Assembly: GCF_014595955.1 (NCBI RefSeq) | Contig: NZ_JABVCF010000017.1 | Location: 96,434-136,722, forward strand | Direction of reading: 5' to 3' | DNA from: Pseudaminobacter soli (ex Zhang et al. 2022) | GTDB lineage: Bacteria > Pseudomonadota > Alphaproteobacteria > Rhizobiales > Rhizobiaceae | DNA length: 40,289 nucleotides | Part shown: positions 1-40,289 of the stretch, piece by piece | Layout: each line of letters starts with the position of its first letter | Position numbering within the stretch: the first letter of the stretch is position 1 | The notes under the pieces: model-generated | Databases searched by the model: none | Seen by the model: only the letters and a program-made list of their open reading frames with translations | Told to the model about the DNA's origin: nothing | Position numbers and translations under genes: made by a program

Positions 1-902
1 TTCGCACGCCGACGCACGAGCTCACCCGCGCGCACGCGGTCCTGCGGACCCGCCGGCAGATATTTGCCAATGCGCCCGACTGGGCGCTCGGCCGGGAGGG
101 GATGCGGCAGCTGACCGGGCGCGGAGGAGACGCGGCGGCGGTAGGCGACCGGGCAGGGGAGGGGAGGAAGACGGCCGAAGCGGCGCTACAAACGGTCGAT
201 GCCGAGCCGGAGGCGGAAGGAATCCTCGCCGCGGAATTCGCCATCATCGATGCCGTGCTTGCCCGCTCGAGTGCGATCCTCCAAGGCGTCGCCGTGGGGC
301 GGTCGACCCGGCCTGAAATCGCGCCGCAACGCGATCCATTGATCTACGATGCGGATTGGGACGAGCCTGCCCGGATCGAGGAGTGGCGCGTTCTTGTTGA
401 CCGAACGGGCGAGCTTCCGGTCGTGCTCGCGGCCGCGGTCCTTTGGGACTCCTGGGAGCGCGTCGGCCCGTTGCAGCATCAGCCCTGGCTCGGCGTCCTT
501 CTGCTTGAGGCCGTGCTGCGGCAGCGTCGCAAGACCACGGCTCACCTGCTTGCCCTCAATACCGGCCTGCGTATCGTCGCTCGCGACCGCCGGCGCCATC
601 GCGACAGGACGACGCGGCTACTGGCTTTCCTGGATGCGGTTGCGGAAGCGGCGGCGCTCGGCCTCAAGGAACATGACCGCCTGGCCATGGCGCGGGAGCA
701 GATGCTGCGGCGCCTGAAGGGGCGTCGCGGCAACTCGAAGCTGCCGCAACTCATCGATTATGTCCTGGCCCGGCCGCTGGTCTCGAGTGCGATGATCGAG
801 AAGCAACTGAGGGTGACGACCAGGGGAGCGCTCAACCTCGTCGGTGAGCTCCATCTGCGCGAGATCACCGGCAGGGGACGCTATCGCGCGTGGGGTGTAT
901 AG
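1..902 (+). CDS. RHE_PE00001-family (DUF1612 + HTH) protein, 5' truncated by window edge
   Basis: The reading frame is open from base 3 with no start needed: the codons before the first in-frame ATG (102) read PTHELTRAHAVLRTRR, the conserved middle of this family, so the gene begins outside the window. About 300 residues remain. The visible part has the DUF1612-like region (WDEPARIEEW; LPVVLAAAVLWDSW; PWLGVLLLEAVLRQR) and, from about residue 255, a C-terminal helix-turn-helix (VSSAMIEKQLRVTTRGALNL). The family is known mainly from rhizobial plasmids and genomic islands as a predicted DNA-binding protein of unknown role. That identification is from memory of family motifs. It supports a mobile or accessory context. 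No downstream operon partner is seen. Confidence 0.75.
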   Translation, partial: RTPTHELTRAHAVLRTRRQIFANAPDWALGREGMRQLTGRGGDAAAVGDRAGEGRKTAEAALQTVDAEPEAEGILAAEFAIIDAVLARSSAILQGVAVGRSTRPEIAPQRDPLIYDADWDEPARIEEWRVLVDRTGELPVVLAAAVLWDSWERVGPLQHQPWLGVLLLEAVLRQRRKTTAHLLALNTGLRIVARDRRRHRDRTTRLLAFLDAVAEAAALGLKEHDRLAMAREQMLRRLKGRRGNSKLPQLIDYVLARPLVSSAMIEKQLRVTTRGALNLVGELHLREITGRGRYRAWGV

Positions 903-1447
903 TAATCTGCGGTAGCTCTTGTCCGCGTTCGGGAAGCAGAACAGCCTGTGTCTATGGTCGACATTGGGCGCATTGCCGTACGGCATCCTTTCGATGAGTG
1001 TTGCGCCTTCCCCGAAGGGGGACATACGCGCCGGCTCAAGGCTGTCTTGCGTCGTCACCCGCTCACGTTCATCGTCGTTGCGGATGCGGTAATGTGGCGA
1101 ATTCGCGGCTGTCGGCGGGAGGGTGCCGGTGATGCGGTCGATATCCGCGGTCTTCGAACGTGGCGAAGGTGCCGCGCAGGCGGACGGCTGTCCCGCGGCA
1201 AAAAGGTAGCGGTCATGGTTGTTTACCCTTTTCGAATCCGGCATCGAGGCCGCCGGATTGATCCGCACCATCTGCTGCGTAGGTCCGTGCCTCCCTACCC
1301 GGTCGGAGGATGAAGGCGCCCACCTGTCGCCGGGCAAACCGGGACAAGTTCTCGTTGACTACCTCGTCGTGATCGATGCGGTTGCGGCGCCTCGAAGCCC
1401 GACGTATTGAGGCCTGAACATTGTTGTTGACGAAAGCCGCCGCATCC
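903..1447. other. Intergenic stretch with no recognised gene
   Basis: About 545 bases between the RHE_PE00001-family gene and the desaturase. Open frames of 60-240 codons exist on both strands, but none shows recognisable motifs, a good ribosome binding site or protein-like composition. The longest minus-strand frame overlaps the end of the preceding gene. It is best treated as non-coding or decayed DNA; the desaturase promoter should lie in its right half, but I see no convincing -35/-10 pair. Confidence 0.4.
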
Positions 1448-2509
1448 ATGTCCTTGGTCGAAGTCGGCGAGCGAGCCTGGCCACAGATCCTATCCAGCTA
1501 TCGGAAACCTGATCGGAGCCGCAGCCTGCTCGAATTGGCCGTGACGATTGTCCCGTTCGCCGGCCTGTGGGCGCTGTCCGCAATCTCGCTGCACCATGGG
1601 TTCTGGTGGGGTCTGGCCTTGGTCATCCCGGCGGCAGGATTCCTCCTTCGCTTGTTCATGATCCAGCATGATTGCGGTCATGGCTCCTTCTTTGCTCACC
1701 GCAAGGCGGATGACTGGACTGGGCGCCTGATTGGTGTCCTTACGCTCACGCCATACGATTACTGGCGCCGTGCGCATGCGGCGCATCATGCCTCTGTCGG
1801 CAATCTCGACGAGCGCGGCGTCGGCGACATCACGACGCTGACCGTGGCCGAATACCATTCCCTCTCGCGCTTGCGTCGGCTGGGATATAGGCTCTACCGC
1901 AACCCGATCGTGATGTTCGGCATCGGCCCGATCTGGCTTTTCCTGTTCAAGCAAAGACTGCCTTTCGGCATGATGCGCTCAGGCATGGCGCCTTGGCTCT
2001 CGACCATGACGACCAATCTGGCCATCATGGTTCTGGCGGCAGGCCTGATCTGGCTGATCGGCTTCGGGCCGTTCATGCTGGTGCAACTGCCGATCGTGGC
2101 GTTGGCGGGATCAGCGGGTGTCTGGCTGTTCTATGTCCAGCATCAGTTCGAGGAAACTCACTGGTCGCAAAGCCCGCAATGGCAGTTCCGGGACGCTGCC
2201 TTGCATGGCTCTTCGCACTACGATCTACCGTTCGTGCTGCAATGGCTGGCGGGCAATATCGGCATACATCACGTGCATCATCTCTCCAGCAGGGTGCCCT
2301 ATTACCGGCTGCCCGAAGTGCTCAGGGACTATCCCGAACTAAGCAGCACCGGCCGTATCACCATCATGGAAAGCCTTCGCTGCGTGAAACTCGTGCTATG
2401 GGACGAGCGCAGCCGGCGTCTCATCTCGTTTCGCGATGCACGCGGCAAGAAACGACATCACCATAGCAATGCGGAACGTCGCATTGCCGTGAATAGCCGC
2501 CCTCGCTGA
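1448..2509 (+). CDS. Fatty acid desaturase (omega-6/delta-12 type membrane di-iron enzyme)
   Basis: A 353-residue integral membrane protein. The three histidine boxes of membrane fatty acid desaturases are present: HDCGH at about residues 74-78, HAAHH (in RRAHAAHH) at 110-114, and HHVHH near 270. These ligate the di-iron centre that inserts a double bond into an acyl chain. Hydrophobic pairs (VTIVPFAGLWALSAI, GLALVIPAAGFLL; IMVLAAGLIWLIG, LVQLPIVALAGSAGVWL) fit four transmembrane helices with the boxes on the cytoplasmic face. The start is taken at ATG 1448; an in-frame TTG at 1421 would add nine residues, and neither has a strong Shine-Dalgarno. The C-terminus is basic and histidine-rich. 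Substrate and regiospecificity cannot be read from sequence. It stands alone, without a ferredoxin or reductase partner. Confidence 0.85.
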   Translation: MSLVEVGERAWPQILSSYRKPDRSRSLLELAVTIVPFAGLWALSAISLHHGFWWGLALVIPAAGFLLRLFMIQHDCGHGSFFAHRKADDWTGRLIGVLTLTPYDYWRRAHAAHHASVGNLDERGVGDITTLTVAEYHSLSRLRRLGYRLYRNPIVMFGIGPIWLFLFKQRLPFGMMRSGMAPWLSTMTTNLAIMVLAAGLIWLIGFGPFMLVQLPIVALAGSAGVWLFYVQHQFEETHWSQSPQWQFRDAALHGSSHYDLPFVLQWLAGNIGIHHVHHLSSRVPYYRLPEVLRDYPELSSTGRITIMESLRCVKLVLWDERSRRLISFRDARGKKRHHHSNAERRIAVNSRPR

Positions 2510-2558
2510 GGGAATTCCGAACGGCGCCTTGGGTCATACCCGCGCATCGCCGGAGGAT

Positions 2559-2955
2559 TCACATCGAGGGCTTCGATGTTCCGACCTTGACTGCTGGATC
2601 GAGCATTCGCTCGAGCAGAGCTGCGCACCATTCCCAGGGTGGCTGTACGGTCCCGGCCCAGATGCCGATCCTTTCGTTCCGGGCCGCCACCTGTTCCGCC
2701 GCGTATGCACCGCCACTATACCGGGGCCCGTCATGGCCCAGCCGCTCCGGACGAGCGAAGCCTGCACACTGGCGCCGTCTTCCCGGAAGCAGTCTCCGAC
2801 GAAGCGGCCGTACTGGTCTCGCTCGACGAAATCGCACCAGGTTGGCGAGGAAGCCGTCAGGAGCTCGGCGAGTGCTTCGGCCGCCCTTGCCCCGCATCGA
2901 TAGGGCTTTCCGTTCCCGTCGTTGCAGGTCTGGGCCGCCTCGGGGCCCGTCAGAT
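2559..2955 (-). pseudogene. Decayed tandem copy of a thermonuclease (SNase-like) gene
   Basis: Read on the minus strand, this stretch encodes the second half of a staphylococcal-nuclease-like domain. It begins abruptly at GPEAAQTCNDGNGKPYRCG, then DFVERDQYGRFVGDCFREDG and VRSGWAM, and loses frame near 2730. In the next frame it continues PRYSGGAYAAEQVAARNERI, then GIWAGTVQPPWEW. The corresponding piece of the intact neighbour reads LDWPRYSGGAYVSEQ, so a single-base loss (ATGAC where ATGGAC is expected) explains the shift. The N-terminal half, including the first catalytic Arg and the Asp/Glu region, is absent. The break coincides with the 3' end of the intact paralogue, so this looks like an old tandem duplication or recombination remnant. 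Confidence 0.75.
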
Positions 2956-3891
2956 CTTAGAGCGTCGCCAGCCGGCCGCGCGAGCCTCTCCTTCCGAGCA
3001 GAACATGCGCTCGCCCTTCGCCGGGTCAATCTTAGTGCGATCGTAGTATCGCTGGCCGGGCATATGGTAGATGCGTTCGCCCTTGTCGCTGATGTTGCCC
3101 TTGATCTGGCACCCGGTCGTGGATCTTTGCTTTGCACCGAGCAACATTGTCGGCGTGTTCGAGTTCGGCACCTGCTGCGCGCGTTGCTCAGAGCGCCATT
3201 GCCAAGGTTCCGTGAACATCCCGCGCCACATGCCGAGCTTCTTTTCCTTGGCTTGCTGCTGCTCGGAAACGTAAGCGCCGCCGCTGTAACGAGGCCAGTC
3301 GAGAGCATGACCGGCGCTGACCATTAGCGCCGCAACGTTCGCGCCATCGGCGCGGTAGCAGGTGGCGACCATACGATCGTAGGCGTCACGCTCGACAAAC
3401 TCACATGTTGTCGGCCGGGATTTCGCCAGGACGTCGGCCAGATAATTGGCCGATCTGGTGCCGCACGGATAGCTCTTGCGCCGGCGGTCCTCACAGAGCT
3501 GCCCCGACTCAGGCGCGTCTATTCCGTGCAGCCGTATGCGTTCGCCCTGTATCTCAAGGGTGTCTCCGTCGACTACACTTGCTCGGCCGGTGACGGCCGC
3601 CCCTTTCTCTGGAGCTGAGCGCGGGACAATAACGCTCGGTGAGGTGGAGACAGTCTGTGCTGGCCGAATGACTGACACTCCGTTAGCTGTCGTGGACTGC
3701 CAATAGCTGTCGAGCTGAGGGAACACTACCGCAGCAGCCCCGAGAGCAGCGACCAATAGTAGGCTACGCGTGCTGGACCGAAGGCGACGAAGTGGTGATT
3801 GCCGCGTCGGCTTCGCCTCCCGCCATGCTTGGATGCCGAGGGGTCGCCTCTTCCTGCGAAACTGGATCACGTTCTTCGTGCGCCGGTTCAT
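2950..3891 (-). CDS. Membrane-anchored thermonuclease-family protein with C-terminal sunset domain
   Basis: A 313-residue protein from ATG 3891 (in-frame TTG 3933 and ATG 3909 are alternatives; AAGAGG lies directly against ATG 3891, so the start is uncertain). A basic N-terminus is followed by one hydrophobic segment (SLLLVAALGAAAVVFPQL, about 43-60), suggesting a membrane anchor with the rest outside the cytoplasm. The SNase-like domain (about 98-230) contains VVDGDTLEIQG, RLHGIDAPES (catalytic-type Arg 120 and Glu 128) and YDRMVATCY (Arg 173), the usual catalytic triad of the family. The last ~55 residues (GCQIKGNISDKGERIYHMPG ... FCSEGEARAAGWRRS) form a sunset-type Cys-containing domain that commonly follows bacterial SNase domains. 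It is predicted to cleave nucleic acids at the cell surface or periplasm. Confidence 0.85.
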   Translation of the reverse strand: MNRRTKNVIQFRRKRRPLGIQAWREAKPTRQSPLRRLRSSTRSLLLVAALGAAAVVFPQLDSYWQSTTANGVSVIRPAQTVSTSPSVIVPRSAPEKGAAVTGRASVVDGDTLEIQGERIRLHGIDAPESGQLCEDRRRKSYPCGTRSANYLADVLAKSRPTTCEFVERDAYDRMVATCYRADGANVAALMVSAGHALDWPRYSGGAYVSEQQQAKEKKLGMWRGMFTEPWQWRSEQRAQQVPNSNTPTMLLGAKQRSTTGCQIKGNISDKGERIYHMPGQRYYDRTKIDPAKGERMFCSEGEARAAGWRRSKI

Positions 3892-4147
3892 CCTCTTAGC
3901 GTGCAACATCGCGTCGTAAGATGCGACCGACAATGCGGGAGACGACTAACAGCTGGTTGAGAAGCGCTGCCATTTCCGAAATCCGTGTCCACTGGGCCGC
4001 GCGTCCATGTGAGCCCGAGCCGCTCCCAAGTGTCACAGCAGTCGCTCGAGTAACGCTGCAATTACCTTCCACACTCGCCAACATTGCAAGTTCGGGCCGC
4101 TCCGTGTTGGATTGAGCCGGTAGGCAGCGGGGATCGGGCAGTGCTGA

Positions 4148-4825
4148 GTTCCATGGCCAGCTCAGGCGGCGATTCAGACGTTTGGGCCGTTCAGAGTCGA
4201 TGACGCCCATCCTGATATTATTTCGCTGGATGGCGAGATTGACGTAGGCGCTGCGCTCAATTTTCGCCGAGCGATCGAGGCTGCACCCAATGCCAAGCTG
4301 GTAGTCCTCAATAGTCCGGGCGGTTTGGTGCAAATCGCCCTATTGATTGCCGATGACGTGCACCAGAGGAAGCTCGCCACCTACATCCCTCAGAAAGGCA
4401 CCTGCTACTCAGCGTGCGCCTACATATTCCTTGCCGGGGTCGAACGACAGGCTGAGGGTGAGCTTGGCGTCCATCAAATTTCCTCAGAATCGGCCGATCT
4501 CGTTAGCGCTCAGCTATCCATCTCTGACATCATCGACCTCCTCAATCGCTTCGACGCGCCCGTTGAGGTGCTAACCGCGATGTTTAAGACGCCTCCCAAC
4601 GAGATGCATGTATTCACGCCGGATGAGGTCGCGCGATATCGCATCAATCGGCAAAAGGGGAGCTCGTCGAGCACTGTCGCGCAGGGCGGCGGTGCAGAAC
4701 CGATCGAGCAGTCAAACCCGGAACTTGAACTCGACATAGATCCCACACCTGCGCCAGAAGCGGGCGCGGTCGCTGACCTAGCCGCCCCTAGCTTGGCTCG
4801 CACTAACCGGACGTTCGAGGGTTGA
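4148..4825 (+). CDS. ClpP-like (COG3904-type) predicted periplasmic protein, start codon missing or frameshifted
   Basis: The frame is open from after a stop at 4145 to 4825. Clear family-like sequence begins well before any usual start: FRVDDAHPDIISLDGEID, then AKLVVLNSPGGLVQIALLI, KGTCYSACAYIFLAGVER and GELGVHQISS. This is the crotonase/ClpP-like fold of COG3904 proteins, with the SPGG loop and the TCYSACAYIFLAG segment that carries the Ser nucleophile in ClpP relatives. The first in-frame TTG (4325) falls inside the domain and would remove its first strand. An ATG at 4153 in another frame opens a 16-codon frame ending near 4203, so a frameshift around 4150-4205 is likely. The tail after about residue 150 is low-complexity (SSSSTVAQGGG, PTPAPEAGA). 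It may be a pseudogene. Confidence 0.5.
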   Translation, partial: VPWPAQAAIQTFGPFRVDDAHPDIISLDGEIDVGAALNFRRAIEAAPNAKLVVLNSPGGLVQIALLIADDVHQRKLATYIPQKGTCYSACAYIFLAGVERQAEGELGVHQISSESADLVSAQLSISDIIDLLNRFDAPVEVLTAMFKTPPNEMHVFTPDEVARYRINRQKGSSSSTVAQGGGAEPIEQSNPELELDIDPTPAPEAGAVADLAAPSLARTNRTFEG

Positions 4826-4908
4826 GAGTCTGAGCTCACCACACGGAAAGCGGCGCGCCCAGATCGGTTGCATTGCGCCCGCGGCTCGACTTGCGGTGGT
4901 GCCATCCC

Positions 4909-4914
4909 TACAAT
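4909..4914 (+). promoter_or_regulatory. Possible -10 box for the Gabija-like operon
   Basis: TACAAT lies 48 bases before the gajA start, inside the 136-base gap after the COG3904-type gene. No good -35 box sits 16-18 bases upstream (TCGACT is the best at 17), so this is a weak candidate. A G-rich Shine-Dalgarno (GGGGGGAG) directly precedes ATG 4962. Confidence 0.3.
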
Positions 4915-4961
4915 TCGAATCAGCGCCCTGGCGCGCGACAACCGGGCTTTGGGGGGAGCGC

Positions 4962-6596
4962 ATGAGGATTGCCAAGGTCAAGATCACCAACTTCAAGTGT
5001 TACGAAGAGACCTTCACCCTTGCCTTGAATGACGGCCTGAACGTGATCGTCGGCGCCAACGAGTCCGGGAAGACCACGATCCTGGAGGCGATTCATCTGG
5101 CGCTGACGGGACTGTTGCACGGCCGCCCTTTGAAGAACGACCTGACAAGCTATCTCTTCAACTTGGCCGCTCAGAACAAGTACGTACAGAGCCTCGGCAC
5201 AGCATCCCCGCTCCCGCCGCCAGCAATTACCATCGAGCTGTTCTTTTCGGGATCCTCAAACGAGCTGGCGGAGCTCGAGGGTAACGGAAACTCCGAGAAG
5301 GCCAAGGGCAGCGGCGTTGTCTACAAGATCGAGTTCGACGAGGAGAATTACAAAGGGCCATACGAGGAGTTGGTGAAAGCAGGCGCGCTCAGATCCATCC
5401 CGGTTGAGTACTACACCACGACCATGCGTTCGTTCGCGCGCAAGGGTATCACCGCTCGCAATATCCCCATCAAGTCCGCGCTGATTGATTCCTCCAGCAC
5501 CCGGCTGCAACATGGGTCGGACGTCTACGTTTCCCGCATCATCCGCGACGTGCTGGAGGAGAAGGAGCGAGCGTCCATTTCCCAAGCCCACCGAAAGCTC
5601 AAGGAAGCTTTCGTGGCGGACCCGAACCTTAAGCTAATCAACGAGCGGATCACCCAAGCCGCCAAGATCAGCCAGAAGGCGGTCAGCATCTCAGTCGATC
5701 TGTCGTCCCAGACCGCCTGGGAAAGCAGCCTTATGACCTATATCGACCTCATCCCCTTCCAATACATCGGCAAGGGCGAACAGTGCGTGATCAAGACCAA
5801 ACTGGCTCTCAGCGCCAAGAAAAACGCCGAGGCGACGGCGATCCTGCTGGAGGAGCCAGAGAATCACTTGTCGCACGCGCGGCTGAACGAGCTGATCGTC
5901 GACCTCACCGATCAGCATGGCCAAAAGCAGATCATCATTTCCACGCACAGCAGCTTCGTAGCCAATAAGCTCGGCCTCGACCACTTGATCGTGCTGCGTG
6001 GCGGTGAGGTGGCGCGCATCGCGGAACTGGGAGCCAGCGACTTCTTCAAGAAGTTGGCGGGTTACGACACCCTGCGCTTGACGCTCGCCGCCAAGGCCAT
6101 CCTTGTGGAGGGCGATTCCGACGAGTTGGTCGTTCAGCGCGCCTATATGGACGCCAACGGTGGCCGACTACCCATCCAGGACGGCATCGACGTCATCTCC
6201 GTCGGCACGGCCTTCCTGCGCTTCCTTGAACTGGCCGATGCCCTGAAGATCCCGGTCGCCGTAGTAACCGACAATGACGGCGACATCGCCGCCGTCGAGA
6301 AGAAGTACGCCGCCTTCAAGGACTCCGGTACCGTCAGGATCTGCTTTGATCCCATCGTGGACACCGGATCGCTGATGATCAAGGATAAGCCCTTCAACTA
6401 CAATACGTTGGAGCCAAAGCTCCTTAAGGCGAACAATCGTGCGACCCTGAATACCATCCTCGGGACGCCGGCAAAGACGGACGACGAGCTTCGCGTCCAC
6501 ATGCGGGCCAACAAGACCGAGAGCGCCCTGGCCATCTTCAATTCGAAGATCACGATCACCTATCCGGACTACATCCAGAAAGCCATCTCGCCGTGA
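4962..6596 (+). CDS. gajA: GajA-like OLD-family ATP-dependent endonuclease (Gabija defence)
   Basis: A 544-residue protein whose start at ATG 4962 is set by the GGGGGGAG ribosome site. The N-terminal ABC-type ATPase has MRIAKVKITNFKCYEE, Walker A GANESGKTT (31-39), Walker B with its catalytic glutamates in ILLEEPENHLSH (about 295-301) and the H-loop STHSS (327-331). The C-terminal TOPRIM nuclease has the acidic motif ILVEGDSDE (Glu 383) and VVTDNDGD (Asp 437/439). ATPase plus TOPRIM followed directly by a UvrD-like helicase is the class 2 OLD/Gabija arrangement. In characterised Gabija, GajA is a sequence-specific nicking endonuclease held off by nucleotide and released during phage infection. 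The stop overlaps the start of the helicase gene, so the two are translationally coupled. Specificity is unknown. Confidence 0.85.
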   Translation: MRIAKVKITNFKCYEETFTLALNDGLNVIVGANESGKTTILEAIHLALTGLLHGRPLKNDLTSYLFNLAAQNKYVQSLGTASPLPPPAITIELFFSGSSNELAELEGNGNSEKAKGSGVVYKIEFDEENYKGPYEELVKAGALRSIPVEYYTTTMRSFARKGITARNIPIKSALIDSSSTRLQHGSDVYVSRIIRDVLEEKERASISQAHRKLKEAFVADPNLKLINERITQAAKISQKAVSISVDLSSQTAWESSLMTYIDLIPFQYIGKGEQCVIKTKLALSAKKNAEATAILLEEPENHLSHARLNELIVDLTDQHGQKQIIISTHSSFVANKLGLDHLIVLRGGEVARIAELGASDFFKKLAGYDTLRLTLAAKAILVEGDSDELVVQRAYMDANGGRLPIQDGIDVISVGTAFLRFLELADALKIPVAVVTDNDGDIAAVEKKYAAFKDSGTVRICFDPIVDTGSLMIKDKPFNYNTLEPKLLKANNRATLNTILGTPAKTDDELRVHMRANKTESALAIFNSKITITYPDYIQKAISP

Positions 6597-7747
6597 TCGG
6601 CGAGAACAAGATCGTCATCGCTGCCGCCGGCTCGGGCAAGACCACCTACCTTGTCGAGGAGGCGGTGAAGATCAAGGGCGAGCGGGTCCTGATCACTACC
6701 TACACGGAATCGAACGAAGCCGAGATCCGCCAGAAGTTTTTCGAGTTAGTCGGCCATGTGCCGGCAAATGTGGTCATCATGACCTGGTTCAGCTTCCTGA
6801 TCACCCACGGCGTTAAGCCGTTTCAGGGCGGCCTATTCGAGTTCCCGGTCTCCGGCATGGTGCTGGTCTCGGCCCAGTCGGGCCTGAAGTTTCGGACCCG
6901 CCAGGGCAAGCCCGTCTTCTGGCCCGAGGATGACATCGACAAGCACTATTTCGACCCGATCCGGCGGGTCTATTCCGACAAACTCCCCAAGCTTGCGATC
7001 CGATGCAACGAAATGAGCGGCGGCGCCGTGGTCGAACGGATCAGCCGCGTCTTCCAACACGTCTTCGTAGACGAGGTACAGGATCTGGCGGGCTACGATC
7101 TCGACATCCTGGCGGCGCTCGCCCGCAGCTCCGTTCGCCTGATCATGGTCGGCGACCCGCGGCAGGTAACCTACCTTACGCACCATGAGCAGCGCTACAA
7201 GAAGTACGCCGATGGTGGCATCATCGACTTCCTACGCAATGAGCTTCCCAGGAAGGTGTCGGTCGACATCGACGAGACGACCTTGAATCGGTCGCACCGC
7301 AACAGCGCAGTCATCTGCGCGGTGTCGTCACGACTGTTTCCGGCCCTGCCCGCCAGCCAAGCCTGTGAATGTGTGCGGTGTCGCACGGGAACGGGGGCGG
7401 TCACTGGCGCCTTTATCCTCCGGATGGCCGACTACGCCCACTTCCTGGCGACGGTCCGGCCGATGCAGCTGCGTGACAAGATCACCAGCCCCGGCGTAGA
7501 TCGCCGGTGGCCCGCCATGAACTTTGGGGAGTCGAAGGGCCGAGGCTTCGACCATGTGGTCATCTTGCCAACCGAGCCGATGCGACTCTGGCTCTCCGAT
7601 CCCGCAACAAGCCTGAAACACCAGAGCCGGGCGAAGTTCTACGTCGCTCTAACGCGCAGTCGCCACAGTGTGGCCATCGCGATGGATTGGGGGACCGCAC
7701 CCCTGCCCACCGGATTTTCGCTCTACGAGCGCACGCCGCCGACGTGA
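6593..7747 (+). CDS. gajB: GajB-like compact UvrD/Rep-family helicase (Gabija defence)
   Basis: A 384-residue superfamily 1 helicase-like protein starting at GTG 6593, overlapping the gajA stop (GTGA). Motifs in order: Walker A AAAGSGKTT (10-18), Walker B DEVQDL (160-165), motif III-like GDPRQVTY (187-194), motif IV-like LNRSHRNS (231-238), motif V-like ESKGRGFDHVVIL (313-325) and motif VI YVALTRSRHS (350-359). It is shorter than the roughly 490-residue Bacillus cereus GajB because the large 1B/2B insertions are mostly absent. In Gabija, GajB binds or hydrolyses nucleotides upon sensing DNA ends and joins the GajA complex. The tight overlap and position support that partnership. An independent short UvrD-like DNA end sensor is the alternative. 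Confidence 0.8.
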   Translation: MIGENKIVIAAAGSGKTTYLVEEAVKIKGERVLITTYTESNEAEIRQKFFELVGHVPANVVIMTWFSFLITHGVKPFQGGLFEFPVSGMVLVSAQSGLKFRTRQGKPVFWPEDDIDKHYFDPIRRVYSDKLPKLAIRCNEMSGGAVVERISRVFQHVFVDEVQDLAGYDLDILAALARSSVRLIMVGDPRQVTYLTHHEQRYKKYADGGIIDFLRNELPRKVSVDIDETTLNRSHRNSAVICAVSSRLFPALPASQACECVRCRTGTGAVTGAFILRMADYAHFLATVRPMQLRDKITSPGVDRRWPAMNFGESKGRGFDHVVILPTEPMRLWLSDPATSLKHQSRAKFYVALTRSRHSVAIAMDWGTAPLPTGFSLYERTPPT

Positions 7748-7846
7748 CGTCGGCCCCGGCCGGGCAGATGGCCGGTATCGGGAACGGCGACCGGCATCCT
7801 AACTGACGAGAATTAGGCGCTAAGCTGTCGGACGGCTAGGGGCCAG

Positions 7847-7863
7847 AAGCGGACAGTCCGCTT
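7847..7863. terminator. Perfect palindrome after gajB, possible terminator
   Basis: AAGCGGACAGTCCGCTT is a perfect 8-base inverted repeat around a single central base, about 100 bases past the gajB stop. The right arm ends in TTT. The stem could act as a weak terminator, but there is no long U-run, and the sequence may simply be a dispersed palindromic repeat. Confidence 0.35.
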
Positions 7864-7948
7864 TCAGATCATCAGACAGCTAAGTTGCCATTGATGAAGG
7901 GCCGCCACAACGGCAAAGCTGGCTCCCAATGAAAAGCAATCGGCCCCC

Positions 7949-8035
7949 GCACCTGGCACCCTCTACCTCATCGGGGTGAAAGAGGTTGTCATCGCCCGCA
8001 TCTTCCACGGAGCACAGCGTCGATCTTCAGAATAG
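7949..8035 (+). pseudogene. Possible 3' fragment of a ParE/RelE-family toxin gene
   Basis: In one frame the sequence reads GTLYLIGVKEVVIARIFHGA, then QRRSSE and a stop at 8033-8035. This resembles the last strand of ParE/RelE toxins (a hydrophobic strand followed by R-(I/V)-x-H-(G/A)-xR). No upstream part of a toxin and no antitoxin is seen in this frame. The similarity is short and could be chance, so it is reported only as a possible gene relic in the otherwise empty 7748-8066 gap. Confidence 0.3.
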
Positions 8036-8066
8036 CCGCATCGGCCTTCCAAGCGCGGTATGATTT

Positions 8067-8663
8067 CTACGGTGCTATTACCCGGCGTGGGCGCGGCTTG
8101 GCGATGTCCGCCTGCGCCGTAAAATAGGCGGCAAGGTCGTCACCCACACCGGCAGCTTGCAGCAAACCCAGCGCCTCGTTCCGGTTGCCCCAGGGGCTTT
8201 TCGTGTGTGGCTGCCACTTCGATGCCAGCAGTTCGCGCATCCTCCGGCGATCGAAGTGATGCTCGCGGGCGCCGGCTACGATAAGTGCCAAATACCAATC
8301 ATATGGAACGCGCGTGAGGTCGGGCTCCTGAGCCAGGTAGACGGCTGCATGCACGATCTCCTTGGTATCGTGGCGGCGCACGGGAAACGCATCCTCTCTA
8401 TAATAGCCAGCTCCAACGCCCTCCGCGTCATCGAGCTGCCCGCGTTCGGCCATATCGATCTCAAAAAGAACACCCGCTTGCCTGACGCGTTTGTGTGCCT
8501 TTGCCAGATGCCCTTTGCCCGATCCGTCGTTGCTGGGTTTTGCGAAGGTCAGGCGGTAACCTTCCGCGGAGGCAACGCACACGGGCGTCGTGCTTTCGCA
8601 CCGCGCTTTCAGACGCGCGGTAAGCATGTTTGAGCCATATCCGAAGTAGAGGAAGCTGGTCAT
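8067..8663 (-). CDS. Gamma-glutamylcyclotransferase-like (GGCT/AIG2 fold) protein
   Basis: A 198-residue protein starting at ATG 8663. The N-terminal FLYFGYGSNML (4-14) is the hallmark YGSN substrate loop of the GGCT fold, and DDAEGVGAGYYRE (78-90) supplies the catalytic-type glutamate (Glu 81) followed by the conserved Tyr. GVLFEID and the paired hydrophobic strand VHAAVYLA fit the barrel. These enzymes turn gamma-glutamyl peptides or amines into 5-oxoproline; the natural substrate here is unknown. It lies between Gabija and CBASS genes, divergent from the unknown gene at 8750 with an 86-base gap that must hold both promoters. Whether it has a role in defence or is ordinary metabolic cargo cannot be decided. 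No signal peptide; predicted cytoplasmic. Confidence 0.75.
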   Translation of the reverse strand: MTSFLYFGYGSNMLTARLKARCESTTPVCVASAEGYRLTFAKPSNDGSGKGHLAKAHKRVRQAGVLFEIDMAERGQLDDAEGVGAGYYREDAFPVRRHDTKEIVHAAVYLAQEPDLTRVPYDWYLALIVAGAREHHFDRRRMRELLASKWQPHTKSPWGNRNEALGLLQAAGVGDDLAAYFTAQADIAKPRPRRVIAP

Positions 8664-8749
8664 GGCCGATCAATATCACAGCCGCGATCTCCAAAGGAAT
8701 GTTATTGCGCTGATCAGTATCATGCGGATTGGATGTGGTTATATTTCGT

Positions 8750-9937
8750 ATGAGCGAATCTTCAGATGCCGATGACAATAAGCCAGCGCCGGGCGTGCTC
8801 GCCGGGAACGTCGGCGAGCCGATCAAACTCACAGACCTGACGCTCGCCGGGGTAAGTGCCGAAGCGGCGCGCGGCGGCGACACGATCAAAATCTGGACGA
8901 GGCTTTCGCTGACATCGGACGACCGGCATTTCTACCGTATTGTCGAAAACTTTGCCGCTCATGTTGAGCATATGGCGCGAAAGGCTGGGCACCATGTCAG
9001 CCTGAGCAGGTACGGCCTTATTCTGCTGGTGATCCGTCCGGACAACACAGGCAAGCTGTGGCTCGATGCAGCGGCGGTCTCGATGAACATCCTGGCCAAG
9101 CGCGCGATGAAGGCGGGCACGGTCATATTCGAGAACGACATTGCCGATGTTACGGCAATGTCGTTCCCGCTCGTGGAGATCGGCAAGCAAGATCGCGTGC
9201 TGTGCATCTTTCGGGAAGGCTGGCGCTTTGCGCTCTTCTTCGATTTCAATCCCGACGGCGATCTCTCCATCGAGGACATGGAAAGAGATCTCGGAACGCT
9301 GCACCGCCGGCTTAAATACCGCGATCTCTACGACGCTATCGCCGACCAGAATGTTTTCCGGCGGCTTATCGAAGCTGGGTGGTTTCCTTTCGTCGAAATT
9401 CTCGGCCGGGAATTCCGCGAGCTTACGAACAACTGCGAGGCGGGTTTCGAACTGGGCGAAGTGGAGGCGAAACTGCTCGCGGCGTTCGATACCAAACGGG
9501 TCGAGGCAATGTTCGCGCGCTGGATGGCCAAGCCGCATTTTGCCGGAAAAGAGCGGTTGCTCCGCTCTGCGCTCAACAATTTCACAGCCGGCGATTCCAT
9601 CGCTGTGCTGAAGATTGTTCTGACCGAGATCGAAGGCATTCTGAGCGCAGCCTACCATAAAGCCCATGGTAAAGGCGCAAGGCTCAAAAGGCTTCTCGAA
9701 TTCGCGACCATGTCGGCGGAGAAGAAGGCCGGCCAGCCCGACACTTTGTTGTTTCCGGCAGCATTCGCGCACTATCTGAAGTCCCACACATTTGCAGAAT
9801 TCGATCCGGTGGCGCGAACGGGGAAGGCAAGTTCGCGTCATGCTGTTGGCCATGGCGCGGCGGACGATGACAGCTATACCCAAGTGCGGGCGCTGCAGGC
9901 GCTGCTGACGCTCGACCAGCTGGCCTTTTATACATAA
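8750..9937 (+). CDS. Uncharacterised ~395-residue protein with HEPN-like C-terminal motif
   Basis: Not assignable to a named family. ATG 8750 is chosen; a TTG at 8729 would add seven residues. The first ~190 residues look like an alpha/beta domain (GLILLVIRPDNTGKLWLDAA; RFALFFDFNPDGDLSIEDM). The second half is helical, containing FRRLIEAGWFPFVEILGREF and a helix near 295 (LKIVLTEIEGILSAAYHKAH). Near the end, SRHAVGHG followed by RALQALLTLDQLAFY matches the R-x4-H pattern followed by a long helix seen in HEPN-type RNases and abortive-infection proteins (Arg and His separated by four residues). That family link is an inference from one motif. The gene sits alone between the Gabija-like and CBASS modules, so a defence role is plausible. 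There is no signal peptide or membrane segment. Confidence 0.7.
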   Translation: MSESSDADDNKPAPGVLAGNVGEPIKLTDLTLAGVSAEAARGGDTIKIWTRLSLTSDDRHFYRIVENFAAHVEHMARKAGHHVSLSRYGLILLVIRPDNTGKLWLDAAAVSMNILAKRAMKAGTVIFENDIADVTAMSFPLVEIGKQDRVLCIFREGWRFALFFDFNPDGDLSIEDMERDLGTLHRRLKYRDLYDAIADQNVFRRLIEAGWFPFVEILGREFRELTNNCEAGFELGEVEAKLLAAFDTKRVEAMFARWMAKPHFAGKERLLRSALNNFTAGDSIAVLKIVLTEIEGILSAAYHKAHGKGARLKRLLEFATMSAEKKAGQPDTLLFPAAFAHYLKSHTFAEFDPVARTGKASSRHAVGHGAADDDSYTQVRALQALLTLDQLAFYT

Positions 9938-9948
9938 CGGTATTGGGC

Positions 9949-9962
9949 CTCCACCGGTGGAG
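9949..9962. terminator. Perfect 14-base palindrome between convergent genes
   Basis: CTCCACCGGTGGAG is fully self-complementary and begins 12 bases after the stop of the 8750-9937 gene, in the gap before the end of the oppositely oriented CBASS operon. It could serve as a bidirectional terminator stem, but it lacks a U-tract and has no natural loop. Confidence 0.35.
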
Positions 9963-10007
9963 CCACGCCAAAATTGATTAAGCCCCGCGCCCGTTGAAGA
10001 GGCGGCG

Positions 10008-10020
10008 CTGACAGCGTCAG
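10008..10020. terminator. Small hairpin in the convergent intergenic gap
   Basis: CTGAC-AGC-GTCAG forms a 5-bp stem with a 3-base loop, 55 bases beyond the stop of the CBASS effector gene (minus strand). It is probably part of a terminator region, but no U-tract follows in either direction. Confidence 0.3.
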
Positions 10021-10074
10021 GAAGTCGGTAGCTTTCTCGCGTGGGCGGCCGTGGAGGTGGTTTAGTTAACCGCG

Positions 10075-11571
10075 TTAGCCGACCGTCAGTCCTTCACTGT
10101 AGGTTCCTGTACGCCGCCCATCAAAATCCCATTCGTAGACGGTGCTGGGCCCGATGGCCTTATGCAGTTGCCCGAGGAAAAAGGTAAAACCGTTGGGCGC
10201 TGAGATGAACAGATGCGTTCTCGGGCAGCGGCCAACCTGGCGCAGTTGATCCACAAGCGCTTCCGCAAGGTGCGCCGCGTGCGCTCCGCATTTCACCGAT
10301 GACTGCAACGCTGGGCTCGCGAGTTTTGCCGTAACGAGCGTGCCGACAGAGGGTAGATTGCCTGCCAGGAAGCTCCTGACATCGCCGCTGATGTTGTGCG
10401 TAAGACCGATGGCAATCGCGCGCTCGGCGCTATCACCAAGCTTTTCCGTTTGGCACTCGATCGTGGGCCAATCAGGATCTGCCGCAAAATCGTCGCGCGA
10501 CCAAAACCGGCGCGAGCCGGTTCGCTGCTCGATCGCGATAGACTTGCCCGATTTGACGTCGAGGATTGAGCCGACAGCAAACGCGAGCGAAACGTGCGCA
10601 TCCAACACCAGGCGAAGGCTTTCATGCTCGCGTGCGTGCGAGAGAACGAATTCTTTGAGTTCTGGATAGAGAGACTGGTTCCAGGATTTTTCATCGCGCA
10701 GATACCGGTCATCGAAATGCGGCACGAGGTTAAGGCTCTCGTCGGTGCGCGCTTCAAGACTGTCGATGGGGTGCAAGAACGACTTCACGCCGATGGTCCA
10801 GCTCGGCGGCTCTCTGCGATCGTCCAACAGGTTCTCGGAGCGGACCATGTCCTTGAAGGACTCGCGGTCGAACTCCTTGCGGCCTTGCGCATGAAGCTTC
10901 TTGATCGTGTCGTCGTAAAGAAAACCGGCCTCGCTCGCCGGGATCGGCTTCATACCGAGACGGGCGAACCTGTCATTGAGGTGTTCGCGGATATCGGCGC
11001 CGGAGCGGATGCGAAGATTGACGCTCATCGTCCGAACGAGCAGGCGCAGCTGATCTTCGTCGATACCGAGATGCTCCGCCCAATGGGCGCGGAACCGGCC
11101 GGTCTCGCTTCGCGGTCCGCCTTTGAACAGCGTGCCGACATCGAGGCTGTTGTGCTGAAGCTGAATGAGCTTTCGCAGCGGGTCCGTCGCGCTCCAGTTG
11201 GTGACGAACTGGAAGCGCGCGCCCTCGCCAGCGGGCGCGAAGGCGAGCTGCGCGTCCCTCGCGCGCTGCAAGATCGACACGCTCGTCCCCTTGGTGAATT
11301 CGGGGTTGGCAAAATCCTCGTAGCCGAAATCACCGGGCCTGACATGCCATTTGCATTGCAGGTGATCCCGGAGGACCGGCCTGCCGGTATGGTCTTGCGG
11401 TGCGCCTTTGGGGTCATAGTCGATGACGACGTCATCGAATGCCTTGGGGCCGGTCTCGAAGAACACGCGCCGCACCGGCGCTTTCTCGTCGAGCAGCAGC
11501 GAGGCGTGAAGCCAGAACAGCCGCGCCTGGAAGTCATCGCCTTGCTGGCGCGCTACGATTGAATCCGCCAT
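10075..11571 (-). CDS. cap4: CBASS effector: PD-(D/E)xK-type nuclease fused to SAVED domain (Cap4-like)
   Basis: A 498-residue protein; ATG 11571 is used because it follows the CD-NTase stop by 7 bases. The N-terminal ~230 residues carry a restriction-nuclease-like core: GDDFQARLFWLHA (11-23), VFFET (Glu 39), FDDVVIDYD (Asp 46/47) and LQCKWHV (Gln-x-Lys, 72-74). This is the E...D...QxK pattern of DUF4297/Mrr-like enzymes. The C-terminus has SAVED features: LFISAPNGFTFFLGQLHKA and VYEWDFDGRRTGTYSEGLTV, the segment that in SAVED domains follows a Rossmann-like fold binding cyclic oligonucleotides. In CBASS, ligand binding by SAVED activates the nuclease to destroy DNA and abort infection. It is the last gene of the operon. 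The effector class is inferred from motif order; the ligand is unknown. Confidence 0.8.
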   Translation of the reverse strand: MADSIVARQQGDDFQARLFWLHASLLLDEKAPVRRVFFETGPKAFDDVVIDYDPKGAPQDHTGRPVLRDHLQCKWHVRPGDFGYEDFANPEFTKGTSVSILQRARDAQLAFAPAGEGARFQFVTNWSATDPLRKLIQLQHNSLDVGTLFKGGPRSETGRFRAHWAEHLGIDEDQLRLLVRTMSVNLRIRSGADIREHLNDRFARLGMKPIPASEAGFLYDDTIKKLHAQGRKEFDRESFKDMVRSENLLDDRREPPSWTIGVKSFLHPIDSLEARTDESLNLVPHFDDRYLRDEKSWNQSLYPELKEFVLSHAREHESLRLVLDAHVSLAFAVGSILDVKSGKSIAIEQRTGSRRFWSRDDFAADPDWPTIECQTEKLGDSAERAIAIGLTHNISGDVRSFLAGNLPSVGTLVTAKLASPALQSSVKCGAHAAHLAEALVDQLRQVGRCPRTHLFISAPNGFTFFLGQLHKAIGPSTVYEWDFDGRRTGTYSEGLTVG

Positions 11572-11578
11572 GACGCGT

Positions 11579-12460
11579 CTAGCTCGTCGGAAAATACTTG
11601 CCCATGATCTCACGCCAGAGCGCAATGGCGTCGCCCTGCCGGCCCTGCTGCTCGTAGCGGACGGCGGTGGCGGCTTTCATCTCTGCCTGACGCAACTGCT
11701 CTTTCGCAGCGATGATCAGCTGCGGTGTCATCTGGTCCGAAACCGGAGGGCCGTAGCCGGCGGGGTCGGGCCACGACCTTCCGATCCCATCGAGAGCCGC
11801 GGCGAAGAAGCGCCGGACCTCGCTCGGGTAGGTGGTGAAGGGAGCGTCGACGAGGTCTTGCATCATGACCTCGATCAAGAAGGAGGGCTTGATCGGCTTG
11901 CCTGCCGACCTGTTCCAGCGCTTCACCATCTTGACGAGCGGCACCCACTTGCCGCCAAGTTCCTTGTTCTTCTTCGTGGCCTGCTCGGCATGGATTTCGG
12001 GGTCTGTCTTGATCCACTTGCCCAGCACGCGATCAGGGATCTCGTAGCAGTCGCCGATGTCGAAGGCCGGCACGGCGTCGATCGAGAGCACCTTGCCTTC
12101 TTCGTCTTTCGTGTTTTTTTCGAACTCGACGGTGGCGCAGCGGCGGCCGGGCTCGACGGCGTCTTCCCCGTACTCCTTCTTTAGCGTCTTCACGAACGCA
12201 TCGATCAGCTCGGAGGGAGCCTTGTTCCGGTATTTGTCGCGCTCCTTCTGGCCGAGGATGAAGAACACATCGACATCCTTCAGCGGCTTTGTCTTGGTGG
12301 ACCTGCCGTAGGACCCGGTGAGGATGTCGCGATCGACCGCAAAATCGGCACGGATGAGTTCGCGCACCTCCGTGTGCCGTTTGATCGTGTCCTTGCGCTC
12401 GGTCTCGCTCAATTCGAGACGCTGGCGGTATTTTTCAAAAGCCTCTTGGGTCGTGATCAT
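11579..12460 (-). CDS. cdnC: CBASS CD-NTase (cGAS/DncV-like nucleotidyltransferase), clade C/D type
   Basis: A 293-residue nucleotidyltransferase. ILTGSYGRSTKTKPLKDVDV carries the GS motif (49-50) and the Asp-x-Asp metal ligands (62 and 64); the third acidic residue is probably Asp 128 in LSIDAVPAFD. A conserved helical half follows (WVPLVKMVKRWNRSAGKPIK, SFLIEVMM), typical of the OAS-like core. CD-NTases make cyclic di- or trinucleotides upon infection; those with HORMA/TRIP13 partners are type III CBASS enzymes of clades C and D. The start ATG 12460 overlaps the preceding HORMA gene's stop (ATGA). The cdnC symbol is provisional because clade C and D cannot be separated by eye, and the product nucleotide cannot be predicted. 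Confidence 0.85.
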   Translation of the reverse strand: MITTQEAFEKYRQRLELSETERKDTIKRHTEVRELIRADFAVDRDILTGSYGRSTKTKPLKDVDVFFILGQKERDKYRNKAPSELIDAFVKTLKKEYGEDAVEPGRRCATVEFEKNTKDEEGKVLSIDAVPAFDIGDCYEIPDRVLGKWIKTDPEIHAEQATKKNKELGGKWVPLVKMVKRWNRSAGKPIKPSFLIEVMMQDLVDAPFTTYPSEVRRFFAAALDGIGRSWPDPAGYGPPVSDQMTPQLIIAAKEQLRQAEMKAATAVRYEQQGRQGDAIALWREIMGKYFPTS

Positions 12461-12954
12461 CTGTAGTAGGTCGCCGATGCCATGATGTCAGGGGTTGCGA
12501 TCACCGTTCCGGCTTCGCGCGGCGACAAGCCGTTGAGGCCGAGAAACGACACGTAGGAAAGTCCGACGTTGGGAGCGCCGGGCGCTTCGACCAGCAAGAG
12601 GCGGTAGATGCAGTTTGCCGGCGGCTTCGGCGCTTTCGCGAACGAGCTTTTGAAGAATTCGGTATCGACCCACATCTCGTCGATGCCGTTTGCATCGTAG
12701 CGGATCGGAAAGTCCCACCGGCCCGATGCGTTTGCCGCGCCCGGCACATAGAACTCGATGACGATTTTCTGGAGATGGCCGCTCTCCATAAGCTTGCGGG
12801 CGGCCTCATGCACCCAGCTCGACCAGGCGTCGACGAGCGCTTTCGGATCGAGCCCGGCATCGATGACGAGGCTCTTCATGAGATTGCGCATCTTATCGGC
12901 GACATAGATCGCGGTGTTGGTGCGCGTGTAGGCTGTGGCGTGCGTGCTGGTCAT
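12457..12954 (-). CDS. cap7: Bacterial HORMA-domain protein (Cap7-like)
   Basis: A 165-residue protein between the CD-NTase and a second small protein of the CBASS operon. TRTNTAIYVADKMRNLMKSL and the pattern HLQKIVIEFYVPGAANASGR ... RWDFPIRYDA fit the bacterial HORMA-1 fold, where N-terminal helices precede a beta-sheet core and a C-terminal safety-belt region. The last ~45 residues (YVSFLGLNGLSPREAGTVIA) could be the mobile seat-belt. In type III CBASS, HORMA proteins bind a peptide signal and then activate the CD-NTase; TRIP13 resets them. Placement next to a TRIP13-like gene is the main support. Stop and start overlap the CD-NTase gene by four bases. The assignment of Cap7 versus Cap8 to the two small proteins is provisional. 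Confidence 0.75.
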   Translation of the reverse strand: MTSTHATAYTRTNTAIYVADKMRNLMKSLVIDAGLDPKALVDAWSSWVHEAARKLMESGHLQKIVIEFYVPGAANASGRWDFPIRYDANGIDEMWVDTEFFKSSFAKAPKPPANCIYRLLLVEAPGAPNVGLSYVSFLGLNGLSPREAGTVIATPDIMASATYYR

Positions 12955-12955
12955 C

Positions 12956-13408
12956 TCAGTTCAGCGCTCCCCAATCGATCTTCACCGCCTGCGCGCCGGA
13001 CGCGCTCTCTTCGTCATCGCTGGCGGCATTGACGTCTTGGACCTTGATGCGCGGCGCGCGGTCCTTCAGCGCCTTGTTCATCCAGTCCACGTCCTCGGGG
13101 TCCGAGGGCGCGCTCATCGACCAGTCGCCGGCGGTCGGATTCCAACTCAGCTTGTCGACCGACAAGTCGGCTTCCATCGCGTCTTCGCCATAGAGCAGAT
13201 AGATGACGAGGCGGCTGCCGACGCCTTTCACGACGATCGGCTTTTTGGCCGGTTGTTCATCCGCGATCAGCGATTCCATGATGCTGGCGGCGCTCTCCAG
13301 AGTCTTCTTGTCGATTGTGCCTGCGCCCGTGATGAGATCGACGATCGCAGTCCATGTCTGGGTGGCCGAGCGTTTGGGGATCGAGGCAATTTCGCGGCGG
13401 ACTTTCAT
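12956..13408 (-). CDS. cap8: Second HORMA-type CBASS accessory protein (Cap8-like)
   Basis: A 150-residue protein between the TRIP13-like ATPase and the first HORMA gene. The start ATG 13408 overlaps the ATPase stop by four bases, and its stop is one base before the next gene. Visible features are a helical N-terminus (SATQTWTAIVDLITGAG), a strand-rich centre (KPIVVKGVGSRLVIYLLYGE) and an acidic C-terminal tail (AASDDEESASGAQAVKIDW). Some type III CBASS operons encode two divergent HORMA proteins; position is the main basis for this call because I see no diagnostic motif by itself. The acidic tail ending in a hydrophobic patch could be a closure peptide for the partner HORMA, which is speculative. 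Confidence 0.6.
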   Translation of the reverse strand: MKVRREIASIPKRSATQTWTAIVDLITGAGTIDKKTLESAASIMESLIADEQPAKKPIVVKGVGSRLVIYLLYGEDAMEADLSVDKLSWNPTAGDWSMSAPSDPEDVDWMNKALKDRAPRIKVQDVNAASDDEESASGAQAVKIDWGALN

Positions 13409-14271
13409 GCGGCCTCCACAAGGTCGGGCTGCTCCGCCGCCTGGCTGAGGGTTTCCAGCACATTCTCGCGGGTAAGCTTGTTGAGGTCCTTGGCAGTCTC
13501 GATGGAGATCGCGCCGGCCGAAGTCAGGGCTTTGCGAAGGCGCCTGCCATCCATGCCTTCAGATGCGGCCACGAACGCTGCGATATGCGTTCTCAGATGT
13601 CCGACCTTCGGCCATTCGCGGCCGAGCAGTTCGAGCACCTCAAGGATGATCTGCTTCCTTGCCTCCGCGCCGGGAGGTCCGATCTCCTCGATCCAGTCTG
13701 CGCGGGAGAGCAGTGCGCGGTCGACGGCCTTGGGATAGTTGGTGGTCGCGATCAGCAGCGTGTTGCGGTGCTTCCTGGTCAACAGGTCGATGCCGGCGAG
13801 CGCGGCGTCGGTGGCGCGATGCGCATCGATCGGATTGGCTTCGAGGCTCATCTTCTGCCGGTCGGCCGCGAGGGTTTCGACCTCGTCGAGAAGGACGATG
13901 GCCGGCATCGACATGGCGAGCTCGGGGATCGTCTGGCTGAAAATCTTCGAGACTTCCTTCTGGCTCTTCCCGAGGGACGAGCTGCCAAGCGCGTGTGCGT
14001 CGAGCTGCACGTACTGCGCGCGTCCGACGACCTTCGCGATCCTGTCTGCGAGCCCGCGCGCAAGGGTCGTCTTTCCCGTGCCGGGCGGTCCGGACATGAG
14101 GATGAGCCCGTGCATCGGAATCTGCTCGAAGGAGAATTTCTGCCGCATCTGCAGCGAGAGTACCGCCTGTGCGACGAGCCTTTCTTTGACGGACGCATCA
14201 AGCTTGATGGCATCCCATGCAGCCTCGAAATCTTTGCTCGGCAGCTGCTTGTGTTCGACGATAACGTCCAT
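13405..14271 (-). CDS. cap6: TRIP13/Pch2-like AAA+ ATPase of CBASS (Cap6)
   Basis: A 288-residue AAA+ protein, first gene of the CBASS operon. Motifs: Walker A GPPGTGKTT (61-69), Walker B IVLLDEVE (Asp 129, Glu 130), sensor 1 LLIATTNYP (Asn 178) and arginine-finger region RALLSRAD (Arg 190). The 25-residue gap between Walker A and the pore-loop segment LGSSSLGKSQKEV fits the TRIP13/Pch2 clade. In type III CBASS the hexamer unfolds the N-terminus of an activated HORMA protein, pulling it off the CD-NTase and limiting signalling. AGAGGG eight bases before ATG 14271 is a good ribosome site. Co-occurrence with two HORMA-type genes makes the assignment firm. Confidence 0.85.
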   Translation of the reverse strand: MDVIVEHKQLPSKDFEAAWDAIKLDASVKERLVAQAVLSLQMRQKFSFEQIPMHGLILMSGPPGTGKTTLARGLADRIAKVVGRAQYVQLDAHALGSSSLGKSQKEVSKIFSQTIPELAMSMPAIVLLDEVETLAADRQKMSLEANPIDAHRATDAALAGIDLLTRKHRNTLLIATTNYPKAVDRALLSRADWIEEIGPPGAEARKQIILEVLELLGREWPKVGHLRTHIAAFVAASEGMDGRRLRKALTSAGAISIETAKDLNKLTRENVLETLSQAAEQPDLVEAA

Positions 14272-14344
14272 GCTTAAGCCCTCTTACGAAACCCGCGCGA
14301 AGGCGGTTCCGCTTGCAAAACAACAACCGGTCTGACTACGGGCG

Positions 14345-14353
14345 CCCCCCCCC
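14345..14353. repeat. C9 homopolymer in the CBASS operon leader
   Basis: Nine consecutive C residues (G9 on the transcribed strand) about 75 bases upstream of the cap6 start and downstream of the putative minus-strand promoter. Other C-runs in the window reach only seven and lie inside genes. It could alter in length by slippage, but no direct functional sign is visible. Confidence 0.5.
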
Positions 14354-14451
14354 AGCGTCAGCGGCTATATAGGTATGTTTTGGCGCCTTCCAACGCAACA
14401 TATAGTGGCGCCCGAAAAATACCGGCATCGAAAATACCAGAACTCCGAACA

Positions 14452-14480
14452 CGGTAAGGGGACTCGGTTCTCGTTGTCAA
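14452..14480 (-). promoter_or_regulatory. Putative divergent promoter for the CBASS operon
   Basis: On the minus strand TTGACA (14480-14475) is followed after 17 bases by TTACCG (14457-14452). The -35 hexamer is perfect and overlaps the capH -35 on the other strand; the -10 is poor and overlaps the first operator-like element. A second option nearer to cap6 is TTGGAA-N16-TATATA (about 14394-14367). The leader would be about 175 bases with the first choice. Confidence 0.4.
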
Positions 14481-14502
14481 GAACGAAAAATATCGCTACT
14501 CT
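14474..14502 (+). promoter_or_regulatory. Putative sigma70 promoter for capH-capP
   Basis: TTGTCA (14474-14479), 17-base spacer, TACTCT (14497-14502). The -10 box is inside the second operator-like element, so a bound repressor would block it. Transcription would start close to 14508, leaving a leader of about 25 bases with the AAGGAG ribosome site of capH. Confidence 0.5.
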
Positions 14503-14531
14503 GAACACTGTGAATGAAGGAGCCTGCAATC

Positions 14532-14855
14532 GTGACAACACCCCTCGGGACGAAAATCCGCGACCTACGAAAAGAGAAGGGGTTTACGCTCGACAAGCTC
14601 GCCGAACTCACCGATTCCAGCAAAAGCTACATCTGGGAGTTGGAGAACAAGAACCCGCCCAGGCCCTCGGCCGACAAGGTGGCCCGGATCGCGACCGCGC
14701 TCGGCGTGACGAGCGACTACCTCGTCGACGTCAATGCGAGCGTCACGGTCGAAGACGCTGCCGACCAGGCGTTCTACCGAAAATATCGCGACATGGACAC
14801 CTCGACCAAAAGCAAGATTCGCAAGATGGTCGATCTGCTCGGCGAGGATGAATGA
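14532..14855 (+). CDS. capH: CapH-like XRE-family repressor of CBASS
   Basis: A 107-residue protein with an N-terminal helix-turn-helix (LGTKIRDLRKEKGFTLDKLA ... SSKSYIWELENK ... ARIATALGVTSDYLV, about 5-63) and a short helical C-terminus. The start GTG 14532 is preferred because AAGGAG (14517-14522) lies nine bases upstream; an ATG at 14514 is in frame but sits before that ribosome site. It is followed by an overlapping ImmA/IrrE-like protease gene. The pair matches CapH-CapP, which regulates CBASS: CapH represses the operon and CapP cleaves CapH upon DNA damage signals. It is transcribed away from the CBASS operon across a control region with duplicated elements. The motif-level match is strong; the regulatory role is inferred from known systems. 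Confidence 0.8.
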   Translation: MTTPLGTKIRDLRKEKGFTLDKLAELTDSSKSYIWELENKNPPRPSADKVARIATALGVTSDYLVDVNASVTVEDAADQAFYRKYRDMDTSTKSKIRKMVDLLGEDE

Positions 14856-15742
14856 GCGAGCCATCTCCGGAGCGATGGGCTATCGATCTCTCGCTGCTGC
14901 TCAATGCGGTGAAGGGCGCCGATAGGTTCCCGGTCGATATCGCCGAACTTGCGCTGGAATATTCGAAGACGCGCTTCCCGGGCGATCCGATCCTGCGCGT
15001 GGCAGGCGACGATTTGCCGGGTTTCGACGGGGCCTTGATGAAGGCTCCCGGTGGCAAGCCCGGCTGGGGCATTTTCTACAACAACGCCTTCAGATCGAAG
15101 GGGCGGATCAACTTCACGCTCGCGCACGAGCTCGGGCACTATCTCTTGCACCGCACCGCCTATCCGGACGGATTCTACTGCAGCTCGAACGACGTGGTGC
15201 GGTGGGATTCGGAATACGGCCAGATCGAGCACCAGGCGAACGTCTTCGCCGCCAACATTCTGATGCCGCTCGACGATTATCGCAGGCAGATTCCGCAGCA
15301 CCTGCGGGTAGACCTTGAAATGATTTCGGCCTGCGCCGAGCGCTACCGCGTCTCGCTGATCGCGGCGAGCCTTCGGTGGCTCACCTACACGACGCGGCGG
15401 GCGATCCTGGTCTGCTCGCGCGATGGTTTCATTCTGTGGGCGAAGCCGAGCGCCAGCGCGCTCAAGTCCGGCATCTATTTCAGGACCTCGATGGGGCCGA
15501 TCGAGATACCGGGACAGTCCCAGGCGGCGAAGCAGGACATGCTCGTGGATGCGAGGAGCGGCATCCCGCATCCGGCCGGGGTATGGTTTCGTGAGCCGGT
15601 GCAGGAAATGACGGTGTTCTCGGAGCAGTATGATTTCGTGGTCAGTCTTCTCACGCTGGAGGACCGGGACAGATACGAGCCGAGCGAAGAGCCTATTGAG
15701 GACAGCTACGACCGGTTCATGAACCGGCAGCAGAGATTCTGA
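14852..15742 (+). CDS. capP: CapP-like ImmA/IrrE-family metallopeptidase
   Basis: A 296-residue protein; ATG 14852 overlaps the capH stop (ATGA). The zinc site is NFTLAHELGHYLLHR (HELGH, 92-96) with the third ligand likely Glu 126 in GQIEHQANVFAANILMP, the classic ImmA/IrrE arrangement. A C-terminal domain of ~150 residues (FILWAKPSASALKSGIYFRT; LTLEDRDRYEPSEEPIEDSY) may sense the activating signal. CapP cleaves the repressor CapH and de-represses CBASS in characterised systems, where single-stranded DNA is the proposed trigger. Adjacent to a CBASS operon and coupled to an XRE repressor, the assignment is strong. Without context it would be called a generic XRE-partner peptidase. Confidence 0.85.
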   Translation: MSEPSPERWAIDLSLLLNAVKGADRFPVDIAELALEYSKTRFPGDPILRVAGDDLPGFDGALMKAPGGKPGWGIFYNNAFRSKGRINFTLAHELGHYLLHRTAYPDGFYCSSNDVVRWDSEYGQIEHQANVFAANILMPLDDYRRQIPQHLRVDLEMISACAERYRVSLIAASLRWLTYTTRRAILVCSRDGFILWAKPSASALKSGIYFRTSMGPIEIPGQSQAAKQDMLVDARSGIPHPAGVWFREPVQEMTVFSEQYDFVVSLLTLEDRDRYEPSEEPIEDSYDRFMNRQQRF

Positions 15743-15745
15743 GAT

Positions 15746-15764
15746 CGCATCACAAGGCGATGCG
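15746..15764 (+). terminator. Hairpin just after capP
   Basis: CGCATC-ACAAGGC-GATGCG forms a 6-bp stem with a 7-base loop, starting three bases after the capP stop and followed by CTTGTTCG. It could end the capH-capP transcript. The run of T is short, so efficiency is uncertain. Confidence 0.4.
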
Positions 15765-16078
15765 CTTGTTCGTACTGTGTGACCGTTTTGATGTCTTCTG
15801 TGGATGGCTCCCGCGGTGGAAGAGGTAATTTGACGTTTCTGGCGGTTGGTCTGGTGCAGTCTTCTGTCCGGCCTGTTGATGCAGTCGTTCATGTTGACCG
15901 CTGGCCCTGATGGTATCCGCGAGTCGGGTCCCACTCTGCTTTGCGGGCAATGACGCCCACGACATCGCACGGGTTATCCCAACTCCCGGTCTGACCGGTT
16001 CGCCATCACATCTCATCGCCCTTGCAACTGGTGAATGTCCTGCTCCTTCGCGTCTCGCTTCATCGGCACTGAACCAGA

Positions 16079-17107
16079 TCAGGCTGCGGCGCTGATCGGC
16101 GCCCGGTAGGTTCCCCCGCGCGTCATGATCGCCCAGGCCACGCGTGCCGTCCGGTTGGCGGCGGCCACCGTGACGAGACGTGCCGGTTTGCGCGCCAGCA
16201 TGGCAGGCAGGCGCGGATCAACCGATGCTGGCTGTATCCGCGCCCGTCGGACGAGCGAGGTCATGCCGACCACCAACAGCCGACGCAGGTAGCGGTCACC
16301 CATGCGTGAGATCCGGCCCATCCGCTCCCGGCCTCCCGAGCAGTTCTGGAGTGGCGTCAGACCCAGCGAGGCGGCGAACTGGCGGCCGGAGCGGAAGCGC
16401 TCAGGCTCAATAGCAGAAGCCGCCAGGGCCGTTGCCGAGATCACACCGATGCCCGGGATTGTAGCCAAGCGCTGCGACAGTTCGTTGGAGTGGTGCCAGG
16501 CCAGAAGCTCCTTCTCCAGACGGGCAAGTTGGAGCTGAACGGTGCCGATCTGATCCGCCAATCCCTGCCCCACCAGCCGAGCCGACGGCGGCACCTCGGG
16601 TGCCTCGCCAGCGGAAAGCCGCCTCGCCAGGCGCAAGGCATGGTGGAGGCCACGCGCCATCTCGATGCCGAACTCAGCCAGCAGACCACGCAGCATGTTC
16701 ACAAGCTGCGTACGCTGCCTCACCAGCAGTTCGCGGGTCCGGTGCAACGCCAACGCCGCCTGCTGCTCGGCCGACTTGACCGGCACGAAGCGCATGGTCG
16801 GCCGCGTCACCGCCTCACAGATCGCCTCAGCATCCGCCGCATCGGTTTTGCCTCGCTTCACATAGGGCTTCACGTAAGCTGGCGGCATCAGCCGCACCGC
16901 ATGGCCAAGCTTTGTCAGTTCGCGTGCCCAATGATGCGCGGTGCCGCAAGCTTCCATGCCGACGAGGCAGGCGGGAAGCTTGGCAAAGAACGGCAGAACC
17001 TGCGCCCGCCGCAACGCCTTGCGGAAGACAACGCGCCCTTCCGCGTCGACGGCATGGACCTGGAAGACGCTCTTGGCCAGATCGAGGCCCACGGTGGTGA
17101 CTTGCAT
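16079..17107 (-). CDS. IS110/IS1111-family transposase
   Basis: A 342-residue protein; ATG 17107 is preceded by AGGAG nine bases upstream. The N-terminal DEDD-type domain shows TTVGLDLAKSVFQVHAVD (Asp 9), LVGMEACGTAHHWARELTKL and VKRGKTDAADAEAICEAVTR, and the C-terminal transposase_20-type domain shows LATIPGIGVISATALAASAI and RQFAASLGLTPLQNCSGGRE with the catalytic-type serine. These enzymes move DNA by a RuvC-like, bridge-RNA-guided mechanism in IS110 elements. The frame looks intact with no stops, so the element may be active. The Shine-Dalgarno is itself part of the repeated GGATGGCTCC motif (reverse complement), which pairs with the copy at 17185-17194. Confidence 0.9.
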   Translation of the reverse strand: MQVTTVGLDLAKSVFQVHAVDAEGRVVFRKALRRAQVLPFFAKLPACLVGMEACGTAHHWARELTKLGHAVRLMPPAYVKPYVKRGKTDAADAEAICEAVTRPTMRFVPVKSAEQQAALALHRTRELLVRQRTQLVNMLRGLLAEFGIEMARGLHHALRLARRLSAGEAPEVPPSARLVGQGLADQIGTVQLQLARLEKELLAWHHSNELSQRLATIPGIGVISATALAASAIEPERFRSGRQFAASLGLTPLQNCSGGRERMGRISRMGDRYLRRLLVVGMTSLVRRARIQPASVDPRLPAMLARKPARLVTVAAANRTARVAWAIMTRGGTYRAPISAAA

Positions 17108-17110
17108 GAC

Positions 17111-17194
17111 GGATGGCTCCTGTAACGTGTGGTCGCTGCGACAGCGCCACTTTTCCAGGCGGCAGAATGCCGTCAACGGGAGCGGGAGCCATCC
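17111..17194 (-). repeat. Inverted motif around the transposase leader
   Basis: GGATGGCTCC at 17111-17120 and its complement GGAGCCATCC at 17185-17194 form 10-base arms separated by 64 bases. The near arm contains the ribosome site of the transposase gene, so folding of the leader could hide it. The non-coding RNA that guides IS1111-group transposases may also lie in this 5' region or in the untranslated part near 15815-16078; I cannot tell which. Confidence 0.4.
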
Positions 17195-17196
17195 AC

Positions 17197-17543
17197 CCCA
17201 TCTGCTTTGAAGTGGCTGCCGTAATTTCTGAATGACGGGATTGGGGCGCAGAGCTGGCATTTGCAACGTGGAGAACTAAGGCCGGCAACGGGTCGCACTT
17301 TCTCGCTCGGCGGGGCTCATTCGCGCGATGCCGGCGCGGGCTTTCAACTCGGAACCGTTGCTGTCTTCAGACAGAGGGGAGGGGACTGGCGTCCAACCTT
17401 CTCCGCCTGCCGGCGAACCCGGCAGGTGGTAGCAGCTGCAACTTCTGATGCGTCGGCATAGGGTTACCGCAAAGCGTGCTGCGGTTGCCGAACCGAGTTC
17501 TTCACCGCGCCATACTGGGTTTACTCCAACCCCAGCCTTCTCT
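17197..17543. other. Gene-free stretch between the IS and the ABC/SRAP scar
   Basis: No gene is supported. It holds a strong hairpin (17406-17426) and otherwise looks like residual intergenic DNA left after IS insertion and gene deletion. Codon structure is not apparent in any frame. Confidence 0.4.
17406..17426. terminator. Strong 8-bp hairpin (REP- or terminator-like)
   Basis: CCTGCCGG-CGAAC-CCGGCAGG is a perfect 8-bp GC-rich stem with a 5-base loop, in the gene-free stretch between the IS and the truncated ABC gene. There is no U-run. It may be a terminator remnant or a single palindromic repeat unit. Confidence 0.4.
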
Positions 17544-17744
17544 TCAGGCGTTCGGCGTGCGGCCGCCCTCCACCTTTGCGGCCGGGTTCGGCTCGGCGAA
17601 GCTGGTGAAGGGCACGACGCAACGGTTCGCCACGCCCAGCCAGCGCGTCCAGTGCTTGAGCGCCTGGAAGTCGCCGAAGGACGTCCCGAGAGTCTCGATC
17701 CTGATCGCCGCGAGACAATCCGTCTGCTGCTCGACTTCGTTCAT
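17544..17744 (-). pseudogene. Chimeric relic: amino-acid ABC ATPase start fused to an SRAP (YedK-like) fragment
   Basis: The frame starts at ATG 17744, overlapping the permease stop by ATGA as a genuine next operon gene would. It reads MNEVEQQTD ... AIRIETLGTSFGDFQALKH, the first strand of an AapP/GlnQ-type ATPase. At about codon 31 (near 17654) it changes to HWTRWLGVANRCVVPFTSFA, then EPNP. This matches the middle of rhizobial SOS-response-associated peptidases (R-W-L-G-x-x-x-R-C-V/L-V-P-F-T-S-F). The frame stops after 66 residues. The Walker A, signature and Walker B motifs of the ATPase, and both ends of the SRAP, are missing. This is best read as a deletion junction between two unrelated genes, near an IS. 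Confidence 0.7.
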
Positions 17745-18829
17745 CCACGCTTCTCCGCGCCGCTGCGTTCCAGAAAGTCGGCAAACCGCGCAAACGAAAA
17801 GGCGAGCGCGAAATAGATCAGGCCGATGAAGAGGAAGGTTTCCGTGGAGGGCGCGGGCCACGCCGGGTCGGAGAGTGCGGCCTTGCCCGAGCTGATCAGG
17901 TCGAAAAGCCCGACCACCAGCACGAGGCTTGTGTTCTTGATCATCACGATTATCGTGTTGGTCAGCGCCGGGATGACGATCCGGATCGCCTGCGGCAAGA
18001 TGATCAGCCTCTGCGTCGTCCAGTAGCCCAGGCCGAGGGCCTTGGCAGCTTCCGACTGGCCGCCCGGTATGGTCTGCAGGCCGCCGCGCAAGACCTCCGC
18101 GAGATAGGCGGCGGCAAAGATGGTCAAGGCGAGCAAGGCGCGCACGAACTTGTCCGGCAGCAGCGACTCCGGCAGGAACAGCGGCAGGAGGATCGACGCT
18201 ACGAACAGCAGGCTCAGGAGCGGCAGCCCGCGGATCGTCTCGATGAAGAGCACGCTCAGGGTACGGACGACCGGGAGGCCCGACCTGCGCCCCAGCGCGA
18301 GCAAGATGGCGGCCGGAAAGCCGAGCCCAATGGCAAAGACGGTGAGGATCAGGGTCACCGGCAGCCCACCCCACGCGCTTGTCGGCACGCCGGCTAGCCC
18401 GAAGCCGCCACCCATCAGCCACAGGACAACCACCATCATGCCAACCCAGACGAGTCCCAGCCGGGGCCGCCATGCGGAAGGGCGTGCGGACGCGACGAGC
18501 GTCATGATGATCAGGACACACACCAGCCCGGCGCGCCATCTTTCCGTCGGCGGATAGATGCCGAACAGGATCTGGCCGGACTTGGCGATCACGAAGCTCC
18601 AGCAGGCTCCGGTCGTGGCCGCGCAGGTTTCCGGTTCCGCAGGGAATATGGCCGCCTTGAGGACTGCCCAGTCCAGGAGCAGCCACCCGAGTCGGGCCAT
18701 CAGCCAAAGCAGAACCAGGGTAAGCGCGGCATTCAGCGGCGTGCCGAAGAACGGCGCGAGACGACGAAGCAGTGAGCGCATGTCGGGCCCGGCGGCACGC
18801 GCGATCGTATTGGACGCTGTATCGGCCAT
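17741..18829 (-). CDS. aapM: Amino-acid ABC transporter permease, AapM/HisM type
   Basis: A 362-residue membrane protein with about eight hydrophobic segments (for example LVLLWLMARLGWLLLDWAVL, LVCVLIIMTLVAS, IGLGFPAAILLALG and ALTNTIIVMIKNTSLVLVVG). The EAA-type cytoplasmic loop that contacts the ATPase is SEAAKALGLGYWTTQRLIIL followed by PQAIRIVIPA. The long N-terminal extension before the transport core is typical of AapM. The start ATG 18829 lies five bases after the stop of the AapQ gene. Its ATPase partner downstream is truncated, so transport requires an ATPase from elsewhere or the system is dead. The substrate is probably L-amino acids; the neighbouring lyase hints at sulfur amino acids. 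Confidence 0.85.
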   Translation of the reverse strand: MADTASNTIARAAGPDMRSLLRRLAPFFGTPLNAALTLVLLWLMARLGWLLLDWAVLKAAIFPAEPETCAATTGACWSFVIAKSGQILFGIYPPTERWRAGLVCVLIIMTLVASARPSAWRPRLGLVWVGMMVVVLWLMGGGFGLAGVPTSAWGGLPVTLILTVFAIGLGFPAAILLALGRRSGLPVVRTLSVLFIETIRGLPLLSLLFVASILLPLFLPESLLPDKFVRALLALTIFAAAYLAEVLRGGLQTIPGGQSEAAKALGLGYWTTQRLIILPQAIRIVIPALTNTIIVMIKNTSLVLVVGLFDLISSGKAALSDPAWPAPSTETFLFIGLIYFALAFSFARFADFLERSGAEKRG

Positions 18830-18832
18830 GTT

Positions 18833-19975
18833 TCAGCGCTCCACGATGGCAATGCGCCGATTGTAGGCGTTGAGCAGCGCGGACAATGCCAGGTTCACGG
18901 CTAGAAAGACCCCGAGGATGATGGCGACGCCTTCGATCGCATGGCTGGTCTTGTTGATCATGGTGCTGACGACCGTCATGAAATCCTGGTAGCCGACGAC
19001 GATTGCCAGAGTGGAGTTCTTGACCACGTTGATGTACTGGCTGTTCAGCGGCGGAACGATGCTGCGCAACGCCAGCGGCACGACCACGAGCCGGTAAGTC
19101 TGGCCTCGCGACAGCCCCAGCGCCGTCGCCGCCTCCCACTGCCCTTTGCGAACGGCCAGAATGCCGCCGCGCACGATCTCGCCGATAAAGCCGGCGGTGT
19201 AAAAGGTGAGCCCGATCAGGATCGTGGTCAGTTCCGGCGTCAGCGACCAGCCGCCTGCAAAGTTCGCTCGGCGGAATTCAGGGATGTCCAGAGAAGCGGC
19301 GTCACGATAGGCGAACAGAAAGATGCCGGCGCCCACCGCAATGAGCAGCCACGCCGAACGTACGTAGGCGGGGCGGAAACCTGTCTCGACGTGGCGCCGC
19401 CGCGCGGCATGGGAAGCCATCAGGAGAACGGCGGCACTCGTGCCAAGGAACGCCACCGGTGCAAGCGCCGAAGCGGACCAGATGAGCGCCGGCATCGAGA
19501 GGCCTCGCACCGAGATGTGCGTGCCGGGCGCGAGCTTCCATGCCGCCGTGGCGAGCGGCAGGATCTCCCACCACAGCGCGTAGTTGAAGATCAGCAGGAC
19601 AAGCAGCGGCGTGTTTCGCGCCACCTCCACCCAGACACGGCACAGGCCGCTCACCAGCGGGTTGCTGCTCAGGCGGCCAATGCCGATGAACAGGCCGATC
19701 AGGCTGGCCAGCAGGATGACAAGGACGGAGATGAACAGGCTGTTTGACAGGCCGACGATGGCGGCCCACCAGTTCGGATCGGAAGCCGAATAAGGCAGGA
19801 TCGTTTCGGCGATCTGGAAGTTTGCCGGCCGCCAGAGAAACCCGAAACCGAGCGGAATTCCGCGAAGCTCGAGGTTTCGCATCGTGGCCGTGAGAAGCAC
19901 GAACCCGAGAGCGGCGAGGCCTGCCAACAAAGCGGCCTGAACCACGATCGCCCGAATTCGAGCATCCTGCAGCAT
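18833..19975 (-). CDS. aapQ: Amino-acid ABC transporter permease, AapQ/HisQ type
   Basis: A 380-residue permease. ATG 19975 is preferred over an in-frame ATG at 19993 because AAGGAGG lies five bases upstream of it. Several membrane segments are visible (AALLAGLAALGFVLLTATM; LSNSLFISVLVILLASLIGL; WLLIAVGAGIFLFAY). The sequence RVWVEVARNTPLLVLLIFNY is the conserved AapQ/HisQ signature after the first transport-core helices, and WEAATALGLSRGQTYRLVVV begins the EAA loop. It pairs with AapM to form the heterodimeric channel of a general L-amino-acid importer in the inner membrane. Its stop is four bases from the next start. Confidence 0.85.
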   Translation of the reverse strand: MLQDARIRAIVVQAALLAGLAALGFVLLTATMRNLELRGIPLGFGFLWRPANFQIAETILPYSASDPNWWAAIVGLSNSLFISVLVILLASLIGLFIGIGRLSSNPLVSGLCRVWVEVARNTPLLVLLIFNYALWWEILPLATAAWKLAPGTHISVRGLSMPALIWSASALAPVAFLGTSAAVLLMASHAARRRHVETGFRPAYVRSAWLLIAVGAGIFLFAYRDAASLDIPEFRRANFAGGWSLTPELTTILIGLTFYTAGFIGEIVRGGILAVRKGQWEAATALGLSRGQTYRLVVVPLALRSIVPPLNSQYINVVKNSTLAIVVGYQDFMTVVSTMINKTSHAIEGVAIILGVFLAVNLALSALLNAYNRRIAIVER

Positions 19976-20029
19976 CTCTGCCTCCTTGCCCATATGGCCG
20001 CCCGACCTTCGCCGGACGGCCGTCCGCGG

Positions 20030-21061
20030 TCACTTGAACGGGATGGGGAACAGTATTCCACCGTCGCGCGGCAGCGCGTTGAGGCGGCGTTCGGCCTTCA
20101 AGGGGCTGTCCTCGCCGAGATTGCGCGCGAAGACCTCGCCATAGTTGCCGACTTGCTTGATCACGTTGTAGATCCATTTGTCGTCGAGCTTGAGAGGCTC
20201 GCCGATGCCCGGTTCCACACCAAGCGCCTTGCGGGTTTCGTCGTCCGTCGCACTTGCGGCGATTTCATCGACATTCTGCGATGTGATGCCGCGCTCTTCC
20301 GCCCACACCATGGCATTGAACGCGTAGCGGACGATATCGAACCAGCGGTCGTCGCCACGAGGTATGGCCAGAGCGAGCGGCTCCGTCGTCGCACCGCTCT
20401 GGAAGATCGCGTGCTCATCGGGATTGCCGGCAACAGTCGCTCGCTGTCCAGCGATCGCGAAACCGTCGCTCATGTAGCCGTCACACCGCCCACCGAAATA
20501 GGCGTCGCGCGCCAGGATGGTGGAATCGAAATAGACGCGCTCGACCTTAACCTGATTGCTCTGCTCAATGATGTCGAGTGCATTCTCCACCAGGCTGCCA
20601 CCGCCCTGAAGGCAAATGGTCAGCCCGTCGAGATTGGCTGCGGTCTCGACGTTCAGCGACTTGCGCAGCATGATCGCGTCCCCGTCCACGAGATTGATGG
20701 CAACAAACCGGACAGCGACGTCGCGGCTATACGTCCAGGTCGTGGTGCGAGATAATACGTCGACCTCGCCCGTCTGGACGGCCGGTATCCGCTGGGCGGC
20801 GTTCAGCGGCACGAACTGGGCCTTCTGGCTGTCTCCGAAGAAGGCGGCGGCGACCGCGCGGCAGCTGTCGACGTCGAACCCGGTCCAGACTCCCTTGTCG
20901 TCGGGACGGGAAAGCCCGGGCACCCCCTGACTGGCGCCGCAGCTGACATAACCGCGTTCACGCACCTTGTCCGTGATGGATTGCGCATTCGCCGACCCGG
21001 CCCCGATCACGACCAATGCCGCGGCGGCGGCAAACTGAATTGCAAGTTTCATCTGCGTCAT
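20030..21061 (-). CDS. aapJ: Amino-acid ABC transporter periplasmic binding protein, AapJ-like
   Basis: A 343-residue protein starting at ATG 21061, overlapping the lyase stop by ATGA; ATG 21052 is an alternative. A Sec signal peptide is evident (MKLAIQFAAAAALVVIGAGS, cleavage after ANA-Q). The mature part has family 3 solute-binding features: VRERGYVSCGASQGVPGLSR, GFDVDSCRAVAAAFFGD and VDVLSRTTTWTYSRD, close to AapJ/BztA. It would capture an amino acid in the periplasm and deliver it to AapQ/AapM. The operon order lyase-aapJ-aapQ-aapM-(aapP remnant) matches an intact Aap locus apart from the leading lyase. Specificity cannot be read by eye. Confidence 0.85.
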   Translation of the reverse strand: MTQMKLAIQFAAAAALVVIGAGSANAQSITDKVRERGYVSCGASQGVPGLSRPDDKGVWTGFDVDSCRAVAAAFFGDSQKAQFVPLNAAQRIPAVQTGEVDVLSRTTTWTYSRDVAVRFVAINLVDGDAIMLRKSLNVETAANLDGLTICLQGGGSLVENALDIIEQSNQVKVERVYFDSTILARDAYFGGRCDGYMSDGFAIAGQRATVAGNPDEHAIFQSGATTEPLALAIPRGDDRWFDIVRYAFNAMVWAEERGITSQNVDEIAASATDDETRKALGVEPGIGEPLKLDDKWIYNVIKQVGNYGEVFARNLGEDSPLKAERRLNALPRDGGILFPIPFK

Positions 21062-22281
21062 CGCTCCTCTTTCTGTAGTTCCCTCTGATCAACGGCATGT
21101 TTGCGCACGCTGTGCGTGGTACCGGCGGACAAGACTGCCAGAGCCGCCTCGATGTCCGCCTGCAGATCCTCGACGGGTTCGAGCCCGATCGAGAAACGGA
21201 TGAGTTTTCTCGACGTGGAGCCAGGTCCGCCGTTTGATCTGAACGGGACCTGAGGTGTGACGATGCTGTGGGTGCTGCCCCAGCTCGCGCCAATGCGGAA
21301 AATCCGCAAAGCGTCCACGAATGAGGAAGTGCTGTTCTGATAAGGGACCGCCAGTTCTACGGAGAAGAGGCCGCTCGCTCCGCGGAAATCGCGTTTCCAG
21401 AGATGATGCCCGGGATCGCCGGGCAGGGCTGGATGCAGCACCCGTGCTATTTCCGGACGCCCGATGAGCCAATGCGCCAGGGTCAGCGCCGAGACCCCTT
21501 CCCGCTCCATCCGGAGCGGCATCGTCTGAAGGCCACGCAAGGCCAGGCTCGCATCGTCGGCCGATACCCCCAGCCCCATCAGGCGGCTGACGTCCTTCAT
21601 GCGACGGAAGAGCGCCTCGTTGCGGGTCACGAGAGCACCGATGAGCACATCCGCATGCCCCCCCGCGTGCTTGGACAGCGCCTCCATGACCATGTCCGCG
21701 CCCAGGTCGAGCGGGTTGCAGTGGAGCGCGGATGCCCAGGTGTTATCGGCCAGCACGCGCGCTCCCAACGCATGCGCCGCTTGAACGATGGTGGGAATGT
21801 CCTGGATCTCCATCGTGTTCGAGCCCGGGGACTCGACCACGACCACCCGAGTGCGATCGTCAATCAGGGCCCCTATGCCGGAGGCGATGGTCGGGTCGTA
21901 GAGCACAACCTCGACGCCAAACGCAGCAAGCATGTCCGTGCAGAATGTGCGCGTCGACCCGTAGGCAGAAGCCGCCACCAGGACGCGGTCTCCGGCTTTC
22001 AGGAGCGCACTGAGAGCAAGGACCGTCGCAGACTGCCCGGAAGGCAGGCACAGGCAATGCTCCGCCGCATACAATTCGGAAATGCGCGCCTCCAGCGTGC
22101 GGCTGGTCGGTGTGCCGTAGAGCCCGTAGGTGTAGCCATCGTAGAACTGCTCATAACGCCGCTCGAAGGCGTCGGACGTGGGAAAGACGATGGTCGAAGC
22201 CCGCGTCACCGGAACGGCAAGGCTGGCGAAGCCCGCGTCGCTTGCCGGCTCGGCACGCAGCAATCTGGTTTCTGTCTTCAA
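21058..22281 (-). CDS. metC: Cystathionine beta-lyase-like PLP enzyme (Cys/Met metabolism)
   Basis: A 407-residue protein. TTG 22281 (leading to KTETRLLRAEPASD) is the likely start because AGGAG lies eight bases upstream and most relatives begin with KT(E/D)TRL; a GTG at 22317 is also in frame. The PLP-binding lysine is Lys 204 in ALSKHAGGHADVLIGALV, and the cofactor-contacting Asp is in ARVLADNTWASAL (Asp 179). YDGYTYGLYGTPTSRTLEAR and LPSGQSATVLALSALL match the substrate and phosphate regions. The family cleaves cystathionine or cystine, releasing homocysteine or thiocysteine. As first gene of an amino-acid importer operon it probably degrades the imported compound. metB-type gamma activity cannot be excluded. 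Confidence 0.8.
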   Translation of the reverse strand: MKTETRLLRAEPASDAGFASLAVPVTRASTIVFPTSDAFERRYEQFYDGYTYGLYGTPTSRTLEARISELYAAEHCLCLPSGQSATVLALSALLKAGDRVLVAASAYGSTRTFCTDMLAAFGVEVVLYDPTIASGIGALIDDRTRVVVVESPGSNTMEIQDIPTIVQAAHALGARVLADNTWASALHCNPLDLGADMVMEALSKHAGGHADVLIGALVTRNEALFRRMKDVSRLMGLGVSADDASLALRGLQTMPLRMEREGVSALTLAHWLIGRPEIARVLHPALPGDPGHHLWKRDFRGASGLFSVELAVPYQNSTSSFVDALRIFRIGASWGSTHSIVTPQVPFRSNGGPGSTSRKLIRFSIGLEPVEDLQADIEAALAVLSAGTTHSVRKHAVDQRELQKEER

Positions 22282-22326
22282 GGTCAATCTCCTGCATGCA
22301 GGTGTAGCCCAGCGCACCTATGTGCG

Positions 22327-22353
22327 ATAATGCTGCCGTGCGGGGTACATTAT
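22327..22353. promoter_or_regulatory. Candidate LysR operator
   Basis: ATAATG-N15-CATTAT is an inverted repeat in the 86-base gap between the lyase operon and lysR. Such AT-rich dyads with a total span of about 27 bases are typical recognition-site sizes for LysR-type regulators, which usually bind between divergent promoters. Confidence 0.45.
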
Positions 22354-22367
22354 GCGCTGGTGTTATC

Positions 22368-23291
22368 ATGCATCTGGGAGAGCTTGAGGCGTTCGACGCC
22401 GTCATGCGGATGGGCAGCACAAATCGCGCCGCCGACTTCCTGGGCATCAGCCAGCCGGCGGTCAGCCGCGCCATTGGTCGCCTTGCCAGATCCACAAGGC
22501 TGACCTTGTTCCGCCAGGTTGGCGGACGTCTTGTGCCGACGCCTGAGGCGTTGAGCCTGCACGAGGAAGTCCAGCGCGCTTTTGTTGGCCTCGACCAGCT
22601 GCGCGCCCGCGCCGCGATGATCCGCGAATTCGGCGCCGGTGGGCTTCGGCTGGCCTGCTACCCCGCGCTCGGTCTGTCCTTCGCACCCAAAGCGATCCAG
22701 CGATATCGAGCCAAGGACCGGTCAGGACACGTGACGCTCCTAATCGCAGGTTCAAACGCGGTGCGCGACATGGTCGCCTCCGGGCAGGCAGATGTCGGGC
22801 TGGCTGCCGACGAAATCGACGTGTCGCGCGTATCTACGCAGCCCTTCATGTCGGCGCCCGCCGTGTGCGTCATGCCGGCAGGCCATCGCTTGTCCAGCCG
22901 CCAAACTGTTTCGCCCACAGACCTCGTCAGCGAGCCGTTCATTGCTCTTTCACCGGATGACACCGTCCGCAGGCGGATCGAGCGTATTTTCGCAGAAGCC
23001 GACATGCAGACGCGCACGGTGGTCGAAACGCAATATTCCGAAGTGGTGTGCAATTTGGCGCTTGAAGGCGTTGGTGTTGGAATTGCCAACTCCATGACCT
23101 TCAGGGCCAGCAAATTCGAACAGCGTGGCTTGGTCGCTCGCCCATTCCATCCGAGGATCGCGTTTAGGGCCCTCATCCTCACCGCAAAGGAGCGATTGAA
23201 ATCTGCGCAAACACAAGCACTTGTTGCAGCGCTTCATGACACACGCAAGCAATTCGGTGTCATGGCCGCCCCTACCATGACCGATGACTAG
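22368..23291 (+). CDS. LysR-family transcriptional regulator
   Basis: A 307-residue protein from ATG 22368 (MHLGELEAFD). The N-terminal winged HTH is clear: AVMRMGSTNRAADFLGISQP followed by AVSRAIGRLARSTRLTLFRQ. The effector-binding domain follows (PAVCVMPAGHRLSSRQTVSP; VCNLALEGVGVGIANS). It is divergent from the cystathionine lyase-aapJQM operon and probably controls it in response to an amino acid or a sulfur compound. An in-frame GTG-like extension upstream (22320) would run through the operator-like dyad, so it is unlikely to be translated. Typical length for the family is ~300 residues. Confidence 0.85.
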   Translation: MHLGELEAFDAVMRMGSTNRAADFLGISQPAVSRAIGRLARSTRLTLFRQVGGRLVPTPEALSLHEEVQRAFVGLDQLRARAAMIREFGAGGLRLACYPALGLSFAPKAIQRYRAKDRSGHVTLLIAGSNAVRDMVASGQADVGLAADEIDVSRVSTQPFMSAPAVCVMPAGHRLSSRQTVSPTDLVSEPFIALSPDDTVRRRIERIFAEADMQTRTVVETQYSEVVCNLALEGVGVGIANSMTFRASKFEQRGLVARPFHPRIAFRALILTAKERLKSAQTQALVAALHDTRKQFGVMAAPTMTDD

Positions 23292-23500
23292 TCCAGGGTA
23301 GATCGTCAGCGTGAGAGCCGCATCACCGGAACACTGCCTGTGCGTGTGAGCCAGCCGGTTCTAGACGATCCAGAGATTGGCATTGTGACGTGATCGTCGC
23401 AAAAATGGTCATGTCGCATACGCGGTTGCGCTTGGGTCTGAGATGGCTGGATCGGCATCGTTACAGGCCAAACGCGATGAAGTTAATGCCCGGCAATGGC

Positions 23501-23531
23501 TTGACCCTGTAGCCGCTTCAGGGTGCACGTT
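23501..23531 (+). promoter_or_regulatory. MerR-type operator/promoter upstream of ccdA
   Basis: TTGACC (23501-23506) starts a near-palindrome ACCCTG...CAGGGT (23504-23524; 18 of 21 positions symmetric). The motif ACCCTGTAG is identical to that between the zntA and MerR genes at 29682-29702. The -10 region (CACGTT at 23526-23531) is weak, and the predicted start leaves almost no leader before ATG 23541. The shared operator suggests control by the ZntR/CadR-like regulator at 29706. Confidence 0.55.
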
Positions 23532-23540
23532 GCCGCTAGA

Positions 23541-24266
23541 ATGAACTTCGAGATATCCAACATCGGCATTGTGACGGCAGTCGCGGCGGGAGCGGTTTCG
23601 TTCCTGTCGCCCTGCGTGCTGCCGCTTGTTCCAGGATATGTCTCGTTCATCGCTGGCCGGGCGGGCGCGGCAACACGCCACCGGGCGGCGGTCATGCTCC
23701 TGAGCCTGGCCTTCGTGCTGGGGTTCTCGACGGTCTTTGTTGGCTTGGGCGCGAGCGCGACGGTATTCAGCCGCCTGCTGCGCGCCTACAGCTACGAGGC
23801 CGGGATCGTCGGCGGCGCGATCATCGTCGCGTTCGGCCTCGTCACCGCCGGGTTGGTGCGCATTCCGTGGATGCAGAACGACCTGCGCTACCACGGCAGG
23901 ATTCCCAGCGGCGGACCGCTCGGGGCTTATCTGCTGGGCCTTGCGTTCGCCTTCGGATGGACGCCTTGCATCGGTCCGATCCTCGGGGCGATCCTCACGG
24001 TCAGCGCCGTCTCCGCCACCGCAGCTGACGGCATCGTGCTGCTGTCGCTCTATTCGCTCGGCCTCGGCGTGCCGTTCGTGCTTGCCGCCCTCTTCACCCA
24101 GACACTGATGGGAAGCTTGCCACGCATGCGGAGGGCAGGCCGATACCTGCAGGTCGGCGCAGGCGGCATCATGATCGTGATGGGCGTCGCGATGATGACC
24201 GGACAGATGACGCGCTTCGCGTTCTGGCTCCTCGAAACCTTTCCCGCATTCGGGAGCATCGGATGA
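23541..24266 (+). CDS. ccdA: CcdA-family thiol:disulfide electron carrier (cytochrome c biogenesis)
   Basis: A 241-residue membrane protein with six hydrophobic segments. The two redox-active cysteines of CcdA/DsbD-beta are Cys 25 in FLSPCVLPLVPGYVSFIAG and Cys 143 in FGWTPCIGPILGAILT. It moves reducing equivalents from cytoplasmic thioredoxin across the inner membrane to periplasmic thiol oxidoreductases. The start is ATG 23541; its stop overlaps dsbB (ATGA). It is first in a three-gene operon with a DsbB-type and a DsbA-type gene, an unusual mix of reducing and oxidising functions. The preceding MerR-type operator suggests metal-inducible expression. Confidence 0.85.
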   Translation: MNFEISNIGIVTAVAAGAVSFLSPCVLPLVPGYVSFIAGRAGAATRHRAAVMLLSLAFVLGFSTVFVGLGASATVFSRLLRAYSYEAGIVGGAIIVAFGLVTAGLVRIPWMQNDLRYHGRIPSGGPLGAYLLGLAFAFGWTPCIGPILGAILTVSAVSATAADGIVLLSLYSLGLGVPFVLAALFTQTLMGSLPRMRRAGRYLQVGAGGIMIVMGVAMMTGQMTRFAFWLLETFPAFGSIG

Positions 24267-24694
24267 GCGACGTCACCCGCGAAGGATCATGGCCGCCGCT
24301 GTTCGCGGCCTTCGCGATCGCGCTGGCCGCCAGTCTCTCCGTGCTTTTCGTCGGCGAGGTGATGGGTCAGGTTCCCTGCAATCTCTGCTGGTTCCAGCGC
24401 GCCTTCATGTTCCCGCTGGCGGTCGTGCTTGGCCTGGCTGCCCTCCGCTCAGAAACGCATATAGCGGTGTATGGCATCGCGCTTGCGGTCGGCGGTTGGC
24501 TGGTCGCCGGGTTTCACACGCTTCTCTACGCCGGGATCATCCCGGACCGGATCCAGCCCTGCACGGCAACCGGCCCGTCCTGCTCCAGCGCCGACATGAC
24601 GATCCTGGGCATGCCGCTGCCGGCGCTGTCGCTCGGCGCGTTCAGCGCCATCATTATCCTGCTCCTTCTCTCGCGCCGGAGGTCCGCGCCATGA
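24263..24694 (+). CDS. dsbB: DsbB/BdbC-like disulfide bond formation protein B
   Basis: A 143-residue protein with four hydrophobic segments. Both loop cysteine pairs are present: PCNLCWFQR (Cys 39, Cys 42) and PCTATGPSC (Cys 100, Cys 107). DsbB oxidises its DsbA partner and passes electrons to quinone. The compact size and the CNLCWFQR signature match the BdbC-type branch. Starts overlap both neighbours (ATG 24263 with the ccdA stop; the stop with dsbA), so translation is coupled. The probable partner is the DsbA-like protein encoded next. Confidence 0.85.
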   Translation: MSDVTREGSWPPLFAAFAIALAASLSVLFVGEVMGQVPCNLCWFQRAFMFPLAVVLGLAALRSETHIAVYGIALAVGGWLVAGFHTLLYAGIIPDRIQPCTATGPSCSSADMTILGMPLPALSLGAFSAIIILLLLSRRRSAP

Positions 24695-25344
24695 ATCGCC
24701 GCACTGTCGTCATCGGGACGGTCGCCCTTGCAGCCGCCGGCTTCGCTGCCGCCGCGGCGTACTATCCGGGAGGCCGCGCGCCAGCCGCCCCGGAAGGGGA
24801 AAATACCCTCGTTCGGCCCCATTCCCCGGTGATAGGTCCGGCCGACGCGCCGGTAACGATCGTCGAATTCCTTGATCCGTCCTGCGAGGCGTGCCGTGCG
24901 TTCTACCCGATCGTGAAGCAGATCCTGGCTGCCTACCCGGAGAAGACGAGGCTGGTGATCCGCTACGCGCCGCTGCACGAAGGCTCCGACGAGGCAGTGC
25001 GAATTCTCGAAGCCGCCCGCGTTCAGGACAAGTTCGTTGCCGTTCTCGAGAAGCTGTTCTTCGAGCAGCCGAACTGGGCGGTCCACGGCGCTCCCGATGT
25101 CGAAGCCGCCTGGCGTTTTGCGGGGGAAGCGGGGCTGGATGTCGCGAAGGCCCGCGGCGACGCGAAAGCCCCGTCCGTGGTCGCCGTGCTCAACAAGGAC
25201 ATCGAAGACATGAAGGCGGTCGGGCTACAGGGCACGCCCACCTTTTTCGTCAACGGCAAGCCATTGTCATCGTTCGGTCCGCAGCAGCTCCATGATCTCG
25301 TGGCAGCCGAGGTGAAGGCCGCGGACGGCGCGCAGACGCAGTAG
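24691..25344 (+). CDS. dsbA: DsbA/BdbD-like thioredoxin-fold oxidoreductase
   Basis: A 217-residue exported protein; ATG 24691 overlaps the dsbB stop. The signal peptide has a twin arginine start followed by a hydrophobic core (MNRRTVVIGTVALAAAGFAA). The thioredoxin-fold domain contains VTIVEFLDPSCEACRAFYP with the CEAC active site (Cys 65, Cys 68) and the cis-proline loop LQGTPTFFVNGKPL. It oxidises or reduces cysteines of periplasmic proteins and pairs with the upstream DsbB. Its stop lies three bases from the stop of the convergent monooxygenase gene, leaving no room for separate terminators apart from CCCGA-A-TCGGG at 25352-25362. Confidence 0.85.
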   Translation: MNRRTVVIGTVALAAAGFAAAAAYYPGGRAPAAPEGENTLVRPHSPVIGPADAPVTIVEFLDPSCEACRAFYPIVKQILAAYPEKTRLVIRYAPLHEGSDEAVRILEAARVQDKFVAVLEKLFFEQPNWAVHGAPDVEAAWRFAGEAGLDVAKARGDAKAPSVVAVLNKDIEDMKAVGLQGTPTFFVNGKPLSSFGPQQLHDLVAAEVKAADGAQTQ

Positions 25345-25347
25345 CGA

Positions 25348-26409
25348 TCATCCCGAATCGGGCTTGGCAATCCGTCTGACGATCTCCCGCGCATCGTCGC
25401 CGACGCCCATGACCAGTGCCGAAGCCCGGTTGCGCTGCCAAGGGCGTCCCAGGAAGTAGAGGCCGGGCACGGGAGAGATGCCACCGTCATGGATCGGCGA
25501 TCCCCGCCCGTCCTTCGTCCCCGGCACGTCGAGCCATCCGAAGTCGTCGGAGTAGCCGATCGCCCAGACGACGGCCGCCACCTCGGCGCTGCTGCCGTCC
25601 GCGAAGGTGGCGGTCCTGCCTTCGGCCTTGACGAGACGCGGGGCCATGGCGACGCCCGCTGCGGCCAGTGCCGCCAGGCTCCGCCCCCTGTCGGGAAACG
25701 GGTCGGCCTTCCGCATGATCCGGCCCAGGAAGGACTCGGCCCTGACGCGCATCAGGCCGAGGCTTCGCAGCCACCACCAGACGCTCCTTCCCATGATGCG
25801 CTCGGGAAAGAGCTTGCGGTGCTTCCCGGCGGCCAGCAAGGTCTCTCGCGTGGCTGCCAGTTCCACCGCTATGTCGCGCCCCGATGCGCCGTCGCCGACG
25901 ACCAGCACGCGGCCCGCGGGGACGCTGTCCGGCCCGCGGTAGGACTCGGGATCGAGCTGGACTATCGATCCATCGAAGCCTGATGCGATGGCGGGCTTCA
26001 CGGGCACCTGGAAGCCGCCCGTCGCGACGATGACTGCGCTCGCGCAGACTTCGGTTCCGTCCGAGAGCCGGGCGCGGAACCCGGTGCCCTCGGAGACGAG
26101 CCGGGAGACGCATGCGCTGGTCAGGACAGGCAGCGCGAACGCTGCGGCGTAGGCTTCGAGATAGTCGGCGAACTCGTCCCGTGTGGGATACCCCCCCGGA
26201 TCGCCAGAGAGCTTCAACCCGGGGAGCTGGCTGAAAGCCCGTGGCGTGAACAGCGTCAGGGAATCGTACCGCCTGCGCCAGCTGTCGCCGATGCGCTGCG
26301 CCGCCTCGACGATGAGGAACTCCAAGCCGGCCTGCTTCAGGTGATAGCCGGCGGCAAGCCCTGCCTGGCCAGCGCCGACGACGAGGACATCCAGAATTGG
26401 GTCAGGCAT
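25348..26409 (-). CDS. FAD-dependent NAD(P)H oxidoreductase (flavin monooxygenase/CzcO-like)
   Basis: A 353-residue flavoprotein. The FAD site is LDVLVVGAGQAGLAAGYHLK (Gly motif at 11-16), and the second Rossmann motif for NAD(P)H is RVLVVGDGASGRDIAVEL (172-177). The segment AVIVATGGFQVPVKPAI is also typical of flavin monooxygenases. Proteins of this type accompany metal resistance clusters (CzcO) in many alphaproteobacteria, although the substrate is usually unknown. Start ATG 26409 lies within the end of the SCO gene (8-base overlap). It is the last gene of the pcuC-SCO operon. A decayed second copy of its 5' end occurs at 30340-30560. Confidence 0.8.
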   Translation of the reverse strand: MPDPILDVLVVGAGQAGLAAGYHLKQAGLEFLIVEAAQRIGDSWRRRYDSLTLFTPRAFSQLPGLKLSGDPGGYPTRDEFADYLEAYAAAFALPVLTSACVSRLVSEGTGFRARLSDGTEVCASAVIVATGGFQVPVKPAIASGFDGSIVQLDPESYRGPDSVPAGRVLVVGDGASGRDIAVELAATRETLLAAGKHRKLFPERIMGRSVWWWLRSLGLMRVRAESFLGRIMRKADPFPDRGRSLAALAAAGVAMAPRLVKAEGRTATFADGSSAEVAAVVWAIGYSDDFGWLDVPGTKDGRGSPIHDGGISPVPGLYFLGRPWQRNRASALVMGVGDDAREIVRRIAKPDSG

Positions 26410-27010
26410 CGGCGAGCCGCCTGAGCTTAGCCAGCACGGTCTCGCGCGGCTCGTGCAGGTCGAGGGTTCCCGCGAAGCGGCCCTCGCCGTCCATGAGGAT
26501 CACGCCGGCGGTGTGGTCCATCGTGTAGCCACCGTCGTCGGTCGGAACCTTGCGGTAGTGGGCGGCGAATGCCTTCACCGCCGCGTCCGTCGCCGCCTTG
26601 TCGCCTCGGAGGGCTATGATGCGCCCGTCGAAGGCGGTCATGTATTCCGCCAGCACCGATTGCGTGTCGCGTTCCGGGTCGACCGTGATGAATAACGGGG
26701 TGATGCGGTCAGAAGCGGGACCGAGGTCGGCCATCAGGTCGGTGAGCTCATAGAGCGTCGTCGGGCAGATGTCCGGGCAATGGGTGAATCCGAAGAAGAC
26801 GAGGTAGGGCTTGCCCGCCAGCTTGGCGTTGTCGACGGTGTCGCCCTTATGCGAGCTCAGTTCGAATGGGCCGCCGACGCGGGCCGTTCCCGTCTCGACG
26901 GGTTCGGGCAACCCGGTCCCCGGCAGCAGGCCGCCGAAGCCGATCAGCAAGCCTGCCAGCACGGCGACGGCAGCCCAGGCGGCGATCCGGAACATTCTCA
27001 GGCCGCTCAA
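26402..27010 (-). CDS. SCO1/SenC-family copper-binding thioredoxin-like protein
   Basis: A 202-residue protein with an N-terminal membrane anchor (AAWAAVAVLAGLLIGFGGLL, about 10-29). FFGFTHCPDICPTTLYELTD has the CxxxC copper site (Cys 78, Cys 82), and the distal His ligand is His 166 in GGYTMDHTAG. SCO proteins deliver copper or reduce cysteines for assembly of the CuA site of cytochrome oxidase. It begins four bases into the PCu(A)C gene's end (overlap 27007-27010) and overlaps the oxidoreductase gene at its own 3' end. The pairing with a PCu(A)C chaperone is a known functional combination. Confidence 0.9.
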   Translation of the reverse strand: MSGLRMFRIAAWAAVAVLAGLLIGFGGLLPGTGLPEPVETGTARVGGPFELSSHKGDTVDNAKLAGKPYLVFFGFTHCPDICPTTLYELTDLMADLGPASDRITPLFITVDPERDTQSVLAEYMTAFDGRIIALRGDKAATDAAVKAFAAHYRKVPTDDGGYTMDHTAGVILMDGEGRFAGTLDLHEPRETVLAKLRRLADA

Positions 27011-27495
27011 TTGGACCCTCCATGCCCAGAGTGGTCCTCAGGAGCCGCCTCGTCCGCCCTGCGCTGGACGACAAACTCGACCTCGACTGCGCCCGCCTTC
27101 TCGAACACGAGGGTGGCCGGGAACCGCTCGCCGTCCTTTAGCTGCCGCTCCGGCCCGATGAACATGACGTGCAGCTTCTCGGCCGCGAAATCGACGGTCG
27201 TTCCGGGTTCCAGCGGAAGGCCCTCGACAGGCCGCATGCTGGCCACGCCGCTCTCGATCGCGGAGCGATGGATCTCGGCCCGCTCCGAAAGGGGGGAAGA
27301 TATTTCAACCAGGCGGTCGGCCTCCGCGCCCGAGTTCGTCAATGTCATGTAGCCGCTGGCAACAGGGGCCGATGGCGGCGTCGGCCGCGACCAGGGATGG
27401 CCAATCTCGATCATTCCGGCCTTGAACTCATGGGCAACCGAGGGAGCCATGAGGGCGATAAGGGCGGCAAGTGCCGCCGCGGTTCTGCGAAACAC
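27007..27495 (-). CDS. pcuC: PCu(A)C-type periplasmic copper chaperone
   Basis: A 162-residue exported protein with a signal peptide (RRTAAALAALIALMAPSVAH). The copper motif H-x10-M-x21-H-x-M is exact: His 76 (ERAEIHRS), Met 87 (VASMRPVEG), and His 109/Met 111 (KLHVMFIG). The C-terminal tail is His-rich (EDHSGHGGSN), a second copper-binding feature of this branch. PCu(A)C passes copper to SCO or directly to cytochrome oxidase. It begins a pcuC-SCO-monooxygenase unit 16 bases downstream of the zinc ATPase, so all four genes may be one transcript. Confidence 0.9.
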   Translation of the reverse strand: MFRRTAAALAALIALMAPSVAHEFKAGMIEIGHPWSRPTPPSAPVASGYMTLTNSGAEADRLVEISSPLSERAEIHRSAIESGVASMRPVEGLPLEPGTTVDFAAEKLHVMFIGPERQLKDGERFPATLVFEKAGAVEVEFVVQRRADEAAPEDHSGHGGSN

Positions 27496-27511
27496 GTCGA
27501 TGTCCTTCCAG

Positions 27512-29638
27512 TTACTTCGATGGCCGATAGGCCAGCAGCCTGAGAGCGTTGGCGGTGACGAGCACGGTGGCTCCGGTGTCGGCGAGGATCGCCATCCAGA
27601 GCGTCGTCACGCCGAAGAGGGTGGTGGCGAGGAACACGGCCTTCAGTCCCAGCGCCAGCGCGACGTTCTGCCAGATGTTGCCGAGCGTCGCCTGCGACAA
27701 AGCGACCAGATCAGCCACGCCTTCCACCCGGTCCCTGAGCAGAGCCGCGTCCGCGGTCTCCAGCGCCACGTCGGTGCCGCCACCCATGGCGATGCCGACC
27801 GAGGCGGCAGCGAGCGCGGGTGCGTCGTTGATGCCGTCGCCGACCATCGCGATCGGGCCGGCCTCCTTCAGCCTGCCGATCTCGGCGAGCTTCGCGTCGG
27901 GCAGCAGTTCGCCGCGGGCTTCCACGCCCAGCCCGGCCGCGATGGCGTTGGCCGTGCGCTGGTTGTCGCCGGAGAGCATCACGACGGCCACGCCGCGGTC
28001 CTTCAGCCGCCGTACGCCTTCCGCCGCGTCGTCCCGCGGCTCGTCCCGCAGCGCGATCAGCCCCTCGACCGTCTTGCCTGCCATGAGGACGACGACCGTC
28101 TTGCCCTCGCCTTCCAGCGCCTCGATGCGGTCCCGCACGTCGGCAGGTACTTCCGTCTCCTCGGCGGCATGGCGGGGCGACCCGACGGATGCAAAGCCGG
28201 ACTTGAGCCGCGCGGTGACCGCCTTGCCCGGAACCGCGATCCCGCCGCCGAAGGTCGCCGGAAGTTCGAGCGCACGCTCCTTGGCAGCCTCGACGATCGC
28301 CACGCCCAGCGGATGGCTGACGTTCCTCTCGACGGCGGCCGCCTTGGCCAAGACGTCGTCCTCGGCGCCGACGACGGCGACCACGTCGGTGACTTTGGGA
28401 TGGCCGCGGGTCAGCGTGCCCGTCTTGTCGAACGCCACGGTCGCGACCTTGCCGAGCGTCTCGAGTGCAGCGCCGCCCTTGATCAAGAGGCCGTGCCGCG
28501 CCCCGGCGGCGAGGCCCGACGCGATGGCCGCCGGGGTCGAGATCACCAGCGCGCACGGGCAGGCGATCAGCAGCGTCGCGAGGCCACGGTATATCCAGGT
28601 CATCCAGTCGCCGCCGAAGAAGATTGGCGGTACGACGATGATGAGGGCCGCGACCGCCATTGCGCCGGGCGTATACAAGCGCGAGAAGCGGTCGATCATA
28701 CGCGCGGTCGGAGCCTTCGATTCCTGCGCCTCTTCGACCATGTGGATAATCCGCGCGATCGTGTTGTCGGCCGCCACATGGGTGATCCTGACGCGCAGTT
28801 CGCCGTTGGCGTTGATCGATCCCGCGTAGACCTTCGCCCCGGCCTCCTTGAGGACCGGGACGGACTCGCCCGTGACGGGCGCTTCGTTCACTTCGGACGA
28901 GCCTTCCTCGACGACGCCGTCGGATGGGATCCTGTCTCCGGGGCGAACCACGACGCGGTCGTCGATGGCGAGATCTTCGACGGACACGGTTTCGGTCGAA
29001 CCCGAAGTCATTCGCAGCGCGGTGCGCGGCACGAGGTCGATCAGCGCCTCGATGCCCGCCCGCGCCCGTCCCGCCGCGACGGTCTCCAGGAGTTCACCGA
29101 CAGCGAAGAGGAAAATGACCACGGCCGCTTCTTCTGCCTCGCCGATGGCCACGGCGCCTAGCGCCGCGACGGACATCAGCGTCTCGATCGAGAAGGGTGA
29201 GCCTTCTAGCGCCCCGGCGATCGCACGGCGCGCGAACGGCACGACGCTGACCAGTGCGGCAGCAGCGAAGAGCCAAATATCCCACTGCGGCAGCGCCCAA
29301 GCCGCAACAAAGGCAGCTGCGAACAGCGCGCCGGTCACGAAGACGAGACGCGCCTTCGTTCCGCGCCACCATGGCTCCCTTGTCCGTTTCGTCGGCAGTG
29401 CGGATGTCGTCTTGGGAACTTGGCCGACGGGTTGATATCCGAGCGCGCGAACCTTGTCCTCGATCACGCGCCGCTGCGTCCGGTCTTCATCGACCTGCAA
29501 CGTCAGCGTCCCGGCCTGGTAGCTGACATTGACATCGCTCACGCCGGGCAGCCGCTGCATTGCGGTCTCGATCTTCATCGCGCAGGACGCGCAGTCCATG
29601 CCCTCGATCTGCAGCTTCAGCTGGCTTGCGGCAGCCAT
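27512..29638 (-). CDS. zntA: P1B-type Zn/Cd/Pb-exporting ATPase (ZntA/CadA family)
   Basis: A 708-residue ATPase; ATG 29638 is favoured because GAGG lies eight bases upstream (GTG 29671 also in frame). The N-terminal heavy-metal domain has IEGMDCASCAMK (Cys 16, Cys 19). Catalytic motifs are: the transmembrane metal site CPC (360-362), phosphorylated Asp 404 in DKTGTLT, the SHPLG His-Pro loop, and GDGINDAPALAAA. Lys in ALGLKAVFL and Asp in LADTGATVLV near the end are the diagnostic P1B-2 residues for zinc and cadmium. It exports divalent soft metals to the periplasm. It is divergent from a ZntR/CadR-like regulator with an operator between them. Confidence 0.9.
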   Translation of the reverse strand: MAAASQLKLQIEGMDCASCAMKIETAMQRLPGVSDVNVSYQAGTLTLQVDEDRTQRRVIEDKVRALGYQPVGQVPKTTSALPTKRTREPWWRGTKARLVFVTGALFAAAFVAAWALPQWDIWLFAAAALVSVVPFARRAIAGALEGSPFSIETLMSVAALGAVAIGEAEEAAVVIFLFAVGELLETVAAGRARAGIEALIDLVPRTALRMTSGSTETVSVEDLAIDDRVVVRPGDRIPSDGVVEEGSSEVNEAPVTGESVPVLKEAGAKVYAGSINANGELRVRITHVAADNTIARIIHMVEEAQESKAPTARMIDRFSRLYTPGAMAVAALIIVVPPIFFGGDWMTWIYRGLATLLIACPCALVISTPAAIASGLAAGARHGLLIKGGAALETLGKVATVAFDKTGTLTRGHPKVTDVVAVVGAEDDVLAKAAAVERNVSHPLGVAIVEAAKERALELPATFGGGIAVPGKAVTARLKSGFASVGSPRHAAEETEVPADVRDRIEALEGEGKTVVVLMAGKTVEGLIALRDEPRDDAAEGVRRLKDRGVAVVMLSGDNQRTANAIAAGLGVEARGELLPDAKLAEIGRLKEAGPIAMVGDGINDAPALAAASVGIAMGGGTDVALETADAALLRDRVEGVADLVALSQATLGNIWQNVALALGLKAVFLATTLFGVTTLWMAILADTGATVLVTANALRLLAYRPSK

Positions 29639-29671
29639 TTGCGTCACCTCGACATTCTCGACGTGACGCAC

Positions 29672-29702
29672 TAGCTAGGGGCTGTAGTCACTACAGGGTC
29701 AA
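29672..29702 (-). promoter_or_regulatory. MerR-type promoter of zntA
   Basis: On the minus strand TTGACC (29702-29697), a 19-base spacer, then TAGCTA (29677-29672). The spacer holds the perfect 15-base palindrome CTGTAGTCACTACAG (29682-29696). An over-long 19-base spacer with a central dyad is the hallmark of MerR-activated promoters. The adjacent MerR gene starts at 29706, so the regulator probably represses or autoregulates from the same site. Confidence 0.75.
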
Positions 29703-29705
29703 GCG

Positions 29706-30131
29706 ATGAATCCGAACATTATGACGATCGGCCACTTGGCCCGCGAGACCGGTACCAAGGTCGAAACCGTCCGCTTCTACGAGAAGTCGGGGCTGCTGCC
29801 GAAGCCCACCCGCACCGAAGGCAACTACCGCTCCTACGACCGGGCGCACCTCAACCGACTGAGCTTCATCCGGCGCGCCCGCGATCTGGGGTTCTCGCTC
29901 GACCAGATCCGGGCGCTCTTGGCGCTCTCCGACGATCGGGACCGCTCGTGCTCCGCCGTCGACGAAATCGCTAAGGAGCATCGACGGGAGGTCGAGCGGA
30001 AGATCGTCGACCTGCAGTCGCTGAAGAAGGAACTCGACCGGATGATCGACCAGTGCGGCTGCGGCGTCGTCGCCGACTGCCGGATCATCGAGTCGCTGTC
30101 TCCTCCGGATGCGTCAGGCAGCATCTTGTAG
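29706..30131 (+). CDS. MerR-family divalent metal regulator (ZntR/CadR type)
   Basis: A 141-residue protein; ATG 29706 or ATG 29721 could start it. The winged HTH reads MTIGHLARETGTKVETVRFY, then EKSGLLPKPTRTEGNYRSYD. The C-terminal coiled helix carries Cys 82 (RSCSAVDE) and the loop QCGCGVVADCRII (Cys 117, 119, 125). A cysteine in the position of Cys 82 marks sensors of Zn, Cd or Pb rather than copper, where Ser is usual. It is divergent from zntA and likely activates that gene through the 29682-29696 palindrome. A similar palindrome upstream of ccdA suggests a second target. Confidence 0.85.
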   Translation: MNPNIMTIGHLARETGTKVETVRFYEKSGLLPKPTRTEGNYRSYDRAHLNRLSFIRRARDLGFSLDQIRALLALSDDRDRSCSAVDEIAKEHRREVERKIVDLQSLKKELDRMIDQCGCGVVADCRIIESLSPPDASGSIL

Positions 30132-30339
30132 CTGTTTTACGCGGCGCCGCGCAGAAGACGCTCAGCAACGGCAATGCGGCCGATTGCGGAACCGGCAGCT
30201 TTCGGCCGACAAGGACGCGGACATTAGCCCAAGCAGCCTGATTCGATGCTGGCCCTTGACAGTTTGCGGTCTCAAATACGGGAGCCATCCGCTTCAGCAT
30301 CAAGAGGAAAGTGGGGAGGGGGGTGATGCCATTCCACCA
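30132..30339. other. Gene-free stretch after the MerR gene
   Basis: No coding region is supported. It contains ACGGGAGCCATCCGC (30278-30292), which matches the end motif of the IS at 15800-17196 at 13 of 15 positions, possibly the trace of a lost IS1111-type element. Confidence 0.35.
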
Positions 30340-30700
30340 GGCCCAGAGGCGGGGTAGCCATCCGGATCGTCGGGGAGCGCGAGGCCCGGCAATTGGCTGA
30401 AGACATGCGGTGTAAACAGGATGACCGAGCGTAGTGGTTCCGTCAGCTGTTCCCGACGCGGCATGGCTTCCAGGATCAGGAACTCCAGCCCCGCACGCCT
30501 GAGATGGTATCCAGCGACAAGGCCCGCTGTCCGCTGCCGATTACCAGGCCCAGCTGCCCATCAGGCATTGACGAGCCGCCGCAGCGTAACGAGCCCGGTG
30601 TCGCGCGGCTGTTTGCATGTCGAGCGTGCCCGCGAAGCGGGCCGTCCGCGGCCATGACGATCACGCCTCCGGTATGGTCCATGGATTAGCGGCCGCTCTC
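30340..30700 (-). pseudogene. Decayed second copy of the monooxygenase-SCO gene junction
   Basis: On the minus strand this stretch parallels 26200-26525 of the window. First comes the end of an SCO gene (MDHTGGVIVMAADG near 30640-30682, with the Cys-partner histidine context; compare YTMDHTAGVILMDGEG). Then follow the ATG-containing overlap region near 30565 and the first ~70 codons of a flavin monooxygenase. The matching DNA includes GGAACTCCAGCCC-type segments and stretches such as GAGCCGCCGCAGCGTAACGA. Multiple frameshifts and stops break all frames, including a lost FAD Gly motif. The order and 5'-3' arrangement are as in the intact copy, so it is a relic of a duplicated or horizontally acquired operon. 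Confidence 0.7.
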
Positions 30701-30756
30701 GAACGGAACCTTTTGGCGTCTCCAATCCGATTGCCAAGACAAACATTCAATGCTAT

Positions 30757-30777
30757 TGCAAATCATTCGCATTTGCA
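30757..30777. promoter_or_regulatory. Fur-like palindrome upstream of the multicopper oxidase
   Basis: TGCAAAT-N7-ATTTGCA is a perfect 7-base inverted repeat with a CATTCGC centre, ending 11 bases before ATG 30789. Its size and base composition resemble Fur/Mur-type metalloregulator boxes of Alphaproteobacteria. An upstream in-frame ATG (30750) would place this site inside the gene, so ATG 30789 is favoured as start. Confidence 0.55.
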
Positions 30778-30788
30778 TGTGGTCGACG

Positions 30789-31916
30789 ATGACTGAGATC
30801 GTTGCTTGGGTCCGTAACAAGATCAGCCGGCGTGGTCTGCTCTGGGGAGGCTTGTCGGCTGCCGGCGGCAGCGTGATCTGCGCCGGCGGATCGCTCGCGC
30901 AATCCGGGCATTCCGGTCACGCTCCCGGATCGCCGCTCGCTTCCGCCCCACAGGACCATCGTGCGGCCCATGGCGCCATGATTACCGTGGGCGACGTCGA
31001 CGATACCCGAAACGGCTTTGAGCCCACGAACCTGCTGACGGACTGGGATACAGGGACCGTATCGCGCCTTCCGGATGGGCGCGTCCTGCGCACTTTCGAA
31101 GTGGAGGCGCTCGACAAGGAAATCGAGATCGCCCCTGGCGTGATGTTTCCGGCCTGGACCTACAATGGCAGAGTGCCGGGCCCTTCGTTCAGGGCAACCG
31201 AGGGCGACGTGCTCCGCATCGTCTTCAGGAACCTCGGCTCGCACCCGCATTCCATGCACTTCCACGGCATTCATTCAGCCCGCATGGATGGCGTGCCGGG
31301 GGCCGGAATGATCGACCCGGGCGATGAGTTCGTCTACGAATTCGACGCGCGGCCGTTTGGCTGCCACCTCTATCACTGCCATGCCTTGCCGCTCAAACGG
31401 CACATCCACAAGGGCATGTACGGGCTTTTTGTGATCGACCCCGACCCGGCTCGTCACCCGGAACATGAAGAGGTAGCCCGCTCCCGCCTGCTCGGTACGC
31501 CCGAGAACGCGCAATGGCAGGAGTTCGCCATGGTGATGAATGCCTTCGACACCAATTTCGACAACGAGAACGAAGTCTACGCCGTAAACACGGTCGCACA
31601 TGCCTACGCCAAGCGGCCGATCCGGGTGGTGCGCGACAGGCCGGTCCGCATCTATCTGGTCAATGTCGTCGAGTTCGACCCGATCAACTCCATCCACCTA
31701 CACGCAAACTTCTTCGACTATTTCGACCAGGGAACAACGCTCACCCCGACCCTGAAGACGGTCGACCTGATCATGCAGTGCCAGGGGCAGCGCGGAATCA
31801 TCGAATTCACCTACAAGGATCATGAACCGGGCCTGTACATGTTCCACGCCCACCAGTCGGAATTCACCGAACTCGGCTGGTCTGGCATGTTCGACGTCAC
31901 GGATGAAGTCGCATGA
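30789..31916 (+). CDS. Tat-exported two-domain multicopper oxidase
   Basis: A 375-residue cupredoxin oxidase. A twin-arginine signal (KISRRGLLWGGLSAAGGS, Arg 14-15) implies folded export to the periplasm. Domain 1 has the trinuclear ligands HPHSMHFHG (152-160) and a complete type 1 copper pattern in CHLYHCHALPLKRHIHKGM (Cys 197, His 205, Met 210). Domain 2 has HLH (303-305) and HAH (353-355) but lacks the cysteine of a second type 1 site. That arrangement (T1 only in domain 1) matches type C two-domain oxidases, related to Cu-NirK ancestors. Such enzymes oxidise Cu(I) or phenols in metal defence. It leads an operon with a ZIP-type transporter and a cytochrome c'-like gene; the Fur-like box precedes it. 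Confidence 0.8.
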   Translation: MTEIVAWVRNKISRRGLLWGGLSAAGGSVICAGGSLAQSGHSGHAPGSPLASAPQDHRAAHGAMITVGDVDDTRNGFEPTNLLTDWDTGTVSRLPDGRVLRTFEVEALDKEIEIAPGVMFPAWTYNGRVPGPSFRATEGDVLRIVFRNLGSHPHSMHFHGIHSARMDGVPGAGMIDPGDEFVYEFDARPFGCHLYHCHALPLKRHIHKGMYGLFVIDPDPARHPEHEEVARSRLLGTPENAQWQEFAMVMNAFDTNFDNENEVYAVNTVAHAYAKRPIRVVRDRPVRIYLVNVVEFDPINSIHLHANFFDYFDQGTTLTPTLKTVDLIMQCQGQRGIIEFTYKDHEPGLYMFHAHQSEFTELGWSGMFDVTDEVA

Positions 31917-33121
31917 ACGAGGCTACCCAAATCGCCACCGCCGACGCGACCCCGGTTACGGAAAGAAAGTCGCGCCTCGCCCTGTTGTGGTTGATCCTGC
32001 CAATTGCCGCTCTCGGCCTGGCGATTGCCTGGCTGATCACCGCCGATCCGCTGAAGAGTTTCAGCAACGGCGCTCCTCCGGTCGAGAATCTCGCCTTTGA
32101 GCGGATAATCCTTTCGTCGAATGGCATCGACGTTCTGGTGCGTGCCGGCGGCTCCCAGCCGATGAGCATCGCCCAGGTCCAGGTCGACGATGCCTACTGG
32201 CAGTTCACCCAGGAGCCTGCCGGACCGCTCGCCCGCGGCGCCACGGCATGGCTGCACTTACCCTACCCCTGGACGCTTGGAGAGGCTCACGCGATCACTA
32301 TCGTCACCAACACCGGCGTCACCTTCGGACACACGATCGCCGTGGCGGTCCCGACCCCGACGCGGGATGCGACAAGCCTCGTCCCGCAGGCGATGCTGGG
32401 GCTGTTTGTCGGGCTCGTGCCTGTCGTCATCGGCATGATGTTTTATCCCGCCCTGCGCGGCGTCGGCCGCAACGGCATGAATTTCCTCCTCGCTTTGACC
32501 GTCGGCCTGCTGGCATTCCTGGCGGTTGATGCAACGGCGGAAGCCTTCGAACTTGCCGGCAAAGCCGCGGCACTGTTTCAGGGGCAGGCAATGGTGGTGC
32601 TTGCCGCCGCCGCCTCGTTCCTGCTGCTGATGGCTGCCGGCCGGCGCGGCGGCGCGCCCACCGGGCTGTCCCTCGCCGGTTTCATTTCGCTCGGCATCGG
32701 CCTTCACAATCTTGGCGAAGGGCTGGCCATCGGCGCGGCCTTTGCCGCCGGCGCGGCTGGATTGGGAAGCTTCCTGGTCTTCGGCTTCATGCTCCACAAC
32801 ATCACCGAGGGCATCGGCATTTCCGCGCCGCTGCTGAAGAAGCAGCCCCCCATCTGGATATTCGCCGCGCTGGCGCTGCTTGCCGGCGGCCCGGCGGTGA
32901 TCGGCCTGTGGCTGGGCAGCCTTGCCTATGCGCCGCAGTGGTCAGCGCTTGCGCTGGCCGTCGGCGCCGGCGCGATCCTGCAGGTCATCGTCGAAGTCAC
33001 AGCCTATCTCATGCGATCGGATGGAAGGGGGAAGTCGGCGCTGACATCCACGGCGACGATCGCTGGACTCACCACTGGGGCTGCTTTCATGTATGTCACC
33101 GCCATGCTGGTGAAAATATGA
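31913..33121 (+). CDS. ZIP-family metal transporter with N-terminal periplasmic domain
   Basis: A 402-residue membrane protein overlapping the oxidase gene by ATGA. An N-terminal anchor (LLWLILPIAALGLAIAWLI, 23-41) is followed by ~110 residues of beta-rich extracytoplasmic domain (VENLAFERIILSSNGIDVLV; VDDAYWQFTQE). About eight membrane segments form the transport domain; its metal-binding helices are LHNLGEGLAIGAAF (His 265, Glu 269) and LHNITEGIGI (His 295, Glu 299), the ZIP signature. It moves a divalent metal such as zinc, iron or manganese into the cytoplasm. The fused periplasmic domain is not typical of the classical ZIPs and may handle metal delivered by the oxidase. Confidence 0.75.
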   Translation: MNEATQIATADATPVTERKSRLALLWLILPIAALGLAIAWLITADPLKSFSNGAPPVENLAFERIILSSNGIDVLVRAGGSQPMSIAQVQVDDAYWQFTQEPAGPLARGATAWLHLPYPWTLGEAHAITIVTNTGVTFGHTIAVAVPTPTRDATSLVPQAMLGLFVGLVPVVIGMMFYPALRGVGRNGMNFLLALTVGLLAFLAVDATAEAFELAGKAAALFQGQAMVVLAAAASFLLLMAAGRRGGAPTGLSLAGFISLGIGLHNLGEGLAIGAAFAAGAAGLGSFLVFGFMLHNITEGIGISAPLLKKQPPIWIFAALALLAGGPAVIGLWLGSLAYAPQWSALALAVGAGAILQVIVEVTAYLMRSDGRGKSALTSTATIAGLTTGAAFMYVTAMLVKI

Positions 33122-33606
33122 AGCGCGGCAGTTCGCGGCAACGGACCCGCGCGACATTGATCGCGGGGATTATGGCAATTCCGCTGGCGATATTTCTGGG
33201 AGAAGCGGCCATCGGGCATGAAGGTGCGACCGGAATAATCGCCGCGCGTATGACCGTCATGGCGGAAATGGCCAAAAGCATGAAAGCGATCGGCGAGAGT
33301 CTCGACGGGCGCCGGGAGTTCAATGCCGGCGCTGCGCTCGCCGCGGCCAGGGCACTTCACCAGAACTGTCACATCGCCAGCGAGCAGTTCCCTACAGGAA
33401 CCAGTGACCACCACAGTCGGGCATCGCCGGCCGTCTGGGAAAATAGGGACGGCTTCGACGCGGAAATGACGCGGTTCGATGCGGCGGTCAAATCTCTCAT
33501 CGTCGCCGCCGAAACTGGAGATGCCGAGAGCATGAGGGCACCGTTCCGGGAAGTCGGTCGGAGCTGCTCAAGCTGCCATGAACGATTCCGCCTGTCCGAG
33601 CGGTAG
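33118..33606 (+). CDS. Cytochrome c'-like periplasmic heme protein
   Basis: A 162-residue exported protein; ATG 33118 overlaps the transporter stop. A signal peptide core is visible (TLIAGIMAIPLAIFLGEAAI). The single heme site is CSSCHERFRL (CxxCH, 150-154) at the extreme C-terminus, with a helical N-terminal part (IAARMTVMAEMAKSMKAIGE), the layout of cytochrome c' four-helix bundles. Such proteins bind NO or serve as electron carriers; here it may pass electrons to or from the oxidase. The gene ends convergently with the MerR gene at 33777. Confidence 0.8.
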   Translation: MKRGSSRQRTRATLIAGIMAIPLAIFLGEAAIGHEGATGIIAARMTVMAEMAKSMKAIGESLDGRREFNAGAALAAARALHQNCHIASEQFPTGTSDHHSRASPAVWENRDGFDAEMTRFDAAVKSLIVAAETGDAESMRAPFREVGRSCSSCHERFRLSER

Positions 33607-33776
33607 ACTTCGTTCGGGGCGATACGGGGAAGCGTCACCTTAGGCGAACACCGCCGCCGCCGCCGCCAGAACGACCTAGCGCCCAGCCGGCCAGCATCCC
33701 GGCGTAGCTCGGCGCCATCGGCCCAACAAGTGTTCGCGCCCACCGCCGGCATCATCGTCAACGTGAAGTCTGGTCC

Positions 33777-34199
33777 TCAAACCAATCGGCCGTGTCGATG
33801 GCTGGTATCGGCCAGGGTCTCAATGACCCGGCACTCGGCGACCTTGCCATGCGAGCAGCCGTCGATCATGCGTTGCAGTTCGTCACGGAGTGCCTGGAGG
33901 CTACCAATCCGCCGTTCCACCTCGGCAAGATGAACCCTCGCCGTCGCATCCGCGGCCGCGCAGGACTGCTGCGGGTGATCCTGCAACTCGAGCAGGGTAC
34001 GGATCGCATCAATTTCGAACCCCAGCTCGCGGGCATGCCGGATGAACGCCAGACGCTTGAGATAGGCCGCGGTGTAAAGCCGCCGATTGTTGTCCCGGCG
34101 TACCGGCGCGGGCAGCAGGCCGATCTGTTCGTAATAGCGGATTGTCGGCACCTTGACGCCGCTCGCACGCGCCGCCTCGCCGATCGATACTTCGCGCAT
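33777..34199 (-). CDS. MerR-family divalent metal regulator (ZntR-like), second module
   Basis: A 140-residue protein from ATG 34199. The HTH reads VSIGEAARASGVKVPTIRYY, then EQIGLLPAPVRRDNNRRLYT. The metal-binding residues are Cys 80 (QSCAAAD), Cys 115, His 117 and Cys 123 (DGCSHGKVAECRVIE), which fits ZntR better than CueR. It differs clearly from the regulator at 29706, so the two modules probably arrived separately. It is divergent from the second P1B ATPase with a 3-base-loop palindrome in between, its likely operator. Confidence 0.85.
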   Translation of the reverse strand: MREVSIGEAARASGVKVPTIRYYEQIGLLPAPVRRDNNRRLYTAAYLKRLAFIRHARELGFEIDAIRTLLELQDHPQQSCAAADATARVHLAEVERRIGSLQALRDELQRMIDGCSHGKVAECRVIETLADTSHRHGRLV

Positions 34200-34208
34200 T
34201 TTTTGGGC

Positions 34209-34239
34209 TTGCTCCTCTAGTGGCTAGAGGATGTAGCAC
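34209..34239 (+). promoter_or_regulatory. MerR-type promoter of the second zinc ATPase
   Basis: TTGCTC (34209-34214), a 19-base spacer, then TAGCAC (34234-34239). The spacer overlaps TCCTCTAG-TGG-CTAGAGGA (34213-34231), a perfect palindrome with 8-base arms. The long spacer and dyad are the MerR hallmark; sequence differs from the ACCCTGTAG operator class of the first module. Confidence 0.75.
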
Positions 34240-34267
34240 TGGGCAAACAGCTCGGAAAGACCTCCCA

Positions 34268-36514
34268 ATGACAGAATCCATCACCACTCGCTTTCGCGTT
34301 GACGGCATGGACTGCGCGAGCTGCGCGGCCAAGGTCAGCAAGGCGGTCCAGGGCGTGAAGGGGGTCAGCGCGGCCGACGTTTCGGTGACCGCCGGCACGC
34401 TGCAGGTGACCCACGGCCAGGACACGGACCTCGATGCAATCGCGCAGCGTGTGACCAGCCTCGGATATCCCGCCCGCGCGGCCGGAACGAATGCGCAGAG
34501 CGATGCGCCAAGCCGAGACAAGCCATCAACACCGAACCACGCGCATGATCATCACGGACACGGCCAAGAGCATGATCACGACCATCGCCATGACCAGGCG
34601 GCGGGGCAGGCGGCGGCCGGGCTGCACGGCCACGACCACGGGCCCACCAGCGGCCCCTGGTGGCGCTCGCGCAAGGGCATTCTGACGATCCTGAGCGGAG
34701 TGGCCCTGGCGGCCGCATGGGCCGTCGGCCGGGCCGTTCCGTCGCTCGACGTGTATGCCTTTACCGTGGCGATGCTGGTCGGCCTGCTGCCGATCGCCTG
34801 GCGCGCCGTGGTGGCGGCCCGCTTCGGCACGCCGTTCTCGATCGAGATGCTGATGACCATAGCCGCAATCGGTGCGGTGATCATCGGTGCGGCCGAGGAA
34901 GCCGCGACCGTGGTGCTCCTCTTTCTGATCGGCGAGCTGCTGGAAGGGGTCGCCGCAGGCCGCGCCCGCGCCAGCATCCAGTCCCTGACGCAGCTGGTTC
35001 CGAAGACCGCCCGGCTCGAGGAGAACGGACAGACCCGCGAGGTCCAAGCCGACACCCTGTCGGTCGGTGCGGTCATCGTGGTGCGGCCTGGCGACCGGGT
35101 CCCGGCGGACGGCGAGATCATCGAGGGCAGCAGCGCCATCGACGAGTCTCCGGTCACTGGCGAAAGCGTGCCGGTCCGCAAGCAAACCGGCGACAGCGCG
35201 CTCGCCGGCACCATCAACGGCGACGGCGTGCTGCGCGTTCGCGTGACCGCGGCCGCGGCCGACAACACGATCGCCCGCGTGGTGAAGCTGGTCGAGGAGG
35301 CGCAGGAGAGCAAGGCGCCGACGGAGCGGTTCATCGACCGCTTCTCGCGCTGGTACACGCCCGGCGTCGTGGCGATCGGCGCGCTGGTTGCCGTGGTCCC
35401 CCCGCTGGCGTTCGGCGGCGACTGGTACGAGTGGATCTACAAGGGCCTGGCGCTGCTGTTGATCGGCTGCCCGTGCGCGCTGGTGATTTCCGTGCCGGCG
35501 GCGATCGCCGCGGCGCTGTCCGCCGGTGCCCGGCGCGGTTTGCTGATGAAGGGCGGCGCGGTTCTCGAGCGACTCGGCCAGATCACCGCCGTGGCGCTGG
35601 ACAAGACCGGGACGCTCACCGCCGGCAAGCCCCAGGTCACCGACATCATTCCGTTCGGACGCAACGAGCAGGAGATCCTGCAGCTCGCCGCCGCCCTCGA
35701 GGCGGGGTCGAGCCACCCGCTGGCCCTAGCCATTCTCGGCAAAGCCCAGCAAGCCAGGGTCGCGGCACCGGCCTCCTCGCAGGCGAAGGCGATCGGCGGC
35801 AAGGGCGTGGTCGCGACCATTGACGGCGCCGAGGTGTTTCTGGGTTCGCCGGCGGCGGCAGAGGAGCGTGCTCCGCTCAGCCCCGAGCAACAGGCCGAGA
35901 TACGTTCCCTTAACGACGCCGGCAAGACCGTCTCGGTGCTGGTGGTCGGCAATGAACCCGCAGGCGCAATCGCCATGCGCGACGAGCCGCGGCCCGACGC
36001 TGCCCAAGGACTGAAAGCGCTCTCAGACGCGGGTATGCAAACCGTGATGCTCACCGGCGACAACGCCCGCACGGCCAAGGCGGTTGGTCAGCAGCTAGGG
36101 ATCAAGGTCAGAGCCGAGCTCCTTCCCGAGGACAAGCAGCGTATCGTCGGCGAGCTGCAGAAATCCGGCCTCGTGGTGGCCAAAGTCGGCGACGGCATCA
36201 ACGACGCGCCCGCGCTTGCTGCGGCTGACATCGGCATCGCCATGGGCGGCGGCACCGACGTCGCGCTGGAGACCGCCGATGCAGCGGTCCTGCACGGCCG
36301 CGTTTCCGACATTGCCGGCATGGTGCAGCTGTCGAGAGCGACGATGGCCAACATCCGCCAGAACATCACCATCGCGCTGGGGCTGAAGGCCGTGTTCCTG
36401 GTCACCACCCTGATCGGCATCACCGGGCTGTGGCCGGCGATCCTGGCCGATACCGGCGCGACGGTGCTGGTGACGGCCAATGCCCTGCGCCTGCTCGGCT
36501 GGCGTGCGGCATGA
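34268..36514 (+). CDS. zntA: P1B-type Zn/Cd/Pb-exporting ATPase with His-rich linker, second copy
   Basis: A 748-residue ATPase from ATG 34268. VDGMDCASCAAKV (Cys 16, Cys 19) begins a metal-binding domain, followed by a His-rich linker of about 50 residues (HAHDHHGHGQEHDHDHRHD) that could bind additional zinc. CPC is at 401-403 and the phosphorylated Asp is 445 in DKTGTLT. GDGINDAPALAAA and the P1B-2 marker Lys (LGLKAVFLVT) and Asp (LADTGATVLV) are also present. It exports Zn, Cd or Pb. It is divergent from a ZntR-like regulator with a 19-base-spacer promoter. The first copy in the window lacks the His-rich linker. Confidence 0.9.
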   Translation: MTESITTRFRVDGMDCASCAAKVSKAVQGVKGVSAADVSVTAGTLQVTHGQDTDLDAIAQRVTSLGYPARAAGTNAQSDAPSRDKPSTPNHAHDHHGHGQEHDHDHRHDQAAGQAAAGLHGHDHGPTSGPWWRSRKGILTILSGVALAAAWAVGRAVPSLDVYAFTVAMLVGLLPIAWRAVVAARFGTPFSIEMLMTIAAIGAVIIGAAEEAATVVLLFLIGELLEGVAAGRARASIQSLTQLVPKTARLEENGQTREVQADTLSVGAVIVVRPGDRVPADGEIIEGSSAIDESPVTGESVPVRKQTGDSALAGTINGDGVLRVRVTAAAADNTIARVVKLVEEAQESKAPTERFIDRFSRWYTPGVVAIGALVAVVPPLAFGGDWYEWIYKGLALLLIGCPCALVISVPAAIAAALSAGARRGLLMKGGAVLERLGQITAVALDKTGTLTAGKPQVTDIIPFGRNEQEILQLAAALEAGSSHPLALAILGKAQQARVAAPASSQAKAIGGKGVVATIDGAEVFLGSPAAAEERAPLSPEQQAEIRSLNDAGKTVSVLVVGNEPAGAIAMRDEPRPDAAQGLKALSDAGMQTVMLTGDNARTAKAVGQQLGIKVRAELLPEDKQRIVGELQKSGLVVAKVGDGINDAPALAAADIGIAMGGGTDVALETADAAVLHGRVSDIAGMVQLSRATMANIRQNITIALGLKAVFLVTTLIGITGLWPAILADTGATVLVTANALRLLGWRAA

Positions 36515-36554
36515 GGCCGGACACGCTGGTCATCGCTACAACGTAACCAGCTTA

Positions 36555-36892
36555 TCAGCCGCGTGGCGCGAACAAGATCACCCCTGCGGCCCGCACGGCA
36601 AGCGCGCCGCCCGCGAAGTCCCATAGGTCCGGCCGATGCCCTCCGCCAGCACAACCAAGTCCATGAGGCCGCGATGTAGATGCCGCCGCCATAGGCTGCC
36701 TAGGCCCTACCGGCGGAGTCGCCAGGGACGAGGGTCAGCAAAGACGCGAACAGCATCAGCGACAGGATGGCCGGCGCGAGCCCGAGCACCGACTTGCCCT
36801 GGCGCAACCCGACCCAGAAGGCCAAAGCCGCGGGCAATTTCGGCGAGGGCCGCGCCGATAAAGATCCGCGCGCTGGTAAAGACGACAGGCAT
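36555..36892 (-). pseudogene. Frameshifted YnfA-family (UPF0060) membrane protein
   Basis: On the minus strand from ATG 36892: MPVVFTSARIFIGAALAEIA, then after a frameshift FWVGLRQGKSVLGLAPAILS, LMLFASLLTLVPGDSAGRA, then YGGGIYIAASWTWLWLAEGI and a final GVILFA-like end near 36557. This order matches YnfA (helical bundle of four short segments, GKS(P/V)LWLxPAxLSLxLFAYLLTL, GG(I/V)YI). At least two frameshifts and an internal TAG kill the frame. No intact copy is seen nearby. Confidence 0.7.
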
Positions 36893-37121
36893 GAGATTGC
36901 GTTTTTCGGGTTGTCAAGTCCGTCGGGAACCCTGCCGTCGATCGTTGCTGCATTGTGGCCGCTGCTGCCATTGATGAACTTCACCGTATCGCCCGGTGCT
37001 GGACGAAATCGGGCTCGTAGACCATCGCACCGGACGCGTTGCGGTTCAGCATCTTGACCTGATGCGTCTCGGCATCGGCCGCGGGCGCTGCGGCCAGAAG
37101 CAGCGCAGGCGCATTGCGCAT
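36893..37121 (-). pseudogene. Truncated, frameshifted pseudoazurin (blue copper protein)
   Basis: On the minus strand from ATG 37121: MRNAPALLLAAAPAADAETH, then QVKMLNRNASGAMVYEPDFV; after a frameshift near 37001 PGDTVKFINGSSGHNAATID, then GRVPDG. This matches the pseudoazurin N-terminal half (H/E-x-KMLN-x-G-x-x-G-x-MVFEP; PGDT(V/I)KF-x-P-x-D-KGHN-x-E). The C-terminal copper-binding segment is absent because the YnfA relic begins directly after it. Pseudoazurins donate electrons to copper nitrite reductases and oxidases, which fits the copper-rich surroundings. Confidence 0.65.
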
Positions 37122-37132
37122 CGCCTTTGCTT

Positions 37133-37897
37133 TCACGAAGCGGGATGGAACCGGAAGATCCTCGCGCCGTCTCCGGGATCGGTGATGATGCTGACGCGGA
37201 CGCCGAACACCGAACTGACACGCTCGAGCGTCAAGACATCGTCCGGCGCGCCCAGCGCCACGAGCCGTCCGCCCGACATCACCCCGACCCGATCGCAGGA
37301 AAGCGCCTGATTGAGGTCGTGGAGGGCGACCACGGACGTGACCGGCAAGCTGGCGACAAGGTTCAGGATCGAGAGCTGATGCTGGACGTCGAGATGGTTC
37401 GTCGGCTCGTCGAGGAGGAGGATCTGCGGGCGCTGCGCGAGCGCGCGCGCCAAATGCACACGCTGACGCTCGCCGCCGGATAACGTGGTCCAGGAGCGCC
37501 GCTCAAACCCGGACATGTCGGCATCGGCGAGCGCCTGCGCCACGATCCGATCGTCCTCGGCGGACCAGGGCTGCAGCGGCGTCAGCCACGGCGTTCGGCC
37601 GAGTTGTACAGCGTCCTTCACGGTGATCGCCTCGGTCGTTTCGGAATGCTGCTCAAGGAAGGCAATCAGTCGCGCCGCCGCGCGTCGCGGCATCGCTTCC
37701 AAGGCTTGGCCCTTGACAAGCACGCTGCCCGAGGTCGGCTGCCGAATGCCGGCCAACAGCTTCATCAAGGTGGACTTGCCGGAGCCGTTCGGGCCGACAA
37801 GGCCCAGTGTCTCGCCCTCGTTCACGACGAGGTCGACGCCCGTGACGATCGGCTTGCCGCGTGCCGACCAGCCGAGATTGCGTGCCTCCATGATCAT
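37133..37897 (-). CDS. btuD: Cobalamin ABC transporter ATP-binding protein, BtuD/FecE type
   Basis: A 254-residue ABC ATPase. Walker A is GPNGSGKST (35-43), the signature is LSGGERQRV (139-147), Walker B is ILLLDEPTNHLD (159-170) and the H-loop is in VVALHDLNQALSCD. It starts at ATG 37897, overlapping the permease stop (ATGA); ATG 37891 is an alternative. Its family energises import of vitamin B12, heme or ferric siderophores; the cobalamin riboswitch upstream points to B12. It ends next to relics of pseudoazurin and YnfA. Confidence 0.9.
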   Translation of the reverse strand: MIMEARNLGWSARGKPIVTGVDLVVNEGETLGLVGPNGSGKSTLMKLLAGIRQPTSGSVLVKGQALEAMPRRAAARLIAFLEQHSETTEAITVKDAVQLGRTPWLTPLQPWSAEDDRIVAQALADADMSGFERRSWTTLSGGERQRVHLARALAQRPQILLLDEPTNHLDVQHQLSILNLVASLPVTSVVALHDLNQALSCDRVGVMSGGRLVALGAPDDVLTLERVSSVFGVRVSIITDPGDGARIFRFHPAS

Positions 37898-38946
37898 GCG
37901 GCGCGACGCCCGCGGACAAGGATCAGCGCGAAGGCCGGCGCGCCGACAAGCGCGGTGATGACGCCGATCGGCAGCACCTGTCCCGGTATGATGGTGCGCG
38001 ACAGCACGTCGGCCGCGATCAGGAAGGCGGCGCCGATGAGTGCCGCCGCCGGCCCGAGCCTGCCGTGGCGCACGCCGACCAGGAACCGTGCCGCATGCGG
38101 GATGACCAGTCCGACAAATCCGATCGACCCGACGATGCTGACCATGACGGCCGTCACCAGTGCGGTGAGGCCGATCAGCACGATCTGCACCCGGCGCACC
38201 GGTACACCCAGCGATGATGCCGACTCCGCGCCGAAGGCGAAGGCGTCGAGCGCCCGGGCATACCAGATGCAGGCAGACAATCCGACAAGCGCGACGGGGA
38301 CCGCCAGCCAGACGTCCGGCCAGCGCGCACCGCTGAGGTTTCCGAGCAGCCAGAACATGATGCCGCGCGCCTGTTCGGCATTGGCCGACTTGGTGATGAT
38401 GAAGGAGGTGAGAGCGTTGAAGAGCTGCGAACCGGCGATGCCCGCAAGTACGATCTGGCCGGTGCCGTGCAGCGTTGCGCCGCCGCCTGCGGCTCGCGCC
38501 AGCATCGCCACGATCAGGAACGCGGCGACCGCGCCGGCGAAGGCACCGAGCGACATCGAGATCGCACCGGCGCCAAGCCCGGCGACGGTCACCGCCACTG
38601 CGCCCGTCGAGGCGCCCGCGGAGATGCCGAGGAGATAAGGATCGGCAAGGGCGTTGCGCAGCAGCGATTGCAGAACCATGCCGGAGATCGCCAGGCCCGC
38701 TCCGCAGCAGGCGGCGACGATCGCGCGCGGCAGGCGGTAGTTCCAGATGATCCCCATGTCGATCGGGTCGATGGCGTAGGTCGAACCGAGGATCTTGTTG
38801 GACAGGGTCTGCAGCACCGTGGCGACCGGGATCGGCGTCTCGCCGATGCAGGTGCCGGCGAGCACCGCGACCGCCAGCGCCATGAATCCGAGCGTCCCCC
38901 GGCCGAGCCGGGAGACGTGGATGGCTTGCGAAGACGTGCCGCTCAC
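37894..38946 (-). CDS. btuC: Cobalamin ABC transporter permease, BtuC/FecCD type
   Basis: A 350-residue permease with about ten hydrophobic segments. IIWNYRLPRAIVAACCGAGL and the following SGMVLQSLLRNALADPYLLG (residues about 67-106) and GISAGASTGAVAV are the conserved FecCD block; IGFVGLVIPHAARFLVGVRH contains the EAA-like coupling motif facing BtuD. Start ATG 38946 overlaps the binding-protein stop. It forms the transmembrane channel of a type II importer for corrinoids or siderophores; the riboswitch supports corrinoids. Confidence 0.9.
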   Translation of the reverse strand: MSGTSSQAIHVSRLGRGTLGFMALAVAVLAGTCIGETPIPVATVLQTLSNKILGSTYAIDPIDMGIIWNYRLPRAIVAACCGAGLAISGMVLQSLLRNALADPYLLGISAGASTGAVAVTVAGLGAGAISMSLGAFAGAVAAFLIVAMLARAAGGGATLHGTGQIVLAGIAGSQLFNALTSFIITKSANAEQARGIMFWLLGNLSGARWPDVWLAVPVALVGLSACIWYARALDAFAFGAESASSLGVPVRRVQIVLIGLTALVTAVMVSIVGSIGFVGLVIPHAARFLVGVRHGRLGPAAALIGAAFLIAADVLSRTIIPGQVLPIGVITALVGAPAFALILVRGRRAA

Positions 38947-39959
38947 TTGGCCAGTCCGAAGTCCTTGAGCGACTTGGACAGCACCTCGATGCCGGCCACC
39001 GTGCGGATGGTCGCGTCCATGGCATGCGCATCCATCACGACGATGCGGTTGTTCTTCACCGCCTCCATCTGGCTGGCGACCGGATCGGACTTCAGGAACG
39101 CCAGCTTCTTCTCGTGATCGTCGGCGGCAAAGCGGCGGCGATCCATCTTGGCGATGACGATCAGCGTCGGGTTAGCCTTGGCGATCGTCTCCCAGCCGAC
39201 CACCGGCCACTCCTCGTCGGATTCGACGACGTTGCTGATGCCGAGCTTGTCCATCATGTAGGCGGGAGCCCCCTTGCGGCCGGCGACATAGGGATCGATC
39301 TCCATCTCGGCGCTGGAGAACCAGAACACGGCCGAGACATTCTCGAGATTCAGCGCCCTGGCCTCCTCGATCGCCGCATTTTCGCGTTCGCTGAGGCTGG
39401 CGACGAGTTCCTCGCCCTTGTCCTGGACGTCGAAGATCTGCGCCAGTTCGCGCACGCCCTGATGGATGGTTTTGGTCGAGAACAGCTCGCTGCGGGTGCC
39501 GTCGACTCCGACCATATTGTCCTTGGCGACGCAGTCGGCGGGCAGGACATAGGTCGGGATGCCGACATCGTGGAACTGTGTGCGGCTGGCGACAATCCCG
39601 TCCGGACCGACGTGCCAGATGAACTGCACCGTCACCAGTGCCGGCTTCTTGGCGACGACGCTCTCGAAGCTCGGGTCGTTGTCGGCGAGCCGCTCGACCT
39701 TGTCGTTGATGTCCTTGAACTCGGGCAGGACGTCGTTGAACCAGACGGAGGTACCGGTCACCTTATCGCCGAGCCCCAGCGCATAAAGCACTTCGGTGGC
39801 GGCCTGGCCGACCGTGACGGTCGAGGCAGGCGCGTTTTGGAAGGTCAGCGTCTCTCCGCAGTTTTCGAGGGTAAGGGGGTATTTCGTCGGCTCAGCCGCC
39901 GCGATGGCGGTGAGAAGCCCGAGGCTGCCCGCGGCCAGGACAAGACGTGACACGGTCAT
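38943..39959 (-). CDS. btuF: Periplasmic corrinoid-binding protein, BtuF/FepB fold
   Basis: A 338-residue exported protein (signal MTVSRLVLAAGSLGLLTAIA, cut after AAA-E). The helical-backbone substrate-binding fold is visible: FQNAPASTVTVGQAATEVLY, ALGLGDKVTGTSVWFND and the second lobe beginning near NLENVSAVFW. It binds cobalamin or a related corrinoid in the periplasm and docks on BtuC. Start ATG 39959 is preceded by GGAG ten bases upstream. It is the first gene after the riboswitch, apart from a small upstream frame that overlaps its start. A siderophore substrate is less likely. Confidence 0.85.
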   Translation of the reverse strand: MTVSRLVLAAGSLGLLTAIAAAEPTKYPLTLENCGETLTFQNAPASTVTVGQAATEVLYALGLGDKVTGTSVWFNDVLPEFKDINDKVERLADNDPSFESVVAKKPALVTVQFIWHVGPDGIVASRTQFHDVGIPTYVLPADCVAKDNMVGVDGTRSELFSTKTIHQGVRELAQIFDVQDKGEELVASLSERENAAIEEARALNLENVSAVFWFSSAEMEIDPYVAGRKGAPAYMMDKLGISNVVESDEEWPVVGWETIAKANPTLIVIAKMDRRRFAADDHEKKLAFLKSDPVASQMEAVKNNRIVVMDAHAMDATIRTVAGIEVLSKSLKDFGLAK

Positions 39960-40080
39960 GGTGCACAGATCTCCGATCGGTTGCTGGCCGGGTCTCGGAG
40001 GTACGGGTCAGGACGGCAATGACCGGCGACACGCCCGAAAGGACGTGAACCTGCTGCACACCAAACGTGCCTTGCATCAT
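39892..40080 (-). CDS. Possible short upstream ORF between the riboswitch and btuF
   Basis: ATG 40080 is preceded by a strong GGGGAGG seven bases upstream and opens a 62-codon frame (MMQGTFGVQQVHVLSGVSPV, continuing) whose end overlaps the first ~68 bases of btuF in another frame. It has no recognisable domain; the end is Arg- and Pro-rich because it shares DNA with btuF. It could be a leader peptide coupling translation, a remnant of a lost gene, or a chance frame. Given the good ribosome site, chance is not certain. Confidence 0.3.
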   Translation of the reverse strand: MMQGTFGVQQVHVLSGVSPVIAVLTRTSETRPATDRRSVHHDRVTSCPGRGQPRASHRHRGG

Positions 40081-40124
40081 CGACAAACCTCCCCGGACGC
40101 CCCGCCGGCTTGATGAGTTACGGA

Positions 40125-40289
40125 CGTCGGTAGGTCTCCTGACTGACGGGTCTTCGTCTCTCTCGGCCTTCCCGGGTGTGCAGCCCAGTGGCATGTTCGA
40201 GAGGGACTGGCCGCCTACAGTTGCGGGGGCAGTTTCGGTTCGCGGCAAGCCGCGGCGAATTCCCTGTTACTTCCTTGCGGAAACCGACG
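40125..40289 (-). promoter_or_regulatory. Cobalamin riboswitch controlling the btuFCD operon
   Basis: On the minus strand the hallmark adenosylcobalamin riboswitch elements occur in order: GGAAGTAACAGGGAA (near 40274-40258), then the B12 box-type core ACTGCCCCCGCAACTGT (about 40231-40215), GCCACTGGGCTGC (about 40192-40180), and GTCAGGAGACC (about 40142-40132). CGTCGGT at the window end (40289-40283) pairs with ACCGACG (40131-40125) to close P1. The RNA lies 166 bases upstream of btuF, so B12 would reduce expression of the importer. The 5' side reaches the window edge, so a few bases of P1 or promoter may be missing. High confidence from consensus order and pairing. Confidence 0.9.

Follow-up and report, generated by a model that had tools for sequence, protein, structure and literature searches.

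ApeA acts in phage defence and is among the described systems closest to the gene at the centre of this analysis. According to the available text of PMC3710099, ApeA joins a HEPN domain to an N-terminal domain of mostly beta structure. The protein considered here, encoded at 8750..9937 (+) in a window of 40,289 nucleotides (the whole stretch of Pseudaminobacter soli DNA that was analysed), likewise has a beta-rich N-terminal domain and a helical C-terminal domain that we read as HEPN-like. Its N-terminal domain is about 165 amino acids long, however, as against about 300 in ApeA, and no PADLOC, Pfam, NCBIfam or PHROGs model matched this 395-amino-acid protein at the limits used. The first two of these libraries presumably hold ApeA models; neither ApeA nor HEPN models were among the 10 Pfam families matched weakly by 33 members of the family. 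With the HEPN RNases (AbiF/AbiD, AbiV, Swt1-like and MNT-HEPN) the protein shares an R-x4-H motif, a polar residue after the arginine, an upstream acidic residue and a predicted helical bundle, but in sequence-profile comparisons it resembled none of the seven HEPN-type proteins tested.

The gene lies in an island (4962-15742) that comprises a GajA-GajB pair, a five-gene type III CBASS operon, a CapH-CapP pair and two interposed genes, of which it is one; every gene was found where the preliminary description had placed it. The Gabija and CBASS genes here are ordinary, and the interest of the locus is this middle gene.

Gabija and type III CBASS in the island

The GajA-like OLD-family ATPase/Toprim nuclease (4962..6596, +; 544 aa) matched PADLOC GajA (PDLC00102, 4.6e-222) and Pfam OLD-like_TOPRIM (2e-13), and pattern searches located its Walker A and B, Toprim E and DND motifs. 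The adjacent gene (6593..7747, +), which overlaps gajA by 4 bases in an arrangement of OLD nuclease and UvrD-like gene shared with Gabija, encodes a compact GajB-like UvrD-family protein of 384 aa (PADLOC GajB PDLC00148, 5.3e-138) with Walker A, DEVQD and motif VI. It differs in length from solved GajB, which runs to residue 494 in the available text of PMC10681800. Compared with solved structures, the window GajA gave a weak match (3e-4) and the window GajB matched no chain at E<=0.01, and therefore the pair is, as judged by its sequence, a distant, compact subgroup of Gabija. In Tistrella, GajA is likewise followed by a gene equal in length to the window gajB.

The CBASS operon has the gene types TRIP13-HORMA-HORMA-CD-NTase-Cap4, all on the minus strand. 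The TRIP13/Pch2-like AAA ATPase (13405..14271, −; 288 aa; PADLOC TRIP13 6e-115), which we take to be Cap6, is followed by two HORMA proteins: one presumably of HORMA3/Cap8 type (12956..13408, −; 150 aa; PADLOC 2.6e-50), in whose C-terminal peptide 3/3 aligned sequences share a W-G pair, and a bacHORMA_2 protein presumably of Cap7 type (12457..12954, −; 165 aa; Pfam 1.1e-29, PADLOC 8e-31). The CD-NTase (11579..12460, −; 293 aa) carries GS..R.T and DVD, an instance of the DxD motif, and matched PADLOC (1.7e-126), NCBIfam CBASS_cyclase_b above cutoff and the structure 6p8u (3e-74). The Cap4-type effector (10075..11571, −; 498 aa), a PD-DExK nuclease with a SAVED domain and a D...QxK motif, matched PADLOC (3e-185), SAVED_PDDEXK (3e-172) and the Cap4 structures 7yib (2e-63) and 7yia (1e-62). 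All five gene types of type III CBASS with two HORMA proteins and Cap4 are thus present, and nothing essential is different.

Divergent from the operon are the CapH helix-turn-helix repressor (14514..14855, +; 113 aa; PADLOC capH 2.9e-31) and the CapP metallopeptidase (14852..15742, +; 296 aa; Pfam Peptidase_M78 5e-16; solved CapP 7t5t 4.4e-65), whose HELGH provides the HExxH of the M78 family. As in other CapH-CapP pairs, repressor and peptidase stand beside an immune operon, and we found no difference from these. A candidate CapH operator occurs in two copies, ACTCCGAAC (14442..14450, +) and, 56 bases beyond it, ACTCTGAAC (14498..14506, +). The CBASS gene order is kept on two plasmids, R. 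rhizogenes pColt5.8d and one of Bradyrhizobium sp. 2S1; in R. rhizogenes CapH-CapP lies at the far end, whereas in the window it is upstream and divergent, and it was not found in the fetched Bradyrhizobium sp. 2S1 CBASS locus.

The PADLOC run, which took in ten island proteins, placed proteins of the island in the Gabija and CBASS families, with CapP identified instead by Pfam and 7t5t. The preliminary description had claimed a coupled GajA-GajB pair, a complete five-gene CBASS operon and a CapH-CapP control pair on the strength of visible catalytic motifs; the searches of PADLOC, Pfam and NCBIfam and the matches to solved structures bear these claims out, and the motif positions were confirmed by pattern in GajA, GajB, CD-NTase, Cap4, TRIP13 (Walker A/B) and CapP. 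By analogy with relatives in which the mechanism is established, the HORMA proteins would activate the CD-NTase and TRIP13 would reset them, while the cyclic nucleotide made would be bound by the SAVED domain of Cap4, which would then degrade DNA. CapH would repress the operon, and single-stranded DNA would lead CapP to cleave CapH. The conserved candidate CapH operator is a small testable addition to this account of how the window CBASS stays off.

Family and predicted fold of the middle gene product

We aligned the protein with 32 full-length or near-full-length relatives, for a total of 33 rows. The family alignment left out two half genes at contig ends, a 34-residue match and the plasmid relatives, and another additionally left out a relative whose final residues are absent. 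Four residues relevant to a HEPN reading, E295, R363, H368 and G369, are kept in 33/33 rows: the last three belong to the R-x4-H-G motif RHAVGHG (residues 363-369; 9836..9856, +), the predicted RNase active site, and E295 (9632..9634, +), the predicted second active-site residue, lies in the segment TEIEG. The residue following R363 is H in 30 rows, N in 2 and P in 1 (H or N in 32/33), and the available text of PMC3710099 describes HEPN families with N, D or H after the motif arginine.

AlphaFold2 models reached a pLDDT of 90.6 for the whole protein and 95.7 for the C-terminal domain (residues 246-395; 9485..9934, +). In them the R-x4-H motif precedes the last helix and E295 sits in an earlier long helix, 283-306, which on our reading would be helix 2 of a HEPN fold. 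When the isolated domain was compared with the PDB by Foldseek, the best three matches by E-value were 1ufb, 2hsb and 3o10, all HEPN domains. These matches are weak (E 0.99-2.2, TM 0.31-0.48; AbiV 9bj6, TM 0.22), and neither the full-length nor the C-terminal model matched anything in the PDB at E<=0.001. Of the 24 matches listed we take six to be HEPN, partly by title (1ufb, 2hsb, 3o10, 1o3u, 2q00 and 9bj6). In the list of 50 matches to the full-length model, 1ufb again stood out, with a probability (0.30) above that of all the others.

The sequence profiles gave no link to a known HEPN family. In hhalign the seven HEPN or HEPN-annotated proteins, the latter presumably DUF5677, ranked 84-625 of 634, all below 1% probability, and a PDB profile search with the family returned just two unrelated matches (E 0.25 and 0.38). 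Because HEPN families are poorly alike in sequence outside the motif (PMC3710099, in its available text), the absent profile link lowers, without excluding, HEPN membership. We regard it as likely that the C-terminal domain is HEPN and, less firmly, as probable that the protein has RNase activity.

Two other readings of the domain deserve consideration. The one that survives better is that the protein is HEPN-like and without RNase activity, serving a binding or regulatory function, for example as the regulator of a mobile element and not as a defence effector. This would fit the weakness of the Foldseek matches, the presence of relatives on 8 plasmid records and the loss of the motif in some HEPN families (PMC3710099, available text). 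A dead active site would have no need of the motif residues, however, and these are invariant; E295, R363 and H368 are three of just six invariant polar residues in the 33 rows, together with S56, D133 and Y342. We consider this reading unlikely, and more unlikely again one in which the conserved protein adopts a helical structure of a different kind and serves some other purpose, enzymatic or binding. The missing sequence link and the empty Foldseek search at E<=0.001 would agree with a fold other than HEPN, whereas the identity of the best three matches, the standing of 1ufb and the order of motif and helices all fit HEPN.

Distribution and neighbourhood of the family

The family is rare and looks mobile: one pattern-limited scan of genomes gave 35 loci, and the 8 plasmid records show that it is also present on plasmids. 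Its members are spread over Alpha-, Beta- and Gammaproteobacteria, with fewer occurrences in other phyla. Classes and phyla are mixed in its gene tree, yet none of 200 shuffles reached the clustering of class labels that the tree retains. E. coli genomes yielded no DNA match to the relative carried by a Klebsiella assembly. No match to the protein was found in the phage collection or the viral contigs searched, and for these collections we rejected a phage-encoded gene; the predicted fold does match two BFVD models, both derived from a single Siphoviridae assembly (E 3e-8 and 4e-4), so that a split phage-borne relative is possible.

We fetched 40 loci with relatives of the middle gene, extending at most about 12 kb per side and several of them less; some are near-copies, and two represent the same place. 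The other ten of the eleven island proteins were absent from these loci (tblastn, E<=1e-6), with the sole exception of a weak TRIP13-like AAA match (28%) at one locus. PADLOC called a GajB-type helicase at another, not close to the window GajB. Since relatives of the Gabija pair and of the CBASS cyclase or effector were found in 0/40 loci, Gabija, CBASS and the middle gene look like separate modules, and the island is not conserved as a unit. The window CD-NTase had no match in 3/3 further genomes from this genus, of which one is 85% complete. A search for the empty site of the island led, in two genomes, to best flank matches on separate contigs, those of the right flank being just 67-74% identical and possibly paralogues.

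The same loci bear on whether the middle gene is an accessory of its neighbours, either as a third component of Gabija or as an additional effector of CBASS. Its position between the two systems in the window would suit such a role, but this co-occurrence is seen at none of the fetched loci, and near relatives of the Gabija pair (one locus) and of CBASS (two loci) are without the gene in the fetched stretches. We regard an accessory role as very improbable and rejected membership of either system for lack of co-occurrence.

The second interposed gene (8067..8663, −; 198 aa) is, like the first, real, as had been claimed, and is an ordinary gamma-glutamylcyclotransferase/AIG2-like gene (Pfam AIG2_2 2.6e-11; human GGCT 2pn7 1.2e-10), with YGSN and an EGV segment aligned to human GGCT. 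This segment presumably holds the catalytic Glu of the human enzyme. One rhizobial defence locus has a GGCT-like gene one gene away from a Gabija pair, along with Shedu and TIR genes, and a second has one near Shedu-like fragments; the available portions of the literature on GGCT and phage defence gave no lead. A divergent two-gene module with the middle gene, such as a toxin and its modifier, is suggested by these loci and by the divergent starts, 86 bases apart, but is the least probable reading of all, as relatives of the window GGCT occur in 23/297 same-order genomes (the window's own included) but at none of the fetched loci that contain a middle-gene relative.

A fixed partner of the middle gene was also rejected: neighbours vary between loci, and the genes after it are shared within just one group, Agrobacterium/Ciceribacter (4 loci), where the first of them is Swt1-HEPN-like. 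We compared 121 near neighbours from 33 loci, hand-picked from 187 flanking genes (mostly the two nearest per side, leaving out very long or short genes, some duplicates and four loci that are near copies of two others), with 121 random genes, taken from 234 at 15 loci with one locus omitted and all from the window's bacterial family, whereas the middle gene's loci span phyla. At E<1e-46 the near neighbours matched models for PDC-S06, PDC-S19, ThsB, LmuA, LmuB, AbiEii, the RTasHel/GajB helicase and PDC-S02, and the random genes only those for HerA and PDC-M16A. Defence matches numbered 7 or 8/121 near the gene against 1 or 2/121 at random (Fisher p 0.066 or 0.10); with 121 of 129 farther genes added, for which counts are lower bounds, they numbered at least 14 or 15/242 against 1 or 2/121 (p 0.025 or 0.065), the values depending on how families are counted. 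Counts were read from PADLOC family lists and not from per-protein tool counts. Genes more than 5 kb away looked as defence-rich as near ones, partly through generic models such as those for kinases. The enrichment of these neighbourhoods in defence genes over random genes is borderline.

The preliminary description had held that unknown genes in islands of this kind are themselves defence candidates. For the middle gene, candidate status is supported by the fold predicted for it, the residues kept throughout the alignment, its patchy occurrence and neighbourhoods that lean towards defence; for the GGCT-like gene it is only faintly suggested.

A proposed stand-alone effector

The explanation that we favour, with a probability of about 0.6, is an island of independent modules (compact Gabija, type III CBASS and the middle gene) in which the middle gene encodes a HEPN RNase effector of a new family that most likely acts alone. 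The beta-rich N-terminal domain would be the probable sensing or regulatory part, and E...R-x4-H the active site of the HEPN fold. In an uninfected cell the protein would be kept inactive; a phage cue would trigger it to cut RNA metal-free, as described for HEPN RNases, and the infected cell would be halted. We lean modestly towards an anti-phage role, slightly less so once the neighbouring genes had been recounted. Our broadest proposal, for which we would give slightly less than even odds, is that the gene founds a stand-alone anti-phage family that joins a sensor-like beta domain to a divergent HEPN RNase, is carried horizontally between phyla and is absent from the libraries searched.

Because catalytic residues are predicted, the proposal is directly testable by loss-of-function mutants. 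Against the mostly textbook background of this island the one unclassified gene is easy to pick out, and if its product is an active HEPN RNase, it would add a family that has been overlooked by the libraries searched.

The known systems of the island and its flanks

The preliminary description had recognized a GajA-GajB pair, a five-gene CBASS operon and a CapH-CapP control pair, each from its catalytic motifs; translations and PADLOC, Pfam and NCBIfam scans bear out this gene list, and a pattern search found the motifs in the Gabija, CBASS and CapP proteins. The genes encode GajA (4962-6596), GajB (6593-7747, 384 aa), a Cap4-type effector (10075-11571; solved Cap4 7yib, 2e-63), a CD-NTase (11579-12460; solved nucleotidyltransferase 6p8u, 3e-74), a HORMA protein (12457-12954), a second HORMA protein (12956-13408), a TRIP13 ATPase (13405-14271), CapH (14514-14855) and CapP (14852-15742; solved CapP 7t5t, 4e-65). 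GajA matched solved GajA weakly (3e-4), and GajB matched no solved chain at E<=0.01. The window's GajB is shorter than solved GajB, which extends to residue 494 (PMC10681800). Local truncation is ruled out by Tistrella mobilis, the closest plasmid relative for GajA (81% identity), in which a GajB gene of equal length and 73% identity follows; the compact GajB is therefore a natural form. Gabija and CBASS in the window are ordinary known systems, and by analogy would work as in their relatives: the CD-NTase is controlled by HORMA and TRIP13 proteins in related CBASS (review PMC10419184), and single-stranded DNA causes CapP to cleave CapH (PMC13373217).

An IS110-family transposase gene (16079-17266), with about 79% DNA similarity to copies on Methylobacterium plasmids, adjoins capP. 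At the other flank, a DUF1612/HTH_13 gene (102-902; RHE_PE00001 family) has relatives on 910 plasmid records, which hints that the surrounding region of the contig is plasmid-derived; at two fetched loci (L007 and L069), such relatives are no more than about 12 kb away from defence genes.

A candidate CapH operator

The window contains the motif ACTCYGAAC three times, a number reached in 2 of 100 shuffles. The stretch between the CBASS operon and capH has two copies (14442-14450 and 14498-14506), spaced 56 bases apart, and the third lies at 4189-4197. Upstream of capH in six relatives (L102-L106 and L073) there is at least one exact copy: L102 and L106 have two, spaced by 56-57 bases, L103 and L105 have one exact and one mismatched copy (the L103 pair being inverted and differently spaced), and L104 has a single copy. 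In R. rhizogenes pColt5.8d, with capP-capH at the opposite end, one copy stands ahead of the TRIP13 gene and another ahead of capH. No copy was found upstream of the most distantly related CapH genes (L107-L109), nor in a Bradyrhizobium locus without CapH. These sequence comparisons point to ACTCYGAAC as a candidate operator for CapH within this bacterial order. Because only one (L110) of the eight same-order CapH-CapP loci fetched adjoins relatives of the window's CBASS, the pair serves other genes as well.

The two interposed genes

Gabija and CBASS are separated by two genes, at 8067-8663 (-) and 8750-9937 (+). The former is gamma-glutamylcyclotransferase-like (Pfam AIG2_2, 3e-11; human GGCT, 1e-10), with relatives in 23 of 297 same-order genomes, the window's own counted, and on 4 plasmid records, of which two resemble each other. 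In Rhizobium ruizarguesonis the relative is one annotated gene from a Gabija pair, and Shedu and TIR genes lie further on; another is close to Shedu-like fragments, and in one genome a relative lies about 22 kb from a CapH-CapP pair on the same contig. Within the stretches fetched around four of the relatives in same-order genomes (L113, L121-L123), no other island protein of the window was found. We regard this gene as a weak defence candidate. On rhizobial plasmids (L069, L070, L071), GGCT-like genes lie near Gabija, Shedu-like or toxin-antitoxin genes, the sequence twice falling within longer annotated proteins.

For the gene at 8750-9937, searches of PADLOC, Pfam, NCBIfam and PHROGs gave no match within the limits applied, and its 33 alignment members gave ten scattered weak Pfam matches, one member each (best E 0.012). 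A pattern-limited scan of the genome collection placed relatives at 35 loci, and 8 plasmid records carry them; none was found in the phages and viral contigs searched. The gene is rare in drawn genomes, the window's own counted throughout: 3 of 199 from the family carry it (one match being borderline, E 9.9e-4), as do 2 of 397 from the order and 2 of 398 from the phylum. Classes and phyla are mixed in the 33-row tree (10 label changes against a minimum of 3; five gamma rows at five places), which fits horizontal transfer, though labels still cluster more than in 200 shuffles, which average 13.9 changes, and the tree has some long branches and several unresolved forks. We propose one new candidate family. 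Relatives are broken on a Bradyrhizobium plasmid (L005:12001-13278, C-terminal reading frame altered) and in two pieces amid transposase genes on a Rhizobium plasmid (L006:12001-16003). Two BFVD models from one Siphoviridae assembly (A0A8S5NQ77 and A0A8S5NQ38) match the predicted fold at E 3e-8 and 4e-4, and are possibly a split phage-borne relative.

The AlphaFold2 model from the 33 rows (mean pLDDT 90.6, pTM 0.86) is mostly strands to residue 165, with a helix at 61-78, and helical from there to the end; the last 150 residues modelled alone reach pLDDT 95.7. Neither this C-terminal model nor the full-length one had a Foldseek PDB match at E<=0.001. The first three of the 24 matches listed for the former are 1ufb (TT1696), 2hsb (AF0298) and 3o10, the sacsin HEPN domain, with AbiV 9bj6, 1o3u and 2q00 also among the 24; we take TT1696, 1o3u and 2q00 to be HEPN proteins. 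For the full-length model, 1ufb had the highest probability (0.30) among the 50 listed. Invariant polar residues are S56, D133, E295, Y342, R363 and H368; R363-x4-H368-G369 precedes the last helix, and E295 sits in the long helix 283-306. These fit the HEPN RNase signature given in PMC3710099: an Rx4-6H motif whose R is followed by a polar residue (mostly N, D or H), often with an acid in helix 2. In the same paper, ApeA consists of HEPN and a mostly-beta domain fused to it. We read the C-terminal domain as probably HEPN. Against this reading, hhalign found no signal when the domain profile was compared with seven single proteins that are HEPN or annotated as such (ranks 84-625 of 634).

Neighbourhoods and proposed role

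Neighbours of the 8750-9937 relatives differ between loci. In the four Agrobacterium/Ciceribacter loci the next gene is Swt1-HEPN-like, just below the Pfam cutoff; where the distance was measured, in two loci, it lies about 20 bases downstream. In these loci (L007:13190-15235, L026, L027, L028), two more genes closely follow the relative, the Swt1-HEPN-like gene being the first.

Among 121 near neighbours (33 loci), PADLOC at E<1e-46 called PDC-S06, PDC-S19, ThsB, LmuA, LmuB, AbiEii, an RTasHel/GajB-type helicase and PDC-S02, against only HerA and PDC-M16A models among a random set of 121 genes from the bacterial family of the window; at E<1e-10, families numbered 114 for near, 124 for far and 32 for random genes. 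Single-gene PADLOC checks placed three of ten: the helicase in L012, LmuB in L029 and PDC-S06 in L041. Counted by hand for Fisher tests, defence genes make up 7 or 8 of 121 near against 1 or 2 of 121 random (p 0.066 or 0.10), and at least 14 or 15 of 242 near and far together (p 0.025 or 0.065); far genes are not poorer in defence than near ones. The enrichment is suggestive, not strong. For 8750-9937, the idea that an interposed gene may itself be a defence candidate draws support from the predicted fold, the invariant residues, the scattered distribution and neighbours that lean to defence. Comparing neighbourhoods, as had been suggested, brought known defence models near the relatives. The window's Gabija, CBASS cyclase and CBASS effector were in none of the 40 fetched loci with a relative.

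The original interpretation is partly supported: it stands for the Gabija and CBASS families and, for the 8750-9937 gene, as a candidate only. The recount of neighbours lowered our confidence in the overall explanation of the island from 0.62 to 0.6, and likewise slightly reduced the odds of an anti-phage role for this gene, which we put at a little better than even. Its product is probably an effector that acts independently and carries a sensing part of its own; it would cleave RNA and protect the cell from phage.
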